This document shows positions 1-64,000 of a DNA stretch of 64,000 bases, one piece after another. The notes under the pieces are model-generated. The model saw nothing but the letters and a program-made list of their open reading frames with translations, searched no databases and was not told the origin of the DNA. The stretch covers positions 62,001 through 126,000 of the forward strand of contig CANFOL010000001.1 in the NCBI GenBank assembly GCA_947448695.1, in the 5' to 3' direction. Position 1 is the stretch's first letter. Each line of letters begins with the position of its first letter. The stretch is from Burkholderiaceae bacterium. Lineage in GTDB: Bacteria; Pseudomonadota; Gammaproteobacteria; Burkholderiales; Burkholderiaceae. Position numbers and translations under genes: made by a program.

Positions 1-1146
1 GATGATGCTTATCCTTACACGGGTGTTTCTGGAATTAAACTAGAAGTACTTTCTCACGAGCAGTGCTTAGCGAAAATTGAAGAGTTAATGGATTATCCAA
101 GTTTATTGGCTGAACAAAAAGCTTTGCGGGAGAAGGGTATTTATCGTGGGATTGGTTTTGCCACACTCATTGAACTCACTAATCCAAGTCCGGCCTTTTA
201 TGGTGTTGGTGGGGCACGTATTGCCTCACAAGATGGGGCAACCATTCGCATGGATCCGACCGGTGTTATTACAGTATCAGTGAGCGTTGGGGAGCAGGGT
301 CAAGGAGCAGAAGGGATATTTGCACAAATTGCAGCAGATGCAGTGGGAGTCCCTATTGAGAATGTTCGCTTAAAGACCGGGGATACGGAGACGATTCCTT
401 ATGGTGGCGGAACTTGGGCCTCACGTGGCGCGGGAATTGGTGGTGAAGCGGTCCTATTAGCTGGGATGGCTTTGCGTGAAAACATCCTCAAGATTGCTGC
501 CAATATATTAAAACTAGATGAAAGCCAATTAACCGTTAAAAATGGCAAAATTTTTGACCGTTTAAGCAATGAAGAAAAGATTCCACTCAGTGAAGTTGGT
601 CGAGTGGGCTATTACAGAACTGATTTATTACCTGCAGGTTTTCATCCTGAATTAACGGTGACTAGACATTACTCACAAAAAGACTTTCCATTTATCTTTA
701 CCAATGGAGTTCAGGCGTCTTATGTGGAAGTTGATGTCAACACGGGTTTTATTAAGCTTCTTAAACATTGGGCTGTTGAAGATTGCGGTCGTGTGATCAA
801 TCCGATGTTGGTGGATGAGCAAATGCGCGGAGCGATTGTTCAGGGTATCGGCGGGGCTCTTTTTGAAGAGTGTTTGTATGATTCACAAGGGCAGATGATT
901 AACGGTAATATGGCTGATTATTTGGTGCCAATGGCTTCAGAAATGCCTGATATCGAAGTGGCACACGTGCAAACGCCTACAAAATCATCCCTGCTAGGAG
1001 CAAAAGGAGCAGGAGAGGCAGGAACTGCTGGAGCGCCTGGTGCAGTTGTGAATGCGATTAACGATGCGATTGCACCATTTGGCGTTCACAATTTTGACCA
1101 GCCGATAACTCCTGAGAAAATTCTCCGAACTTTAAAGAAGATTTAA
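1..1146 (+). CDS. Xanthine dehydrogenase family molybdopterin-binding large subunit (CoxL/XdhB-like), 5' truncated by window
   Basis: The frame is open from base 1, so the gene begins upstream and the ATG at 88 in the ORF track is internal. About 381 C-terminal residues are visible. They carry the molybdopterin-cofactor features of the XDH/CO-dehydrogenase large subunit: a GEQGQGAEG segment, a GGGTWASRGAG segment, and near the C-terminus GRVINPMLVDEQ followed by GAKGAGEAGTAGAPGA with the active-site glutamate region. Members hydroxylate aldehydes, purines, CO or N-heterocycles with partner FeS and FAD subunits, which would lie to the left of the window. Its 3' end overlaps the convergent dehydrogenase gene by 15 bp. 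The substrate cannot be deduced here. Confidence 0.88.
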   Translation, partial: DDAYPYTGVSGIKLEVLSHEQCLAKIEELMDYPSLLAEQKALREKGIYRGIGFATLIELTNPSPAFYGVGGARIASQDGATIRMDPTGVITVSVSVGEQGQGAEGIFAQIAADAVGVPIENVRLKTGDTETIPYGGGTWASRGAGIGGEAVLLAGMALRENILKIAANILKLDESQLTVKNGKIFDRLSNEEKIPLSEVGRVGYYRTDLLPAGFHPELTVTRHYSQKDFPFIFTNGVQASYVEVDVNTGFIKLLKHWAVEDCGRVINPMLVDEQMRGAIVQGIGGALFEECLYDSQGQMINGNMADYLVPMASEMPDIEVAHVQTPTKSSLLGAKGAGEAGTAGAPGAVVNAINDAIAPFGVHNFDQPITPEKILRTLKKI

Positions 1147-2619
1147 CTTTTCGAGTAAAGGACTGGATCGATACCGCTCACCCTTGTAGTTCAAATCTAG
1201 TTGATCGATGATTTGAACGACCTGGGTTGAGCGCCATTTTTCCAGCCACTCAAAAGGACCAGCTGGGTAATTCACCCCGAGCTTCATTGCTTGATTGGTA
1301 GCATCCATTGAGCAAACTCCTTGAGTAACTGCATCGCAAGCTTCATTAATGAGCATAGCTAGAGTTCTTGCAACGATAAGTGCAGGACTATCTTGGATGC
1401 GGATCGGAATAAATCCAAGGTGATATAGCCAAGAAGGGGCTTCTTGGAGCCATTCAGTAGAAGCATTTTGTGCGCTTGCCCAAGCAATGATGGTTTTTTC
1501 TTGTGGATGTAAACACACATCAAATACCGCAACATGAGAACCAAGCGATGATGCAGTTTGGCCATCTGTTTGCCTGAGGTGATAGCCATTCACATCAAGA
1601 CCTACCCAAGAACTCTGTTTTTCTTGAGAGAAAGATACGCCTAACTTTTGTAGTTGACTACCAAAGTACTCAGTTAAGTGATTGTCCCCGTGAATGATCA
1701 TAGCTTTTGATTTGTTGAGAGGACTTGGATGAAACTCAGGGAGCTTTGGTGTGACTGCACCTTCAGAGTAATCATAAAAGCCATGCCCCGATTTACGTCC
1801 TAATAAACCACCATCAACCAACTCTTTTTGCACAATCGAAGGAGTAAACCTGCGATCATAAAAAAAGGCTTCAAAGACACTTGAAGTTACTGCAAAGTTG
1901 GTATCATGACCAATGAGGTCCATGAGTTCAAACGGACCCATTCTGAAACCAACTGATTTGATACAGGAATCAATTACTTGAATTGAAGATACTTGTTCTT
2001 GAATCAGAGCTAATGCTTCTGCATAAAATGGTCGAGCGATCCGGTTCACAATAAAACCTGGAGTAGATTTTGCATGAACAGGTGTTTTACCCCAGTGGAT
2101 TGATAAATCAAATATTGAAGATGCGACCTCACTTGATGTTTGTAATCCAGAGACCACTTCGACTAGTTTCATAAGGGGTACAGGATTAAAGAAATGCATG
2201 CCCACTAAGCGATTGGGATGTTGTAAGCCATTGGCGATGGCGGTCACTGATATTGAAGAAGTATTCGTTGCTAAAATACAATCTTGCGAAACAATTGTCT
2301 CCAACTCTTTAAAAAGAGATCTTTTAATATCTAATTTTTCGATAATTGCTTCAATCACAAGTTGGACATGAGAGGCTTGGGCTAGAGAAGAAATAGTTTG
2401 TATTTTGGAAAGGGTAGACTGCGCCGCATCTTCCGTTAATTTTTCTTTTTTGATGAGACTTGAAAATGTTTTTTTAATATTTTCAATCGCCTGTTCAGCC
2501 GCACCTACTTTTTGATCAAATAAGAGTACCGTATGACCAGACTGCGCTGCTACTTGAACAATACCAGCGCCCATGATGCCTGCGCCAATGACTAATATTG
2601 GTTGATTTTTTAGTTCCAA
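1132..2619 (-). CDS. 3-hydroxyacyl-CoA dehydrogenase, probably acting on 3-hydroxyadipyl-CoA in the box pathway
   Basis: The 495-aa protein has an N-terminal Rossmann fold (VIGAGIMGAGIVQVAAQSGH), the family signature NTSSISVTAIA with HFFNPVPLMKLVEVV, and two C-terminal 3HCDH helical domains (GFIVNRIARPF near residue 190; a second copy near 410-490). This is the PaaH/PaaC architecture, which oxidises 3-hydroxyadipyl-CoA to 3-oxoadipyl-CoA with NAD+. It is the last gene of the boxCBA transcript, 22 bp behind boxA, where the pathway needs exactly this step. The start is TTG at 2619 with AGGA upstream; no ATG is available before the Rossmann motif. Specificity is inferred from context. Confidence 0.88.
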   Translation of the reverse strand: MELKNQPILVIGAGIMGAGIVQVAAQSGHTVLLFDQKVGAAEQAIENIKKTFSSLIKKEKLTEDAAQSTLSKIQTISSLAQASHVQLVIEAIIEKLDIKRSLFKELETIVSQDCILATNTSSISVTAIANGLQHPNRLVGMHFFNPVPLMKLVEVVSGLQTSSEVASSIFDLSIHWGKTPVHAKSTPGFIVNRIARPFYAEALALIQEQVSSIQVIDSCIKSVGFRMGPFELMDLIGHDTNFAVTSSVFEAFFYDRRFTPSIVQKELVDGGLLGRKSGHGFYDYSEGAVTPKLPEFHPSPLNKSKAMIIHGDNHLTEYFGSQLQKLGVSFSQEKQSSWVGLDVNGYHLRQTDGQTASSLGSHVAVFDVCLHPQEKTIIAWASAQNASTEWLQEAPSWLYHLGFIPIRIQDSPALIVARTLAMLINEACDAVTQGVCSMDATNQAMKLGVNYPAGPFEWLEKWRSTQVVQIIDQLDLNYKGERYRSSPLLEKLNLL

Positions 2620-2641
2620 GAGTCAATATCCTAAAAAGTGA

Positions 2642-3907
2642 TTAGTAGGTTTCTAGATGCAAACGACCTTCTGATTTTAATGAACTTGCAATAGAGTCCC
2701 ATGATAAGCCAGCTTTGTTAATGATGTCTTTTAATGTCTCCATGACGCCATGTTCCATATCTTTTAATCCACAAACATAAATATAGGTATTGGCCTGAGG
2801 AATTAATTTTGATAGATCCTGAGCACGCTCGCGCATGAGGTCTTGAACATATTTTTTTGGTTGATTTGGAGTGCGCGAAAAGGCAAGATTAATATCAATA
2901 AAGTCTGTAGGTAAATTTTGCAGTGGACCAAAGTAGGGCAGTTCTTCAGCAGTTCGAGCCCCAAAAAATAGCATTAACTTACCCTCTTCGTCATGATTTT
3001 GTTTTACAAGGCGACGACGCCATTCAGTCATGGCACGCATGGGGGCACTTCCAGTGCCAGTACAAATCATAATGATATTGGTATTGGCATGATTGGGCAT
3101 TAAAAAACTAGTACCAAAAGGGCCAATCACTTCGACTTGATCACTAACCTTCAAGTCACACATAAAATTCGAAGCAACACCTTTTACAGGATTTCCTTGA
3201 TGATCTTCTAGAACTCTTTTAATAGTGAGGGATAGATTGTTATATCCGGGTCTTTCCCCATCTCTAGGACTGGCAATGGAGTACATTCTGGCATGATGGG
3301 GTTTGCCATTTTGGTCAACTCCAGGAGGAATAATACCGATGGACTGACCTTCTAAAACAGGCATGAGTTGATCACCAAAATCCAAGACAATATGATGCGT
3401 ATCATAATCTTTACCAACTTGAGTCACACGCACATTTCCAGAAACAGTTGCTTTAATTGATTTTTGTTGGGCTTTTGGACCGTAGAGATTGATATAAGGG
3501 TGTGCGGCTGACCAAGGGGGAATCGTTGAGCCATATTGGATTACTTGCGCTGGTGTTATGGTGGAAGTAGATTGCTCCATTTTTCCTATTGGTAAAGACT
3601 CGCTGATGTTTTCATCGGAAGCAACCCTTTCCTGTTCATCTAATGCTGTTGGAAGCTCATCCCAGAGGAGTTGTTCCGCGATGGAATAGGCTTTGACCTT
3701 TAGTACTTGACGCCAGTTATCAATAGATCCCGTGGGGCATGGAGAAATACAAGCCATGCATAAATTACAGATACTTGCATCAACAACATAGTTTCGATCA
3801 TCGTGTGTGATTGCTCCAATCGGACAAGTTGCTTCACAAGTATTGCAACGAATGCAAATTTCTGGATCGATGAGATGTTGTTGAATTAATTCAGTACTTG
3901 AAGTCAT
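2642..3907 (-). CDS. boxA: Benzoyl-CoA 2,3-epoxidase reductase subunit BoxA
   Basis: BoxA passes electrons from NADPH to BoxB. The N-terminus carries two ferredoxin-type clusters ([14 protein letters not shown] and [14 protein letters not shown], about residues 20-70). The C-terminal half is a ferredoxin-NADP reductase module: [10 protein letters not shown] for FAD binding, [12 protein letters not shown] for the nucleotide, [11 protein letters not shown] near the end. This fusion is diagnostic for BoxA. I take ATG at 3907; the ORF track's TTG at 3916 adds three residues and has an AGGG stretch before it, so it remains possible. It is separated from boxB by 85 bp containing a strong hairpin. 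Confidence 0.95.
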
Positions 3908-3957
3908 AGGTAGCAAAGAACCCTAATAGGGAGTAATGATGAAGATATCTAGTTTAC

Positions 3958-3985
3958 AAAAGAGAGCACATGTGTGCTCTCTTTT
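3958..3985 (-). terminator. Intercistronic hairpin between boxB and boxA (attenuator or partial terminator)
   Basis: A perfect inverted repeat, AAAAGAGAGCACA / TGTGCTCTCTTTT with two central bases, starts 7 bp after the boxB stop codon and is followed on the minus strand by four T residues. It could reduce read-through into boxA or protect the boxCB mRNA end. Since boxA and the dehydrogenase show no obvious separate promoter in the remaining 50 bp, partial termination or processing seems likelier than full termination. Confidence 0.6.
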
Positions 3986-3992
3986 ATTGATT

Positions 3993-5420
3993 TTAGTTGA
4001 ATCGAATGTACTCGAAATCAACTGGTTGACGGTTAATGCCAATCATTGGAGGAGCGATCCAGTTGGCGAATTTTCCTGGCTCTACTACACGACCCATGAG
4101 GCTTGCCACATATAAGCGGTCTTCAATAGTCGGCAGCCAAACATTTTTCTTCGCTAACCACTCGTTGTCACTGATTATTTGGCCCGCGGGTGAGACTTTT
4201 ACTCCTGATAGGGCACCAATATTTCGGTTGAATGCTTTATGAGGTACTTTTAAGCGGAAATTGAAGCCTGCTTTTTCAATGACTTTATTCCAACGTTCAA
4301 CACCACCAATGCTATCTTTGATGTAATCATCACGTAAAACTTCATTTAAAGCATTGAGCATTGGGACTTCTTTTTCAATCAAAGTGCCGTTGACAGCATT
4401 TAAAACTCGATATGAATCATTTTTCAATGAGTGGTCATCTTGACGTTTACCTTCTTCGTAGCGACCTTTTAAGCCAGTGGAGTAAAAAGTTGCAGCATTA
4501 GATGACTCATCAGCACCGAACAGATCAATTGTTACCGAGAAATGGAAATTTAAATAACGCTGGAGTGTTGGGAGGTCAATTACACCTGCAGCACGTAATT
4601 TAATAGGATCATCTGTTTTTAATTCATTCATCACTTGGCAAGTCCGTTGAATGACACGAGAAACACCGCTTTCACCAACAAACATATGATGTGCTTCTTC
4701 AGTCAGCATAAATTTGGTTGTACGAGCTAATGGGTCAAAACTTGACTCCGCTAATGCGCATAACTGAAACTTACCATCACGATCCGTAAAGTACGTAAAC
4801 ATAAAGAAGCTTAACCAATCAGGAGTTTCCTCATTGAATGCTTGCAAAATACGTGGATTATCTTCTTGACCGCTGCGACGCTCGAGTAATGCCTCACCTT
4901 CTTCGCGACCATCACGACCAAAATATTTATGTAATAAGTACACCATTGCCCATAAGTGACGACCTTCTTCAACGTTGACTTGAAACAAGTTACGCAAGTC
5001 ATATTGACTAGGCGCTGTCAGGCCTAAATGACGTTGTTGTTCAACAGAAGCAGGTTCTGTATCACCTTGAGTCACGATAATTCTTCTTAAATTAGCGCGA
5101 TATTCCCCAGGAACATCTTGCCAAACTTCTTCACCTTTGTGATCACCAAAATGAATTTTTCTACCTTGTTCAGCTTGGTTTAAAAAGATACCCCAACGAT
5201 AATCCGGCATTTTGACATGATCAAATTGTGCCCAGCCAGATGGATCAACGCTCACAGCGGTACGTAAATACACATCAAAATTATGGGAATGGTCAGGACC
5301 CATATCATTCCACCAATTGATGTAATTCGGTTGCCATTGCTCAAGCGCGCGCTGTAGGGTGCGATCTTCACTTAAGTTGACATTGTTAGGAATCTTATCG
5401 CTGTAATTCATAGTAGACAT
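3993..5420 (-). CDS. boxB: Benzoyl-CoA 2,3-epoxidase oxygenase subunit BoxB
   Basis: BoxB is a soluble di-iron enzyme that converts benzoyl-CoA to 2,3-epoxybenzoyl-CoA using O2 and electrons from BoxA. Visible ligand-type motifs are VNVEEGRHLWAMVYLLHKYFG (EExxH) and LTEEAHHMFVGE (a second ExxH). Length from the chosen start is 475 aa, normal for BoxB. The ORF track begins 16 codons earlier, inside boxC; I prefer ATG at 5420 because GGAG sits 6 bp before it. It follows boxC by 32 bp. Confidence 0.96.
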   Translation of the reverse strand: MSTMNYSDKIPNNVNLSEDRTLQRALEQWQPNYINWWNDMGPDHSHNFDVYLRTAVSVDPSGWAQFDHVKMPDYRWGIFLNQAEQGRKIHFGDHKGEEVWQDVPGEYRANLRRIIVTQGDTEPASVEQQRHLGLTAPSQYDLRNLFQVNVEEGRHLWAMVYLLHKYFGRDGREEGEALLERRSGQEDNPRILQAFNEETPDWLSFFMFTYFTDRDGKFQLCALAESSFDPLARTTKFMLTEEAHHMFVGESGVSRVIQRTCQVMNELKTDDPIKLRAAGVIDLPTLQRYLNFHFSVTIDLFGADESSNAATFYSTGLKGRYEEGKRQDDHSLKNDSYRVLNAVNGTLIEKEVPMLNALNEVLRDDYIKDSIGGVERWNKVIEKAGFNFRLKVPHKAFNRNIGALSGVKVSPAGQIISDNEWLAKKNVWLPTIEDRLYVASLMGRVVEPGKFANWIAPPMIGINRQPVDFEYIRFN

Positions 5421-5452
5421 GGTGATCTCCAAGGTAGGTATGGTGTGTAAAT

Positions 5453-7111
5453 TTAAACTCTGTGCCAATCGAATTGGGCTTTATCGCCTTTTCCGTAAAC
5501 TTTTAATGCGCCTTTTTCTCCAACAGCATTTGGTCTTTGGAAGATCCAGTTTTGCCATGCAGTTAAGCGACCAAAAATTCTGGTAAACATATTTTCTGGA
5601 CCATTAAAGCGTAAGTTGGCTTCCATTCCAGTTAGAGCGTCAGGTGACATGGAAACTCGTTCTTCAATAGCAATACGAATTTCATCATCCCAATCAATAT
5701 CATCAGGATTTGAAGTATTTAAACCGAGAGCAAAGGCTTGGTCTGCATCGAGCAGTTTGCCGGCTTGTTCATGAATCGCACTGATCGCAGGCTCTTCACC
5801 ATAGAATCTCCTAGCAAGACGACTTTGACCAGTCGCCATTGGGTAAATTCCAAAATTCACATCTGTAACCATGATTTTTGGTGTATTTGTTTCATTATCT
5901 GGAAGGATTAACTGATAGATACGGTCGCATGTCAGGGCTAATTCTAAGAAAGTACCGTTAAAACAAGAACCTTCTTCAATTAACGCAAATAAGCTTCTTG
6001 AAGAGACATCAAAGCGGCTGAGGGTGCGCCTTAATAAACCAATAGTTTCTCTGACGAACCAATGATCTTTATGAGCCATGAGTGTATTGTCCATAGCACT
6101 TACTGCCTCATGATTACCCTGAGTTTTAATAATCCAAATACCGATATCTAATTCATTGGTGCGCATGTTGAGAATTGCATCTTCTAATTCTCTTGCCATC
6201 GCAAAGGGATACCAATTCGAGCTTTGAGCTTCAATTTCCTTAATCGATTGAACTGCATTGGTTTTTGGTGAGTGGATGGTGAAGGTTGCAACACGTTTCG
6301 AACGATCTATAGATACTTCAACATGCTCATATTTGAGAACATCATCAGAAATAGTGCGGTTGAGTAGAGTGATTGGAACACCACTTGTATTAGAAGGACG
6401 ATCACTCATTTTTGCTAAAGCATGCGCACGGTCTAAGATTGATTGTTTAAAGACGGCAGGTTTAACGATGTGATCAACTAAACGCCAATCTTTCGCTTTT
6501 TGACCACGAACACCTTCACTTGTTGTGCAGAAGATATCGGCTAAATCATGACGTACATGGCGTTTATCAGTGATACGAGTTAGACCGCCAGTCCCTGGCA
6601 ATACACCAAGGAGGGGAACTTCAGGAAGGCTGACAGCGCTTGATCGATCATCGACGAGTAAAATTTCGTCGCAAGCAAGAGCAAGTTCATAGCCACCACC
6701 AGCACATGCGCCATTGACAGCCGCTAAAAATTTCAAGCCGCTGTATTGTGATGAGTCTTCTAAACCATTACGTGTTTCATTCGTGAATTTACAAAAATTC
6801 ACTTTCCAGGCGTGACTTGAAACACCTAGCATGAAAATATTTGCACCAGAACAAAATACTTTTTCTTTTGCGCTAGTAATAACCACGGTTTTTACTTCAG
6901 GATGTTCGAAACGAATTCGGTTAATGGCGTCATTTAATTCGATATCGACACCCAAGTCGTAACTATTGAGTTTTAATTTGTAACCAGGGCGAAGACCACC
7001 GTCTTCATCAAAATCTGCCGTGAGAGTGGCAATTTCGCCAGAAAATTCTAAATTCCAATGTTTGTAAATGGATGGATGAGTTTGGTAGTCGACACGATTA
7101 GCGATATCCAT
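5453..7111 (-). CDS. boxC: 2,3-epoxybenzoyl-CoA dihydrolase BoxC
   Basis: The enzyme opens the epoxide ring of 2,3-epoxybenzoyl-CoA hydrolytically, yielding 3,4-dehydroadipyl-CoA semialdehyde plus formate. The 552-aa protein is a double crotonase: the first module has ANIFMLGVSSHAWKVNF and NGACAGGGYELALACDE (about residues 85-150) and the second has IEEGSCFNGTFLELALTCD (about 375). The start ATG at 7111 has AGAGG upstream. It is first gene of the boxCBA-dehydrogenase transcript, with a near-consensus promoter 40-70 bp upstream. Confidence 0.96.
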   Translation of the reverse strand: MDIANRVDYQTHPSIYKHWNLEFSGEIATLTADFDEDGGLRPGYKLKLNSYDLGVDIELNDAINRIRFEHPEVKTVVITSAKEKVFCSGANIFMLGVSSHAWKVNFCKFTNETRNGLEDSSQYSGLKFLAAVNGACAGGGYELALACDEILLVDDRSSAVSLPEVPLLGVLPGTGGLTRITDKRHVRHDLADIFCTTSEGVRGQKAKDWRLVDHIVKPAVFKQSILDRAHALAKMSDRPSNTSGVPITLLNRTISDDVLKYEHVEVSIDRSKRVATFTIHSPKTNAVQSIKEIEAQSSNWYPFAMARELEDAILNMRTNELDIGIWIIKTQGNHEAVSAMDNTLMAHKDHWFVRETIGLLRRTLSRFDVSSRSLFALIEEGSCFNGTFLELALTCDRIYQLILPDNETNTPKIMVTDVNFGIYPMATGQSRLARRFYGEEPAISAIHEQAGKLLDADQAFALGLNTSNPDDIDWDDEIRIAIEERVSMSPDALTGMEANLRFNGPENMFTRIFGRLTAWQNWIFQRPNAVGEKGALKVYGKGDKAQFDWHRV

Positions 7112-7150
7112 AGAGCCTCTTAATTAGTTCAAATGATTGACAATACAAGC

Positions 7151-7182
7151 ATAATAATTCATGTTTTATTTTTGTCAAGCAC
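7151..7182 (-). promoter_or_regulatory. boxCBA promoter with candidate BoxR operator
   Basis: Read on the minus strand there is a TTGACA -35 (plus 7173-7178), a 16-bp spacer and a TATTAT -10 (plus 7151-7156). The element ATAATTCAT (7154-7162, plus) overlaps the -10, and GTGCTTGACA is identical to the sequence at the opposing promoter (8150-8159). An element overlapping the -10 is what a repressor released by benzoyl-CoA would need. Identification of the operator is inference. Confidence 0.6.
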
Positions 7183-7184
7183 TT

Positions 7185-8078
7185 TTATGCATCTTTTGGC
7201 AGATTTTTTGGATTTTGTATGGCATTTCTTACTAAGTCACGAAGTTGAATAAAAGTATCCTCAATATTTCTTAAGCTGGTATTAATACTAAGGTGTGCTT
7301 GTGAGTAAAAAGGTGATCTTCCTTGCAGAATTTTTTTCAGATCTTCCATCGCTTCTTTGCTATCCGCCATAGGTCGCATATCTCCTTGAGCAATCACACG
7401 TTGCATATGATCCTCAGGTTTGGCTTGCAGCCAAACAGTAGTACAGTGGGCAAGGACTAAGTTAAAACTTGCAGGGTCGGAAACAATACCTCCTGGAGTT
7501 GCGATAACCACTTCTGGATAGATTTGAATCGTTTCTTCAATCGCGCGTCGTTCATACCGACGGTATGCATTCATGCCATAAAGTCCTTGAATTTCTGAAA
7601 CAGAGCAGCCAGCAAATTTTTCAATTTCACGACTAAGTTCAACAAACTGATAGCCTAAGTCCTCAGATAACATATGGCCTAGAGTCGATTTTCCGGCACC
7701 GCGTAAACCAATCAAGGCGATGCGTGAATGCTGTATTGATTGTTTTGGTGAGGCTTGTAAAAGTTCTGTTATTTGAGAACGAATAGTCCGTAAAGTGGCT
7801 TCGTCTTTATTTAATAAAAGTTCCCGAATCATTAGCCATTCGGGAGATAAAGTGGTGGGATCACCAATCAGTTCAGCCAAACTACAATTAAGTGCTTCAG
7901 CAATTTGGGTCAACACTAAAAAAGAAGCATTCCCTTTGCCGTACTCTAAATTCGCTAAATGTCGTTCAGAAACATTTGCTCTGAGGGCAACATTTTTTCG
8001 AGTCAAGCCTCTTCTAGCGCGCAGTGTACTAACGCGTTCACCTAACATCTTTAAGTCATTATTTTCGAGTTCGCTCAT
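7185..8078 (-). CDS. boxR: Benzoyl-CoA-responsive transcriptional regulator BoxR/BzdR
   Basis: The N-terminus (about 15-75) is an XRE-type helix-turn-helix (RRGLTRKNVALRANVSERHLANLEYGKG). A linker leads to a shikimate-kinase-like domain with P-loop GLRGAGKSTLG near 125. That fusion defines BzdR/BoxR regulators, where the kinase-like domain senses benzoyl-CoA and relieves repression. ATG at 8078 is chosen; a GTG one codon earlier is the ORF-track start. It is transcribed toward boxC with a 73-bp gap containing the boxC promoter, and divergently from the DUF4863-boxD operon, so it is placed to control both. Confidence 0.94.
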   Translation of the reverse strand: MSELENNDLKMLGERVSTLRARRGLTRKNVALRANVSERHLANLEYGKGNASFLVLTQIAEALNCSLAELIGDPTTLSPEWLMIRELLLNKDEATLRTIRSQITELLQASPKQSIQHSRIALIGLRGAGKSTLGHMLSEDLGYQFVELSREIEKFAGCSVSEIQGLYGMNAYRRYERRAIEETIQIYPEVVIATPGGIVSDPASFNLVLAHCTTVWLQAKPEDHMQRVIAQGDMRPMADSKEAMEDLKKILQGRSPFYSQAHLSINTSLRNIEDTFIQLRDLVRNAIQNPKNLPKDA

Positions 8079-8137
8079 CACATTTTTCTAAGTTTTGGAT
8101 CCATATTTTTTAGAACTATATTAGTAAATACCCTTGC

Positions 8138-8205
8138 ATATGAATTATAGTGCTTGACAACATATTTTTATCATTTTAAAGTCTAATCTGCACAATAATT
8201 CATAT
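8138..8205 (+). promoter_or_regulatory. Promoter of the boxD operon flanked by an 11-bp inverted repeat (candidate BoxR operators)
   Basis: ATATGAATTAT (8138-8148) and its exact complement ATAATTCATAT (8195-8205) flank a promoter-like TTGACA (8154-8159), 17 bp, TAAAGT (8177-8182). The same ATAATTCAT core overlaps the boxC -10 at 7154-7162. TGCA tetranucleotides adjoin both repeats (8135 and 8189), which is notable because BzdR operators are known for TGCA repeats. The function is inferred. Confidence 0.55.
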
Positions 8206-8221
8206 TTTGGAGTTTTGCAAG

Positions 8222-8716
8222 ATGTCTCAAATACCTCAAGTTACAGAAGTACCGCAAAATCAGATGGCTTATCGTCAGTTGTTATCGACTTTAACTGCGT
8301 CTATTCAGGCTAAAGCGTTGAATGATGATCTTGATTACTGGTTGAATGAACACCATGGTGTTGGTAGTCCGCTGTATGAGGAGTTAAAAAACTTAACGAT
8401 TGCTGGTGTAAAAGAGTCTTGGTTATGTAATCGTGAAGGGGCTGGCATCAAGTACGGTCGAATTTTTAAACCCTCTGAGGACTTAAACGGATTTTCGGTA
8501 GATGTTGTGGATATGGAAAATATTGTTGGACCTCGCCATATACATCCATTAGGTGAAATTGATTTAATCATGCCAATTTCTGGGGATGCTTTATTTGATG
8601 GTCGTTCTGCTGGTTGGATGGTGACTCCTCCAGGAAGCGAGCATGCTCCAACCGTTTCGAATGGCAGAGCGTATGTTTTATATCTGTTGCCTCAAGGGCA
8701 AATTCAATTTATATAA
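8222..8716 (+). CDS. DUF4863 / PnbB-like cupin-type protein, leading the boxD operon
   Basis: The 164-aa protein resembles the DUF4863 family, which includes 4-hydroxylaminobenzoate lyase PnbB. A cupin-like core is visible: VGPRHIHPLGEIDLIMPISGDALFDG followed by TPPGSEHAPTVSNG, giving histidine/glutamate positions suitable for metal or substrate binding. The ORF track starts at TTG 8207; ATG 8222 is preferred because GGAG lies 9 bp upstream. It precedes boxD by 12 bp and so is probably co-induced by benzoate. Its step in benzoate metabolism is unknown. Confidence 0.7.
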   Translation: MSQIPQVTEVPQNQMAYRQLLSTLTASIQAKALNDDLDYWLNEHHGVGSPLYEELKNLTIAGVKESWLCNREGAGIKYGRIFKPSEDLNGFSVDVVDMENIVGPRHIHPLGEIDLIMPISGDALFDGRSAGWMVTPPGSEHAPTVSNGRAYVLYLLPQGQIQFI

Positions 8717-8728
8717 TCTTAGGTCGAT

Positions 8729-10294
8729 ATGTCAGAACTTTTAGTAAATTATGTAAGTGGACTGTGGCAATTGGGTTCTGGATCAGGAAGTACACTTTTT
8801 GATCCTGTTCTTGGAGATGAATTAGTTCGTGTTGACGCAACCGGCCTCAATTTACAAGATGCATTTCAATTTTCTCGTGAGCAGGGAGGTCGTGCCTTAC
8901 GTGCTTTGGGATACAAAGATAGGGCTGAATTATTAAAGTCGATTCTAGAAGTACTTCAAGCTAAAAAAGATTTGTATTATGAGATTTCACAAAAAAATAG
9001 TGGCACCGTCAAAAATGACTCTGCTGTTGATATTGAGGGAGCGTTATTTACTTTGGGTTATTACGCCAAATTAGGACAATCTCTCGATAATCATTATTTT
9101 TTGAAAGACGGAGATCCTGCAAGACTTGCCAAAGACCCATTATTTCAATCACAACATATTCTGACTCCAACTCCGGGAGTCGCTTTACTCATTAATGCGT
9201 TTAATTTTCCAGCATGGGGTTTGTGGGAAAAGGCTGCTCCAGCATTATTAAGCGGAGTCCCGGTAATGATCAAACCTGCTACGGCAACTGCGTGGCTAAC
9301 TCATCAGATGGTAAAAGATGTCATTGAAGCAAATATCCTACCTCCTGGTGCTTTATCTATTATTTGTGGAAGTTCGAATGGCTTACTCGACCAATTGCAG
9401 CCGTTCGATGTGGTTTCATTTACAGGATCAGCCGATACAGCAAAAATTATTCGTTCGCATCCAGCTGTTACAGAACAATCTGTCCGAGTCAATATTGAAG
9501 CTGATAGCGTGAATAGTGCCTTATTGCTTCCTCAGCAGGTGAGTGGTCCGATATTTGATCTTTTCATCAAAGAGGTTGTGCGTGAGATGACCGTTAAATC
9601 GGGTCAAAAATGTACAGCAATTCGAAGAATATTTGTTCCTGAATCTGATGTGAATGTAGTTAAAGAAGCTTTAGTTGCAAGCTTATCAAAAACAACGGTA
9701 GGGAATCCGCGGAATGAGTCCGTGCGAATGGGAGCATTGATCAGTCGTGCACAAAAGCAAACAGTTCTTGATGGCATTTCAAGATTTAAAGGATGTGCCC
9801 AACTATTTTTTGACGGTTCCTCACAGAATTTGATTGATGCTGATGACAACTCGTGTTGTGTTGCCCCTACATTATTTGGATTTGATAAAGCGAGTGATGC
9901 GATGTTAGCTAAGGATATTCATCAGACCGAGGTATTTGGACCAGTAGCAACTGTTTTGCCCTACGAGAATTTATCTCAAGCTTTAGAGATGATTGCCATG
10001 GGAGAAGGGTCTCTGGTGGCATCCGTTTACGGTGATGAAGTAGTTGAGCTTGCACAAGTAGCGGCTGATTTAGCAGCCTTCCATGGTCGATTACACATCA
10101 TCTCATCCGATGTTGGAGCAATGCATACCGGTCATGGAAATGTGATGCCTCAGTCGATTCATGGCGGACCTGGTCGAGCAGGAGGTGGAGAAGAGCTCGG
10201 GGGGTTGAGAGGTTTATCTTTTTATCATCGACGCACGGCCATTCAAGGTAGCACACAAGTGATTGAGGCGATGTTCAGTGGGAGTAATTCATGA
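8729..10294 (+). CDS. boxD: 3,4-dehydroadipyl-CoA semialdehyde dehydrogenase BoxD
   Basis: This NAD(P)-dependent aldehyde dehydrogenase oxidises the BoxC product to 3,4-dehydroadipyl-CoA. The 521-aa protein has the ALDH signatures INAFNFPAWGLWEKAAPAL (about 150), SFTGSADTAK (about 230) and the catalytic cysteine in KSGQKCTAIRRIFVP (about 290). It resembles the ALDH part of PaaZ without the hydratase domain. Its stop overlaps the start of the ligase gene by 4 bp, showing translational coupling. Identification rests on fold plus box context. Confidence 0.92.
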   Translation: MSELLVNYVSGLWQLGSGSGSTLFDPVLGDELVRVDATGLNLQDAFQFSREQGGRALRALGYKDRAELLKSILEVLQAKKDLYYEISQKNSGTVKNDSAVDIEGALFTLGYYAKLGQSLDNHYFLKDGDPARLAKDPLFQSQHILTPTPGVALLINAFNFPAWGLWEKAAPALLSGVPVMIKPATATAWLTHQMVKDVIEANILPPGALSIICGSSNGLLDQLQPFDVVSFTGSADTAKIIRSHPAVTEQSVRVNIEADSVNSALLLPQQVSGPIFDLFIKEVVREMTVKSGQKCTAIRRIFVPESDVNVVKEALVASLSKTTVGNPRNESVRMGALISRAQKQTVLDGISRFKGCAQLFFDGSSQNLIDADDNSCCVAPTLFGFDKASDAMLAKDIHQTEVFGPVATVLPYENLSQALEMIAMGEGSLVASVYGDEVVELAQVAADLAAFHGRLHIISSDVGAMHTGHGNVMPQSIHGGPGRAGGGEELGGLRGLSFYHRRTAIQGSTQVIEAMFSGSNS

Positions 10295-11895
10295 GTCAAG
10301 TCCAACAAGATCTTGGAACTACTTTTAACTTTGCACAGTATGTGATGACTGTGAATAAGGAGAGATCAGATAAAACAGCCTTTATAGATGATGATGGATT
10401 CATCACGTATGGTGGATTGGCCGAAAAAATTGCCCAGTTTGGAACATCATTACTTAAAAGTGGTATCAAGCGTGAAGAGCGTGTTTTATTACTCATGCAT
10501 GACTGTAATGATTGGCCCGTCACTTTTTTAGGAAGTATGTATTCTGGGATCGTACCAGTTGCAGTCAATACTTTATTAACTGCACAAGATTATGCTTATA
10601 TGCTTGCGCATAGCAGAGCGCAGGTTGCGGTTATTTCTTCAGCACTCATTCCCGTATTAATTGAGTCTATCAACATTGCTGAACAAGAACATGGGCATGA
10701 GATTTTAGAAGTGATTGTTTCTCATCCAACCATTGAAAGTCGGCGTATGTTTCTTGATGCAAAGCCGGATATTGAGTGGATTGAGATGGAGGACTTTCTT
10801 AACGAAGCTGGAACCATCGTTCCTCCTGCTAAAACTCATCCAGATGATCCAGGTTTTTGGTTATATTCTTCAGGTTCAACAGGAAGACCAAAAGGGGCCT
10901 TGCATACTCACGCGAATCCTTATTGGACAGCGGAGCTTTATGGCAAGGCAGTATTAAATTTACAAGAGAGTGATATTTGTTTTTCAGCAGCAAAAATGTT
11001 TTTTGCTTATGGTCTAGGTAATGCTTTAAGTTTTCCATTAACTGTTGGGGCATCAGTTGTTTTAATGGCTGAAAGAGCCACACCTACGGCATGTTTTAAA
11101 CGCTTTACTGAATTAAAGCCAACCGTCTTTTTTGGAGCACCAACTGGTTATGGAGGCATGCTCGCTAGTCCTGAATTACCATCCAAAGACCAAGTTTCTC
11201 TAAGGATGTGTTCATCTGCTGGTGAGGCTTTGCCACAAGATTTAGGAGACCGTTGGACTCGGCATTTCGGTTGTCAGATTATTGATGGTTTAGGTTCAAC
11301 TGAAATGTTACATATTTTTATTTCTAATTCACCCAATGATGTCCGTTACGGAACTTCAGGTAAACCTGTGCGGGGCTATGAAGTGGAATTGCGCGGTGAA
11401 GATGGCCAACTTGTTCCCATTGGAGAAATAGGTGACTTATTTGTAAAAGGACCTAGTTCAGCCGTCATGTATTGGAATAATCGGACCAAATCAAGAGAAA
11501 CCTTTCAGGGGGCTTGGACTAAATCTGGTGATAAATACGTGTCTGATCAAGATGGGTACTACACCTACTCGGGGCGCAATGATGACATGATTAAAGTAAG
11601 TGGTATTTATGTGTCGCCATTTGAAGTAGAGGGTACTTTAGTTCAACATCCGGCAGTTCTTGAAACTGCCGTCATTGGTGTTGCTGATGAGGCTGGATTA
11701 GTGAAAACGAAGGCATTTGTAGTCTTGAAGCCAGGTCATCAAACAACGATTGAAGAACTACAGTTATTTGTCAAAGATAAATTAGCTCCATATAAATATC
11801 CACGCATGATTGAGTTTGTGAATGAATTGCCGAAAACAGCAACAGGCAAAATTCAACGCTTTAAGTTGCGTGAACAAGAACAATCGAAGAAATAA
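10291..11895 (+). CDS. bclA: Benzoate-CoA ligase
   Basis: The ligase activates benzoate with ATP and CoA to benzoyl-CoA, the entry step of the box pathway. It is an AMP-forming acyl-CoA synthetase of 534 aa with the P-loop-like YSSGSTGRPKGALHTH (about 190), LGSTEMLHIFISN, the hinge YTYSGRNDDMIKVSG (about 425) and the catalytic C-terminal lysine in PKTATGKIQRFKL. FFAYGLGNALSFPLTVGAS is typical for the benzoate-CoA ligase subfamily. It overlaps boxD by 4 bp. Activity on related aromatic acids is possible. Confidence 0.92.
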   Translation: MSQVQQDLGTTFNFAQYVMTVNKERSDKTAFIDDDGFITYGGLAEKIAQFGTSLLKSGIKREERVLLLMHDCNDWPVTFLGSMYSGIVPVAVNTLLTAQDYAYMLAHSRAQVAVISSALIPVLIESINIAEQEHGHEILEVIVSHPTIESRRMFLDAKPDIEWIEMEDFLNEAGTIVPPAKTHPDDPGFWLYSSGSTGRPKGALHTHANPYWTAELYGKAVLNLQESDICFSAAKMFFAYGLGNALSFPLTVGASVVLMAERATPTACFKRFTELKPTVFFGAPTGYGGMLASPELPSKDQVSLRMCSSAGEALPQDLGDRWTRHFGCQIIDGLGSTEMLHIFISNSPNDVRYGTSGKPVRGYEVELRGEDGQLVPIGEIGDLFVKGPSSAVMYWNNRTKSRETFQGAWTKSGDKYVSDQDGYYTYSGRNDDMIKVSGIYVSPFEVEGTLVQHPAVLETAVIGVADEAGLVKTKAFVVLKPGHQTTIEELQLFVKDKLAPYKYPRMIEFVNELPKTATGKIQRFKLREQEQSKK

Positions 11896-11901
11896 TTATC
11901 T

Positions 11902-12672
11902 ATGGCTTTTATTGATATTCAATGGCGTAATCAGCCGATCAGAATCGAGTATGAATGGGTTGGTGAACCTCATTCTTCAAACACTATTCTCGTGTTTTTG
12001 CATGAAGGTTTAGGTTCGATTGCGATGTGGAAATATTTTCCAGAGAAACTTTGTCAGCAATTAGGATTAAAAGGTCTTGTGTATTCAAGGCCCGCGTATG
12101 GTCAATCGACACCTAGACCACATGATGTAAAGTGGGGCGTTGATTTTCTACATCAACAGGCGATAGAAGTCTTCCCTGAATTCATCAAAGCATTACAGAT
12201 AAACCAACCCGTTCATCTTTTGGGGCATAGCGATGGGGCTTCTATTGCCTTATTAGTAGCTGCTCTTCAACCGCATCTGGTGAATAAAGTTGCCGTGATA
12301 GCACCGCATATATTTGTCGAAGATAAAACAATTCAAAGCATTACAGAAGCTAAAGTCAATTATGAAGAAGGATCATTAAAAAAAGGACTTTCTAAGTATC
12401 ATGAAGATGTTGATTCTGCTTTTTGGGGTTGGAATGATATTTGGTTAAATCCTGATTTTTTGAGATTTAATATTACAGCTGAGCTCAAAAGGATATCCTG
12501 TCCTCTTTTAGCGATACAGGGATCAGACGACCCCTATGGGACAATGGCTCAGGTGAAAGATATTGTGAAATTTGTAAAACATGCGCGGGTAGTTGAAATA
12601 CCTAATTGTGGTCATTCTCCCCACCGCGATAGCCCTATAATACTTTCTGATACTTTAAAACAATTTGTCTAA
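11902..12672 (+). CDS. Alpha/beta hydrolase in the benzoate operon
   Basis: The 256-aa hydrolase has HEGLGSIAMWKYFP as oxyanion-hole region, nucleophile elbow LLGHSDGAS (Ser about 109), an Asp in GSDDPYG and a His in CGHSPHRDSP, so the triad is complete. Hydrolases of this type are common beside aromatic-acid CoA ligases, where a thioesterase that recovers CoA from dead-end esters is a reasonable role, although no activity can be assigned from sequence. It sits 6 bp behind the ligase and 47 bp before the transporter binding protein. Confidence 0.82.
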   Translation: MAFIDIQWRNQPIRIEYEWVGEPHSSNTILVFLHEGLGSIAMWKYFPEKLCQQLGLKGLVYSRPAYGQSTPRPHDVKWGVDFLHQQAIEVFPEFIKALQINQPVHLLGHSDGASIALLVAALQPHLVNKVAVIAPHIFVEDKTIQSITEAKVNYEEGSLKKGLSKYHEDVDSAFWGWNDIWLNPDFLRFNITAELKRISCPLLAIQGSDDPYGTMAQVKDIVKFVKHARVVEIPNCGHSPHRDSPIILSDTLKQFV

Positions 12673-12719
12673 CTATTTTTCCAATTCAAACACGTGATTT
12701 TTATATAAGGAGATTTCCA

Positions 12720-13880
12720 ATGAAAGGTCTTAAATTTAGTTTAGTCGCTTTAGCGATGGTTATTCCATCAGCTTTTGCTCAAAGCCAACCTCCTCTTAAA
12801 GTTGGAATGATGTTGCCCTATAGTGGGACTTTTGCAGCCTTAGGTAATGCAATTGATAACGGTTTTCAGTTATATGTGAAAGAGCAGGGTGGGAAAATTG
12901 GTGGTCGTGAGATTACATATGTAAGAGTTGATGATGAATCTGAGCCATCAAAAGCTACAGACAATATTAATAAACTCATTAAACGAGATAACGTTGATGT
13001 CGTGATTGGGACAGTTCATTCTGGAGTTGCCATGGCAATGGCTAAAGTAGCTAAAGAAACTGGCACCACCTTAATTATTCCAAATGCTGGAGCAGATATT
13101 ATTACAGGCCCGATGTGTGCAAAAAATATTTTTAGAAGCTCTTTTTCCAATAGCCAGCCTGGCTTTGCGATGGGTGAAGTAGCCGCGAAAAAAGGTTATA
13201 AGAATGCGATGACTATTACTTGGAAATATGCTGCTGGTGAAGAATCTGTTAAAGGTTTTAAAGAAGGTTTTGAAAAAGGTGGTGGAAAGGTTACTAAAGA
13301 ATTGACACTGCCTTTCCCTGGAGTCGAGTTCCAAGCATTGTTGACGGAAGTTGCTGCTGCTAAGCCGGATGTTGTTTATTCATTTTTTGCCGGTGGTGGT
13401 GCCGTTAAATTTGTGAAAGATTATGCTGCTGCAGGCTTAAATAAATCAATTCCTTTAGTTGGCCCAGGATTTTTAACGGATGGCACTCTTGAAGCTCAAG
13501 GTGAATCTGCGCAAGGTATGTTAACTGCTCTGCATTATGGGGACAATTTAAATATTAAACGTGATAATGAATTTAGACTAGCTTATGCTAAGCAATATAG
13601 ACTGCAACCTGATGTATACGCTGTTCAAGGTTACGACGCGGCGCAAATGTTAGCAGTTGGTTTGAAAGCAACCAAAGGTGATATCTCGAAAAAAGATGAT
13701 TTTGCTAAAGCAATTCGTGCCACTAAATTTGATAGTCCACGCGGATCTTTCACTATGTCTAATGCAAATAACCCAATCCAAGACTTTTATTTAAGACAAG
13801 TGGTTGGTAAAGAAAACAAAGTGATTGGTATCGCAAGTAAGTCACTGGCTGATCCAGCTCGTGGTTGTACGATTCAGTAA
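12720..13880 (+). CDS. ABC transporter periplasmic substrate-binding protein (LivK type), probably benzoate-binding
   Basis: A Sec signal peptide is evident (MKGLKFSLVALAMVIPSAFA, cleavage before QSQPP). The mature part is a type I periplasmic binding protein: KVGMMLPYSGTFAALG, DDESEPSKATDNINKLI, VIGTVHSGVAMAMA and a C-terminal GSFTMSNANNPIQDFYLRQV. AGGAG lies just before the ATG. As first gene of the transporter segment within the box operon, it most likely delivers benzoate or a close analogue rather than amino acids. Confidence 0.88.
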   Translation: MKGLKFSLVALAMVIPSAFAQSQPPLKVGMMLPYSGTFAALGNAIDNGFQLYVKEQGGKIGGREITYVRVDDESEPSKATDNINKLIKRDNVDVVIGTVHSGVAMAMAKVAKETGTTLIIPNAGADIITGPMCAKNIFRSSFSNSQPGFAMGEVAAKKGYKNAMTITWKYAAGEESVKGFKEGFEKGGGKVTKELTLPFPGVEFQALLTEVAAAKPDVVYSFFAGGGAVKFVKDYAAAGLNKSIPLVGPGFLTDGTLEAQGESAQGMLTALHYGDNLNIKRDNEFRLAYAKQYRLQPDVYAVQGYDAAQMLAVGLKATKGDISKKDDFAKAIRATKFDSPRGSFTMSNANNPIQDFYLRQVVGKENKVIGIASKSLADPARGCTIQ

Positions 13881-13898
13881 ATTTTTATTAGCCCATTG

Positions 13899-14783
13899 AT
13901 GGATTTTTCGACTTTTTTAATACAAACGTTGAACTCAGTTCAATATGGGCTTTTGTTATTTTTAGTTGCTGCAGGCCTCACTCTCATTTTTGGCATCATG
14001 GGAGTGATTAATCTTGCCCACGGTAGTTTTTATATGATGGGTTCATATCTTGCCTTTGCTTTATCTCCAGTCGTCGCTAATTCTTTTGGAGGTGGCTTAA
14101 TTTCTACTTTCATCATTGGGCTTTTAATAGCTATCATCCTTGGGTACATCTTAGAGTGGCTATTCTACAGTTACTTATATGAGCGAGATCATCTTCAGCA
14201 AGTATTGATGACCTATGGATTAATTTTGGTCATCGAAGAAATTCGTAGTTTATTAGTTGGAGATGATGTCCATGGAGTACCGATTCCAGATTGGTTATCC
14301 GCGAGTATTAAGTTGAGTGAGGTCATGACCTATCCCGTCTATCGATTATTTATTTCTGGAGTTTGTATTTTGCTTGCTTTAGCTATGTTTTTAGTTTTAA
14401 GTAAAACTAAATTAGGCATGATGATTCGAGCGGGAAGCGTTAATCGCGAAATGATTCAATCTTTAGGCGTGAATATTAAATTTCTTTATCGAATTGTTTT
14501 TGCTGCAGGCATCGCAATTGCTGCATTTGCCGGGATGGTTGCTGCGCCTGTGTCCTCTGTATATCCTGGAATGGGGCAAGGAGTCCTCATCATCTGCTTT
14601 GTGATCGTGGTAATTGGTGGTATTGGTTCCATCAAAGGAGCTCTAATTGCTTCACTTCTAATTGGCTTCATTGATACGTTTGGGAAAGTCCTCTTGCCAG
14701 AAGTTGCAGGAGTGCTGGTATACGTTTTTATGGCTGTGATTTTGTTATGGAAGCCTAGTGGATTATTTAAGGCGGGTTCATGA
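13899..14783 (+). CDS. Branched-chain-type ABC transporter permease (LivH-like)
   Basis: The protein is very hydrophobic with about eight membrane segments. The LivH signature is present at the N-terminus (AAGLTLIFGIMGVINLAHGSFYMMGSY) and VVIGGIGSIKGALIASLLIG in the C-terminal half forms the EAA-like loop that contacts the ATPases. ATG at 13899 is used rather than the ORF-track TTG one codon earlier. It is followed by the LivM-like gene with a 4-bp overlap. The assigned role is import of the ligand bound by the preceding protein. Confidence 0.9.
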   Translation: MDFSTFLIQTLNSVQYGLLLFLVAAGLTLIFGIMGVINLAHGSFYMMGSYLAFALSPVVANSFGGGLISTFIIGLLIAIILGYILEWLFYSYLYERDHLQQVLMTYGLILVIEEIRSLLVGDDVHGVPIPDWLSASIKLSEVMTYPVYRLFISGVCILLALAMFLVLSKTKLGMMIRAGSVNREMIQSLGVNIKFLYRIVFAAGIAIAAFAGMVAAPVSSVYPGMGQGVLIICFVIVVIGGIGSIKGALIASLLIGFIDTFGKVLLPEVAGVLVYVFMAVILLWKPSGLFKAGS

Positions 14784-15775
14784 ACAAATCCCAATCTTTA
14801 TTTTTAGGTATTTTATTTGTAGTATTAATTGGTTTGCCTTTCCTTGGATCTGAATATTATGTGGATTGGATGACAAAGACCCTGATTTACGGAATTTTTG
14901 CACTGAGTTTAGAACTTCTAGTTGGAACTACTGGTTTAGTTTGTTTTGGGCAAGCTGCATTTTTTGGGATTGGCGCGTATGCAGTAGTTAAGATATCTGC
15001 TGACCATGTTTCACCAGATACAGTTTATCTTTTACCGATATCGATGTTATTAGCAGGCGTCTTTGCATTATTTGTTGGCGCTTTATCCCTAAGAACTAAG
15101 GGCGTGTATTTTATTATGGTCACTTTAGCGTTTGCACAAATGGCCTATTATGTTATTCACGATACTCCAATTGGAGGTGGTACAGATGGTATATATTTAT
15201 ACAACAAACCCTCTTTGTTCGGTTGGTCAATTTCTTCCTCGATAGAGTTTTATCTCTTTACGGTGGGTTGTCTGTTTTTTGTCTTTGGTTTATTAGGACT
15301 GATAACACATTCACGATTTGGTAGAGCTCTTACCGGAATTCGTATTAACGAATTAAGAATGAGAGCCATTGGATATGAAACCTACAATTACAAACTGATT
15401 GCCTTTGTTATTTCTGGGATGATTGCTGGACTTTCAGGTTACCTATTTGCGGTAAAAGATGGATTTGTAAATCCTGAATTATTAAGTTGGCATTTATCTG
15501 GCGCAGTCTTAATCATGATTATTCTAGGTGGTTTAGGTCACATACGAGGAGCTTTTATTGGGGCTTTTGCATTTGCTCTTCTTGAAGAGTTCTTCCGGTC
15601 TGAGACTATATTTGGATCCTTTGCGAAGTATTGGCATTTAGGTTTAGGACTTTCAATTATTCTTTGCGTAGCATTTTTACCAAAGGGTTTATTTGGTATA
15701 CCGTCTATTTGGAAATCTAAATTAACTGGCACAAAGAATGTACAAAACAATTTACAACTTGAGGAAAAAGAATGA
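14780..15775 (+). CDS. Branched-chain-type ABC transporter permease (LivM-like)
   Basis: The 331-aa inner-membrane protein carries the LivM hallmarks SLELLVGTTGLVCFGQAAFFGIGAYA near residue 40 and IILGGLGHIRGAFIGAFAFALLEE near 255, with about eight to ten predicted helices. It forms a heterodimer with the preceding LivH-like protein. Both flanking junctions overlap by 4 bp (ATGA), indicating tight translational coupling in the box operon transporter. Confidence 0.9.
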   Translation: MNKSQSLFLGILFVVLIGLPFLGSEYYVDWMTKTLIYGIFALSLELLVGTTGLVCFGQAAFFGIGAYAVVKISADHVSPDTVYLLPISMLLAGVFALFVGALSLRTKGVYFIMVTLAFAQMAYYVIHDTPIGGGTDGIYLYNKPSLFGWSISSSIEFYLFTVGCLFFVFGLLGLITHSRFGRALTGIRINELRMRAIGYETYNYKLIAFVISGMIAGLSGYLFAVKDGFVNPELLSWHLSGAVLIMIILGGLGHIRGAFIGAFAFALLEEFFRSETIFGSFAKYWHLGLGLSIILCVAFLPKGLFGIPSIWKSKLTGTKNVQNNLQLEEKE

Positions 15776-16533
15776 CTCAAGCTCAATCGGTTATCTTCAT
15801 GCGTGGAGTTAAACTCACCAAACGTTGGGGTGGTTTAGTTGCAGTGAATGAAGTTGATATTGATTTAGCCTTAGGTCAAATTCATGCCGTTATTGGCACC
15901 AATGGCGCAGGAAAATCTACCCTGATTAATTTATTATCTGGGGAACTGCCATTAAGTTCTGGAAGCGTAGAATTACTAGGCAATGATGTTACAAAAAAAT
16001 CACAACCTGCAAGAGCCCATTTGGGACTAGGAAAAAGTTATCAACGAAATACGATTTTTCCTGAATTAACTGTGTTAGAAAACTGTCGATTATCAGCGCA
16101 ATCACGATTGCAAAAGCCATGGTATTTTTGGCAGAATGGACAGCGCTGTACGATCAGTAATCAGGCAGCACTTCAGACACTTGAAAAAACAGGTTTATCC
16201 TCAGTAATTCATCGACAAGCAGGACTTCTCTCGCATGGACAAAAACGACAATTAGAAGTTGCTATGTGTTTAGCTACTGAGCCAAAAGTACTCTTATTAG
16301 ATGAGCCATTAGCAGGAATGGGAGCTGACGAAACAGATCGTATGCTGAATTTTTTAATAAGTTTACGTGGTGATCATGCAATTATGTTGGTAGAGCATGA
16401 TATGGACGCAGTCTTTAAAGTTGCTGATGTTATTACCGTCATGGTGAATGGTTCTGTCATTACTAAAGGTTCTCCTTATGAGGTTAGAAATAATCCAGAG
16501 GTTCAAACTGCTTATTTGGGTGAGTCTATATGA
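15772..16533 (+). CDS. ABC transporter ATP-binding protein (LivG-like)
   Basis: The 253-aa ATPase has Walker A GTNGAGKST (about 42), signature LLSHGQKRQLEVAM, Walker B KVLLLDEPLAGMG and H-loop LVEHDMD. The C-terminal GSPYEVRNNPEVQTAYLGE is the LivG tail. It energises the aromatic-acid importer of this operon together with the next gene, with which it overlaps by 4 bp. The signature has H in place of the second G of LSGGQ, which is frequent in LivG-type proteins. Confidence 0.9.
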   Translation: MTQAQSVIFMRGVKLTKRWGGLVAVNEVDIDLALGQIHAVIGTNGAGKSTLINLLSGELPLSSGSVELLGNDVTKKSQPARAHLGLGKSYQRNTIFPELTVLENCRLSAQSRLQKPWYFWQNGQRCTISNQAALQTLEKTGLSSVIHRQAGLLSHGQKRQLEVAMCLATEPKVLLLDEPLAGMGADETDRMLNFLISLRGDHAIMLVEHDMDAVFKVADVITVMVNGSVITKGSPYEVRNNPEVQTAYLGESI

Positions 16534-17237
16534 ATCATTTCTTAGACGCGAAAGATATTCATGCTTGGTATGGCTCAAGTCACGTTTTACATGGTGTTGA
16601 TATACAAATTAATCCTCATGAAACAATTGGTTTATTGGGTCGAAATGGTATGGGTAAAAGCACGCTGATTCGCGCCTTGCTAGGACATGTTGAGCAACGC
16701 TCCGGCAGTATTATGATTAATGGCCATAACACTTTGGAGATGAAAGCATATCAAGTTGCAAGATTGGGTGTGGCATACGTTCCTGAAGGAAGAGGAGTTT
16801 TTCCGAATCTGACCGTTAGAGAAAATCTCATCATGTCAGCTCGACCGGGTAGTAAGGGACAATTAGATTGGACTCTAGATCGTGTATTAACCACTTTCCC
16901 ACGTTTAGCCGAACGAATTCATCATCTAGGGGAGCAACTCTCGGGTGGAGAACAACAAATGTTATCGATTAGCCGTGCTTTAATGACACACCCTGATTTA
17001 TTAATTTTGGATGAGGCTACAGAGGGTTTGGCACCATTGATTGTTGCTGAAATTTGGCGCGTGATTCAAGATATTCGGCAGGCGGGTATTGCTACCTTGA
17101 TTGTGGATCGTGATTGGCGTAAGGTTCTCCACCACACAGATCGAGCAATTGTTCTACAAAAAGGGCAGGTAGTCCTGTCAGGTCATTCTTCAGAAATAGT
17201 CAATCATCCTGAACTGATGAATTACTTAGGCGTTTAA
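16530..17237 (+). CDS. ABC transporter ATP-binding protein (LivF-like)
   Basis: The 235-aa ATPase has Walker A GRNGMGKST, Q-loop PEGRGVFPNLTV, signature LSGGEQQMLSISRAL and Walker B LLILDEATEGLAPL, all typical of LivF. It is the last gene of the ten-gene benzoate operon that starts at 8222. Its 3' end overlaps the convergent oxygenase small-subunit gene by 4 bp, leaving no room for a separate terminator downstream. Confidence 0.9.
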   Translation: MNHFLDAKDIHAWYGSSHVLHGVDIQINPHETIGLLGRNGMGKSTLIRALLGHVEQRSGSIMINGHNTLEMKAYQVARLGVAYVPEGRGVFPNLTVRENLIMSARPGSKGQLDWTLDRVLTTFPRLAERIHHLGEQLSGGEQQMLSISRALMTHPDLLILDEATEGLAPLIVAEIWRVIQDIRQAGIATLIVDRDWRKVLHHTDRAIVLQKGQVVLSGHSSEIVNHPELMNYLGV

Positions 17238-17701
17238 ATTGGGTAAATGATGGAGTTCGGAATCATTTCTGAATCATAGATGCATAGTCTAGAACGTATT
17301 TTTAAACCGTTTTGTGTGATTTGTAGTTCATCGATATAACGACCCACATTAAATACCGTGGTTTCTTGGCTGAGTTTGGTTCTAAATACAGAATAATTTG
17401 ATTCACAAAAAATAACATTGTTATCCACTTTGTGGATGAGTGGCATACCAATAATATGGCGTTGATAATAGGGGTCATGAAACAAGGTCTCGGAGATTCC
17501 ATAGGCACGATCTTTCAGCATTCCCTTGGAGAGCATCGCTAAAGTGCAAAGCGGAAATCCTCTGTCGAAGTTTTCTCTAGGTTGTATTTTGTAGATACAA
17601 TCCTCAACAAAAAGATCAACCCATTGATCCCATTTTTTTTCATCAACAATGTGAGCGTAAAGGGCATTTAGATGAATCACTTGTTGAACATGGTCATCCA
17701 T
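17234..17701 (-). CDS. nagH: Aromatic-ring-hydroxylating oxygenase small subunit (NagH-like)
   Basis: The 155-aa protein has the compact alpha+beta fold sequence of ring-hydroxylating dioxygenase beta subunits (LNALYAHIVDEKKWDQWVDLFVEDCIYKIQPRENFDRG at the N-terminus, YIDELQITQNGLKIRSRLCIYDSE near the C-terminus). It is structural and forms an alpha3beta3-type oligomer with the large subunit encoded 2 bp upstream. The pairing with a NagG-like subunit suggests salicylate 5-hydroxylase. The gene symbol is therefore provisional. Confidence 0.75.
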   Translation of the reverse strand: MDDHVQQVIHLNALYAHIVDEKKWDQWVDLFVEDCIYKIQPRENFDRGFPLCTLAMLSKGMLKDRAYGISETLFHDPYYQRHIIGMPLIHKVDNNVIFCESNYSVFRTKLSQETTVFNVGRYIDELQITQNGLKIRSRLCIYDSEMIPNSIIYPI

Positions 17702-17703
17702 CG

Positions 17704-18963
17704 TTAAATCTCCATCACTTTACGCCAATAGTTGTACATTCCACGAATCAAAGTTTCGGTGACCATATGCTCGGTATTTTCAACTTCAACACCACCGAGT
17801 TCTGCAATCACTTGGTGTGACGGTTTTTGTTCAAAGCCCATTTGAGAAAGTTCAATTACTTCCCCATCGTCAGCAGAAACAAAGCCGGCTGGACCAAATA
17901 AATTAGCCTGAATTAAACGGCGTTCGGTCATTTCGGGAGTGTCATTTGCAAAACCAAAATGGGTCCAAACAAAATCAAAAGATCCATTCCCATTGGGTTG
18001 AATATGCCTTGTAGAAACACTATTGACCTGTTGTTGAATAATGACTGATGGGAAAATCGTCAGCATGACCGCTGTTGGTCCGTTCCACCAATCTTCTTGG
18101 ACAATATCAATCAATCTTTTATCATTGATTTCCATAGCATCTTTAAAACTAGTAACACCGGCGGTTACTTCTTGAGACTTTACGCCGGCATTACCTCGTG
18201 TTGAGATCATTGCAGCATGACGAAAATGACGATCCATACGCAGTTTTGATTCATTATCGGCACGCCATAGGCCATAAGTAATAAACCAAGTATGCAGTAA
18301 ACCCGGATGGTAAGGGTCTTTAATGTTTTCTTGCATCAACTTCCAGTTACCTGGAATGCGTTGTCTGTTATAGCCCAGTATAGTTAATTCACGACCATCA
18401 AACAAACGATCGAAGTATTGCAACATATCAGGACCTAAATAGTCCTTGAGTGATTCTACGGAGTGATCAAAGGAAGCAAAGATAACACCACCGCGAGAAG
18501 AGACTTTCAGGCGATTAAGACTGTGGTCAGCTGGACTAAAATCTTTCGGCATTCCCCCTTGGATTTGCCCATCTTTTTTCACACCTCGGCGAAACGGAAC
18601 ACCTTGTAAGTCACCCTTTAAGCTATAGTTCCATTGATGGTAAGGGCAAACGAATTCTTTTTTATTACCATGTCTTTCACGGCAAAACTGCATGCCACGA
18701 TGGGCGCAGACATTTTCAAGAACGTGGATAACACCCTCAAGATCTCTAGAGACGATGACAGATCGCTCACCAATGACAGTGCGTTTGAAATCTCCGGCAT
18801 TCGGAATCTCAGCTTCTAACCCAACGTAACACCAATGCTGGTTATAAAAAAGGCGATCTAACTCTTTTTTGTATATATCTTTATCAGTGTAGGCCCAAAA
18901 AGGGATTCTACTAGAGCCAGATTCTAGCCAATGATGATCGGTTGGAAAGGTCGTATTTGTCAT
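17704..18963 (-). CDS. nagG: Rieske oxygenase large subunit, salicylate 5-hydroxylase-like (NagG)
   Basis: The 419-aa protein has a Rieske centre (CAHRGMQFC...CPYHQW, about residues 83-108) and a mononuclear iron site DPYHPGLLH (about 205). Stretches such as GLEAEIPNAGDFKRTVIGER, FRRGVKKDGQIQGGMPKDF and FPSVIIQQQVNSVSTRHIQP match my memory of NagG from Ralstonia, which converts salicylate to gentisate. Ferredoxin and reductase partners are not in the window, nor is gentisate dioxygenase. A related substrate (another hydroxybenzoate or anthranilate) cannot be excluded. Confidence 0.82.
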   Translation of the reverse strand: MTNTTFPTDHHWLESGSSRIPFWAYTDKDIYKKELDRLFYNQHWCYVGLEAEIPNAGDFKRTVIGERSVIVSRDLEGVIHVLENVCAHRGMQFCRERHGNKKEFVCPYHQWNYSLKGDLQGVPFRRGVKKDGQIQGGMPKDFSPADHSLNRLKVSSRGGVIFASFDHSVESLKDYLGPDMLQYFDRLFDGRELTILGYNRQRIPGNWKLMQENIKDPYHPGLLHTWFITYGLWRADNESKLRMDRHFRHAAMISTRGNAGVKSQEVTAGVTSFKDAMEINDKRLIDIVQEDWWNGPTAVMLTIFPSVIIQQQVNSVSTRHIQPNGNGSFDFVWTHFGFANDTPEMTERRLIQANLFGPAGFVSADDGEVIELSQMGFEQKPSHQVIAELGGVEVENTEHMVTETLIRGMYNYWRKVMEI

Positions 18964-19002
18964 GACGGAATTGCCCTAGAAAGATTAATTGTACTGAAAC
19001 TA

Positions 19003-19025
19003 AATCGAACTTTAGAAATTCGATT
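19003..19025. promoter_or_regulatory. Inverted repeat in the nagG / dsbA-like divergent intergenic region
   Basis: AATCGAA (19003-19009) and TTCGATT (19019-19025) are exact complements separated by 9 bp and lie 40 bp upstream of both divergent starts. The arm length and spacing suit a dimeric regulator. No regulator gene adjoins it. Only the repeat itself is observed. Confidence 0.35.
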
Positions 19026-19063
19026 ATTCTATACAGCTATGACTATAAATTAGAGAAATATAG

Positions 19064-19735
19064 ATGAAAAATATCCGTATCGATTTTGTTTCAGATGTGG
19101 CTTGTCCATGGTGTGCTATCGGCTTAGGTTCTTTAGAACAGGCTATAGAGCAAGTTAAGGGCGAAATTCAGGTGGAGTTACAATTTCATCCATTTGAGCT
19201 TAACCCTAATATGCCAAAAGGTGGTCAAGATACATTAGAGCATCTTACTCAAAAATATGGATCTTCTGAAGAAGATATTCGAAAAAATCAAAAGCAGATT
19301 CAATTAAGAGCAAAAGACGTTGGTTTTCCATTCCATGAAAATGTTCGACCAAGAGTCTATAACACCTTCGACTGCCATCGACTCCTCCACTGGGCACAAA
19401 CAGAAATCAGCTTAGCTTCTCAGTATTTATTAAAACGTGAATTACTCACTTCATACTTCACTTTAAATGAAAATTTAGATGATCCTGAAGTTCTTTTAGG
19501 AGCAGTTCAGAGAGCGGGTTTAAATGTTTTACAAGCTAAACAAGTTCTTGAATCTGATCAATACACCAATGAAGTTCGAGAGGCATTGGAGTATTACAAA
19601 ACGATCGGTATAAGTGCAGTTCCATCAGTCATTGTGGAAGGAAAGTATCTGATTCAGGGTGGTCAACCAGCCGAAGTGTTTGCCAATGCATTGCGACAGA
19701 TCTCTGCGGAGCAGTCCTCTAGTGAAGTTGAATAA
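19064..19735 (+). CDS. DsbA-family thiol oxidoreductase (FrnE-like)
   Basis: The 223-aa protein has a thioredoxin-fold active site near the N-terminus (DVACPWCAIGLG, CPWC at about 14-17) and a cis-proline region GISAVPSVIVEGKYLIQGGQ near 185. No signal peptide is visible, so it is cytoplasmic, as FrnE-type members are. The family includes redox proteins and GST-kappa-like isomerases. It starts a two-gene unit with the helicase gene 9 bp downstream and diverges from nagG. Confidence 0.85.
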   Translation: MKNIRIDFVSDVACPWCAIGLGSLEQAIEQVKGEIQVELQFHPFELNPNMPKGGQDTLEHLTQKYGSSEEDIRKNQKQIQLRAKDVGFPFHENVRPRVYNTFDCHRLLHWAQTEISLASQYLLKRELLTSYFTLNENLDDPEVLLGAVQRAGLNVLQAKQVLESDQYTNEVREALEYYKTIGISAVPSVIVEGKYLIQGGQPAEVFANALRQISAEQSSSEVE

Positions 19736-19744
19736 AGAGTTCAC

Positions 19745-21052
19745 TTGATAGAAATCACACCTGAATATGAAGCAGTTTTAGCAGCGATTGCGAGAAAAGA
19801 TCCTTATATCTTTATTAGTGGGCGAGCTGGGACTGGTAAGACAACCCTGGTCAATTATCTGCGCAATAACATGACTGAGCAGGTTGCTGTAGTTGCACCA
19901 ACTGGTGTGGCTGCGTTGCAGGTTCGCGGGGTCACTATCCATTCGTTTTTTCGCTTTCCCCCACGTCTGATTTTTCCAGAAAACGATATTAAAAAATTAA
20001 AAGATCGGCGTTTATATAACAAGTTAGGTGTTCTTATCATTGATGAAATATCGATGGTTCGGGCAGACATGATTGATGCTATTGATATGTTTTTACGTGT
20101 TAATGGCCCAAGAGAGGGTCACCCCTTTGGTGGAATACAAGTTATTTTTGTTGGTGATTTATTTCAATTACCACCTGTAGTTCGTCAAGAAGAGATGGAA
20201 GTTTTGCGAGAGAGAGGCTATGAAGCCGCTTATTTTTTTAATGCCAATATTTTGCACCGTTCTGAGTTAACTTATATTGAGCTCATTAAAATTTTTCGCC
20301 AAAAAGACCATTCCTTTACACAATTACTAAATAAAGTGCGGATGAATCAAGATGCAAGTAGCGCATTACAAATCATTAATGAAACGTGTTACCGACCTAA
20401 TATGGGGGCAGATAATCAGGCTATAACACTAACTACCACGAATCAGAGAGCAGATAGTATTAATGCCAAAGAAATGCGTTTACTAGATACAGAAACTCGA
20501 ATTTATAAAGGTCGTATTGATGGTAAGTTCAACATTGATGAAAGAAACCTACCCTCGCCCCTAGATTTAACCTTAAAGTTAAGTGCTAGAGTCATGTTTA
20601 CCGCGAATGATCGCAATATTCCGAGGCGTTGGATGAATGGTACCTTAGGTAAAGTAGTGCAATTTGATACAGACTCCATCACAGTTGAATTAGATGTGAG
20701 TACTACTGCAACATCGAAATTAAGACATCTAGTAGAAGTGCCCATTTTTGCCTGGGAGTCTTACCAATATGAGTTTGATGAAAAAGAACAGCAGATTAAA
20801 CCTATCGTAAATGGCAAGTTTGAGCAGTTTCCATTGATGCTTGCTTGGGCGGTTACCATTCATAAAAGTCAGGGAAAGACGTTAGAGAAGGTTAGAGTCG
20901 ATTTAACTGGAGGGAGTTTTGCGCCAGGTCAGGTCTATGTAGCCTTGAGTCGATGTACAACTCTTGAAGGAATTGAGTTACTGCAGCCTATAAAAAATAA
21001 TGACGTGCGCACTGATGCGCACGTCAAAGAGTTTTATCGAAAACTGAATTAA
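19745..21052 (+). CDS. Pif1-like ATP-dependent DNA helicase
   Basis: The 435-aa superfamily 1 helicase has Walker A SGRAGTGKTTL (about 25), GVAALQVRGVTIHSFF (motif Ia), Walker B VLIIDEISMV, GDLFQLPPV (motif III) and the C-terminal WAVTIHKSQGKTL and VYVALSRCTTLEGI (motifs V/VI). Pif1-like proteins unwind DNA in a 5'-3' direction. The start is TTG at 19745 with AAAGAG 5 bp before it; the first internal ATG lies after Walker A and can be excluded. The final 50 bp encode a strong hairpin. Confidence 0.85.
   Translation: MIEITPEYEAVLAAIARKDPYIFISGRAGTGKTTLVNYLRNNMTEQVAVVAPTGVAALQVRGVTIHSFFRFPPRLIFPENDIKKLKDRRLYNKLGVLIIDEISMVRADMIDAIDMFLRVNGPREGHPFGGIQVIFVGDLFQLPPVVRQEEMEVLRERGYEAAYFFNANILHRSELTYIELIKIFRQKDHSFTQLLNKVRMNQDASSALQIINETCYRPNMGADNQAITLTTTNQRADSINAKEMRLLDTETRIYKGRIDGKFNIDERNLPSPLDLTLKLSARVMFTANDRNIPRRWMNGTLGKVVQFDTDSITVELDVSTTATSKLRHLVEVPIFAWESYQYEFDEKEQQIKPIVNGKFEQFPLMLAWAVTIHKSQGKTLEKVRVDLTGGSFAPGQVYVALSRCTTLEGIELLQPIKNNDVRTDAHVKEFYRKLN
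21001..21026 (+). terminator. Perfect hairpin inside the 3' end of the helicase gene
   Basis: TGACGTGCGCA (21001-21011) and TGCGCACGTCA (21016-21026) form an 11-bp GC-rich stem with a CTGA tetraloop, followed by a short TTTT at 21032-21035. It lies within coding sequence about 25 bp before the stop codon. Because the next gene converges immediately, it may act as the terminator of this unit. Confidence 0.4.
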
Positions 21053-22042
21053 TTACTTTTTCGATTTTTTCTTTGCTGTTCCCTTTTTCGCCATTGGCGT
21101 AGACCAATTTTCGAGAACCTTATAGACAACTGCGGTATCGTCTTTGGCATGTCCTAGAGCGTTGGCAGCGTTATAGACTGGAATACATGAAGCAAATACA
21201 GGTGCTGGCACAGCATAAGATTCAATCGCACCGCTAATCAGATGCATATCTTTATTCCAAACATCAATTTTCATGGTGGCATCACTCCAAGTACGATTAG
21301 CCATTGCAGGACCTCTAACTTGGAACATTCTTGAACTACCAGCGCTATTGCCTATGACTTCCACGATTTGATGTGCATCTAGTCCCATTTGCACGCCCAA
21401 TAAAATTGCCTCAGCAGAAGCGACATTGTGAATCGCTACCAAATGGTTAGCGACTAGCTTCATTTTCATACCTTGGCCGAATTCGCCGATGTTGTACATC
21501 GCGCGAGCAAATCCTTCGAATACTGGAGACATTTTTTGGATGGCTTTTTTATCACCACTCGCATAGACCACTAGATCTTTAGTTTTGGCTTGTGCGCCAG
21601 TGCCGGACAATGGGCAATCTAAAAGAATCATGCCAGCTTTTGCAAGCACAGCGCGAGCCGCCTCTTTGGCATCGATAGGCAGAGTTCCTAATTCAGCAAC
21701 AATCGTACCTTTATTTGCCGTGCTGACAATTTCATTAACAACACTCATCAGTGCGCCAACAGAGGGTAGGGAAAGCAAAATATAATTAGCTTTAGCAGCA
21801 ACATCTGCCACAGTTTTTTGTATATCAATACCTTCTTTTTTCATTATCTTTTGTTGATGAGGACTTGGATCAAAGCCATAGACATGAAATCCAGCTTGGT
21901 TAAGATTAGAGGCCATTGCTGAACCCATGATGCCTAGTCCGATAAATCCAACGACTGGTTTCACATGCATTTGATCATCTTTTTTCGTTGAAATACGTGT
22001 TGCAGGAACACGCGCTGAAGTTGATTTTTTTGTCGTTGCCAT
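21053..22042 (-). CDS. NAD(P)-dependent oxidoreductase, 3-hydroxyisobutyrate dehydrogenase family, with lysine-rich tails
   Basis: The core has GFIGLGIMGSAMASNL (Rossmann, about residue 33), DCPLSGTGAQAKTKDL (substrate-binding signature) and GMKMKLVANHLVAIHN with the catalytic lysine. Members reduce or oxidise short beta-hydroxyacids. Compared with the usual roughly 290 aa, this one has about 30 extra N-terminal residues (MATTKKSTSARVPATRISTKK) and a C-terminal AKKGTAKKKSKK, both strongly basic. AGGAAA precedes the ATG, supporting the long start. The substrate is unknown; it lies 25 bp downstream of an alpha/beta hydrolase in the same orientation. Confidence 0.85.
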   Translation of the reverse strand: MATTKKSTSARVPATRISTKKDDQMHVKPVVGFIGLGIMGSAMASNLNQAGFHVYGFDPSPHQQKIMKKEGIDIQKTVADVAAKANYILLSLPSVGALMSVVNEIVSTANKGTIVAELGTLPIDAKEAARAVLAKAGMILLDCPLSGTGAQAKTKDLVVYASGDKKAIQKMSPVFEGFARAMYNIGEFGQGMKMKLVANHLVAIHNVASAEAILLGVQMGLDAHQIVEVIGNSAGSSRMFQVRGPAMANRTWSDATMKIDVWNKDMHLISGAIESYAVPAPVFASCIPVYNAANALGHAKDDTAVVYKVLENWSTPMAKKGTAKKKSKK

Positions 22043-22067
22043 AAATTTCCTATTCGGTTAACGAAAG

Positions 22068-22862
22068 TTAGATAAAAGAATGAATTGCATCTAAAAATGC
22101 GTGAGGATCTTGGAGTTGGGGAACATGCGCAAGTCCTGGTAATATTTTTAACTGCGCATGAGGAAGTAATTTTGCCAGTTCCTCTGACATCGCGACAGGA
22201 GTTGCCTCATCAAGCTCACCAACGACCACTAAGGAAGGTATTTCTAAATTGGTAACAAGAGGTCTTAAGTCCATCGTTGATAAAGCCTCACAAGCCCCTT
22301 GGAATGTATCCATATGGATATTTAAAAAGCGTTCTTTACGATCAGCAATTAACTTTGGATGTTGTTCTTGATATTCTGGCGCAAATAAACGACGCATAGC
22401 CACATCAGCAATAGCAATCAAGCCTTTATTTTTGGCATTTTCAGACATGCCTCTAAAAGCAGCGCGACCTGGTTCAGAAAAACAAGCACCACAATCTGCC
22501 AAGATTAATTTAGCAGGTAATTGAGGATGTCGCAGAGCTGTATTTAAGGCGACAAATCCACCGTAACCATTACCCATAAAAATAGGTGCTTGAGAAAGAT
22601 TTAAAGAATGAATGACATGCGCAATTTGATCGGAAATGAGATCTAAAGAACCTCCAACAAAGTCAGAGTGATCAAAACCAGGTAAACTTAATTGAATGAC
22701 TTGATGTTTTTTGAGTAGGGTTGGTGTAATTAAATCCCAACTGGATTGATCCGCTAATAGAGAGTGGAACAAGATGATAGCTTGTCCAGAACCTGCAGAT
22801 TTAAAACTTAAATTTTTACCTTGATTACTAATTTGATGTGTTTCAAAAGAATGCGTTTGCAT
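22068..22862 (-). CDS. Alpha/beta-hydrolase-fold protein lacking the nucleophilic serine
   Basis: The 264-aa protein has the layout of 3-oxoadipate enol-lactonase-like hydrolases: ILFHSLLADQSSW, acid residue in VVVGELDEATPV and histidine in GLAHVPQLQDP. The elbow, however, reads FMGNGYGGF, with glycine where Ser/Cys/Asp should stand (codon GGT). Asp and His are retained. It could be a non-hydrolytic lyase or isomerase, or an inactive paralogue; the neighbouring amidohydrolase, dehydrogenase and transporter genes suggest a catabolic role. Confidence 0.8.
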   Translation of the reverse strand: MQTHSFETHQISNQGKNLSFKSAGSGQAIILFHSLLADQSSWDLITPTLLKKHQVIQLSLPGFDHSDFVGGSLDLISDQIAHVIHSLNLSQAPIFMGNGYGGFVALNTALRHPQLPAKLILADCGACFSEPGRAAFRGMSENAKNKGLIAIADVAMRRLFAPEYQEQHPKLIADRKERFLNIHMDTFQGACEALSTMDLRPLVTNLEIPSLVVVGELDEATPVAMSEELAKLLPHAQLKILPGLAHVPQLQDPHAFLDAIHSFI

Positions 22863-22984
22863 GGGAATTTGTCTCTATGTTTGTATTGTTTTTGTTGAGT
22901 GAATGATAAAAATACATGCATTACTAACTCGTTGTAATATAACATAATCAAGGCATTACACATTAAAAACTATTGGAGACTTCA

Positions 22985-24235
22985 ATGACAATTCAAAGTA
23001 CTTTTTTATATCGATTTATATCACTATTTCTTTTTCTCTTTGCTACCAATATAGCGTTCGCAGGTCCGAATGATCCGATTCGAGTTGGCTTTTTGACAAT
23101 TAAATCAGGTGCATTAGCTGCAGGTGGAATACAGATGGAGGATGGTTTAAAGCTGTACTTGAAAGAGCGCAACAATATGATTGCAGGTCGTAAGGTAGAA
23201 CTTTTTACAGCGGATACCGGTGGGCAGCCAGCCATTACTAAAGCCAAAATTCAAGAATTAGTTGAAAAAGATAAAGTCAATGTTGTGATTGGTCCTTTGG
23301 CAGCATTTGAAGCTCTAGCGGTAGATGACTATATTCGTAAAGCAGAAATCCCAACCATTTCACCCTCCGCTGGTGCGGAAGATTTAACGCAGCGTAAGCC
23401 CAATCCATGGTTTGTAAGAGCTGTTGGAAGTTCAGCGCAACCCAATCATCCCTTTGGTGAATATGTTGCTAAAGAGCTTAAATACAAACGCATAGCAATC
23501 TTAGCCGACGATTTTGCTTTTGGGCATGAGAATGTTGCAGGCTTTCAAAGAACCTTTGAAGAAAACGGTGGGAAGGTTGTACAAAAGCTTTGGTCACCTC
23601 TTAATACGGCTGACTACGGAGCTTATATTAGTCAAATTAAATCAAACGTAGATGCGATTTATATCGCTTATGCGGGTAGTAATGGCGTGAAATTCTTACG
23701 TCAATACAAAGAGTATGGCATGCAAGGAAAGATTCCGGTTTTGGGTAATATGACCGCCGTTGATGAGGGAATTTTAGGTTCAATGGGAGAAGAGGCGATT
23801 GGTGTGATTTCACCAGGTTGGTATGCTCAAACGATTAATAATCCTAACAATAACAAGTTCAACCAAGGGATGCTCACGAATTACAAACAAGCCCCAGGAT
23901 ATTATTCTGTAGGTGCTTACGGTGCGATGTTGATGCTAGAACAATCTTTAAAAGACAATAAATCGAATATTGAAGATAAAAAATCATTTATGAATGCACT
24001 GCGTAGTGTACAAGTTGCGAATGATCCTAGAGGGAAGATTACCCTTGACGCACTCGGAAACCCTATTATGGATATCTATATTCGTAAAGTCGAGCGTGTA
24101 AACGGCAAATTGACGAACACGATATTGAAAACTTACCCAGGAGTGACACAATTCTGGAAATATAAGAGCTCAGAGTTTTTAGCTAATCCGGTATATTCCA
24201 GAGATTATCCACCCTCTAACAATATAGAGAAATAA
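22985..24235 (+). CDS. ABC transporter substrate-binding protein (LivK type), Sec-exported paralogue
   Basis: The start is ATG 22985 with GGAG 8 bp upstream (the ORF-track start is a TTG four codons earlier). The signal peptide MTIQSTFLYRFISLFLFLFA ends at AFA before GPNDP. The mature domain contains VRVGFLTIKSGALAAGG-type N-terminus, VIGPLAAFEALAVDDYIRKAEIPTIS and AEDLTQRKPNPWFVRA, shared almost word for word with the binding protein at 28800-30041. It has no permease or ATPase genes of its own and probably uses the livFGMH system at 25.5-28.8 kb. Confidence 0.87.
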   Translation: MTIQSTFLYRFISLFLFLFATNIAFAGPNDPIRVGFLTIKSGALAAGGIQMEDGLKLYLKERNNMIAGRKVELFTADTGGQPAITKAKIQELVEKDKVNVVIGPLAAFEALAVDDYIRKAEIPTISPSAGAEDLTQRKPNPWFVRAVGSSAQPNHPFGEYVAKELKYKRIAILADDFAFGHENVAGFQRTFEENGGKVVQKLWSPLNTADYGAYISQIKSNVDAIYIAYAGSNGVKFLRQYKEYGMQGKIPVLGNMTAVDEGILGSMGEEAIGVISPGWYAQTINNPNNNKFNQGMLTNYKQAPGYYSVGAYGAMLMLEQSLKDNKSNIEDKKSFMNALRSVQVANDPRGKITLDALGNPIMDIYIRKVERVNGKLTNTILKTYPGVTQFWKYKSSEFLANPVYSRDYPPSNNIEK

Positions 24236-24264
24236 AAAAAGGGCTCATACAATGAGCCCTTTTT
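24236..24264. terminator. Bidirectional rho-independent terminator
   Basis: GGGCTCAT (24241-24248), loop ACA, ATGAGCCC (24252-24259), flanked by an A-run on the left and TTTTT on the right, lies directly after the binding-protein stop and before the convergent amidohydrolase gene. The A/T flanks make it competent in both directions. Confidence 0.88.
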
Positions 24265-24278
24265 CTTAATGATAAAAA

Positions 24279-25475
24279 TTACAGCTTAATTTTCATCATT
24301 TTGACTGCATTACCACCTTCAATTAATTGACGATCGGCAACGGATAATTTTTTCACCCCACGGATGGTTTGCAATGGATGATCATCTGCCATATCGTATG
24401 GGTAGTCAGTGCCAAGCATGACGTGATCAGCGCCGAAGCGACGGATCAAGTTGCCGAGCATTTCTGAATCATGTGTAATCGTATCAAAATAGAATTTCTC
24501 TAAATATGATGAAGGCTTTTTCTTAATCACGGTACGCGTATCTTTACGAGCTCCCCAGGCATGATCCATACGTGCCCAGTAGTGAGCTAAGAAACCGCCA
24601 CCATGTGCACAGATGAATTTGATTTTAGGATAACGAGCCACCACGCCATCAAAAATCAGATGGCTAACTGCTACAGTAGTTTCTAATGGATTACCAATCA
24701 CATTATTAAAGTAGTGGTTCGTTAAACGCTCACCTTGAGTAAAGCCTAATGGGTGCATAAAAATCACGCATCCTAATTCATTGGCTTTTGCAAAAAACTT
24801 TTCTAGACCCAAACTTGGATCTGTAAGGTTTTTACCATTCACGTTAGTACAAATCTCAACTCCCTTAAGCCCTAAAGTTTTGACACAATACTCTAATTCT
24901 TTTACGGCCATATCAGCATTTTGCAAAGGTACAGAGCCCATCCCAACGAATCGATCAGGATTGCCAGCAACTACATTAGCAATACCATCATTTACTTCAC
25001 GTGCAAGACTTGCACCTAGTTCAGCTTCTGTAAAGTAAAAGTAATGATAGGGCGCTGGAGCAACTGCTTGGATATCTACACCCATTTTGTCCATATCTTT
25101 TAAACGCTCTTCAACACCCATTAGTTTAGGGGCGCGAGTTTTCATTTGTATAACGTTAGTTTCATTGGTTAGTTCAGTAGCAAAGATCACAGTCGGATCA
25201 TAAGACGCAGCATTCAGATGGGCAGTTTTTGCATTCACTACAGGGTTTAAATAATGACAATGAATATCAACAACAACATGTTGACCCTTACGATTTTTAA
25301 CTACTCGTTGTGTAGGACTTGTTAATTTTTTAGCAGTTGATTTCTTTGCTGGAGTTGTAGCACTCTTCTTGCTTGCGGCTTTAGCTACCGCTTTACCAGC
25401 AAGCATTTGAGGAGATTCATAAGAGCCATGTTGATGACTTGGGTCTGAGCAAAGTGCGGAACAGGTATAGAACAT
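24279..25475 (-). CDS. Amidohydrolase (ACMSD-like decarboxylase family) with a lysine-rich N-terminal extension
   Basis: The TIM-barrel amidohydrolase-2 metal ligands are visible: HCH in VVDIHCHYLNP, His in FMHPLGF, His in ICAHGGGF and Asp in MLGTDYPYD. The family contains aminocarboxymuconate-semialdehyde decarboxylase and aromatic acid decarboxylases. The barrel begins only about 75 residues in; before it lies a basic stretch, KAASKKSATTPAKKSTAKK. The ATG at 25475 has AGAGG upstream, supporting this long start. The N-terminus also holds two Cys and two His residues (CSALCSDPSHQH). The reaction is unassigned. Confidence 0.85.
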   Translation of the reverse strand: MFYTCSALCSDPSHQHGSYESPQMLAGKAVAKAASKKSATTPAKKSTAKKLTSPTQRVVKNRKGQHVVVDIHCHYLNPVVNAKTAHLNAASYDPTVIFATELTNETNVIQMKTRAPKLMGVEERLKDMDKMGVDIQAVAPAPYHYFYFTEAELGASLAREVNDGIANVVAGNPDRFVGMGSVPLQNADMAVKELEYCVKTLGLKGVEICTNVNGKNLTDPSLGLEKFFAKANELGCVIFMHPLGFTQGERLTNHYFNNVIGNPLETTVAVSHLIFDGVVARYPKIKFICAHGGGFLAHYWARMDHAWGARKDTRTVIKKKPSSYLEKFYFDTITHDSEMLGNLIRRFGADHVMLGTDYPYDMADDHPLQTIRGVKKLSVADRQLIEGGNAVKMMKIKL

Positions 25476-25535
25476 AAAAGCCTCTTTAAAGTAGGGGTGA
25501 AAAATTAATTGTAAGTAGATTAGATGACTGGTTTT

Positions 25536-26249
25536 TTAAAACACACCAAGATGTTTCGTTGCTAGCTCTGGGTTAGCTTGAACTTCGGCAGCACTTCCAT
25601 AATAAGCGAGTCTTCCTGTGTTCAGAACTGCCACATCATCAGCAACAGACATTGCAAGTTGGAAATTTTGTTCGACTAAGATGATTGACAAGCCTTCATT
25701 CTTGATTTCCTTAATACCTCTTGCTACCTCTGCAACGATCAACGGGGCTAACCCCTCAGAGGGTTCATCTAAAAGAAGTACATCTGGATTGCCCATCAAG
25801 GCGCGACCAATCGCAAGCATTTGTTGCTCGCCACCAGAAAGAGTTCCAGCACGTTGTTTAATCCGATCTCTTAATTGGGGGAAGAGATCAAAGACGCGTG
25901 AAATATTCCAGGGATTTTGAATTTCTCTATTTTGGGCCGCTACTTTTAGATTTTCTTCAACTGAAAGGCTTGGAAAAATTCTTCTTCCTTGAGGAACTAA
26001 TCGAATGCCAGCGCGGGCGATTGTTTCTGGTTTTTGACGAGCAACAGGTTTACCAAACAAAGTAATTTCACCAGTTTTGGCGGTTACCAAGCCGGCAACA
26101 GTCATCATTGTCGTTGTTTTACCTGCACCGTTTCTCCCAAGAAGAGCAAGTAAAGAGGATTTCCTAAGCGTCAAAGAAACATCATGAAGGACATGACTAT
26201 CCCCGTAGTACGAATTGATTTTATCGATAATTAATGCATCAGTGGCCAA
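25536..26249 (-). CDS. livF: ABC transporter ATP-binding protein (LivF-like)
   Basis: The ATPase has Walker A GRNGAGKTTT, PQGRRIFPSLSVEEN, signature LSGGEQQMLAIGRAL and Walker B VLLLDEPSEGLAPL. The ORF track extends upstream to an ATG inside livG, but a perfect AGGAGG (26256-26261) stands 6 bp before TTG at 26249, giving the start MATDALIIDKINSYYG; I use that. It overlaps the end of livG by 11 bp and is the last gene of the importer operon. Confidence 0.9.
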   Translation of the reverse strand: MATDALIIDKINSYYGDSHVLHDVSLTLRKSSLLALLGRNGAGKTTTMMTVAGLVTAKTGEITLFGKPVARQKPETIARAGIRLVPQGRRIFPSLSVEENLKVAAQNREIQNPWNISRVFDLFPQLRDRIKQRAGTLSGGEQQMLAIGRALMGNPDVLLLDEPSEGLAPLIVAEVARGIKEIKNEGLSIILVEQNFQLAMSVADDVAVLNTGRLAYYGSAAEVQANPELATKHLGVF

Positions 26250-26979
26250 GATAGACCTCCTGTGTTTTTGGATCATTGACTACAGCATCACGGTCGCCAT
26301 CGACAATGACCTTACCGTATTGCAATACTAGAATTTTTTCAGCGAAAGCTAAGGCCATTTCCATATCATGTTCAATCATGACAATGGTTACTTCTTTCGA
26401 GATGTTATTAATTAAGTCAGCTACGACCACACGTTCATCTTGAGATAAACCTGCTAAAGGTTCATCTAAAAGCAACAATTTAGGCTTTTGGGCTAAGGCA
26501 AGGGCTATTTCAACACGGCGTTGTTCACCGTAAGAAATTTCAGACACTTTCCTAAATGCTTGCTGCTTCAAACCAACGCTATCCAGGAATTCAATCGCCT
26601 GATCATATAATTCATCTTCAGTGGTAAGCGAATTAAAAATATTTTTCTTACGCTGATGAATTCCTAGGAGGGATAAGACAACGTTGTGTGCCAAGGTATC
26701 TTGTTTAAAGAGAGTAATAATTTGATAAGTTCTACTCATCCCCATATGTGCTCTTGCATGCACAGGTTTTTCAATCACCTCAGTGCCGAAAATACTCACT
26801 GAGCCTGAGTCAGGTTTTAAATCGCCAGTAATTTGAGCGAAGAGAGTCGTTTTTCCAGCTCCATTAGGTCCAATAATTAAACGGCGTTCACCAGGATTTA
26901 CTTGTAAAGAAACATTTTGGGTTACAGCAATACCACCAAAACTCTTTTTAAGGTCTTTCACTTCAAGAGCGAGTGTCAT
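26239..26979 (-). CDS. livG: ABC transporter ATP-binding protein (LivG-like)
   Basis: The 246-aa ATPase has Walker A GPNGAGKTTLFAQITG, signature EISYGEQRRVEIALAL, Walker B LLLLDEPLAGLSQDE and H-loop MIEHDMEMAL, with the LivG-type C-terminus VVNDPKTQEVYLGH. It is coupled to livM by a 4-bp overlap. Cargo is inferred from neighbours to be a small carboxylate, perhaps aromatic. Confidence 0.9.
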   Translation of the reverse strand: MTLALEVKDLKKSFGGIAVTQNVSLQVNPGERRLIIGPNGAGKTTLFAQITGDLKPDSGSVSIFGTEVIEKPVHARAHMGMSRTYQIITLFKQDTLAHNVVLSLLGIHQRKKNIFNSLTTEDELYDQAIEFLDSVGLKQQAFRKVSEISYGEQRRVEIALALAQKPKLLLLDEPLAGLSQDERVVVADLINNISKEVTIVMIEHDMEMALAFAEKILVLQYGKVIVDGDRDAVVNDPKTQEVYLGH

Positions 26980-27920
26980 GGCTTCTTACCTCCAAACAAA
27001 CGACTCTTTAATTGTGTGAAACCTGGTGCCATACCTGCAGGCATAAAGATCACAATAAAGACAAAAATAATTCCCAGTAACATATTCCATCGCTCCACAA
27101 AACCAGATACATAATTTTTCAGAAGAACAATTAGAATCGAACCTAAAATTGGGCCAGCAAGCGTGCCAGCTCCACCAGCAATCACACAAAGAAGAGCCTC
27201 GGCAGATGATGTAATAGAAATCACACTAGGGTGGATATATTTATTGAGGTAGATATACATGAGACCTGAAACTGCACCAAAGAAACTTGCCATGACGAAA
27301 GTGATCCAGCGAATCATCCATACGTTATAACCCAAGGCACTCATACGCTTTTCTTGATCACGTGTGCCTTTGAGGGTTGAACCAAAAGGTGAGTTTACAA
27401 TGCGAGCAATGAAAAATAGACAGACGATAGTGATGATGAGGCAGAACCAATAGAAATTATTTGAATTTTCGAGATTAATTCCAAATGGAGTTGGGCGTGT
27501 CAGACCTGCGATCCCATTATCACCATTAGTCAGACCAACCCAGCGGTAACCAATACCCCAAATGATTTGGGATAATGCCAAAGTCAGCATTAAGAAACTC
27601 AGCCCAGAAGCGCGCAGTGAAATCCAACCAAAGATAGCTCCTACAAAGGTCGTAAATACGAGAGCAATGACAGCCGTATAGTCATGCGTCATACCAAAAT
27701 TCTGGAATAACCATGCAGATGTGTAGGCAGCTAAACCTAAATAGGTGGCATGACCCAAGGAGGTAAGGCCACCATAACCAACCAGTAAATTTAAACTTGC
27801 AGCAAAAACCACAGCGACCATAATTTGGCTACCTAGGTTCACATAATACTCACCAAAAAATAATGGCAAAATGATGAGAGTGGCGACGAGCACTAAGTAA
27901 ATTACATATTTTTTCATCAT
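26976..27920 (-). CDS. livM: ABC transporter permease (LivM-like)
   Basis: The 314-aa membrane protein has the LivM signature SLNLLVGYGGLTSLGHATYLGLAAYTSA near residue 42 and IAGGAGTLAGPILGSILIVL near 245. It is flanked by 4-bp overlaps with livH upstream and livG downstream. The first two codons are both ATG, so the start is 27920 or 27917. Confidence 0.9.
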   Translation of the reverse strand: MMKKYVIYLVLVATLIILPLFFGEYYVNLGSQIMVAVVFAASLNLLVGYGGLTSLGHATYLGLAAYTSAWLFQNFGMTHDYTAVIALVFTTFVGAIFGWISLRASGLSFLMLTLALSQIIWGIGYRWVGLTNGDNGIAGLTRPTPFGINLENSNNFYWFCLIITIVCLFFIARIVNSPFGSTLKGTRDQEKRMSALGYNVWMIRWITFVMASFFGAVSGLMYIYLNKYIHPSVISITSSAEALLCVIAGGAGTLAGPILGSILIVLLKNYVSGFVERWNMLLGIIFVFIVIFMPAGMAPGFTQLKSRLFGGKKP

Positions 27921-28777
27921 GCGCGCATTGTTCCAAAAAGACCCGATGGACGAAATGCAATCACAAACACCATGGGTAAAAACAAGATCACATAAGCTAA
28001 ATCAGGTACTAAAGCAATACCGAAGGTATAGATAAAGCCAATGATAAAACTTGCGACGAAAGTGCCTACCAGACTACCGACACCGCCTAAAATAACCACA
28101 ATTAATGCCAGGGGTAACATATCCGCATCTAAGCCGGGATAGGCATTCAGCATTGGACCACCGACCGTGCCGCCAAGTCCAGCCATGAGAGCACCAAGAC
28201 TAAAAACAATAGTAAATAGTTGTGAGGCAGGAATACCTACAGCACGAGCCATTTGCATGTCGTCAACACCTGCGCGGATCATGGCACCTAATCGGGTTCT
28301 TTCCATCAATAGGTAAAGTAAAACAGCACAGATCATTGAAATTAAAAGGACGACTAAACGATAGGTTGGAAAAGTAAAGCCAAACATTTGCATCGGGGCG
28401 CGTAACATTTCTGGGGCATTAATTGGAATTGGATCTCCCCCCCAGATCATGAGGCAGGCATCCGCGGCAATAAATGAAAGACCTAAAGTTGCTAATACTT
28501 GACCTTGTGAATTGCCTGAAAGACTTCGCAGAATAAAGCGTTCGATGATGGCGCCCAAAAGACCGACCACAGCCATAGCAACAATAGCGGCAACAACTAG
28601 ACTATAACCTCCGCGTAAAACTGAGGCAGCAATGTAAGCGCCAATCATGAAAAGAGATCCGTGCGTTAAATTGGCAATACGCATGAGACCGAATATTAAT
28701 GCAAAACCGGAGGACAACATAAACAGTAGTCCCCCGAGTGCAAGACTATTCAGGGTTTGAATGACCCAAAATTGCAT
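27917..28777 (-). CDS. livH: ABC transporter permease (LivH-like)
   Basis: The 286-aa membrane protein shows the LivH signature SSGFALIFGLMRIANLTHGSLFMIGAY at the N-terminus and VVILGGVGSLVGTFVASFIIGF near 215, with about eight helices. It is first permease of the second importer and follows the Tat-exported binding protein gene by 22 bp in the same transcript, which probably starts at the S1 promoter near 30080. Confidence 0.9.
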   Translation of the reverse strand: MQFWVIQTLNSLALGGLLFMLSSGFALIFGLMRIANLTHGSLFMIGAYIAASVLRGGYSLVVAAIVAMAVVGLLGAIIERFILRSLSGNSQGQVLATLGLSFIAADACLMIWGGDPIPINAPEMLRAPMQMFGFTFPTYRLVVLLISMICAVLLYLLMERTRLGAMIRAGVDDMQMARAVGIPASQLFTIVFSLGALMAGLGGTVGGPMLNAYPGLDADMLPLALIVVILGGVGSLVGTFVASFIIGFIYTFGIALVPDLAYVILFLPMVFVIAFRPSGLFGTMRA

Positions 28778-28799
28778 ATATTAATTTCTAAAAAAATGA

Positions 28800-30041
28800 T
28801 TATTCTAAGTTTCTAGCTGGCGGCCATTCTTTGGAGTAAACGGGGTTAGCTAAGAATGCCTTAGGATCATATTTCCAGAATTGGCTCACATTGGTATAAG
28901 TTTTTGTAACGACGTTAACTAAACGACCTTCTTTACGTTCAACTTTACGAATATAGACATCACCAACCACATTACCATAGCTATCAAACGTTACTGGACC
29001 TCTTGCTGTTGGAACGTTCGTCTTTTTCAGCGCTGCCATCAAAGCCTCTTTATTACTAGCGTTGCCATTAATGGACTTCAGGGCAGCATCAAGTACGGCA
29101 GCATTTGTAAAAGTTGCAGCTGCATAGAAGCCTGGATCATAACCTTGTGCCTTACGGAATGCCGGAGCAAACTTATTATTAATTGGATTATTTAATTCAG
29201 CTGAATACCAACAAGCCGTTTCAATACCAAGAGCTTCATCACCCATATTCTTAAGAACAGCTTCATCAAGAGCAGTCATACCACCAACAATCGCAATTTT
29301 GCCTTTGAGGCCATATTCATTCATTTGACGAATAAAACGGAATCCATTCGATCCTGCAAAACCCAAGAAGACTGCATCAGCATTCGTTTTCATTTGGGCA
29401 AGATAGCTACCATAATCAGGAACTGTAAGAGGCGGGAAGAGGCGTTGGACAATCTTGCCACCATTTTCTTCAAAAACACGTTGGAAGCCTGCGACCATTT
29501 CGTGACCGTAGGCAATATCATCGGCAACTACGACCATGCGCTTGTATCTTTTGATATTGGCACAATATTCAGCCATTGGATGGGCGCATTGTGAAGAAGT
29601 TGACGTGGGGCGAACAAACCAAGGATTCGCTTTACGTTGTGTCATATCTTCCGCAGCAGCGACTGAAAGAGTTGGAATCTTGTTATCACGAATATAGTCA
29701 TCCACAGCTAAGGCTTCAAAAGCAGCTAGAGGACCCATGATGACATGAACTTTATTTCTTTCATTGAGCTCAGAAATTTTAGTTTTTGTATTTGCAGGAA
29801 CGCCACCAGTATCAGCGACAGTGAGTTCGACCTTACGGCCACCCAACATGTTGCCATTTTCAGCTAACCACTGCTTTAAACCTAGTTCCATATCTATACC
29901 ACCGGATGCCAGAGGACCAGTTTTAACGGTTAATAAACCAACACGTACAGGTTCATTGCTTTGTGCAAATAGGTTAGGAACTGCAAGCCCAAGTCCTGCG
30001 GCAGCAGAGCCTTGTATAAACGAGCGACGATCTAAAGTCAT
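28800..30041 (-). CDS. ABC transporter substrate-binding protein (LivK type), Tat-exported
   Basis: The N-terminus MTLDRRSFIQGSAAAGLGLA followed by VPNLFAQ is a twin-arginine signal. The mature domain carries VRVGLLTVKTGPLASGG, VIMGPLAAFEALAVDDYIRDNKIPTLS and EDMTQRKANPWFVRP, closely matching the orphan paralogue at 22985-24235. It heads the livHMGF operon. Upstream, operator S1 abuts a TAGAAT -10 on this strand, suggesting control by the TetR regulator at 37 kb. Confidence 0.9.
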   Translation of the reverse strand: MTLDRRSFIQGSAAAGLGLAVPNLFAQSNEPVRVGLLTVKTGPLASGGIDMELGLKQWLAENGNMLGGRKVELTVADTGGVPANTKTKISELNERNKVHVIMGPLAAFEALAVDDYIRDNKIPTLSVAAAEDMTQRKANPWFVRPTSTSSQCAHPMAEYCANIKRYKRMVVVADDIAYGHEMVAGFQRVFEENGGKIVQRLFPPLTVPDYGSYLAQMKTNADAVFLGFAGSNGFRFIRQMNEYGLKGKIAIVGGMTALDEAVLKNMGDEALGIETACWYSAELNNPINNKFAPAFRKAQGYDPGFYAAATFTNAAVLDAALKSINGNASNKEALMAALKKTNVPTARGPVTFDSYGNVVGDVYIRKVERKEGRLVNVVTKTYTNVSQFWKYDPKAFLANPVYSKEWPPARNLE

Positions 30042-30072
30042 ATTGTCTCCAAATGGTTAAATTTCATTTTCG

Positions 30073-30108
30073 ATAATTCTAAATGATTATTTGATCATTT
30101 AGAATTAT
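30073..30108. promoter_or_regulatory. Operator S1: 15-bp perfect inverted repeat, TetR-regulon palindrome
   Basis: ATAATTCTAAATGAT (30073-30087), spacer TATTTG, and the exact complement ATCATTTAGAATTAT (30094-30108). The core AATGAT-TATTTG-ATCATT (30082-30099) recurs identically at S2. On the minus strand a TAGAAT -10 (30076-30081) directly follows the core, so binding would block transcription of the importer operon. Confidence 0.7.
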
Positions 30109-30291
30109 GATTGATTTACTAAGGTATTACAAACATCCGTGTTTAGCTATGTGCAAGATTAATCCAATATGCCCTGATAAAACATAAGGGTTATTACTTA
30201 GTTCTTAAGGTGAGGCAAATCTAAGGATTTTGAATTAACATCTCATACATAGAGAGTTATTACATTTTTATTGAGTTTCAAAAGCAGTTTT

Positions 30292-30317
30292 AATGATTAT
30301 TTGATCATTACTATAAT
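30292..30317. promoter_or_regulatory. Operator S2 and promoter of the dehydrogenase / molybdenum hydroxylase operon
   Basis: The core AATGAT-TATTTG-ATCATT (30292-30309) is identical to S1 and lies 210 bp from it. A consensus TATAAT (30312-30317) follows 2 bp later on the plus strand. The palindrome therefore occupies the -35/-10 spacer region of this promoter. The other parts of the 334-bp gap 30042-30375 hold nothing else I recognise. Confidence 0.68.
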
Positions 30318-30375
30318 GATGTTTAATTAGCATCTTTAAAATGAAGTTAACATTCAATTATTTAAGGGGACAAAC

Positions 30376-31263
30376 ATGAAAATTGGACTTCTTGGCACTG
30401 GGAAAATGGGTAGTGCCATGGTAGAGCGTTTAATCAACTGTGGTCATGAGTTGGTTATTTGGAACCGATCGGTTGAAAAAACCGCTCCCTTAGTTGCTAA
30501 AGGAGCTACTTTAGCTGGATCACCTGCTCAATTAGTTGATCAAGTGGAGATGGTTATTTCCATTTTGACGGATGCGCAGGCAATTGATACTTGTTATCGA
30601 GCACCAGGTGGCGTCCTTTCTACTTCCGTTGCAGGAAAATTATTCATTGAGATGAGTACCGTAAGACCTGTAACAGCGATTGCCATTGCAAAGGATGTCA
30701 GTGCAAAGGGTGGTGCAATGGTCGATTGTCCAGTTGGTGGAACAGTAGGACCTGCTAGAGAGGGTAAATTATTGGGTTTGGTTGGCGGTGAAGAAAAAGA
30801 TGTTGAACGCGCAAGACCCATTTTGGAGCAATTATGTCGTCGCGTAGAACATGTTGGTCCAAGTGGATCAGGTGTTCGATTGAAGCTTACTGTTAATTTA
30901 CCTTTGTTAGTATTTTGGCAATCGTTTAGTGAGGCATTGTCATTATCATCCCAATTGAATATCTCACCAGAGCGATTGATTGATATATTGTCCGATACCT
31001 CAGGTGCGCCTGCGATGATGAAAGCTAGGACTCCTGTATTAGTTTCTACATTAAAAGGAGAGCCACAAGCTCCTGCTGCTTTTACGCTTGATAATATTCG
31101 TAAAGATTTGCGCACTATGATTGAGGAAGCTCAGTCAAATGGTTGGAATATTCCTGTTACGCAAGCAGCGCTTACTGAGCTAGATAAAACATCTGCGGCT
31201 GGATTAGGTAATGTGGATGGTACTGCTGTCCCAGCTTGGTTCATTCAAACTTACTGTAAATAA
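30376..31263 (+). CDS. NAD(P)-dependent beta-hydroxyacid dehydrogenase (HIBADH / tartronate semialdehyde reductase family)
   Basis: The 295-aa protein has GLLGTGKMGSAMVERL (Rossmann), the signature DCPVGGTVGPAREGKL and GSGVRLKLTVNLPLLVF with the conserved lysine. Length is normal and there are no basic tails, unlike the paralogue at 21053. GGGG lies 6 bp before the ATG. It is first gene of an operon with the two molybdenum hydroxylase subunits, so it may act on a downstream hydroxyacid intermediate. Confidence 0.87.
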   Translation: MKIGLLGTGKMGSAMVERLINCGHELVIWNRSVEKTAPLVAKGATLAGSPAQLVDQVEMVISILTDAQAIDTCYRAPGGVLSTSVAGKLFIEMSTVRPVTAIAIAKDVSAKGGAMVDCPVGGTVGPAREGKLLGLVGGEEKDVERARPILEQLCRRVEHVGPSGSGVRLKLTVNLPLLVFWQSFSEALSLSSQLNISPERLIDILSDTSGAPAMMKARTPVLVSTLKGEPQAPAAFTLDNIRKDLRTMIEEAQSNGWNIPVTQAALTELDKTSAAGLGNVDGTAVPAWFIQTYCK

Positions 31264-31277
31264 ACTCTTAAAGAACG

Positions 31278-31760
31278 ATGACAACTTCTACTCAAATACT
31301 ACTCAATGGGCAAAGCGTTACTGTAAACGCTCCAGAAAATACTCCATTACTTTATGTTTTACGAAACGACCTGGAACACAAAGGAACTCGCTTTGGTTGT
31401 GGCACAGGAAATTGCGGTGCATGTACAGTGATGGTCGATGGACAGCCGATGCAATCTTGCGATATGCAACTTTGGGCAGCCTCTGGCAAAGAAGTGATTA
31501 CGGCAGAGGGTTTAGCAGATGACCCCATTGGTCAGTTGGTACAAAAGTCGTTTATCGATGAGCAAGCTGCTCAGTGTGGGTATTGTATTAACGGTATTTT
31601 GATGAGTGTTACTGCCTTACTGAAGAAAAATACACAACCTAGTAAAGAAATATTAATGGAGTCTTTGAATCGACATTTATGTCGTTGTGGGACCCATGTG
31701 CGTATTTTGCGTGCTATCGATCGTGTGATTCAACAGTTAAATGAAAAGAGGGCGGCATGA
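31278..31760 (+). CDS. (2Fe-2S)-binding subunit of a molybdenum hydroxylase (IorA/NicA-like)
   Basis: The 160-aa protein carries a plant-type 2Fe-2S cluster (CGTGNCGACTVMVDGQPMQSC, about 42-64) and a second C-terminal cluster (CGYCINGILM and HLCRCGTHVRI, about 100-145), the standard small subunit of xanthine-oxidase-family enzymes. It shuttles electrons from the molybdenum site. It overlaps the large-subunit gene by 4 bp. Similar two-subunit enzymes hydroxylate N-heterocycles such as isoquinoline or nicotinate, or oxidise aldehydes. Confidence 0.93.
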   Translation: MTTSTQILLNGQSVTVNAPENTPLLYVLRNDLEHKGTRFGCGTGNCGACTVMVDGQPMQSCDMQLWAASGKEVITAEGLADDPIGQLVQKSFIDEQAAQCGYCINGILMSVTALLKKNTQPSKEILMESLNRHLCRCGTHVRILRAIDRVIQQLNEKRAA

Positions 31761-33871
31761 GCAATTTTACTCTTCCTGCAAACATCGTATCGAACCCAAA
31801 ACTATCGCAATGGTTTCGTTTGGATCAACTCCCATTGGTGACAGTCTGTTCTGGGAAGGTTGAGCTCGGACAAGGTATACAAACAGCCTTGCAACAAATC
31901 GCTGCTGACGAATTGGGAGTTGATCTCGAGCAAATCCATTGGATTGCTGGCGATACTTATCTATCTCCTGATGAATGGTATACCGCTGGTAGTTTATCTA
32001 TTGAAAATGGCGGTGCTGCACTTAAAGTTGCGTTGGGATTTGCACGATTTTTAGCGATTCAAGTTGCGGCAAAACAATTAGGTGTATCTACAGATTCGAT
32101 CACGATTGAGCATGGTATTTTTACAAGTAGTGAGTCGAAACAACAAGTCACGTATCAACAGCTGGCTAAACAGTTAGATCTTAATGTCGAGATTCTTTCA
32201 GATGAGCGGATTGTTTCTAGTAAACAACAAGTCATGACAAAGTGGGTTGGAAAAAGTATTGCTCGAGAAGATTTACTTAGTAAGTTATCTGGAGCGGCTT
32301 TTATTCACGACTTCACTTTACCTAATATGCGACATGCGCGCATGATAAGAGCCAGTCATGTTCAATCCACAATTACTCAGGTAGATATAGAGAAAATTCA
32401 GCAATTGTCAGGCGTAGAAAAAGTAGTACATAGTGGCAGCTTCCTTGCTATTGTAGGCAGTAACGAAGCTTTACTCGTTCTTGCGCAAGAAAAAGCACAT
32501 GCCTTTGTTACTTGGCAGACTCCTTCATATGTTCAAGCGCAAACTGAAACTGAAGAGATGATTACCGCACTACCTGCGGGCGATGATATAGCCTATCAAC
32601 AGGGAACGGCAGATGCAGTTCATAAAAAAGTTAAGGCGAGATACTCAAGACCCTTTATTGCCCACGCTTCGATTGGTCCTGCTTGTGCGATTGCTCACGA
32701 AAATGATGGCATCTTAACTGTTTGGTCGCACACGCAAGGATCTCATTTAGTTAAAAATCAAATTGCCGTTGGATTACGTCAGGATCCTGCTACTGTCAAA
32801 GTCATCCATCTTCATGGTGCTGGGTGTTATGGCCATAACAGTGCTGATGATGTCGCCTTTGATGCAGCTTTTATTGCCAAAATGACTGGTTTACCTATAC
32901 GAGTTCAATGGAGTCGTGAAGAAGAATTAACTGCCTCACCATTTGGATCTCCAGGCGTAGTAGAGTTTGAGGTAGGTGTCGATGAAACAGGCAGGATCAT
33001 CAATTGGCAATCTGAAATTTGGTCACCAACTCATATTCATCGACCAGGATGGTCAGGTAAGCTTAATTTATTGGGGGCTTGGATGATTGATCCGCCGCAT
33101 CCAATGGATGAGACCAAAGATAATCCTTTGCCGCAAGGCGGTGGTTTACGCAATGCGATCACCTTGTACAACGTTGACTATCAACAAGTAAGACATCACA
33201 TGATTCCGCAGGCTCCCCTCAGAACCTCAGCTCTGAGAGGACTTGGTGCGTATTTGAATGTTTTTGCAATGGAATCTTTTATCGATGAAGTGTCCCAAGA
33301 GTTGGGGCAAGATAGTTTGGAGTTTAGGAAAAAACATCTATCTGATCCAAGGTCGATTACTTTACTAGATACCCTTGCAAAAATGGCAAATTGGTCAGAT
33401 AGAGCTAATTTACCTGAAGGCACTGGATTAGGAATGGGATTTGCGCGTTATAAAAACAGTGGCGCATATTGTGGTGTGATGGTTCAATTACGCGCCGAAG
33501 AAAAAATCTACATTGATCATGTATGGTCTGTTTGTGATGCTGGAGAAGTTATTAATCCTGATGGACTCATCAATCAAATTGAAGGCGGTATTATTCAGTC
33601 GATTAGTTGGACCTTAAAAGAGATGGTGACGTGGGATGCTGCGGGCGTCACTTCAGCAACTTGGGACACCTATCCGATTTTAAATTTTGACGAAGTTCCA
33701 CGGGTTGAGGTAAAACTACTCAACCAGCCCGGAGTTCAGAGTTTAGGGGGTGGGGAAGCCTCGGCAGGACCTACTGCCGCTGCGATTGCTAATGCCTTAC
33801 AGCAAGCATTAGGAGTCAGGGCAAGAAACTTACCCTTAACCCCTGATCGATTAGCTCAGTTAATGAGTTAA
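31757..33871 (+). CDS. Molybdopterin-binding large subunit of a molybdenum hydroxylase (IorB/NicB-like)
   Basis: The 704-aa protein begins with the IorB-type arrangement (SGKVELGQGIQTALQQIAADELG) rather than the XdhB one, then SIGPACAIAHENDG, WSHTQGSHLVKNQIA, GAGCYGHNSADDVAFDAA and a C-terminal LGGGEASAGPTAAAIANAL containing the catalytic-glutamate region. No FAD subunit and no cytochrome c gene are adjacent, so the electron acceptor is unresolved. Context suggests hydroxylation of an aromatic or heterocyclic acid in the TetR-controlled island. Confidence 0.9.
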   Translation: MSNFTLPANIVSNPKLSQWFRLDQLPLVTVCSGKVELGQGIQTALQQIAADELGVDLEQIHWIAGDTYLSPDEWYTAGSLSIENGGAALKVALGFARFLAIQVAAKQLGVSTDSITIEHGIFTSSESKQQVTYQQLAKQLDLNVEILSDERIVSSKQQVMTKWVGKSIAREDLLSKLSGAAFIHDFTLPNMRHARMIRASHVQSTITQVDIEKIQQLSGVEKVVHSGSFLAIVGSNEALLVLAQEKAHAFVTWQTPSYVQAQTETEEMITALPAGDDIAYQQGTADAVHKKVKARYSRPFIAHASIGPACAIAHENDGILTVWSHTQGSHLVKNQIAVGLRQDPATVKVIHLHGAGCYGHNSADDVAFDAAFIAKMTGLPIRVQWSREEELTASPFGSPGVVEFEVGVDETGRIINWQSEIWSPTHIHRPGWSGKLNLLGAWMIDPPHPMDETKDNPLPQGGGLRNAITLYNVDYQQVRHHMIPQAPLRTSALRGLGAYLNVFAMESFIDEVSQELGQDSLEFRKKHLSDPRSITLLDTLAKMANWSDRANLPEGTGLGMGFARYKNSGAYCGVMVQLRAEEKIYIDHVWSVCDAGEVINPDGLINQIEGGIIQSISWTLKEMVTWDAAGVTSATWDTYPILNFDEVPRVEVKLLNQPGVQSLGGGEASAGPTAAAIANALQQALGVRARNLPLTPDRLAQLMS

Positions 33872-33890
33872 TGCTTGAGAAATGACGAGA

Positions 33891-34328
33891 TTACTTATCC
33901 CCGGTATCGGGGGTAAGTCCAGCGGCTTGAATACCAGCTACTGCACAAATTTCATCATTATCTGATGTATCGCCTGTCACTCCAACAGATCCAATAATGT
34001 GATTATTGGCATCACGAATTAACACACCACCAGCAACTGGGACCATTTTACCTTCGGACATGACATTTAAAGCAGTGAAAAAACCAGGCATTTTTTCGCC
34101 ACGACGAGCGATTTCACGGCCCCCAAAGCCCATTCCTAATACACCCCAAGCTTTGCCGCGAGCAATATCTTCACGCAAAATACTACAATGATCTTCACGA
34201 AGTAAGGCCTTCATATGGCCTCCAGCATCAAGAACGACGACTGTGAGCGGATGAAAATTCATTTCACGCCCTTTTTTTAAAGCAATTTGAGCGATGATAA
34301 GAGCTTGTTCTAAATTAACGTTTGACAT
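33891..34328 (-). CDS. HbpS/GlcG family (heme-binding-type) protein
   Basis: The 145-aa protein matches the GlcG/HbpS family: LEQALIIAQIALKKGREM, TVVVLDAGGHMKALLRED, RGKAWGVLGMG and VPVAGGVLIRD. Family members bind heme or act as small ligand-binding partners in catabolic operons; enzymatic function is generally unproven. It is 18 bp downstream of the flavin reductase gene and convergent with the molybdenum hydroxylase. The C-terminal codons (33893-33918) form a GC-rich imperfect hairpin. Confidence 0.85.
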   Translation of the reverse strand: MSNVNLEQALIIAQIALKKGREMNFHPLTVVVLDAGGHMKALLREDHCSILREDIARGKAWGVLGMGFGGREIARRGEKMPGFFTALNVMSEGKMVPVAGGVLIRDANNHIIGSVGVTGDTSDNDEICAVAGIQAAGLTPDTGDK

Positions 34329-34346
34329 ACGTATTCCCTATTAAGA

Positions 34347-34883
34347 TTATGAAGTGTGATCTGCTGCACAATGATATTTACCCTTCCAAAAAAACAGCGG
34401 GGCAGTATCATCAGAAGTATTGTAAGAGTAACTCGTGACACGACCTATAAAGATAAGATGATCTCCACCATCCACATCACGCTCTTTTTTGCAAATAAAG
34501 TGTCCTAGGGTATTTTCAAGAATAGGGATACCTTCTGGACTTAGATGGTGTGCAATATCTTTAAATTTATCTTCACTGGGTCTGGCAAAGTGGTTAGAAA
34601 TATCTTTTTGCGACTCTGACAAAATATTCACGATGAAAGAAGGTGACTCCACAAATGCTTGATGACTTGGTGCGCCGCGCACTTGTGACCAAAGAACTAA
34701 AGGAGGGGAAAGTGATACGGAGTTAAAAGAACTGACCGTTACACCGAACATTTGACCAGATGAATCAGTTGTCGTGATGACAGTTACCCCTGTGCCAAAA
34801 TGCCCTAAGGCATTTCTAAAATCTCGTTGGTCAAATTCAGGGGATTGTTCAGGAGTGTCTTTTGCATTACTTGAATTCGTCAT
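34347..34883 (-). CDS. Flavin reductase (HpaC-like), probable partner of the LLM monooxygenase
   Basis: The 178-aa protein has the flavin reductase signature: FRNALGHFGTGVTVITTTD at the N-terminus, GVTVSSFNSVSLSPPLVLWS, FIVNILSESQKDISNHFA and a DHLIFIGRVTSY stretch. Such enzymes supply reduced FMN or FAD to two-component monooxygenases. The only flavin monooxygenase nearby is the LLM protein at 37.9 kb, and both genes carry the same palindromic operator, so they are probably partners. Confidence 0.9.
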   Translation of the reverse strand: MTNSSNAKDTPEQSPEFDQRDFRNALGHFGTGVTVITTTDSSGQMFGVTVSSFNSVSLSPPLVLWSQVRGAPSHQAFVESPSFIVNILSESQKDISNHFARPSEDKFKDIAHHLSPEGIPILENTLGHFICKKERDVDGGDHLIFIGRVTSYSYNTSDDTAPLFFWKGKYHCAADHTS

Positions 34884-34900
34884 GATCTGTTCTCACATTT

Positions 34901-34929
34901 ATTTTACCAATAGTAATCGCTTGATCATT
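34901..34929. promoter_or_regulatory. Operator S3 at the flavin reductase promoter
   Basis: AGTAAT-CGCTTG-ATCATT (34912-34929) matches S1/S2 in both half-sites with two changes. On the minus strand a TAAAAT -10 (plus 34901-34906) follows 5 bp later, 18 bp before the coding start. Presumed target of the TetR regulator. Confidence 0.55.
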
Positions 34930-35090
34930 AGTTGTCAATAAATTCTATTTAAGGAAATTACTTCATAAATTATTTATAAACATATGAAAATAATGGTTAA
35001 TATTAAAATTATACGCCTAATAAGGGTAAACCCCATTGAAATAATTATTCATAAAATCGGTATTCGAATCGCTTGTCAAAACAAAAAACA

Positions 35091-35116
35091 TATAATAAAG
35101 TGATCGTACGATCTCT
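35091..35116. promoter_or_regulatory. Operator S4 and TATAAT at the alpha/beta hydrolase promoter
   Basis: TATAAT at 35091-35096 is followed after 2 bp by AGTGAT-CGTACG-ATCTCT (35099-35116), a weaker version of the S1 palindrome with self-complementary spacer CGTACG. Here the site would overlap the transcription start rather than the -35/-10 spacer. Confidence 0.5.
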
Positions 35117-35160
35117 TTAAATGAGTCATTTCATTCATCAATAAATAAGGTTAGACTAGC

Positions 35161-35928
35161 ATGACAAACACTGCATATGTTCTTGAAGGTAAATTAGGTG
35201 CTCCAGTTTTATTAGTGGCAAATTCCTTAGGAGCTAATTACTCCATGTGGGATCCGCAGATTGAGGAGTGGAAAAAGAACTTTCAGGTTTTAAGATATAA
35301 CTACCGTGGTCATGGTGGAACACCCTCTGTTGGTAATTTTGCAACTTCACAAGATTTGGCAGATGATGTGAATGAGCTTTTAGAAGCCCTTAATATTAAA
35401 GAAATATATTGGGTAGGTCTTTCACTTGGAGCTATGCTTGGGCTTTATTTTGCGGCTCATTATCCGCAAAAAGTCAAAGCACTTGCGTCTGCTTGTTTTC
35501 GGCCGAATCAAACATCTGAGTCCTTTGCGATGTGGGAGGCCAGAATTAAGACAGTTGCTGAAAATGGTATTAGTGGGATTGTTGCAGGAACTGCAGACCG
35601 TTGGTTAACGGAGGGGTTTCGTCAAGTCAATCCAAATATTGATCAAGCTTTGCGAGTCATGATCGGTGCAAATGAGCCAGATGGCTATATGGCTTGTGGT
35701 CATGCAGTGAAAGATTATGACCTCAGGCCTTATATTGGTAAAGTCTGTTGTCCCGTATTGTTAATTGGTGGGCAGTTTGATGGTGGAGCACCTGCAGCTG
35801 AGATAAGTAATTTGCGCGGTGTTATTCAAAACAGTGAATATGCAGAACTTCCTGGAGCGCACATTGCCAATTTAGAGTGTGCGGTTGAGTTCACGCGTAT
35901 CGTCAATACATTTATGCTTGCGCATTAA
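35161..35928 (+). CDS. Alpha/beta hydrolase, 3-oxoadipate enol-lactonase-like
   Basis: The 255-aa hydrolase has LVANSLGANYSMWDPQ, YNYRGHGGTPS, an intact elbow VGLSLGAMLG (Ser about 91), acid in LIGGQFDGGAP and a final His in LPGAHIANLE. This is the PcaD-like subfamily, which opens enol-lactones, though many members act on other ring-cleavage products or amides. It leads an operon with the Gfo/Idh/MocA oxidoreductase, 13 bp downstream, and is preceded by operator S4. Confidence 0.85.
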   Translation: MTNTAYVLEGKLGAPVLLVANSLGANYSMWDPQIEEWKKNFQVLRYNYRGHGGTPSVGNFATSQDLADDVNELLEALNIKEIYWVGLSLGAMLGLYFAAHYPQKVKALASACFRPNQTSESFAMWEARIKTVAENGISGIVAGTADRWLTEGFRQVNPNIDQALRVMIGANEPDGYMACGHAVKDYDLRPYIGKVCCPVLLIGGQFDGGAPAAEISNLRGVIQNSEYAELPGAHIANLECAVEFTRIVNTFMLAH

Positions 35929-35941
35929 GAAGGAGACTCTG

Positions 35942-36961
35942 ATGTCAGTAAAACCTTTAAATGTTGCCGTAATCGGTTATGGTTGGTGGGGAAAAATTAT
36001 TACCGCCACCTTGGAAGCTAGTCCATTATTAAATGTTGTGTTAGTCATTGAGAGTGACCCTAAGGTAGGCGAAGTTGCCAAGGAGTTTGGCAAGACTATG
36101 AATTTTGCCGTTGGTAAAGATTTTTCGGAGGCATTGGTGCATCCTGAGGTTGAGGCAATTGTTTTATGCACTCCGCATCAATTTCATGCAGAGCAAATTC
36201 AGTTAGCGGCAAAAGCTGGGAAGCATGTCTTTTGTGAAAAACCTCTTTGTTTAACTTATGCCGATGCACAGGCTTCGATTGCAGCGTGTAATGCGGCTGG
36301 TGTGAATTTAGGTATTGGACATGAAAGGCGTTTTGAGCCAGCTATAGTGGCAATGCGTGAAGAGATTGCGAAAGGAACTCTAGGGGTTGTGTTGCAGATA
36401 GAGGCTAATTTCTCACAAGATAAATTTTTTGCTCTACCACCAGATAACTGGCGCTTGTCTAATAAATTTGCACCAGTTGGGCCATTAACAGCTACAGGAA
36501 TCCATTTAGTAGACTTAGCGATTGCAATTTTAGGGCCTGCAGAATCTGTTTGGGCTAGATTGTCGACAAGAGGAAGTCAGTTTGAGAATGGTGACACATT
36601 AGGAATCATGCTTGCATTCCCAGGCGGAGCAAATGCCTTGATTAGTGCTATTTTGGCAACGCCATTTGATGGACGTTTTTGTGTGTATGGATCAAAAGGT
36701 TGGATGGAGATTAGAGACAATACGCATCCAGAACATCCAACGGGTTGGAATGTCACGACCCAGTTACGCGGTCAGGAGAAGAAAACACACTTTATGCCTC
36801 CAGCACCTACAGTAAGGTTTAACTTAGAAGCGTTTGCAAATGGAGTAAGGGGTGTTGCGCCTTACCCTGTATCGCATCAAGAGATGTTAGCGAATGTAGG
36901 CGCCTTAGAAGCGATCATGCGATCTGCTGCATCAGAGAAAATTGAAGTAATTCAAGGGTAA
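35942..36961 (+). CDS. Gfo/Idh/MocA family NAD(P)-dependent oxidoreductase
   Basis: Start ATG 35942 is set by AAGGAG 7 bp upstream; the ORF-track start lies inside the preceding gene. The protein has NVAVIGYGWWGKIITATLEA, LCTPHQFHAEQ, the EKP motif HVFCEKPLCLTYADA and a C-terminal catalytic His in PLTATGIHLVDLA. Members oxidise or reduce sugars, inositol and dihydrodiols. In this island a dihydrodiol- or hydroxyacid-type substrate is conceivable, but sequence alone does not say. Confidence 0.88.
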   Translation: MSVKPLNVAVIGYGWWGKIITATLEASPLLNVVLVIESDPKVGEVAKEFGKTMNFAVGKDFSEALVHPEVEAIVLCTPHQFHAEQIQLAAKAGKHVFCEKPLCLTYADAQASIAACNAAGVNLGIGHERRFEPAIVAMREEIAKGTLGVVLQIEANFSQDKFFALPPDNWRLSNKFAPVGPLTATGIHLVDLAIAILGPAESVWARLSTRGSQFENGDTLGIMLAFPGGANALISAILATPFDGRFCVYGSKGWMEIRDNTHPEHPTGWNVTTQLRGQEKKTHFMPPAPTVRFNLEAFANGVRGVAPYPVSHQEMLANVGALEAIMRSAASEKIEVIQG

Positions 36962-36985
36962 CTCCCTATAAAACAAGTGTTTATA

Positions 36986-37009
36986 AATGAATACATGATC
37001 AGTTAGAAT
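36986..37009. promoter_or_regulatory. Operator S5 at the tetR promoter
   Basis: AATGAA-TACATG-ATCAGT (36986-37003) is immediately followed by TAGAAT (37004-37009), the same zero-gap arrangement as at S1. The upstream bases TTATAAATGA are identical to those at S6. The location 26 bp before the regulator start implies autoregulation. Confidence 0.6.
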
Positions 37010-37034
37010 AATGACATGGAGTTAAAAAAATAAC

Positions 37035-37715
37035 ATGTCTGCAGAAACAACTAAGTTAGAGGTATCGGCTTTAGAGGTTCAGCCGCGAAAGCGAATGAAG
37101 CGTGAGGATCGTGATCGTGAGATTGCGGCTGCGGCTGTTGCTTTTTTTGCAGAGGTGGGTTTTGATGGAGACACACGAGAGCTTGCAAGACGATTGGGTG
37201 TTACTCAATCTTTAATTTTTCGATATTTTCCCAATAAAGCAGCTTTAATTGAACGTGTTTATCAAGAAGTCTACGTAGGCCGATGGAATCCTTATTGGGA
37301 GACTATTATTGCTGATCGTAGCGTGCCGTTACAAGACCGTTTAATACGTTTATATAAAGACTACTCTAGGATTTCGTTAACCTATGACTGGGTGAGAATA
37401 TTCATGTTTTCGGGACTGAAGGGTGAGGATATTAATACCCGATATTTGAAGTTTCTGCGAAGCAGAATTTTAGAGCCCATTGCTATAGAGGTTCGAGCAG
37501 AACTAGGTTTGCCATCGCCCGATGAGTTGCCACTCAAGTTGAGTGAAGTGGAGTTAGCTTGGGGGATTAATTCTCGAATCTTTTACCTAGGGCAAAGAAA
37601 GTGGATTTTCAATATGCCTCTTGATATCGATATTGACACAATTATTGAACATACGATCATTACCTATTTATCGGGTGCTAAAACAATGGTTCCAATGCTG
37701 ATAAAAGAAGATTAA
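37035..37715 (+). CDS. TetR family transcriptional regulator, likely master of the 28-39 kb island
   Basis: The 226-aa protein has an N-terminal TetR helix-turn-helix (AAVAFFAEVGFDGDTRELARRLGVTQSLIFRYFPNKAALIERVY, about 30-75) followed by an all-helical ligand-binding domain without a recognisable family signature. A basic arm (QPRKRMKREDRDREIA) precedes the HTH. It lies between two genes carrying the palindromic operator and has one in its own promoter. The inducer is presumably a pathway substrate or intermediate. Confidence 0.9.
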   Translation: MSAETTKLEVSALEVQPRKRMKREDRDREIAAAAVAFFAEVGFDGDTRELARRLGVTQSLIFRYFPNKAALIERVYQEVYVGRWNPYWETIIADRSVPLQDRLIRLYKDYSRISLTYDWVRIFMFSGLKGEDINTRYLKFLRSRILEPIAIEVRAELGLPSPDELPLKLSEVELAWGINSRIFYLGQRKWIFNMPLDIDIDTIIEHTIITYLSGAKTMVPMLIKED

Positions 37716-37835
37716 CAGATTGTTTTATAAGATATTATTCTTTTTTCGTTAATCTTAATTCAATTTATTTATTAGCTCTTAATGTGAATAATCTAGGGTT
37801 TTTACCTATTGATGAGACATATTTTCAATCTTATA

Positions 37836-37866
37836 AATGATCAATTGATTACTTTTTGTATATAAT
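37836..37866 (+). promoter_or_regulatory. Operator S6 and promoter of the LLM monooxygenase
   Basis: AATGAT-CAATTG-ATTACT (37836-37853) is followed 7 bp later by a consensus TATAAT (37861-37866), 44 bp before the coding start. The spacer CAATTG is self-complementary. The site spans the -35 position. Confidence 0.62.
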
Positions 37867-37909
37867 TAACGAATTCCATTTTTTGACCGAAAACTACCGG
37901 GAACATGCT

Positions 37910-39022
37910 ATGAAACTAAGTACATTTATGATGCCGATTCATCCTCCAGGCAGAAATCTAACTGAAACTTTTAACGAAGACCGTGAGGCTGTTATTTTGG
38001 CGGATCATCTAGGGTTTAGTGAAGCTTACGTTGGTGAGCATGTGACTGATGCTGCGGAGACGATTACGAACTCAATGATATTTCTTGCAAGTTTGATTTA
38101 TCACACTAAACGAATTAAATTAGGCACTGGGACAATTAACCTACCGAATTCTCATCCGGCTGCGATTGCCGCTCAGGCAGCGATGATGGATCATATGTTA
38201 GAAGGTCGTTTTATTATGGGTATTAGTCCGGGTGGATTAATGTCAGATGCTGAAGTATTTGGTAATTTTAAAAGTGACCGTAATGCAATGTTTGTAGAGT
38301 CTATCAATACGATTCTAAAAATTTGGGAGGGGGAGGCACCCTACAATATTAATGGTGATTATTGGAAAATCTCCACTGAAAATACAATGATTCCTGAGAT
38401 TGGTCAAGGTTACATTATGAAGCCTTATCAACAGCCTCATCCCTTAATTGTTGGTACAGCAGTCGCGCCATTTTCTAAAGGTGTTACAGAAATGGCTAAA
38501 CGTGGTTGGCAACCTATATCTGCTAACTTCTTAATGCCAGAATGGGTAAAAACCCATTGGCCCAAATACGTTGAAGGACGTGAAGCTATAGGAGCAGTTC
38601 CTCATCCAAGTGAGTGGCGCGTTGCAAAAAGTATTTTTGTCGCTGATGATGAGGCAACTGCGCAGAGCTACGGTCGTGGTTCAGACGGCCCTTACTATGC
38701 TTATTTTAAGTCTTTGAGTCGTAAATTGGTTAATGGCGGCCGAAGTAATCTTTTCAAAGTAGATCCTAATATGCCAGACTCAGATGTAACTCCAGAGTTT
38801 GTTACGAATCGTTTAGTTCTCGCTGGAACCGTCAATTCTGTAGTTGATCAATTATTAAAATTTAGAGAAGAAGTCGGTGATTTTGGAAACTTACTTTATG
38901 CTTGTCACGATTGGAAAAATATTCCTTTAGCCAAGCGCTCCATGGAGCTGATGGCTAAAGAAGTTATGCCAAGAGTCAATGAAGCAATTGGTCAATCAGC
39001 AGATAATCCCGTTATTGCGTAA
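37910..39022 (+). CDS. LLM-class flavin-dependent monooxygenase (luciferase-like)
   Basis: The 370-aa protein from ATG 37910 (the ORF-track start is upstream of the -10 and not credible) has the luciferase-like barrel: FMMPIHPPGRNLTETFNED, EAYVGEHVTDAAETITN, KLGTGTINLPNSHPAAIAAQAAMMDHMLEGR and GISPGG. It resembles limonene 1,2-monooxygenase-type members, and these use reduced flavin from a separate reductase, present at 34.3 kb. Related LLM enzymes open N-heterocycles or hydroxylate terpenes; the substrate here is unknown. Its 3' end overlaps the amidase by 11 bp. Confidence 0.88.
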   Translation: MKLSTFMMPIHPPGRNLTETFNEDREAVILADHLGFSEAYVGEHVTDAAETITNSMIFLASLIYHTKRIKLGTGTINLPNSHPAAIAAQAAMMDHMLEGRFIMGISPGGLMSDAEVFGNFKSDRNAMFVESINTILKIWEGEAPYNINGDYWKISTENTMIPEIGQGYIMKPYQQPHPLIVGTAVAPFSKGVTEMAKRGWQPISANFLMPEWVKTHWPKYVEGREAIGAVPHPSEWRVAKSIFVADDEATAQSYGRGSDGPYYAYFKSLSRKLVNGGRSNLFKVDPNMPDSDVTPEFVTNRLVLAGTVNSVVDQLLKFREEVGDFGNLLYACHDWKNIPLAKRSMELMAKEVMPRVNEAIGQSADNPVIA

Positions 39023-40181
39023 AGAGATCTTTAGCGATTTGGAGTAACTGTAAATCGCTATTTTTAGCTCCTAATATAGAAATACCCAGAGGTGCGCCTT
39101 CGTGCGTACAAATTGGTAAACTGATTTGTGGGGTGCCTGACAGGCCGGAAATACAGAGTAACTGAAAGCATTGTTTGCGATAGATTTCTAGCTCATCATT
39201 AGGGGCGTTTAGAAGAGGTGCTATCCCCGCCACAGTTGGAAGAACAAGAACTGAGTTATTTTGTAATAAATTACTCATCTTCAATTGTATTTCAGACCAT
39301 CTTTTTTGAGCTTGAGTTTGTTGTTCAGAGCTTATATTACTGGCCATTTCAAAGCGAGCACGAATGGCTGGACTAATATCATCCCAATGCTGACTGACCC
39401 AAGCTCCAAGATTTTTCCATACTTCTGCTCCTTGCAAAATACGGAATTGATCGGCCCATTCGGCAAGAGACTCATTACCTAGAGAAACCTCAGTAAATTG
39501 GCCAAACCTTGAAAACTGTTGTCGAAGTACATCTGCAATTGCCGGGTTGATGACATCAAATGCTTCCTTGAGATAAACAAGTTTTGGACTTGAATGAGTT
39601 GCTGGTGAATCATTCGGTAATAAAAGAGTACCAAGTTGATGCAGTAAAGAAGCATTTTGAGTAAACCATCCCAAAGTATCAAAACTAGGAGCTAAACCGC
39701 AAGAGTTATCTAGAGGAATGCGCCCGTGTGTTGGCCGTATTCCAAACAAGCCACAAAAAGAAGCTGGGGCACGAATTGATCCACCTGTATCAGAGCCAAT
39801 TGAAAATTCGACAAGACCAGCACAAACAGCTGCAGCAGAGCCACTTGATGAGCCACCAGTCATCCGCAGGGGGCTTGCACGATTGATGGGAGTACCGTAA
39901 TGAAAATTATTCCCAAAGAGGTTGTAAGTCAGTTCATCACAATGGGATTTGCCATGTAGAGAAGCGCCAGCATCAAGAAGCCTTTCAACTGATGAGTTCG
40001 TATAGTTTGCTTGTGGGTGCGTATTTTTCCATGCTGGATTACCGAAGCCAGTATAAAAACCTTTAACATCAAAAATATCCTTTAACACGAAGGATTTTCC
40101 AGATAAAACACCAGAGGGAGAGCCTTCAATTACGCAAGTTGCATCAATCAAAGCGCCGACATCATCGATCATATTTTTCAT
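39012..40181 (-). CDS. Amidase (amidase signature family)
   Basis: The 389-aa protein has the amidase signature TGGSSSGSAAAVCAGLVEFSIGSDTGGSIRAPASFCGLFG, with the Ser-cisSer-Lys triad (Lys in SGKSFVLKDIF near the N-terminus). It would hydrolyse an amide to a carboxylate and ammonia. AtzE/GatA-like length is shorter than typical GatA (about 480). It converges on the LLM monooxygenase, consistent with a nitrogen-containing pathway, though it has no copy of the island's palindrome upstream. Confidence 0.88.
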   Translation of the reverse strand: MKNMIDDVGALIDATCVIEGSPSGVLSGKSFVLKDIFDVKGFYTGFGNPAWKNTHPQANYTNSSVERLLDAGASLHGKSHCDELTYNLFGNNFHYGTPINRASPLRMTGGSSSGSAAAVCAGLVEFSIGSDTGGSIRAPASFCGLFGIRPTHGRIPLDNSCGLAPSFDTLGWFTQNASLLHQLGTLLLPNDSPATHSSPKLVYLKEAFDVINPAIADVLRQQFSRFGQFTEVSLGNESLAEWADQFRILQGAEVWKNLGAWVSQHWDDISPAIRARFEMASNISSEQQTQAQKRWSEIQLKMSNLLQNNSVLVLPTVAGIAPLLNAPNDELEIYRKQCFQLLCISGLSGTPQISLPICTHEGAPLGISILGAKNSDLQLLQIAKDLFTQ

Positions 40182-40276
40182 AATTATTAGTTGAATAAAA
40201 TTTGATTATCCAACATTTGTATCAATCTCATAAAGATAAAAATGATGAAGCCTAAAGGTTTTGAGACAATACAGGG

Positions 40277-41374
40277 ATGGAATCATCTGAAAAAATACTA
40301 GCCGTGGCACCTATGATGGACTGGACTGACCGACATTGTCGCTCGTTTCATCGCCTCCTGAGTAAAAAGTCTCATCTTTATACAGAGATGATTAATACTG
40401 GTGCGATTATTTATGGAGATGTTCATCGTCATTTGGACTTTGATACTCAAGAGCACTATGTCGTCCTGCAGTTAGGTGGGAGTGATCCATCTGACTTAGC
40501 TATTGCAGCCAAAAAGGCCCAAGATTGGGGCTATGATCAGATCGATCTTAATTGTGGTTGTCCATCAGAGCGAGTCCAAAAAGGATCTTTTGGCGCCTGT
40601 TTAATGTCTGAGCCATCACTTGTTGCAGATTGTGTGAAAGCCATGAAAGATGCAGTATCAATTCCTATATCAGTCAAACATCGTTTAGGTTTAGACGATA
40701 TGGATCCTAGAGTAGATAAGGATTATCAATTTGTTTTAGATTTTATGTCTGGGGTAGCACAAGCAGGCGCTAGTCAGCTTACTATTCATGCACGAAATGC
40801 TGTACTTAAAGGATTATCACCTAAGGAAAATCGATCTATACCGCCACTTCGATATGATGTCGCAAAACGTCTTCGAAAAGATCTGCAGAAGCATTTTCCT
40901 CGAACGAAGGTATTGCTCAATGGTGGTTTAGATCAGAATCAATTACTGGCCAATCATTGGCATGATTTTGATGGTTTGATGGTCGGTCGAGCTGCTTATC
41001 ATACGCCAGCAATGATGCTTGGATGGGATAGGATGTTAGAAAGTCAAGGCACAGAGTTTGGGTATTTTTTAAATGATCAAGCGTGGTTAGAGATTCAGGA
41101 AAAGATTATTTGTTATGTACAAGCTTGGTTAACCCAATGTCAAAAAAATGGCGAATCTTTTTATATTGCTGCCATCACACGACATCTTCTTGGACTTGCC
41201 CATGGTTTGGGAGGTGCGAGAATCTGGCGTCAACAACTATCGGATCATCGAATCTTATCTACGATTAAAACGTATCAGGATATTGAGCACTTTTTTACAA
41301 AAGCAAGCCGTGAGTTACGTATTTTTTCAGATGAAAATGATGAAGATATCATGTCTGAGTTAGATCAATCATAA
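40277..41374 (+). CDS. dusA: tRNA-dihydrouridine(20/20a) synthase DusA
   Basis: This flavoenzyme reduces uridine to dihydrouridine in the tRNA D-loop. The N-terminus VAPMMDWTDRHCRSFHRLLS and the loop NCGCPSERVQKGSFGACLM, which includes the catalytic cysteine, are typical of DusA, as are VKHRLGLDD and LTIHARNAVLKGLSPKENR. The 365-aa length is close to DusA, slightly extended at the C-terminus. It is a housekeeping gene marking the right edge of the catabolic island. Confidence 0.93.
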   Translation: MESSEKILAVAPMMDWTDRHCRSFHRLLSKKSHLYTEMINTGAIIYGDVHRHLDFDTQEHYVVLQLGGSDPSDLAIAAKKAQDWGYDQIDLNCGCPSERVQKGSFGACLMSEPSLVADCVKAMKDAVSIPISVKHRLGLDDMDPRVDKDYQFVLDFMSGVAQAGASQLTIHARNAVLKGLSPKENRSIPPLRYDVAKRLRKDLQKHFPRTKVLLNGGLDQNQLLANHWHDFDGLMVGRAAYHTPAMMLGWDRMLESQGTEFGYFLNDQAWLEIQEKIICYVQAWLTQCQKNGESFYIAAITRHLLGLAHGLGGARIWRQQLSDHRILSTIKTYQDIEHFFTKASRELRIFSDENDEDIMSELDQS

Positions 41375-41436
41375 GTTGTCATTGGTATTCAATAAAATTA
41401 CCCTATTGAAAATTTAGCATAAAAAGGAAATCAAAC

Positions 41437-42414
41437 ATGATGTTTAAAGCTCTTGTACTAAATAAAGAACCTCAATTTTCTGCGCAGATTGAAGAGGTGG
41501 ATGAAGCGCGTTTACCCTTGACAGATGTTGCAGTTGAAGTGCAATATTCCACAATTAATTTTAAAGACGGTTTAGCCATTACCAATAAAGGTCCAGTTGT
41601 CAGGCAATGGCCGATGATTGCGGGTATCGATGGTTCTGGTTCCGTCAGCCATTCCAGTCATCCCGATTGGAAAGTTGGTGATTTATTTATTCACAATGGT
41701 TGGGGTGTTGGGGAAACACATTGGGGATGTTTAGCACAAAAAGCCCACTTGAAAAGCGAATGGTTAGTGAAGTTACCTTCAGCATTTACTCAAAGGCAAG
41801 CGATGGGTATTGGTACCGCCGGGTATACAGCCATGTTGTGTGTCATGGCAATTGAAAATGCTGGGGCTAAGCCTAGTCAAGGTGAAGTTGTCGTTACCGG
41901 AGCCACGGGTGGCGTTGGAAGTGTTGCTATAGCGCTCTTAAGTCGCTTAGGTTATCAGGTGGTAGCCGTGACAGGAAAATTATCAGAAGAGAATTATTTA
42001 AAAGATTTAGGGGCTTCTAGAGTCATTGATCGTCAGGAGTTTACTGCGGCAGGAAAGCCATTGCAAAAAGAGCGTTGGGCAGCTGCGATTGATACTGCCG
42101 GGTCACATACTTTAGCGAATCTTTGCGCACAAATGCAATATGGAGCGCCAGTAGCTGCATGTGGATTAGCGCAAGGTGCAGATTTGTCACTTACAGTAAT
42201 GCCTTTTATTTTACGTGGGGTTCAGCTTTTAGGCATTGATTCCGTGATGGCACCGCTAGCCAAAAGAAAGCTTGCTTGGGAACGACTTGGGCGTGATTTG
42301 GATGTAATGAAATTGGAAGCTATGATTGAAGATATTACTTTAGACCAAGTTCCAGAATACGCATCTGCGCTGATGGCGGGTCGATTTGCTGGTCGAATTG
42401 TGGTTAAAATTTAA
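41437..42414 (+). CDS. acuI: MDR-family quinone oxidoreductase / acrylyl-CoA reductase (AcuI-like)
   Basis: The 325-aa zinc-free medium-chain reductase has INFKDGLAITNKGPVVRQWPMIAGID, TGATGGVGSVAIALLSRLGY (NADPH site) and RVIDRQEF. YhdH/AcuI proteins reduce acrylyl-CoA to propionyl-CoA with NADPH. The start has two consecutive ATG codons with AAAGGAAA upstream. It stands alone between dusA and a convergent Smr gene overlapping by 4 bp. Other enoyl substrates are possible. Confidence 0.85.
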   Translation: MMFKALVLNKEPQFSAQIEEVDEARLPLTDVAVEVQYSTINFKDGLAITNKGPVVRQWPMIAGIDGSGSVSHSSHPDWKVGDLFIHNGWGVGETHWGCLAQKAHLKSEWLVKLPSAFTQRQAMGIGTAGYTAMLCVMAIENAGAKPSQGEVVVTGATGGVGSVAIALLSRLGYQVVAVTGKLSEENYLKDLGASRVIDRQEFTAAGKPLQKERWAAAIDTAGSHTLANLCAQMQYGAPVAACGLAQGADLSLTVMPFILRGVQLLGIDSVMAPLAKRKLAWERLGRDLDVMKLEAMIEDITLDQVPEYASALMAGRFAGRIVVKI

Positions 42415-42878
42415 TAGTTTTTATCGAGTATTAACAGAGTAATCCCAGGGTTACCTTGCATATCTTTGGTGATTGAGTTTTTAAGAGCTGGAAAAGTCTT
42501 GAGTAAGTCTTGATATTGGGGGAGATGAGGGGAAAGCATTTCCCCAAAGTAAACCTCAATAATTGCTTCACCCCAAAGACCATTTTCCATTGCTTGACGA
42601 AATTCGTGACGAATATTGCCCCCACGACCAGATGAGCCATGCCCATGAATTACTTTGATGGCCCGAAGCCCTTTTCCGCGTAATTTTTCTAAATGGAGAT
42701 GTAAGCGCTCAAAAGCCTCCTCGACTAAGGGCATATTTGATTCAAGATTAATTACTTGGCAACGCCATTTGGAATCAGAGTCTATGAATGACTCATTCGA
42801 GCCACAGAAAGGACAGTCAAGTGCCATGAGGTTTCTAGGGTTACCGCAGTCGGCACATACAGCAACTGGATTGGGCAT
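42411..42878 (-). CDS. Smr-domain protein with N-terminal zinc ribbon
   Basis: The 155-aa protein has an N-terminal zinc-ribbon-like CADCGNPRNLMALDCPFCG (CxxC...CxxC) and a Smr (MutS2 C-terminal-like) domain with LRAIKVIHGHGSSGRGGNIRHEF and a final ITLLILDKN. Smr domains nick DNA or RNA or act in ribosome rescue; standalone forms with a zinc ribbon are uncommon in my recollection. It is convergent with acuI and divergent from a lipoprotein gene. Confidence 0.8.
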   Translation of the reverse strand: MPNPVAVCADCGNPRNLMALDCPFCGSNESFIDSDSKWRCQVINLESNMPLVEEAFERLHLHLEKLRGKGLRAIKVIHGHGSSGRGGNIRHEFRQAMENGLWGEAIIEVYFGEMLSPHLPQYQDLLKTFPALKNSITKDMQGNPGITLLILDKNY

Positions 42879-42959
42879 TTTAAAAGATTGAGTTTTTTAA
42901 CATATATAAGATTTAATAGGTATATTAACGGGTATTATTGACTTTTAGGAGAAGCTTCG

Positions 42960-43340
42960 ATGTCTAATCAAAAAAAGTTAATAAGTTTGTTCTTACTGGC
43001 TGCGTTAGCTGGTTGCTCTAATACCGGCTCCAATTTTTCTCCCATCATAGATAAAAAGGGGATCGATGAAGCGAAGTATCAACAAGACCTGCTTGAATGT
43101 CAGAGCCTTTCAACAGAAGCCCAAGGTGCCGGAAAAGACGGTGCTAAAAAAGCAGCAGGTGGCGTTGTGATTGGAGCGTTGCTAGGCTTAGTTGGTGGTG
43201 GTAATAGTACGAATATTGCTCAAGCAGCAGGTATTGGAGGCGTTCTTGGGGGTGCCTCAGGTATGTATTCCGGCAATACTGAAAAAGAGACAATCATTAA
43301 GCGTTGTTTAGTAGGGCGTGGCTATAGAGTATTGAATTGA
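42960..43340 (+). CDS. Glycine-zipper lipoprotein
   Basis: A lipoprotein signal is clear (MSNQKKLISLFLLAALAGC, lipobox LAGC). The body contains one glycine-zipper stretch, AAGGVVIGALLGLVGGG followed by AAGIGGVLGGASGMYSG, typical of small outer-membrane-associated proteins. A paired pattern of Cys (ECQSL and KRCLVGRGY) is seen. GGAG lies upstream of the ATG. Exact function is unknown; it may be a cell-envelope structural or stress protein. Confidence 0.82.
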   Translation: MSNQKKLISLFLLAALAGCSNTGSNFSPIIDKKGIDEAKYQQDLLECQSLSTEAQGAGKDGAKKAAGGVVIGALLGLVGGGNSTNIAQAAGIGGVLGGASGMYSGNTEKETIIKRCLVGRGYRVLN

Positions 43341-43429
43341 CATATGCCCTATGCCTAAAGACAAGGGGATTTCCGCTCATCTTGGTTAAATACAGTTAAT
43401 CTTTTGGCTATTTATGGCAATATATTGCC

Positions 43430-43771
43430 ATGCGTACCTTGGTTTGCCTCTTGTTGTGTAATAGTTTAGCTGGTTGTGCTTTTGCACCGTTTGCCAGTTC
43501 AGCCTTTTCTGCTGCTACAACGTCCACTTTAATTGAAACTACTGCAATTAATGGCGCGAGTTATCTTACGACGGGTAAGGGTGTATCAGAGCATGTTATT
43601 TCAGGGATGGCGGATCAAGACTGCAAACTCTATAACATCATTGATGGCAAACGTGTTTGCCAAAATTATCAGCTAGATAAAATTCCGCAAAGAGATCTGA
43701 CGACAAGGTATACAACCGTTGTTCCTGTTACTGTGGAGGACGTGATTCAAATACATACCAATCAACGGTAA
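43430..43771 (+). CDS. Small lipoprotein of unknown function
   Basis: MRTLVCLLLCNSLAGCAFAPF has a lipobox LAGC. The remaining ~95 residues include SAATTSTLIETTAINGASYLTTGKGVSEHVISG and QDCKLYNIIDGKRVC with two Cys. Similar small lipoproteins with an 'NGAEYLTTGKGVSDHALS'-like pattern occur in betaproteobacteria, but I know of no function. It follows another lipoprotein gene by 89 bp and overlaps the convergent isomerase gene by 10 bp. Confidence 0.75.
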   Translation: MRTLVCLLLCNSLAGCAFAPFASSAFSAATTSTLIETTAINGASYLTTGKGVSEHVISGMADQDCKLYNIIDGKRVCQNYQLDKIPQRDLTTRYTTVVPVTVEDVIQIHTNQR

Positions 43772-44538
43772 AAGCTTAACCACTTCAAACCTTCGGAAGT
43801 GCCTTTGAGGGGTTTATATTCACAGCCAACAATACCTTCATAGCCCAAAGTATCTAAAAGATGTAACAGATACTCATAATTGACCTCGCCGACATTAGGT
43901 TCATTACGATGAGGAACTCCGGCAATTTGTATGTGGCCAATATAAGGTAAGTTTTTTGTCAGAAGATTTTCCAAATTACCTTCCATCAATTGCGCATGGA
44001 AAAAATCCATCATGAGTTTCACATTTGGTAAAAGAAGTTCTTTGATGACTTCAATCGCTTGCTCTTGATAATTAAGAAAATACCCTGGCATCGTTATGGT
44101 GTTGATAGGCTCGATTACAATATCAATATCGTAAGGTTCACAGGCAATTGCAGCTTGTTCAATACGTTTTAGATAACACGCCCTGAGTTTTTGATGAGAA
44201 ACACCCTCGGGGATAATACCAGCCATCAAATGCAAATTGGGGCAGTCCATTGCTTGGGCATATTCAATGGCGAGTGCAAGGCCATCATCAAACTCTTTTT
44301 GGCGATCGGGAAGAATGGCTAGACCTTTTTCACCCGCTTGCAAATCACCGGGCGGTAAATTGAATAATTGAAGTTTCAGACCGTGGGTGGTGAGTTGATC
44401 AACAATCGCCTGGGCTGGATAGGTATAAGGAAATAGAAATTCGACAAATTCAAAACCATCGGCCGCAGCCAAACCAAAACGGTCAATAAAATCAACCTCT
44501 TGATACATCATAGAAAGATTTGCTGAAAAGGTAGGCAT
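43762..44538 (-). CDS. hyi: Hydroxypyruvate isomerase (Hyi)
   Basis: The 258-aa TIM-barrel isomerase has FSANLSMMYQEVDFIDRFGLAAADGFEFVE-type N-terminus, IDIVIEPINTITMPGYFL, KLMMDFFHAQLMEGNL (metal ligands D and H) and the C-terminal hallmark GCEYKPLKGTSEGLKW. It interconverts hydroxypyruvate and tartronate semialdehyde. A tartronate-semialdehyde-reductase-like gene exists at 30.4 kb, but glyoxylate carboligase is not in this window. Confidence 0.87.
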   Translation of the reverse strand: MPTFSANLSMMYQEVDFIDRFGLAAADGFEFVEFLFPYTYPAQAIVDQLTTHGLKLQLFNLPPGDLQAGEKGLAILPDRQKEFDDGLALAIEYAQAMDCPNLHLMAGIIPEGVSHQKLRACYLKRIEQAAIACEPYDIDIVIEPINTITMPGYFLNYQEQAIEVIKELLLPNVKLMMDFFHAQLMEGNLENLLTKNLPYIGHIQIAGVPHRNEPNVGEVNYEYLLHLLDTLGYEGIVGCEYKPLKGTSEGLKWLSFYR

Positions 44539-44564
44539 AAATAAATTATTTAGATAGGAAACAG

Positions 44565-45101
44565 TTATTTTTTCTGGGATTTTCTAGCTTGATCACGAAA
44601 TTCCCAAGGTGGGATTGGATTTTCTTGAATCCATAACCCACGTTTATTTTGACTCGCTAGTTCTTGAGCTTTGGCATAACGATTAGCTTCTTCTTCAGGT
44701 TGGGTCTTTGCGTATTTTTTATAATGCCAAGCTACACCTTGTGAGATCATATATTCGTTAATATCTTCATCACCAATTTTGACAACACCTAGCGTCCTAC
44801 TATATTTGTCTTTGCCCCGTGTTTCAACTTTTACATTTTGGGAAAAAACTTTATCACTGAGAGTTTTTTTTGCACGACTACCAAACGCTTGTGATTTTTC
44901 TGGACAATCAATTCCGATTAGGCGAATTTTAATTTGCTCATGTTTGTCATTGAGAATTGTGACAGTATCTCCATCGGCGATGCCGATGACTTTGCCAGTT
45001 ATCGTACTAGTGGACTTAACAAAGTCCTGCGCTGATGTGAAATTAGCTAAGCTAAAAATACTTAAAAATAAAACAAAAATGAGTTTTTTTAGAAGATTCA
45101 T
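44565..45101 (-). CDS. Secreted thermonuclease (staphylococcal nuclease family)
   Basis: A signal peptide (MNLLKKLIFVLFLSIFSLANFTSA) precedes an SNase domain with IGIADGDTVTIL, IRLIGIDCPEKSQAFGSRAKKTL and KYSRTLGVV, which place the catalytic Arg, Glu and Arg. The protein would be exported and degrade DNA or RNA in a calcium-dependent way. It is probably a single-gene unit following hyi by direction, 26 bp upstream of it. Confidence 0.88.
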   Translation of the reverse strand: MNLLKKLIFVLFLSIFSLANFTSAQDFVKSTSTITGKVIGIADGDTVTILNDKHEQIKIRLIGIDCPEKSQAFGSRAKKTLSDKVFSQNVKVETRGKDKYSRTLGVVKIGDEDINEYMISQGVAWHYKKYAKTQPEEEANRYAKAQELASQNKRGLWIQENPIPPWEFRDQARKSQKK

Positions 45102-45190
45102 TATTTCCTAACCATTTGAAAAAACTGATCATTAACTTAAACTGAGCTAACGAGGCATTAGTAACAATTTCATCCTAACTGATATATATT

Positions 45191-46327
45191 TTACATTGAC
45201 TCTTGAAGCATCACTTCATAATCTTCGGATGTGGCGATTTTGGGATTCATCAAATGGCAATGATCTTTTTCGGCACCATGGATTATCTTAGGGAATAAAG
45301 ATTTAGTTACCCCAAGCTCTTTTAAACCTTTTGGAAGTCCCAGTCGTTGATTTAAATCAATAATTGCTGGAATAACATCATCTTCAGACGATAGACCCAT
45401 AGCTAATGCCATACGTGAAATTCTAGATTCTTCCATGACTGATGGTGCATCTTGGTTAAAGCGAATCACACTAGGAAGAAAAATAGCATTTAGAGTTCCG
45501 TGGTGTAACTTAGGATTGACTCCCCCTAAGCTATGACTTAAGCTGTGGACACAGCCTAAACCTTTCTGAAATGCCATTGCACCTTGCATGGAAGCAGACA
45601 TCATTTGTAGACGTGCATTTCGATCCTGACCATTATTTGTAGCTTTTTCAATATGAGCCCATGCTCTTCTTAAGCCATCTAAAGCAATACCATCAGCTGG
45701 CGGATTAAAAGGAGCGGCCATAAAGGTTTCCATGCAATGTGCAATTGCATCCATGCCAGTAGCCGCGGTTAAGAATGGTGGTAATCCGAGCGTTAATAGA
45801 GGGTCGCAGATTGCTGTTTTAGGCATTAAAAACCAAGAGTGCAGTCCTACTTTTCTGCCATCCTCTAAGATCACAATAGCTCCCCTTGCTACTTCACTTC
45901 CAGTGCCGCTAGTTGTTGGAATTGCTATCAAAGGAGCAGCATTGGAGGTGATTTTTGATGATCCACCTTCAATTGTTGCATATGTTTTAAGAGGTCCGGG
46001 ATGTGTTGCCAGGATAGCTACGGCTTTAGCGCAGTCGAGGGATGATCCACCTCCAAGAGCAATCAAACCGTCGCAGTGATGTTGATTAAAAAGCTTTGCG
46101 GCTTCTTGAGCAGCGGCTTCAGTTGGATTCGACGGGGTTTGATCAAAAATGGTGACCGGTAGATCTTTTAATTGAAGCAGTGTTTGAGAAAGAATACCTG
46201 CTTGTCTGATACCTTGGTCAGTAACTAGGAGAGGGTGTTTTATTCCAATACGCTCACACTCCATCGCTAATTTTTCTAAAGCACCGAATTCGATATGTAT
46301 TTGTGTTAGATAATTTATTATTGACAT
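45191..46327 (-). CDS. Iron-containing alcohol dehydrogenase (group III)
   Basis: The 378-aa enzyme has GGGSSLDCAKAVA, IPTTSGTGSEVARGAI, the metal-site segment ATGMDAIAHCMETFMA and GCVHSLSHSLGG...HHGTLNA, with Asp in CDPLLT completing the iron ligands. The family covers alcohol, 1,3-propanediol, 4-hydroxybutyrate and maleylacetate reductases; substrate not determinable. It is a single gene with no repeat of the island operator upstream. Confidence 0.87.
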   Translation of the reverse strand: MSIINYLTQIHIEFGALEKLAMECERIGIKHPLLVTDQGIRQAGILSQTLLQLKDLPVTIFDQTPSNPTEAAAQEAAKLFNQHHCDGLIALGGGSSLDCAKAVAILATHPGPLKTYATIEGGSSKITSNAAPLIAIPTTSGTGSEVARGAIVILEDGRKVGLHSWFLMPKTAICDPLLTLGLPPFLTAATGMDAIAHCMETFMAAPFNPPADGIALDGLRRAWAHIEKATNNGQDRNARLQMMSASMQGAMAFQKGLGCVHSLSHSLGGVNPKLHHGTLNAIFLPSVIRFNQDAPSVMEESRISRMALAMGLSSEDDVIPAIIDLNQRLGLPKGLKELGVTKSLFPKIIHGAEKDHCHLMNPKIATSEDYEVMLQESM

Positions 46328-46454
46328 ATATAGTTTTTATGACAAAAAAGATTATGTTTGCCATATATTTTTCGTAAAGTTATAAGATTAGTAAATTCTA
46401 ACAAAAAAATATGGGGGTATTTGTTAGATAAATCCTAAAATTATTTGAATTTAA

Positions 46455-46782
46455 TTTATCCATCAGATTGATATTGACTCATTTATTCTTGGTGAAAATT
46501 TTAAGCAAGTAAGAGAACTGCAGGGTAAAACCCGCTCTTCTATTAGTCAACAATTATGTTGTTCTGAATTGCAAATTCAATAAATTAAAGAAGGTGGAAG
46601 GTCTTTTTTTACACAGAGTCACAAAAACTAAAAAAGCCCTAAAAATGGCGCAACTCCGAGGAATGAAACACGATCAGGGATTTTTGGGCGTTGCTCTAGC
46701 ACTAATAAGTAAATTAAATTTTGATGGTTTCCACGTGATGAAAACGCTTTCTCAAATGGACTCTATATACGCAAAGTATTGA
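46455..46782 (+). pseudogene. Decayed helix-turn-helix regulator gene
   Basis: In frame from 46455 a peptide without start codon reads ILGENFKQVRELQGKT, SSISQQLCCSELQIQ, then TAA at 46581, then IKEGGRSFFTQSHKN and another stop. After a +1 shift the ORF-track frame continues KKALKMAQLRGMKHDQ. Together these match the usual order of cytosolic HTH proteins (LGxxLxxxRExxGxS, LSxxQIxxxEEG, FYxxxHKxxxAxKVAxLLG). Missing start, nonsense codons and a frameshift mark it as a remnant. No functional product is expected. Confidence 0.55.
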
Positions 46783-46986
46783 ACTTAAAGAAGTTCATTT
46801 CTATGGCGTACAGAGCCTATGAAATCGATTTTAGTCAGCCAGCCTAGAGAAAAAATGAATCGGATATATTTTCAAACTCAGTTCCTTCATCGCTGAAATT
46901 AAATGCCTTTACGGATCATAATTCCGGGATGGTAACACTTGATAATTGGTTAAATTACAGCGCTAACATTATTTCTGAATAGTCAT
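46783..46986. other. Intergenic stretch without recognisable gene
   Basis: Part of the 745-bp gap between the alcohol dehydrogenase and the fumarylpyruvate hydrolase gene. All frames contain early stops and no RNA-gene fold, repeat or mobile-element end is apparent. It is probably residue of the decayed gene to its left. The left part of the gap (46328-46454) likewise holds only AT-rich sequence that should contain the alcohol dehydrogenase promoter. Confidence 0.5.
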
Positions 46987-47014
46987 AAAAGAAATCCTGG
47001 GTAGGGATTCTTTT
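46987..47014 (+). terminator. Terminator-like hairpin upstream of the fumarylpyruvate hydrolase gene
   Basis: AAAAGAAATCC (46987-46997) and GGGATTCTTTT (47004-47014) pair with one bulge around the loop TGGGTAG, followed by further T-rich sequence. It could be the original terminator of the decayed gene or a leader structure for the downstream catabolic operon starting at 47073. Confidence 0.4.
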
Positions 47015-47072
47015 GCCTTTTGGTTTATCATCCTATCAAGTCTAATTAAAACAACTTGAAAGGCAGCGAATC

Positions 47073-47768
47073 ATGGATTATGTTTATACTCCAGAACCCA
47101 TTCCAAGTGTCCCTGTGCGGGGCTCACACTTACAATATGCTGTTTCTAGAATCTTCTGTGTGGGAAGAAACTATGCTGCTCATGCAAGAGAAATGGGCTT
47201 CGATCCTGATCGTGAGCCGCCATTTTATTTCACAAAGGCAGCTAACTCTTTAGTTTTAAGTGGTGCAACTATCCCCTATTCGCTAGGTACTAGTAACCTC
47301 CATTATGAAATGGAATTAGTCATAGCAATTAGCAAGCCCGCATTTAGAGTCTCTGTTGAAACTGCACAAGATCATATTTACGGTTATGCATGTGGTTTGG
47401 ATATGACCAGAAGAGATTTACAAATTAAAAGTCGAGAAATTGGTCGTCCATGGGATTTCGGTAAGGCATTTGAAAATTCTGCAGTAATTACCCCATTGGT
47501 TCCTAAATCAGAAATTGGTGAACTTAACCTTGGCAATATTGATTTGTTTGTGAATGGAGTTACCAAACAAAAAGCGGACTTAAAAGATATGATTTGGAAC
47601 GTTTCAGAGATTATTTCTAATTTATCTGAGTACTACCATTTAAATACCGGTGATTTGATTTATACAGGGACTCCAGAAGGAGTAGGTCCGGTTGTAACAG
47701 GCGACCATTTGGTCGGAAATATTGATCAATTAGGAAGTTTAGAACTTCATATTGGTCCTGCAGAATAA
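47073..47768 (+). CDS. Fumarylacetoacetate hydrolase family protein, fumarylpyruvate hydrolase-like (NagK)
   Basis: The 231-aa protein has IFCVGRNYAAHAREMGFDPDREPPFYFTKA, metal ligands in NLHYEMELVIAI and GLDMTRRDLQ, and the C-terminal YTGTPEGVGPVVTGD. The short length and the REPPFYF / DMTRRDLQ segments are typical of fumarylpyruvate hydrolase, last step of the gentisate pathway (to fumarate and pyruvate). It heads a unit with the CoA transferase and thiolase genes. Acylpyruvate hydrolase activity is an alternative. Confidence 0.82.
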   Translation: MDYVYTPEPIPSVPVRGSHLQYAVSRIFCVGRNYAAHAREMGFDPDREPPFYFTKAANSLVLSGATIPYSLGTSNLHYEMELVIAISKPAFRVSVETAQDHIYGYACGLDMTRRDLQIKSREIGRPWDFGKAFENSAVITPLVPKSEIGELNLGNIDLFVNGVTKQKADLKDMIWNVSEIISNLSEYYHLNTGDLIYTGTPEGVGPVVTGDHLVGNIDQLGSLELHIGPAE

Positions 47769-47784
47769 ATATTGTTGAGATTAA

Positions 47785-48456
47785 ATGATTAATAAAATTT
47801 TAAGTAAGATGGAAGATGCCTTTAGTGGTCTAAAGGATGGTGCAACAATTATGATTGGTGGTTTCGGGGGATCTGGTATCCCCCATGATTTAATTGATTG
47901 CCTTGTTAAGCAAGATGCTAAGGAACTAGTCATTATCACGAATAATGCAGGAAGTGGAGAGACTGGGATAGCTGCTTTGTTAAAGGAGCGTCGGGTAAGA
48001 AAAATTATTTGCTCATATCCTCGAATGGCTGACTCTCACCATTTTGAAACTCTTTATCGATCAAAACAAATCGAGTTAGAGTTAGTTCCTCAGGGAAATC
48101 TTGCAGAGCGAATTCGTGCTCAAGGTGCTGGATTAGGTGGTTTTTTCACTCAAACAGCTTATGGAACTCTATTGGCCCAAGGTAAAGAAACACGACTGAT
48201 TAATGGTAAAAATTATGTCTTTGAGACACCCTTAGCCGCTGATTTTGCTCTTATTAGAGCTTTGCGCGCGGACCGTTATGGAAACTTGGTATATCGTAAA
48301 GCAGCTCGTAATTTTGGTCCAGTCATGGCAATGGCCGCCACTACAACAATTGCGCAGGTCCATGAAGTTGTTGAGATTGGCGAGATTGACCCTGAGACGG
48401 TAGTCACACCAGGAATTTTTGTTAAACATGTCGCACTAGTTAGAGGTGACGCATGA
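47785..48456 (+). CDS. pcaI: 3-oxoacid CoA-transferase subunit A (PcaI-like)
   Basis: The 223-aa protein is a class I CoA-transferase alpha subunit: MIGGFGGSGIPHDLIDCL near residue 25, TNNAGSGETGIAALLKERRV, and GLGGFFTQTAYGT. With subunit B it moves CoA from succinyl-CoA to 3-oxoadipate (or acetoacetate). The adjacent beta-ketoadipyl-type thiolase favours the oxoadipate reading. It overlaps subunit B by 4 bp. Confidence 0.87.
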   Translation: MINKILSKMEDAFSGLKDGATIMIGGFGGSGIPHDLIDCLVKQDAKELVIITNNAGSGETGIAALLKERRVRKIICSYPRMADSHHFETLYRSKQIELELVPQGNLAERIRAQGAGLGGFFTQTAYGTLLAQGKETRLINGKNYVFETPLAADFALIRALRADRYGNLVYRKAARNFGPVMAMAATTTIAQVHEVVEIGEIDPETVVTPGIFVKHVALVRGDA

Positions 48457-49109
48457 GTCAAAATAATTTAAAGCCCATTACAAGAAATGAGATTGCCCAG
48501 AAAATAGCTCTTCATATTGAGGAGGGGGCTTATGTCAATCTCGGTATTGGAATGCCTACATTGGTAGCCAACTATTTGCCTGATGATAAAGAAATCTTTT
48601 TACATTCCGAAAATGGGATTTTGGGTATGGGGCCTGCTCCAGAAAAAGGGCAGGAGGATTGGGACTTAATCAATGCGGGTAAACAGCCTGTAACCCTTGA
48701 ACCTGGAGGAGCATTTTTTCATCAGGCGGATTCTTTTGCAATGATGCGTGGTGGTCACTTAGATATTTGTGTACTTGGGGCTTTTCAAGTTTCACAAACT
48801 GGCGACTTGGCAAGTTGGCACACTGGAGAGGTTGATGCTATTCCTGCTGTAGGTGGTGCAATGGATCTTGCAGTAGGAGCCAAAAAAACCTTTGTCATGA
48901 TGGAACATCAAACAAAAGATGGGGTTAGTAAGTTAGTCGAGAAATGTACCTATCCATTAACTGGAGTAGCTTGCGTAGCAATGGTATTTACAGATCTTGG
49001 TATTTTTGAAATTACCCCTAAGGGGTTTTTAGTCAAAGAGTTATTTAATGGCATGAGTTTAGAAACTGTTCAAGCTGTTACTAAAGCTCAATTAATTATA
49101 GGAAATTGA
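48453..49109 (+). CDS. pcaJ: 3-oxoacid CoA-transferase subunit B (PcaJ-like)
   Basis: The 218-aa beta subunit has VNLGIGMPTLVANYLPDDKEIFLHSENGILGMG, whose SENG glutamate is the catalytic CoA acceptor, and GGHLDICVLGAFQVSQTGDLASW. It pairs with the preceding subunit. The 1-bp gap to the thiolase start indicates a coupled pcaIJF-type operon. Confidence 0.88.
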   Translation: MSQNNLKPITRNEIAQKIALHIEEGAYVNLGIGMPTLVANYLPDDKEIFLHSENGILGMGPAPEKGQEDWDLINAGKQPVTLEPGGAFFHQADSFAMMRGGHLDICVLGAFQVSQTGDLASWHTGEVDAIPAVGGAMDLAVGAKKTFVMMEHQTKDGVSKLVEKCTYPLTGVACVAMVFTDLGIFEITPKGFLVKELFNGMSLETVQAVTKAQLIIGN

Positions 49110-49110
49110 A

Positions 49111-50325
49111 ATGTCAAATGTAATACCTGTTGCTTATATTTGTGATGCCGTTAGAACACCGATTGGTCGCTATGGTGGCATCTTATCTAGTATTCGTACT
49201 GACGATTTAGGCGCTTTGCCGATCAAAGCTCTGATGGCCAGAAATCCATCGGTAGATTGGACAAAGTTAGATGAAGTAGTTTATGGTAATGCCAATCAAG
49301 CGGGTGAAGATAATCGTAATGTTGCCCATATGAGTTCATTATTAGCAGGATTACCTATTGAAGTTCCAGGCTCAACTGTCAATCGTTTATGTGGATCGGG
49401 AATGGATGCTATAGGTGTTGTAGCACGTGCGATTGCTTCCGGACAAATACAGATGGGCATAGCAGGTGGGGTTGAGAGTATGAGTCGTGCGCCATTTGTG
49501 ATGCCAAAAGCTGAAACTGCCTTTTCTAGAAATAATGCGGTTTATGACACAACAATCGGATGGCGTTTTGTTAATCCATTGATGAAAAAAATGTATGGTG
49601 TTGACTCGATGCCAGAGACTGCACAAAACGTCGCTGATGACTACTCTGTATCTCGTGCTGATCAAGATGCATTTGCTTTAAGAAGTCAGGAAAAAGCTTT
49701 AGCCTCACAAAATAATGGACGTTTAGGTAAAGAAATCATACCTGTCAATATTACATCCAAAAAAGGTGAGGTTTTTACTTTTCTATTAGATGAACATCCA
49801 CGTTCAACAAGCATTGAAGCTTTACAAAAATTAAAGCCTATTGTTCGACCTGATGGTAGTGTTACTGCGGGTAATTCATCGGGTGTCAATGATGGGGCAT
49901 GCGCTGTTTTGATTGCATCTGAACAAGCAATGAATCAATATCAATTAAAACCACGAGCAAAAATTTTAGGTATGGCTACTGCAGGAGTGCCCCCAAGGAT
50001 TATGGGGATTGGTCCTGCACCGGCGAGTAAAAAATTATTAGCGCAGTTAGGAATGACCATTGATCAGGTTGATGTCATTGAACTTAATGAAGCATTTGCA
50101 GCACAAGGAATTGCGACGCTTCGGGAACTAGGCGTTGCAGATGACGATGCGCGAGTAAATCCAAATGGTGGCGCTATTGCACTTGGACATCCTTTAGGTA
50201 TGAGCGGCGCTAGATTAGTGACTACAGCCCTTTATGAGTTAGAACATCGTCAGGGACGTTATGCCCTCTGTACGATGTGCATTGGTGTAGGGCAGGGTAT
50301 TGCGATGATGATTGAACGGGTTTAA
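49111..50325 (+). CDS. pcaF: 3-oxoadipyl-CoA thiolase (PcaF-like)
   Basis: The 404-aa thiolase has the acyl-enzyme cysteine in [20 protein letters not shown] (about 92), [12 protein letters not shown], the histidine in [18 protein letters not shown] (about 357) and the second cysteine in [10 protein letters not shown]. Strong similarity to PcaF/PaaJ suggests cleavage of 3-oxoadipyl-CoA to succinyl-CoA and acetyl-CoA, the terminal step shared by the box and beta-ketoadipate routes. General acetyl-CoA acyltransferase activity is the alternative. Confidence 0.9.
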
Positions 50326-50341
50326 ATAGACCTTTGATGTC

Positions 50342-51040
50342 ATGGTAAAACAAAATGTGAGCACCATTGTTGATGAAGTGATTCGAACCAGAAAATCTGT
50401 CCGATCCTTTTTACCAACATCGATACCCAATCAAACCGTTTTAGATATTATCGAAGTTGCAGGGAGAGCTCCTTCGGGATCCAACATACAACCATGGAAA
50501 GTTTATGTGATTGAAGGCGCTGCCAAAGAGCGACTTTCTGATTCTGTGAAGGCCGTATTCAATGACCCTGTCTTACGGTCTTTACATCGTCCAGAATATA
50601 TTTATTATCCTAAAAACTGGGTTGAGCCATTTTTATCTAGACGTCGTAAAGTTGGTTTTGATTTATATAAATTAGTGGGTATTGCTCGTGGTGAAAATCA
50701 AAAGATGCATGAACAACATGCGAGAAATTTTGATTTTTTTGGCGCTCCAACCATATTGTTTTTCTCCATACCAAGAATGATGGAGCAGGGTAGTTGGTTA
50801 GATTACGGAATGTTTTTACAAAACATTATGATTGCAGCGAATGGCCGTGGAATTGGTTCTTGCCCTCAAGCTGCTTTTATTTCTTATCACAAAATCGTCG
50901 CAGAGCACCTTGGCTTTGCTGAGGATGAACAATTGGTCTGTTGTATATCACTAGGTTACGAAAATACACAAGCTCCAGAAAATCAACTCCTCACGGAACG
51001 TATCCCTGTTCAGGAATACGTTCGATTTGTACAAAACTAA
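50342..51040 (+). CDS. Nitroreductase family FMN oxidoreductase
   Basis: The 232-aa protein has the nitroreductase FMN-binding start RTRKSVRSFLPTSIPNQTV, EVAGRAPSGSNIQPWKVYVI, and ANGRGIGSCPQAAFISYHKIVAEHLG. It would reduce nitro groups, quinones or an enone using NAD(P)H. It follows pcaF by 16 bp and likely shares its transcript, suggesting a role in aromatic metabolism. The substrate is unknown. Confidence 0.87.
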   Translation: MVKQNVSTIVDEVIRTRKSVRSFLPTSIPNQTVLDIIEVAGRAPSGSNIQPWKVYVIEGAAKERLSDSVKAVFNDPVLRSLHRPEYIYYPKNWVEPFLSRRRKVGFDLYKLVGIARGENQKMHEQHARNFDFFGAPTILFFSIPRMMEQGSWLDYGMFLQNIMIAANGRGIGSCPQAAFISYHKIVAEHLGFAEDEQLVCCISLGYENTQAPENQLLTERIPVQEYVRFVQN

Positions 51041-51041
51041 G

Positions 51042-52367
51042 TTATTTCTTTTTCAAGGCTTGTTCGTCAAGACTTTTTAATAAAGCCATTTTTTCTTTAA
51101 TTTGAATTTCTAACCCGCGATCTGTAGGTAAGTACCATTGTGGATTTTTCATGCCTTCAGGTAAGTAGGATTCACCAGCGGCATAGGCATGTGGTTCATC
51201 ATGAGCATAGCGATACCGCTGTCCATAAGCTAAATTTTTCATTAACTGAGTTGGAGCATTTCGTAAGTGTAGAGGAACCTCTTGACTAGAGTCCTTTGCT
51301 ACATAATCTTTTGCAGCATTATAAGCGTTATAGGCAGAGTTGCTTTTTGCAGCCAGCGCTAAGTAAATTACCGCCTCACCCAAGGCTAATTCCCCTTCGG
51401 GAGAGCCTAATCTTTCATAGGTTTGTACGGCATCTAAACATATTTGAATAGCTCTAGGATCTGCAAGACCGATATCCTCCCAGGCCATACGAATGATTCT
51501 TCGACCTAAATATAATGGGTCAGCTCCACCATCGAACATTCGACATAGCCAATAAAGAGCAGCATCAGGATGAGATCCTCGCACGGATTTATGAAGTGCG
51601 GAAATTTGATCATAAAAATGTTCCCCACCTTTATCAAAGCGCCGTCCTTGAGATTGAAGTACTTGGTTTAGAAGGATTTGATCAATAAAAAAATGATCTT
51701 TATTTATTTGATTGGCGAGAGCTTGATCGATCGCGTTTAAAAATCTTCGACCATCACCATCAGCAAAATTAATTAAAATTTGTATTGCCTCCTCAGAAAC
51801 ATCCAAGGGTCGCTTAATTATTTCCGGAATATTTAGCAGTAAAGTTCTAAGATGCTTTTCTTCTAGGGGTTTTAAGACATAGGTATGAGCTCGAGACAAA
51901 AGTGCAGAGTTGACTTCGAAGGATGGATTTTCTGTTGTTGCGCCAATAAAAGTAAGAAGACCTGATTCAACAAATGGCAAAAGAGCATCTTGTTGCCCCT
52001 TATTGAAACGGTGAATTTCATCAACAAAGAGAATGGTTTTTTTCTGATATTGTTGTTCAATTTGTGATGCTTCCTCTACAGCTTGACGAATATCTTTCAC
52101 ACCAGCAAGAACAGCAGACAAAGCAATAAAGTGATAATCAAAAACGGATGCCATAAGTCGTGCAAGGCTGGTTTTTCCAACTCCAGGAGGACCCCATAAA
52201 ATCATGGAATGGATTTTTTTTGATTTAAATGCAATTTGTAATGACTTGTTTAATCCTAAAATATGCTCTTGGCCTACAACATCCTCAATTTTTTTTGGTC
52301 GCATGACTTCAGCCAAAGGTTTTTGGGGCCAAAGGTCTTTAGAATCCAGAGAAAAATGATTCAGCAT
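51042..52367 (-). CDS. rarA: Replication-associated recombination protein A (RarA/MgsA AAA ATPase)
   Basis: The clamp-loader-like ATPase acts at stalled replication forks. Visible are [16 protein letters not shown], Walker [16 protein letters not shown], Walker [21 protein letters not shown], sensor 1 [13 protein letters not shown] and the C-terminal [13 protein letters not shown] tetramerisation region. The ORF track starts too early; ATG 52367 ([14 protein letters not shown]) gives 441 aa, standard for RarA, and leaves 44 bp to the divergent purU. Confidence 0.93.
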
Positions 52368-52411
52368 GATGGATACTTTATTGAAATTTGAAATTGGAAG
52401 ATAATAATGCC

Positions 52412-53308
52412 ATGAATACATTATCCACAAGCCAACAAAGTTCTACTCATCCTGGTTATATTTTGACAATTATTTGTCCGGATCGACCAGGGATTGTCTA
52501 TGCGGTTACTCAATTTTTATTTGAACAACAATGCAATATTGCTGATTCTGCTCAATATACAGACCCTTTTTCAGGACGTTTTTTTATGCGTATTCATTTT
52601 GAGCAAATAGAAAAATCCTTAATACTTAGTCAAATAGAGCAGGATTTCTCAAGTATTCAGAATCGCTTTCAGATGGATGCCAAATTTTACAGTTTGTTGC
52701 AACTGCCACGTGTATTAATCATGGTTTCAAAATTTGGTCATTGCTTGAATGATCTATTATTTCGGACTAAATCTGGTAATTTGCCCATTGAGATTGCTGG
52801 TATTGGTTCTAATCATCATGATTTCAATGATTTGGCAAAGTCATATCAAATCCCTTATCATTTTTTTCCAATTACTTCAGCTTTAGATGAACGTAAAAAT
52901 GATGTTGAGCAACAATTGCTTGAGCTCGTTGAAAAAGAAAGAATTGATTTGGTAGTCCTTGCGCGATATATGCAGATATTATCACCCAGATTGTGTGAGG
53001 CTTTAGCAGGAAAAGTCATCAATATTCACCATTCTTTCTTACCAAGTTTTAAAGGCGCTAAACCCTACTTGCAGGCTCATCAACGCGGCGTTAAATTGAT
53101 TGGCGCAACTGCGCATTACGTTACTACGGATTTAGATGAGGGACCTATTATTGAACAGGAGGTTTCGCGCGTCAATCATGCGATGACGCCAGATCAACTT
53201 ACTGCGATTGGTCGAGATGTAGAGTCCATGGCACTTGCTAGAGCAATTCAATGGCATGCCGAACACCGTATTTTATTGAATGGTAAAAGTACGGTGATAT
53301 TCCAATAG
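52412..53308 (+). CDS. purU: Formyltetrahydrofolate deformylase PurU
   Basis: The enzyme hydrolyses 10-formyl-THF to THF and formate. The 298-aa protein from ATG 52412 has an N-terminal ACT domain (YILTIICPDRPGIVYAVTQFLFEQQCNI) and a C-terminal formyltransferase-like domain with LARYMQILS, INIHHSFLPSFKGAKPY and GATAHYVTTDLDEGPII. The ORF-track TTG eight codons upstream overlaps the probable promoter and is not used. Confidence 0.93.
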   Translation: MNTLSTSQQSSTHPGYILTIICPDRPGIVYAVTQFLFEQQCNIADSAQYTDPFSGRFFMRIHFEQIEKSLILSQIEQDFSSIQNRFQMDAKFYSLLQLPRVLIMVSKFGHCLNDLLFRTKSGNLPIEIAGIGSNHHDFNDLAKSYQIPYHFFPITSALDERKNDVEQQLLELVEKERIDLVVLARYMQILSPRLCEALAGKVINIHHSFLPSFKGAKPYLQAHQRGVKLIGATAHYVTTDLDEGPIIEQEVSRVNHAMTPDQLTAIGRDVESMALARAIQWHAEHRILLNGKSTVIFQ

Positions 53309-53316
53309 TTCGACAA

Positions 53317-54534
53317 TTACACGGATTTACCAAGCTCAATTTTGGCGATAGCTGAACGATGGACTTCATCTGGACCATCCGCTAAGCGCAGAATACGTTG
53401 CCAGGCGTAGTGATATGCGAGTTCAAAGTCTTGACTAACACCGGCACCGCCATGTGCTTGAATAGCCCAATCAATAATTTTCCCAGCCATATTTGGGGCA
53501 ATTACTTTAATCATTGCGATTTCTGCTTTAGCTACTTTATTCCCAGCGGTATCCATGGTGTGAGCTGTTTTAAGAGTTAATAGTCGAGCCTGGTCGATCA
53601 TGCAGCGTGATTCTGCGATGCGCTCATGCCAAACGCCTTGTTCAGAAATTGGCTTACCAAATGCTACACGTTCTTTTAAACGCTTGCACATGGATTCTAA
53701 AGCGCGTTCAGCAGCACCAATAGAGCGCATGCAATGGTGGATTCGACCAGGGCCTAAACGACCTTGTGCAATTTCAAAGCCACGACCTTCGCCAAGAAGG
53801 ATATTACTTGCAGGAACTCGTACTTGATCAAGAACGACTTCCATGTGTCCATGAGGAGCATCATCATAGCCAAAAATGGATAAGGGGCGAATCACACGAA
53901 TTCCGGGCGTATTTGCCGGAATAAGGATCATGGATTGTTGTGTATGGCGAGGGGCATCCGGATCTGTTTTGCCCATAACGATATAGATTGCACATCGTGG
54001 ATCCCCAGCACCTGATGACCACCATTTACGACCATTAACAATGTATTCATCACCATCTTTTTGAATACTGCATTGGATATTAGTCGCATCACTAGAAGCA
54101 ACATCTGGTTCAGTCATTAAAAAAGCTGACCGTATTGTTCCTTTTAAGAGTGGTTCTAGCCACATATCTTTTTGTGCTTCGGTACCATAACGTTCAATGG
54201 TTTCCATATTGCCGGTATCTGGTGCATTGCAATTAAAAACCTCAGGGGCAATATGAGAGCGCCCCATAATTTCGCATAAAGGGGCATATTCAAGATTATT
54301 GAGTCCCTCAGGAGCGCGGTTAGAGCGTGGGAGAAATAAATTCCAAAGTCCCGCAGCTTGGGCTTTGGGTTTTAATTCTTCAATCAACTGTGTTGGGACC
54401 CAAGCATTTCCAGCTTTACGATTAGTAGCAACTTCTTCATAAAAGCGATGCTCATTTGGATAAATATGTTCATTCATGAAACTTAACAAACGCTGTCTTA
54501 ATTCTTCTACTTTGCTTGAATATGTAAAATCCAC
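53317..54534 (-). CDS. Acyl-CoA dehydrogenase
   Basis: The 405-aa FAD enzyme has [53 protein letters not shown] and a C-terminal [43 protein letters not shown]. It resembles the ACAD11-like/FadE subfamily acting on longer or branched acyl-CoAs. The start is GTG at 54534 with GGGGAAA just before it. It is a single gene between purU (convergent, 8 bp) and yaaA (divergent). Confidence 0.9.
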
Positions 54535-54666
54535 AAATTTCCCCTCATGTCAATTGAATAATTGTAAACTGATAGTTCTTTGCCATCACGAATCATTTTT
54601 TTACTATGAATGATACGAAAGTATTGGTATAAATATAATTAACCTAATTACATTATTATTCAAAGT

Positions 54667-55443
54667 ATGTTGATCATCTTATCTCCAGCAAAGACCTTAG
54701 ATTTCGATGAGTATGAATTGTCTTTGCCAAACACATTGCCTGAGTTTATTCCTGAGGCGAGCCAATTAATTACCGAGTTAAAAAAATTCTCTACCCAAGA
54801 CATCGCTAGCTTGATGTCTTTATCTGACAAATTGGCAGCATTAAATGCGGCGAGGTATTCTAGTTGGAGCAAAACATTTACAAATAAAAACAGTAAGGCT
54901 GCCTTATTCGCCTTTAATGGGGATGTTTATGAAGGTTTAGACGCCAAATCTTTAAATAAAAAGCAATTAGAGTTTGCCCAAAATCATTTACGAATCCTGT
55001 CAGGTTTATATGGGGTATTAAAACCCCTAGATTTGATGCAGCCCTACCGTTTAGAGATGGGTACTCGTTTAGAAAATAAAAAAGGGATTGATTTGTATCA
55101 TTTTTGGGGCTCAAAAATAACTAAAGCAATTCAAGCAGAATTAGCATCGCATCAAAAGCCCATGGTACTTAACTTGGCATCTGATGAGTATTTCAAAGCA
55201 ATTCAAGCTAAGGAACTAGGTTATCCCGTGATTTCACCAGTATTTCAGGATGAAAAAGATGGAAAGTTTAAGATCATATCTTTTTATGCAAAGCGTGCTA
55301 GGGGATTAATGGCACGCTATGTGATTCAAAATGCAATACAGGAGCCTATAAAATTAAAACATTTTGATCTTGAGGGCTATCAGTATGTTGAATCCTTGTC
55401 CAAACTTCATCAGCCTGTTTTTCAGAGAAAGCAACAAAAATAA
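54667..55443 (+). CDS. yaaA: Peroxide stress protein YaaA
   Basis: The 258-aa protein begins MLIILSPAKTLDFDEY, the family hallmark, and has LFAFNGDVYEGLDAKSL, LRILSGLYGVLKPLDLMQPYRLEMGTRL and FYAKRARGLMARYVIQN. YaaA limits Fenton damage by lowering free intracellular iron during peroxide stress and has a DNA-binding fold. It overlaps the next gene by 1 bp (TAATG). Confidence 0.94.
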   Translation: MLIILSPAKTLDFDEYELSLPNTLPEFIPEASQLITELKKFSTQDIASLMSLSDKLAALNAARYSSWSKTFTNKNSKAALFAFNGDVYEGLDAKSLNKKQLEFAQNHLRILSGLYGVLKPLDLMQPYRLEMGTRLENKKGIDLYHFWGSKITKAIQAELASHQKPMVLNLASDEYFKAIQAKELGYPVISPVFQDEKDGKFKIISFYAKRARGLMARYVIQNAIQEPIKLKHFDLEGYQYVESLSKLHQPVFQRKQQK

Positions 55444-56684
55444 TGCCTATCTCAAAACCTTCTATTAAAACGGCTTTATCGACACGATTGCCCGCGAAGT
55501 CAAGAAACTCCCCTGAGGTTGAAAAATTAGTCTCTGAGGCATTAGCTCTTGCTGCTTCAGGAAGTAAGGTGGAAGATAGTTTTTGGGAAAAAAAAATATT
55601 TACTCGCCTTAATCGCTTATTGGGTAATCAAAATCAAGCGGTATTGGATGCTGCATTAGATCAAACATTTAAATCTCAAACAGCTGCATTTGAAATACTT
55701 GCTGATGCTATTGAAACAGCTTCTGAATCTTTGGTTTATGAATTCGAGGGTAAGTGTTATGAAGTTCTATTGATAGCTATACCAATGATTGCACAAACTC
55801 GTTATGCAATTCCATCGGGTCTGATAAGAACAGATTTAGTAGCAGAAACGGTTGAGTATTTGAAAGAGTTTATTTTTTCAAAACAAATTCATTTATCGAT
55901 TGCTCCTTGGTTGTATAGTATTGATCAAATTCCTCAATCGCATAGTCAAACCCGTATGCTGTTGGAAAAAATGGCGAAATCAGCCGTTGAGCAATCAGAT
56001 ATTGTTTACCAATTAAAAGAAATGCCTGAAACCGTGCCTGTTCTAGCTGACCCTAGATTTATTCTGTGTGCAGTCGCTGCAGAAATTAGTCAACCTATGT
56101 TTATTTGGCAAGCTGAAGAGCCGATTCGTTTAGAAAGAGGTATAGCACTTAAAGAATGGCAAGCTGCGATGCACTCGGTCATGACTGAATTATTGCCTGG
56201 TTGTGAGTTTGAGATTTTGTTGCCTGATGCTTTTTTTACTAATTGTCGGGAAGCAGATAAGCGCGTAAGGCCTCTCAGCTTATCTGCGGCAGTGAATTAT
56301 TTGGAGTCTTCACTTGGCGTTACGCCCGCGGAACTATCCTGTGTCGTTGCGCCATTTGGTAACGAGATTACAGATGAGTTTCGAATTTCCTTTGCGATTA
56401 AGGGGCATCCCGAAATTATTTATGGAGTGGTTTGGCCTTTGTATGACCGTGAAACGGTTTCCATGGATGACATTGAGAATGGCAATGAAGGTAATACGAC
56501 CATTGAACTGATTTCGGATACGCTTCATCTAGCTGGGGTAGGTGATGTATTTAAACATGCTATGTTGTTTACTCCTGAGATGTGCGAAGACTGTGGCGTA
56601 CCTTTATTCCCCAATCGATCTGCCGAAGTAGTGCATGCTGAAATGCCTGAGGACACTCCAGCACAACAGTTGTTATTTCATTAA
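55443..56684 (+). CDS. DUF2863 family protein
   Basis: The 413-aa protein matches the betaproteobacterial DUF2863 family in layout: RLPAKSRNSPEVEKLVSEALALAASGSKVEDSFWE at the N-terminus, SLVYEFEGKCYEVLLIAIPM, and a C-terminal MLFTPEMCEDCGVPLFPNRSAEVVHAEMPED. No membrane segment or catalytic motif is evident; two CxxC-spaced cysteines (CEDC) occur near the end. It is translationally coupled to yaaA. Function unknown. Confidence 0.82.
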   Translation: MPISKPSIKTALSTRLPAKSRNSPEVEKLVSEALALAASGSKVEDSFWEKKIFTRLNRLLGNQNQAVLDAALDQTFKSQTAAFEILADAIETASESLVYEFEGKCYEVLLIAIPMIAQTRYAIPSGLIRTDLVAETVEYLKEFIFSKQIHLSIAPWLYSIDQIPQSHSQTRMLLEKMAKSAVEQSDIVYQLKEMPETVPVLADPRFILCAVAAEISQPMFIWQAEEPIRLERGIALKEWQAAMHSVMTELLPGCEFEILLPDAFFTNCREADKRVRPLSLSAAVNYLESSLGVTPAELSCVVAPFGNEITDEFRISFAIKGHPEIIYGVVWPLYDRETVSMDDIENGNEGNTTIELISDTLHLAGVGDVFKHAMLFTPEMCEDCGVPLFPNRSAEVVHAEMPEDTPAQQLLFH

Positions 56685-57164
56685 ATCCACTTCTTTAGAT
56701 TTATCGACGACCGCCAAATTAGGGTGGTTACAGTAGTCCAGTAAACGTTGTCCAGCCTTGCTATCAAATAGCATCGCTTTTCCTGGAATAATGATCCAAT
56801 CCATACGGTGAACAATATCTGAGAATCGAGAAACGCCATTGAGAGCTTCGATACCATTCATCGTATAAAGTTTTTTATTGTGAAGAAATAAATATTGACT
56901 ACCAGATTGCGCTGTTTTCACTTTGACATTGTTTTCGCAAGTCCAAACAGTTTCATTGCCAGATTTGAGCATATTAAATTTCTTCTCATCCTCAGAAGAG
57001 GCTACTGAGGTTGAGCTTTTAGTGGTATTTGTCTTTTGGGCGTGTGCATCTGATTGATATGTCAGAAAAAAGACCCATAAAGATATACCCACAATAAAAA
57101 AGCGGATGCCCTTATATAGCCAGTGGTTATTATTTTTTTGCAAATGAAATAAATATTCAAGCAT
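56673..57164 (-). CDS. Small exported or membrane-anchored protein of unknown function
   Basis: The 163-aa protein has a hydrophobic segment at about 22-38 (FFIVGISLWVFFLTY) ending near AHA, consistent with a signal peptide or anchor. The periplasmic remainder includes VWTCENNVKVKTAQSGSQYLFLHNKKLYTM and GKAMLFDSKAGQRLLDYC, two cysteines that could be disulfide-linked. The spacing vaguely recalls MliC lysozyme inhibitors but the match is weak. It lies 2 bp downstream of the lyase gene in the same direction and overlaps the convergent DUF2863 gene by 12 bp. Confidence 0.65.
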   Translation of the reverse strand: MLEYLFHLQKNNNHWLYKGIRFFIVGISLWVFFLTYQSDAHAQKTNTTKSSTSVASSEDEKKFNMLKSGNETVWTCENNVKVKTAQSGSQYLFLHNKKLYTMNGIEALNGVSRFSDIVHRMDWIIIPGKAMLFDSKAGQRLLDYCNHPNLAVVDKSKEVDLMK

Positions 57165-57166
57165 GA

Positions 57167-58141
57167 CTAATTAAACCAATCTAAAGAGTTCAGCTGAGGG
57201 AAATTCTTCCCTGAATTTTTCGCACGTTGTAAAACCGCCCAGTAAAAACGATAACTTGCTCGATCATGAAGTTTACTTTCAAATTGTATTGGACCCCAAT
57301 TCGCATTTTGTGCTGCTTGAAGAATCTGAATTGCCTCCGCGACTTGGTGATTTTGTGGACTAAACACTTCCACGATAACAGGTATTTGGTTTGGATGAAT
57401 GCTCCATTTACGTGTATATCCAAATAAATCCTTAGCCTTTAGGCAATCATCCCGGATTCGAGCTAGGTCATGAATCTCTGTACAAACGTTATGTGATGGA
57501 ATGATTGCAAAACGGTGACATGACGCGGCAATGTCAAGCATGGCGCGTTGGATCAATGGGTGAGTAAATTGATCTACATTCATAGCACTTGCTGGGATAG
57601 CGCCATAATGAGCCGACACAAAATCCATTAAACCAAAGCTTAGACATTCAATTTGGGATAAGGAGGCGATGTGCATCGCATCGGCCAAAGATGTATGGGT
57701 TTCAATGAGAACATGAATCGGAATCAGTGCTGTGACTTCATGTTGAGCCGCTTTGGAATTAATTTGTTCAATTAAATGACTGACTTGAACCGCTGATTCG
57801 ACTTTGGGAATAGTGATGTAGGCAAGGCGATTAGCACATTCCTTGATGAGTATTTCAATATCTTGCGTAAAATGCGGACTTTGAGGGTCATGTACGCGAA
57901 CTCCAACTCGACCAAATAGGTTTTCAGGGCCATTGATCAGACTTGCAACTAAATGCGCGTGATTCTCCTCTTCCCCAATTGGAGCACCATCTTCACAATC
58001 AAATGTGATATCAAAACAAGGCCCAAGCTCTTTTTGTAAAGCGAGGGCTTTTTTCATACGAATTTCAGTACCACAATAGTGATCGCAAACTGGTAAGGCT
58101 TTTGGGGCCTTACCTTCAAAAAGAACGTCTGATGGCTTCAT
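57167..58141 (-). CDS. HpcH/HpaI aldolase / citrate lyase beta-like CoA ester lyase
   Basis: The 324-aa protein has the CitE-like signature ITFDCEDGAPIGEEENHAHL (metal-binding acid), VRVHDPQSPHF, YITIPKVESAVQV and LSFGLMDFVSAHYGA. It belongs to the malyl-CoA/citramalyl-CoA lyase group. It follows mdh by 14 bp in the same direction, a pairing that suggests a link between malate and malyl-CoA or glyoxylate metabolism. Substrate unproven. Confidence 0.86.
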   Translation of the reverse strand: MKPSDVLFEGKAPKALPVCDHYCGTEIRMKKALALQKELGPCFDITFDCEDGAPIGEEENHAHLVASLINGPENLFGRVGVRVHDPQSPHFTQDIEILIKECANRLAYITIPKVESAVQVSHLIEQINSKAAQHEVTALIPIHVLIETHTSLADAMHIASLSQIECLSFGLMDFVSAHYGAIPASAMNVDQFTHPLIQRAMLDIAASCHRFAIIPSHNVCTEIHDLARIRDDCLKAKDLFGYTRKWSIHPNQIPVIVEVFSPQNHQVAEAIQILQAAQNANWGPIQFESKLHDRASYRFYWAVLQRAKNSGKNFPQLNSLDWFN

Positions 58142-58155
58142 CTATTTCCCTTTAA

Positions 58156-59142
58156 TTAAAGGAGATGCTTAACTCCGTCTTGTTCTTCTAATAGTTCTTT
58201 CAATGTGAAGTCCATACGTTCACGAGAAAAGTCATCCACTGGAAGATCTTTAATCACGGTATATTCACCATTTTCACAGATCACAGGGAATCCATACATG
58301 ACTTCGGCTGGGATACCGTAAGAGCCATCGGATGGAACACCCATCGTGACCCATTTACCATTTGTGCCGAGGTGCCAGTCATGAATATGATCAATCGCAG
58401 CATTCGCAGCAGATGCTGCAGAAGACAAACCACGTGCTTCAATAATGGCCCCACCACGTTTACCAACGGTTGGTAAGAATGTATTTTTATTCCATGCTTC
58501 ATCATTGATGATTGCTTTAATAGATTTTCCGCCCACTGTAGCAAAACGATAATCTGGATACATGGTAGGGCTGTGGTTACCCCAAACGACTAATTTTTCA
58601 ATATCGGCAACAGCTGCAGAAGATTTAGCAGCAAGTTGGGATAAAGCGCGATTGTGATCTAAACGTAACATGGCAGTAAAGTTTTTAGCTGGTAGATCTG
58701 GAGCAGACTTCATAGCAATGTAAGCATTCGTATTGGCTGGATTACCAACGACTAACGTTTTTACAGTTCTTTTTGCTACAGCATTTAAGGCTTTACCTTG
58801 AGCCGTAAAAATTTGGGCATTGGCTGAAAGCAAATCCTTTCTTTCCATACCAGGACCACGAGGACGAGCCCCGACGAGGACTGCAAAATCGATATCTTTA
58901 AATGCTGTCATTGGATCACCATGAGCAGTCATGCTTTGTAATAATGGGAAGGCGCAATCGTCGAGTTCCATCATCACGCCTTTTAGAGCATTTTGAGCTT
59001 TTTCATCAGGAATTTCTAATAACTGCAAAATAACTGGTTGATCTTTTCCTAACATATCGCCGTTTGCGATACGGAACAAAAGAGAGTATCCAATCTGACC
59101 GGCCGCTCCGGTGACTGCTACGCGCAGGGGTGCTTTTGACAT
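58156..59142 (-). CDS. mdh: Malate dehydrogenase
   Basis: NAD-dependent oxidation of malate to oxaloacetate. The 328-aa protein has [54 protein letters not shown] and the catalytic His in [11 protein letters not shown], the cytosolic-type MDH common in betaproteobacteria. ATG 59142 has GGAG 7 bp upstream; the ORF-track start four codons earlier is TTG and is not used. Divergent from the GntR gene. Confidence 0.95.
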
Positions 59143-59217
59143 AACTAGCTCCAAAATAATTAATAATAAAGGCTATCTGATAAAAAATGATTCATATTTT
59201 TATCCCACAGTGCATAT

Positions 59218-59976
59218 ATGATATCCATTATGCAAACCAAATATGATAATTCATCAGAAAAACATCTAGATTTACCACTTTATGCACAAATAAAGCTTAA
59301 ATTTTTGATTGCTCTTGAGGCAGGTGTATGGAAAGCGGGGGAGTTGATCCCTAGTGAATTAGATTTGGCAGCCTCCTATGAGGTGAGTCAAGGCACCATT
59401 CGTAAAGCCATTGATGAACTAGTCAGGCAGCATCTACTCATTCGCCGACAAGGTAGTGGTACTTTTGTGGCTACACACCAGGAAGAGCAGAGTAAATATC
59501 GTTTTTTACATTTAGCTAATTCTGCTGGAGAAATGGAAGAGTCACAGAACAAAATTTTGCTCTGTACTCATCAAAAAGCTCCCAAAGTCGTATATGCGCC
59601 ATTCAACATGCATGCAGAAGATATCTTCGTGCATATTCGACGATTAATGAGCTTTAGTGGTAAGCCCGTTGTTTTTGAGGATATTTGGTTACCTTGCCCT
59701 CTTTTTGGGGATTTGACACTTGAGTTATTAGAGTCATGGGCTGGATCTCTGTATGGCCTATTTGAAAGCCACTTTGGAGTACATATGACGCATGCTGAAG
59801 AGCGTATTCGCGCAGTTTTACCAAGTAATTTGGCTGTAGAGTATTTAGAAATTGATCAATTACTCCCTGTGCTGGATATTTTTAGAGTCGCTTACACCTA
59901 TGGAGATAAGCCGGTTGAAGTCCGCCAAGCCCAATATATTAGTACAGAGCATCATTATTTCAACAGAATTAGTTGA
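59218..59976 (+). CDS. GntR family regulator (HutC/UTRA type) at the TCA-cycle locus
   Basis: The 252-aa protein has an N-terminal winged HTH (YAQIKLKFLIALEAGVWKAGELIPSELDLAASYEVSQGTIRKAIDELVRQHLLIRRQGSGTFV) and a C-terminal UTRA-like ligand domain ending EVRQAQYISTEHHYF. It stands between mdh (divergent) and sdhC (downstream, 172 bp), so it is a candidate regulator of these genes. ATG 59218 and ATG 59230 are both possible starts; neither has a clear ribosome site. Confidence 0.88.
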   Translation: MISIMQTKYDNSSEKHLDLPLYAQIKLKFLIALEAGVWKAGELIPSELDLAASYEVSQGTIRKAIDELVRQHLLIRRQGSGTFVATHQEEQSKYRFLHLANSAGEMEESQNKILLCTHQKAPKVVYAPFNMHAEDIFVHIRRLMSFSGKPVVFEDIWLPCPLFGDLTLELLESWAGSLYGLFESHFGVHMTHAEERIRAVLPSNLAVEYLEIDQLLPVLDIFRVAYTYGDKPVEVRQAQYISTEHHYFNRIS

Positions 59977-60060
59977 AAGTTAATTGATGAAATAACTCAA
60001 GTTTTTCACAAAAAAATTCACGAAATCGCAGGATATGACAAAATTACGTTATCCGAATTT

Positions 60061-60075
60061 ATTTGTAAAACAAAT
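60061..60075. promoter_or_regulatory. Small palindrome upstream of sdhC
   Basis: ATTTGT-AAA-ACAAAT (60061-60075) lies about 75 bp before sdhC in an AT-rich gap of 172 bp. It could be an operator for the adjacent GntR protein, but such short AT palindromes arise by chance and no second copy is seen near mdh. Confidence 0.25.
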
Positions 60076-60148
60076 TTACTAAATAATTTGAGAAAATAAA
60101 AAGAGTTGTTAAAAGATTTTTACAGCACATACAATTAAAAGGAATAAG

Positions 60149-60574
60149 ATGTCTGAAACTGTTGACACGAGCCCCAAGCCAGCTCGCCGCGAATTCAAAA
60201 ATATTGGATACGGGCAAATTTTAACTTCCTATAAATTACCTTGGTCCGGAAAAGTTTCTATTTTGCACCGCGTGAGTGGTGCATTACTTTTTCTATCCTT
60301 GCCATTTATTCTTTACCTATTTGATAAGAGTTTGACTTCTGAGTTAAGTTTTATTACTTTTTCTGAGGTTGCAGGTAATCCACTGATTAAATTATTTTTA
60401 CTTGCCTTGATTTGGGCTTTTTTACATCACTTTTGTGCGGGGATACGTTTTTTGATGTTAGACCTTCACAAAGGCATTGAAAAGACGCAAATTCAAAAAA
60501 CGGCAGTAACTGTCCTAGTTGTGAGCTTATCTCTTACGGCAGTACTTGGGGCAAAACTCTTTAATTTATTCTGA
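60149..60574 (+). CDS. sdhC: Succinate dehydrogenase cytochrome b556 subunit SdhC
   Basis: The 141-aa membrane anchor has three helices. GKVSILHRVSGALLFLSLPF is the SdhC N-terminal signature, and HHFCAGIRFLMLDLHKG contains the heme-axial histidine. It anchors the catalytic subunits and forms the quinone site with SdhD. AAGGA precedes the ATG. It opens the sdhCDAB-sdhE operon. Confidence 0.95.
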   Translation: MSETVDTSPKPARREFKNIGYGQILTSYKLPWSGKVSILHRVSGALLFLSLPFILYLFDKSLTSELSFITFSEVAGNPLIKLFLLALIWAFLHHFCAGIRFLMLDLHKGIEKTQIQKTAVTVLVVSLSLTAVLGAKLFNLF

Positions 60575-60581
60575 GGTCAAC

Positions 60582-60947
60582 ATGTCAAAAAATAATATTG
60601 GTGCAAATCGACTTGTTGTCGGTGCTCATTACGGTTTAACTGAATGGCTATTGCAGCGAGTTACCGCTGTGATCATGATCGTTTTTACGATTCTCTTTTT
60701 GGGTGTTTATTTGGTTTTTGGAAATGCTACTTATGAGGGTTGGGCTAGTTTATTTGCCAATCAGTTCATCAAGATACTGACATTTCTAACATTATTAAGC
60801 CTTTTTTATCATGCCTGGGTTGGGATTCGTGACATTTGGATGGATTACATTGGTTCTGCTGGATTACGTCTAGCATTACAAACTTTTACTGTGTTGTGGC
60901 TAGTCGGTTGTGCTGGCTACACTGCTCAAATTCTTTGGAGGGTATAA
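60582..60947 (+). CDS. sdhD: Succinate dehydrogenase membrane anchor subunit SdhD
   Basis: The 121-aa protein from ATG 60582 (GAGG upstream; the ORF-track TTG lies inside sdhC) has three helices with TEWLLQRVTAVIMIVFTI and FYHAWVGIRDIWMDYIG, which place the heme and quinone residues. Its stop TAA abuts the sdhA ATG. Confidence 0.94.
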   Translation: MSKNNIGANRLVVGAHYGLTEWLLQRVTAVIMIVFTILFLGVYLVFGNATYEGWASLFANQFIKILTFLTLLSLFYHAWVGIRDIWMDYIGSAGLRLALQTFTVLWLVGCAGYTAQILWRV

Positions 60948-62726
60948 ATGGCAGCTATTAAATCAGCTATTCCACGCAGACGTTTTGACGTGGTAATCGT
61001 TGGGGCAGGTGGAGCGGGGATGCGAGCCTCTTTGCAATTGGCAGAGGCGGGTCTGAATGTAGCAGTTCTTTCAAAAGTGTTCCCAACACGTTCCCATACT
61101 GTCGCTGCTCAAGGTGGAATTGGAGCTTCTTTAGGAAACATGAGTGAAGATAACTGGCATTATCATTTTTATGACACGATTAAAGGAGCAGATTGGTTAG
61201 GTGATCAAGACGCGATTGAATTTATGTGTCGTGAAGCTCCTAAGGTTGTTTACGAATTAGAGCATTTTGGTATGCCATTTGACCGTAATGCGGACGGCAC
61301 GATTTATCAACGTCCATTTGGTGGTCATACCGCTAACTATGGCGAAAAAGCTGTGCAAAGAGCCTGTGCGGCGGCTGATAGAACTGGTCATGCGATGTTA
61401 CATACCTTATATCAAAGAAATGTTCGTGCACGCACGCAGTTTTTTGTGGAATGGATGGCGCTTGATTTAATTCGAGATGCTGATGGCGATGTTCTTGGTG
61501 TTACGGCGATGGAAATGGAAACCGGTGACATTCATATTTTAGAAGCGAAGTGTACGATGTTTGCAACTGGTGGTGCTGGTCGTATTTGGCAAGCGTCCAC
61601 CAATGCATTCATTAATACTGGCGATGGTATGGGGATGACTGCGCGCGCAGGTATTCCGTTAGAAGATATGGAGTTTTGGCAGTTCCATCCTACTGGTGTT
61701 GCAGGAGCAGGTGTTTTATTAACCGAAGGTTGTCGTGGAGAAGGCGGTATTTTGCGTAACAAAGATGGTGAACGTTTTATGGAACGTTATGCACCTACGC
61801 TCAAAGATTTAGCACCACGTGACTTTGTGTCACGCTCTATGGATCAAGAAATCAAAGAGGGTCGTGGATGTGGCCCTAATGGTGATTACGTTGTTTTAGA
61901 CTTAACGCATATTGGCGCTGAGACCATACATAAACGTTTGCCGTCTGTTTATGAAATTGGTATTAACTTTGCAAACGTTGACGTCACGAAAGAGCCAATT
62001 CCTGTTGTACCAACGATTCACTATCAAATGGGTGGTATTCCGACGAATATTTATGGTCAAGTAGTAGCTCCAAAGAATGGCAACCCAAATGAAGTTGTCA
62101 ATGGTTTTTATGCTGTAGGTGAATGTTCCTGTGTATCTGTTCATGGTGCAAATCGACTTGGCACAAACTCATTGCTTGACTTGTTAGTATTCGGTCGTGC
62201 CGCTGGCAATCATATTGTTGCAACATCGTTAAAACAAAAGGAGCATAAGCCTTTACCTGCTGATGCGGCTGATTACTCCTTATCACGAGTTGCGGCTTTA
62301 GATAACTCTACTTCGGGTGATTACACGCAAGATGTGGCGAATGAAATACGTAACGCAATGCAACAACATTGTGGCGTATTTAGAACGCAAAAAATCATGG
62401 ATGAAGGTGTTGCTAAAATGGCGGAGTTGACAGAAAAAGCCAAGCATATTCACTTAAAAGATAAGTCTAAGACCTTCAATACAGCCCGTGTTGAAGCTTT
62501 AGAATTAGCCAACATTGTGGAAGCTGCGAATTCAACAATGTATTCAGCAGCAGCTAGACAAGAAAGTCGTGGGGCGCATGCGCATGATGACTGTCCAGAC
62601 CGAGATGATGAAAACTGGATGAAGCATACTCTTTGGTATAAAGAAAACAATCGTTTAGATTACAAACCAGTCAATCTACAGCCATTAACGGCTGAATCCA
62701 TTCCACCTAAAGTACGTACTTTCTAA
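60948..62726 (+). CDS. sdhA: Succinate dehydrogenase flavoprotein subunit SdhA
   Basis: The 592-aa subunit oxidises succinate to fumarate. VIVGAGGAGMRASLQLAEAG binds FAD, RSHTVAAQGGIGASLG carries the histidine for covalent flavin attachment, and HPTGVAGAGVLLTEGCRGEGG, the active-site region, and SVHGANRLGTNSLLDLLVFGRAAG are intact. Length is standard. Confidence 0.97.
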   Translation: MAAIKSAIPRRRFDVVIVGAGGAGMRASLQLAEAGLNVAVLSKVFPTRSHTVAAQGGIGASLGNMSEDNWHYHFYDTIKGADWLGDQDAIEFMCREAPKVVYELEHFGMPFDRNADGTIYQRPFGGHTANYGEKAVQRACAAADRTGHAMLHTLYQRNVRARTQFFVEWMALDLIRDADGDVLGVTAMEMETGDIHILEAKCTMFATGGAGRIWQASTNAFINTGDGMGMTARAGIPLEDMEFWQFHPTGVAGAGVLLTEGCRGEGGILRNKDGERFMERYAPTLKDLAPRDFVSRSMDQEIKEGRGCGPNGDYVVLDLTHIGAETIHKRLPSVYEIGINFANVDVTKEPIPVVPTIHYQMGGIPTNIYGQVVAPKNGNPNEVVNGFYAVGECSCVSVHGANRLGTNSLLDLLVFGRAAGNHIVATSLKQKEHKPLPADAADYSLSRVAALDNSTSGDYTQDVANEIRNAMQQHCGVFRTQKIMDEGVAKMAELTEKAKHIHLKDKSKTFNTARVEALELANIVEAANSTMYSAAARQESRGAHAHDDCPDRDDENWMKHTLWYKENNRLDYKPVNLQPLTAESIPPKVRTF

Positions 62727-62736
62727 GAGGTTAATC

Positions 62737-63444
62737 ATGAGTCAAAAGAGAATTTTTGAAGTTTATCGCTACGATCCTGATCAGGATGCAGCACCTCGCA
62801 TGCAGACCTATGAGTTAGAGCTGGATGGAAGTGAAAGAATGTTATTGGATGCTTTATTAAAATTAAAGAAATTGGATGAGACCTTGACATTCCGTCGTTC
62901 TTGTCGCGAAGGTGTTTGTGGGTCTGATGCTATGAACATTAACGGTAAAAATGGTTTGGCTTGTTTAACGAATATGTTGACTTTACCAAACAAAATTACA
63001 TTGCGTCCATTGCCAGGTTTGCCAGTAGTCCGTGATTTAATTGTTGATATGACGAATTTTTTCAAACAATATCACTCGATTCGTCCATATTTAGTCAACG
63101 ATACACCTCCTCCTGAAAAAGAGCGTTTACAGTCTCCCGAAGAGCGTGATGAGCTCAATGGTTTGTATGAATGTATTTTGTGTGCTTCTTGCTCGACAGC
63201 ATGCCCATCTTTCTGGTGGAATCCTGATAAATTTGTAGGCCCTGCAGGCTTACTACAGGCTTATCGCTTTATTGCCGATAGCCGTGATCAAGTAACCAGT
63301 GAGCGTTTAGATAACCTAGAAGATCCTTACAGATTGTTTCGTTGCCATACTATTATGAATTGTGTTGATGTATGTCCGAAGGGTTTAAACCCAACCAAAG
63401 CAATTGGTAAGATTAAAGAGTTGATGGTTCGTCGCGCGGTATGA
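62737..63444 (+). CDS. sdhB: Succinate dehydrogenase iron-sulfur subunit SdhB
   Basis: The 235-aa subunit has the 2Fe-2S site (SCREGVCGSDAMNINGKNGLAC), the 4Fe-4S site (CILCASCSTACPSFW) and the 3Fe-4S ligands (CHTIMNCVDVCPKGLNP). It relays electrons from FAD to ubiquinone. It overlaps sdhE by 4 bp. Confidence 0.97.
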   Translation: MSQKRIFEVYRYDPDQDAAPRMQTYELELDGSERMLLDALLKLKKLDETLTFRRSCREGVCGSDAMNINGKNGLACLTNMLTLPNKITLRPLPGLPVVRDLIVDMTNFFKQYHSIRPYLVNDTPPPEKERLQSPEERDELNGLYECILCASCSTACPSFWWNPDKFVGPAGLLQAYRFIADSRDQVTSERLDNLEDPYRLFRCHTIMNCVDVCPKGLNPTKAIGKIKELMVRRAV

Positions 63445-63698
63445 TTGCTGACGCGCAGACCCTTTCTAGACTTCGCTGGAGTGCTAGAAGGGGTTTGCTA
63501 GAAAATGATTTGATTATTGAGCGATTTTTTAATCGATACATTAATTCATTAACCATGGAAGATGTGTTTGCCATGGATCAGCTTTTAGACCTGAGTGATA
63601 ATGATTTATTAGATTTACTGTTGAAGCGGAAAGAACTTGAAGGGGCTTTAGCGAATCCGGATGTAATTAAAATATTACAGATGATGCGCGAACAGTAG
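63441..63698 (+). CDS. sdhE: FAD assembly factor SdhE
   Basis: The 85-aa protein has the RGxxE-type motif in LRWSARRGLLENDLIIERFF and the helical remainder of the SdhE/YgfY family, which promotes covalent flavinylation of SdhA. Its place directly after sdhB with a 4-bp overlap fits this role. Confidence 0.92.
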   Translation: MIADAQTLSRLRWSARRGLLENDLIIERFFNRYINSLTMEDVFAMDQLLDLSDNDLLDLLLKRKELEGALANPDVIKILQMMREQ

Positions 63699-63774
63699 AA
63701 TTTAGTGTTTAAGATGAAAAAATAACGAGCCGTGTTCTATTAATATAATGATTTGAATGGAAGGAAACCCTGTA

Positions 63775-64000
63775 ATGACCCCCTCTGAAATTAAAGCCAC
63801 ACTATCTTTTTCTGACGGCTCACCAGCTATTGAGATGCCAATTTATAAAGGATCTGTCGGTCCTGACGTAATTGATATTCGTAAACTTTATGGACAAACG
63901 GGTAAGTTCACCTATGACCCGGGCTTTATGTCTACGGCGTCATGTAATTCCAAAATTACCTTTATTGACGGTGATAAAGGCGAATTACTCTATCGTGGGT
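63775..64000 (+). CDS. gltA: Citrate synthase (type II), 3' truncated by window
   Basis: Seventy-five codons are present: [73 protein letters not shown]. This is the conserved N-terminal domain of hexameric GltA. The start ATG at 63775 has AAGGAAA upstream. It follows sdhE by 76 bp. Confidence 0.94.

Follow-up and report, generated by a model that had tools for sequence, protein, structure and literature searches.

Proteins of the alpha/beta-hydrolase fold that have no nucleophile are already known, and include HOD/AqdC, MKS1, and the NDRG family. In HOD and AqdC, a His-Asp pair serves as the base, and alanine occurs naturally at the elbow in AqdC and some others (PMC10548524). The tomato methylketone synthase MKS1 uses a histidine base to decarboxylate a beta-keto acid without a canonical triad (PMC10548524). 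According to a 2024 survey, carboxy-lyases of the fold lack the serine (PMC11878206). Annotation of this fold nearly always assumes a serine, cysteine, or aspartate nucleophile, so such genes default to the label 'alpha/beta hydrolase'. In the open-licence literature, we found no description of a bacterial hydrolase with a glycine elbow, nor of glycine combined with an intact Asp-His pair in bacterial catabolic clusters.

The gene considered here lies at 22068-22862, on the minus strand of the window, that is, the whole 64,000-nucleotide stretch of Burkholderiaceae DNA that was analysed. It begins with ATG, runs for 264 codons without an internal stop, and encodes a protein of 264 amino acids whose alpha/beta-hydrolase fold was recognized from the open reading frame, Pfam, and AlphaFold2. 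The Pfam matches include Abhydrolase_1 (56.7 bits) and Abhydrolase_6. The initial annotation, which gave no strand, had reported GNGYGG where GxSxG is expected, with the acid and histidine positions retained. Re-reading of codons 97-102 (22557-22574, minus strand; GGT AAT GGT TAC GGT GGA) returned the same motif, with G99 in place of serine. The acid position after strand 7, D218 (22209-22211), lies within GELDEATPV, and the catalytic histidine position, H246 (22125-22127), lies within GLAHVP. Both residues are present in all 50 distinct members of the clade described below and in 43 of 43 serine-bearing relatives.

The best fold and sequence matches of this protein among solved structures are serine enzymes. 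An AlphaFold2 model built from a five-sequence alignment (pLDDT 86, pTM 0.87) was matched best among PDB entries by the enol-lactonase PcaD (2xua) in Foldseek, with a TM score of 0.86 and 24% identity. PcaD acts in aromatic catabolism, is of similar length, and has the Asp and His positions in common; however, its elbow reads GLSMGG. The top NCBIfam relatives are likewise enol-lactonases of the PcaCD/PcaD type, every one scoring far under its cut-off, and the protein fails membership of TIGR02427 (PcaD) at 132.8 bits against 255.85. Among solved structures, the top sequence match is an esterase of Thermogutta terrifontis (4uhc/4uhh; E about 1.6e-22), which shares the strand-7 Asp and the His and is the nearest single tree row to the clade, on a long branch. 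Its elbow is also GLSMGG, whereas the clade has no serine. The oxyanion-hole segment is retained along with the Asp-His dyad, and the geometry of the active site is probably that of its homologues.

Glycine occupies the nucleophile position in 50 of 50 distinct members of what we call the GNG clade, which thus has no serine, cysteine, or aspartate nucleophile in the elbow; serine occupies this position in all 43 nearest relatives. N98, G99, D218, and H246 never vary within the clade, and the Asp and His are invariant even between members of 30% pairwise identity. Besides the glycine, the changes specific to the clade are P61, N98, F103, F128, R175, and P248. The glycine codons vary synonymously (GGC 26, GGT 22, GGG 2), and every outgroup serine codon is TCN, two or more base changes removed from GGN. 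In a tree inferred without the elbow columns, 30 thinned GNG sequences formed one side of a branch with an SH-aLRT of 98; this was a quick build, with a midpoint root used for drawing only. Two Ser/Gly changes are needed in all on this tree, the second belonging to a separate family with a GLGLGG elbow. A profile built from part of the clade gave GNG members at least 327 bits and the serine group less than 178, with nothing between; the last five sequences, which stood outside the build, scored 328-353. A divergent clade member (L070:1411-2208) has the elbow SNGFGG, reads HTLLAD for HSLLAD, and sits on a long branch of the tree.

In a sample of 151 genomes of the same genus, 26 carry an orthologue; the full-length ones are 59-98% identical, and one more is partial. 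Wherever the elbow is covered it reads GNG[YF]GG, and the Asp and His are retained. When 399 genomes of the order were searched with a profile, remoter members with the elbow [GAS]NGFG[AG] emerged in several other Burkholderiales families, and a search of plasmids yielded members in Methylobacterium (48%) and Sinorhizobium (43%). A phylum-level sample added five members from a single family, which from their similarity are probably Alphaproteobacteria; the elbow region reads GNGYGGF in four of them and GNGFGGF in the fifth. A class-level sample at E<=1e-40 yielded no member beyond the window's own genome. Besides the window's own genus, the clade thus includes Alphaproteobacteria and members of several further Burkholderiales families, a spread that is a lower bound because few candidates were scored per large genome.

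These data bear directly on whether the gene is decaying. The initial annotation had considered simple decay unlikely because the frame is intact and of normal length, and had regarded serine in all homologues of the same gene context as the sign of a recent inactivating mutation. Alignment of those homologues gave the reverse, as each one that covers the elbow has glycine. Between the gene and its congeners, dN/dS is 0.06-0.14 (NG86); for remoter pairs dS is saturated, and in one it was not computable. A recent inactivating mutation, a sequencing error, or a pseudogene therefore has a negligible probability: glycine is found in every orthologue from many independent genomes, its codons have turned over synonymously, dN/dS is well below 1, the clade is deep, and we found no evidence in favour of such an origin. 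The notion of a single odd gene was likewise rejected, as the clade is deep and its neighbours recur. The GNG branch is an old, well-kept lineage of the hydrolase fold. The suggestion of a repurposed member was borne out to this extent, and it applies to a wider clade than the one gene; the protein may be non-hydrolytic (a lyase, isomerase, or binder) or a hydrolase that employs a directly activated water.

Immediately downstream of the gene, at a distance of 25 bp on the same strand, is a 3-hydroxyisobutyrate-dehydrogenase-like (HIBADH-like) oxidoreductase with NAD_binding_2/11 domains (21053-22042, minus), and the two are probably co-transcribed. On the other side, a solute-binding protein of the Liv/aromatic-acid type is divergently oriented (22985-24235, plus; closest solved chains 4zpj and 4ey3/4eyg/4eyk). 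It is followed by an amidohydrolase_2 protein whose nearest solved relatives are ACMSD decarboxylases (24279-25475, minus) and by a Liv-type ABC transporter with two ATPases and two permeases (25536-28777, minus), whose synteny is conserved. The small and large subunits of a Rieske ring-hydroxylating oxygenase (17234-18963, minus) are distant from the anthranilate dioxygenase AndAcAd, and the oxygenase adjoins the hydrolase-like gene in some members of the genus only. Between these subunits and the HIBADH-like gene, the catabolic region contains an ORF resembling an ATP-dependent helicase (19745-21052; PIF1/RecD-like by sequence), which is kept there in congeners. An iad auxin (indole-3-acetate) locus, suspected from the Rieske oxygenase and the Liv transporter, was rejected given this partial linkage; the absence of the terms hydrolase and amidohydrolase from the iad literature examined also argues against it.

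The layout of the window, with the HIBADH-like gene, the solute-binding protein, the ACMSD-like amidohydrolase, and the Liv genes, is kept in about ten congeners. Another group of congeners has the row GntR, aldehyde dehydrogenase (ALDH), the gene itself, and MaiA, again adjoined by that solute-binding protein and the Liv genes. GntR and ALDH are placed opposite the gene in Methylobacterium, in Sinorhizobium, and in four genomes of a family coded f255, and most of these loci also carry an MFS transporter that appears AAHS-like; in one f255 genome, the surroundings resemble those in the window, with the amidohydrolase, GntR, the solute-binding protein, the Liv genes, and CoxL-type genes. The names GntR, AAHS, RidA, CocE-like, and isochorismatase-like come from inspection of the sequence wherever no family search is named. 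Over 46 loci, the neighbours were ALDH (26), the solute-binding protein (22), GntR (19), MaiA (19), the amidohydrolase (13), and the HIBADH-like gene (12), counts that are dominated by congeners and so do not represent independent events. Two MaiA neighbours were checked, and both scored above the maiA equivalog cut-off. The window's own genome has no close ALDH (best match 36% identity) and carries a MaiA-like gene (57%) on another contig, and the usual partners are missing altogether from two of the 46 loci (L092 and L095). Since the set of neighbours varies in this way, no single fixed pathway is demonstrated.

Other parts of the window and genome contain related features. Region 1132-17237 looks like a benzoyl-CoA (box) pathway from its sequence and gene order. 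As read from the ORFs, it would include BoxA (2642-3916), BoxB (3993-5468), BoxC (5453-7111), a BoxR-like gene (7185-8081), an aldehyde dehydrogenase (8729-10294), a CoA ligase (10291-11895), and a Liv transporter. A two-subunit molybdenum hydroxylase of XdhS/XdhL-like type lies at 31278-33871; the best match of its large subunit is 4-hydroxybenzoyl-CoA reductase, far under the cut-off. An alpha/beta hydrolase with an ordinary GLSLGA elbow (35161-35928) is 23% identical to the GNG protein. The genome has 18 Abhydrolase_1 matches in total; in a motif scan most have a serine elbow, two clearly have glycine, and a few are ambiguous. The second glycine-elbow hydrolase, GLGLGG, lies outside the window (L003; L140:7173-7964) and is separate from the GNG clade. 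An amidohydrolase_2-like gene lies directly upstream of it, TctC-type genes are nearby, and among its orthologues examined in the genus, ten read GLGLG and one ALGLGS.

On balance, the GNG protein is probably catalytically active and belongs to a distinct subfamily of the alpha/beta-hydrolase fold, one that has lost its nucleophile for good and uses His-Asp as a general acid/base. The conserved N-G elbow and Asp218-His246 pair, the enol-lactonase-like predicted fold, strong purifying selection, and recurrent linkage to uptake and catabolic genes of the aromatic-acid type support this reading. Exchange of the serine for glycine with the other two catalytic residues intact points to a probably different chemistry in aromatic breakdown. 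His246, tuned by Asp218, would act as the general acid/base, and no acyl-enzyme would form; HOD/AqdC and MKS1 are precedents for this on the same fold. The substrate may be small and probably carries a carboxylate: an intermediate in the degradation of (hetero)aromatic acids, such as an oxo or enol acid around the point of ring cleavage, which the retained oxyanion hole would hold together with the conserved arginines R158 and R175, the latter clade-specific. The likeliest chemistry would be a proton transfer leading to decarboxylation, C-C or C-N cleavage, tautomerisation, or hydration. In a hydrolytic variant, water in the space vacated by the serine side chain would attack directly: activated by His-Asp, it would hydrolyse its target (an activated ester, lactone, formamide, or imine) in a single step. 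This sub-case, whose probability is counted within the preferred reading, is a possible but minority outcome. It is consistent with the retained oxyanion-hole segment and dyad, with the enol-lactonase as nearest fold, and with the water seen in the oxyanion site of HOD structures (PMC10548524), but serine is kept in all relatives outside the two glycine families examined, so its loss would normally cost rate.

The retained Asp and His could instead have a structural reason, and the protein may be a pseudoenzyme or ligand binder, for example a pathway sensor, chaperone, or regulator, like NDRG or the hormone receptors of the fold. The NDRG family shares the fold and the loss of the nucleophile, a GntR regulator often adjoins the gene, and the Pfam Ndr profile matches the window protein at 36.0 bits against a gathering score of 23.3, albeit under Abhydrolase_1, and reaches E<=0.001 in 14 of 19 aligned members. 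NDRG3, however, has lost every triad residue and its substrate path is blocked by helices (PMC7022630), whereas the Asp and His are invariant here, and the company of dehydrogenase, isomerase, and decarboxylase-like genes also speaks for catalysis; we regard a binding role as rather unlikely. HOD and AqdC, likened to the GNG protein by description of the active site, have the same fold and work with a His-Asp dyad; by this analogy the protein would be a cofactor-free dioxygenase acting on a (hetero)aromatic enol. HOD needs only the His-Asp pair, AqdC has alanine at the elbow (PMC10548524), and N-heteroaromatic-type genes (Mo hydroxylase, RidA, and isochorismatase-like, as read) lie near some members. 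D123, present in 48 of 50 members, lies 24 residues past the elbow, close to the 25 that separate HOD D126 from S101; but D218, at the usual strand-7 position, is equally available as the acid and present in 50 of 50. The elbow of HOD/AqdC is Ala or Ser, not Gly as here, and ring-cleaving dioxygenation by the clade appears improbable. MKS1, a plant protein, differs in that the canonical triad is absent and a threonine assists, while the GNG protein keeps its Asp. Slightly less probable than such a dioxygenase is a nucleophile shifted elsewhere in the pocket. S34 (49 of 50 members, with Thr in L070) and N98 (50 of 50) are conserved candidates, yet S34 is also found in 49% of serine-bearing relatives and sits in the oxyanion-hole loop, and asparagine is a poor nucleophile. 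C124 was rejected as an alternative nucleophile, as its conservation ends with the genus.

Beyond the individual enzyme, the GNG clade may represent an undescribed subfamily of Burkholderiales and Alphaproteobacteria that performs a nucleophile-free step in a widespread (hetero)aromatic acid pathway, with the Ser-to-Gly loss repeated in the GLGLGG family of the same genus, also beside an amidohydrolase; we put this forward tentatively, at a little under an even chance. With the nucleophile lost and the acid/base pair strictly kept, the clade offers a natural test of how the fold moves from acyl-enzyme to acid-base chemistry, and the context of its operons gives a defined place in which to search for the substrate.
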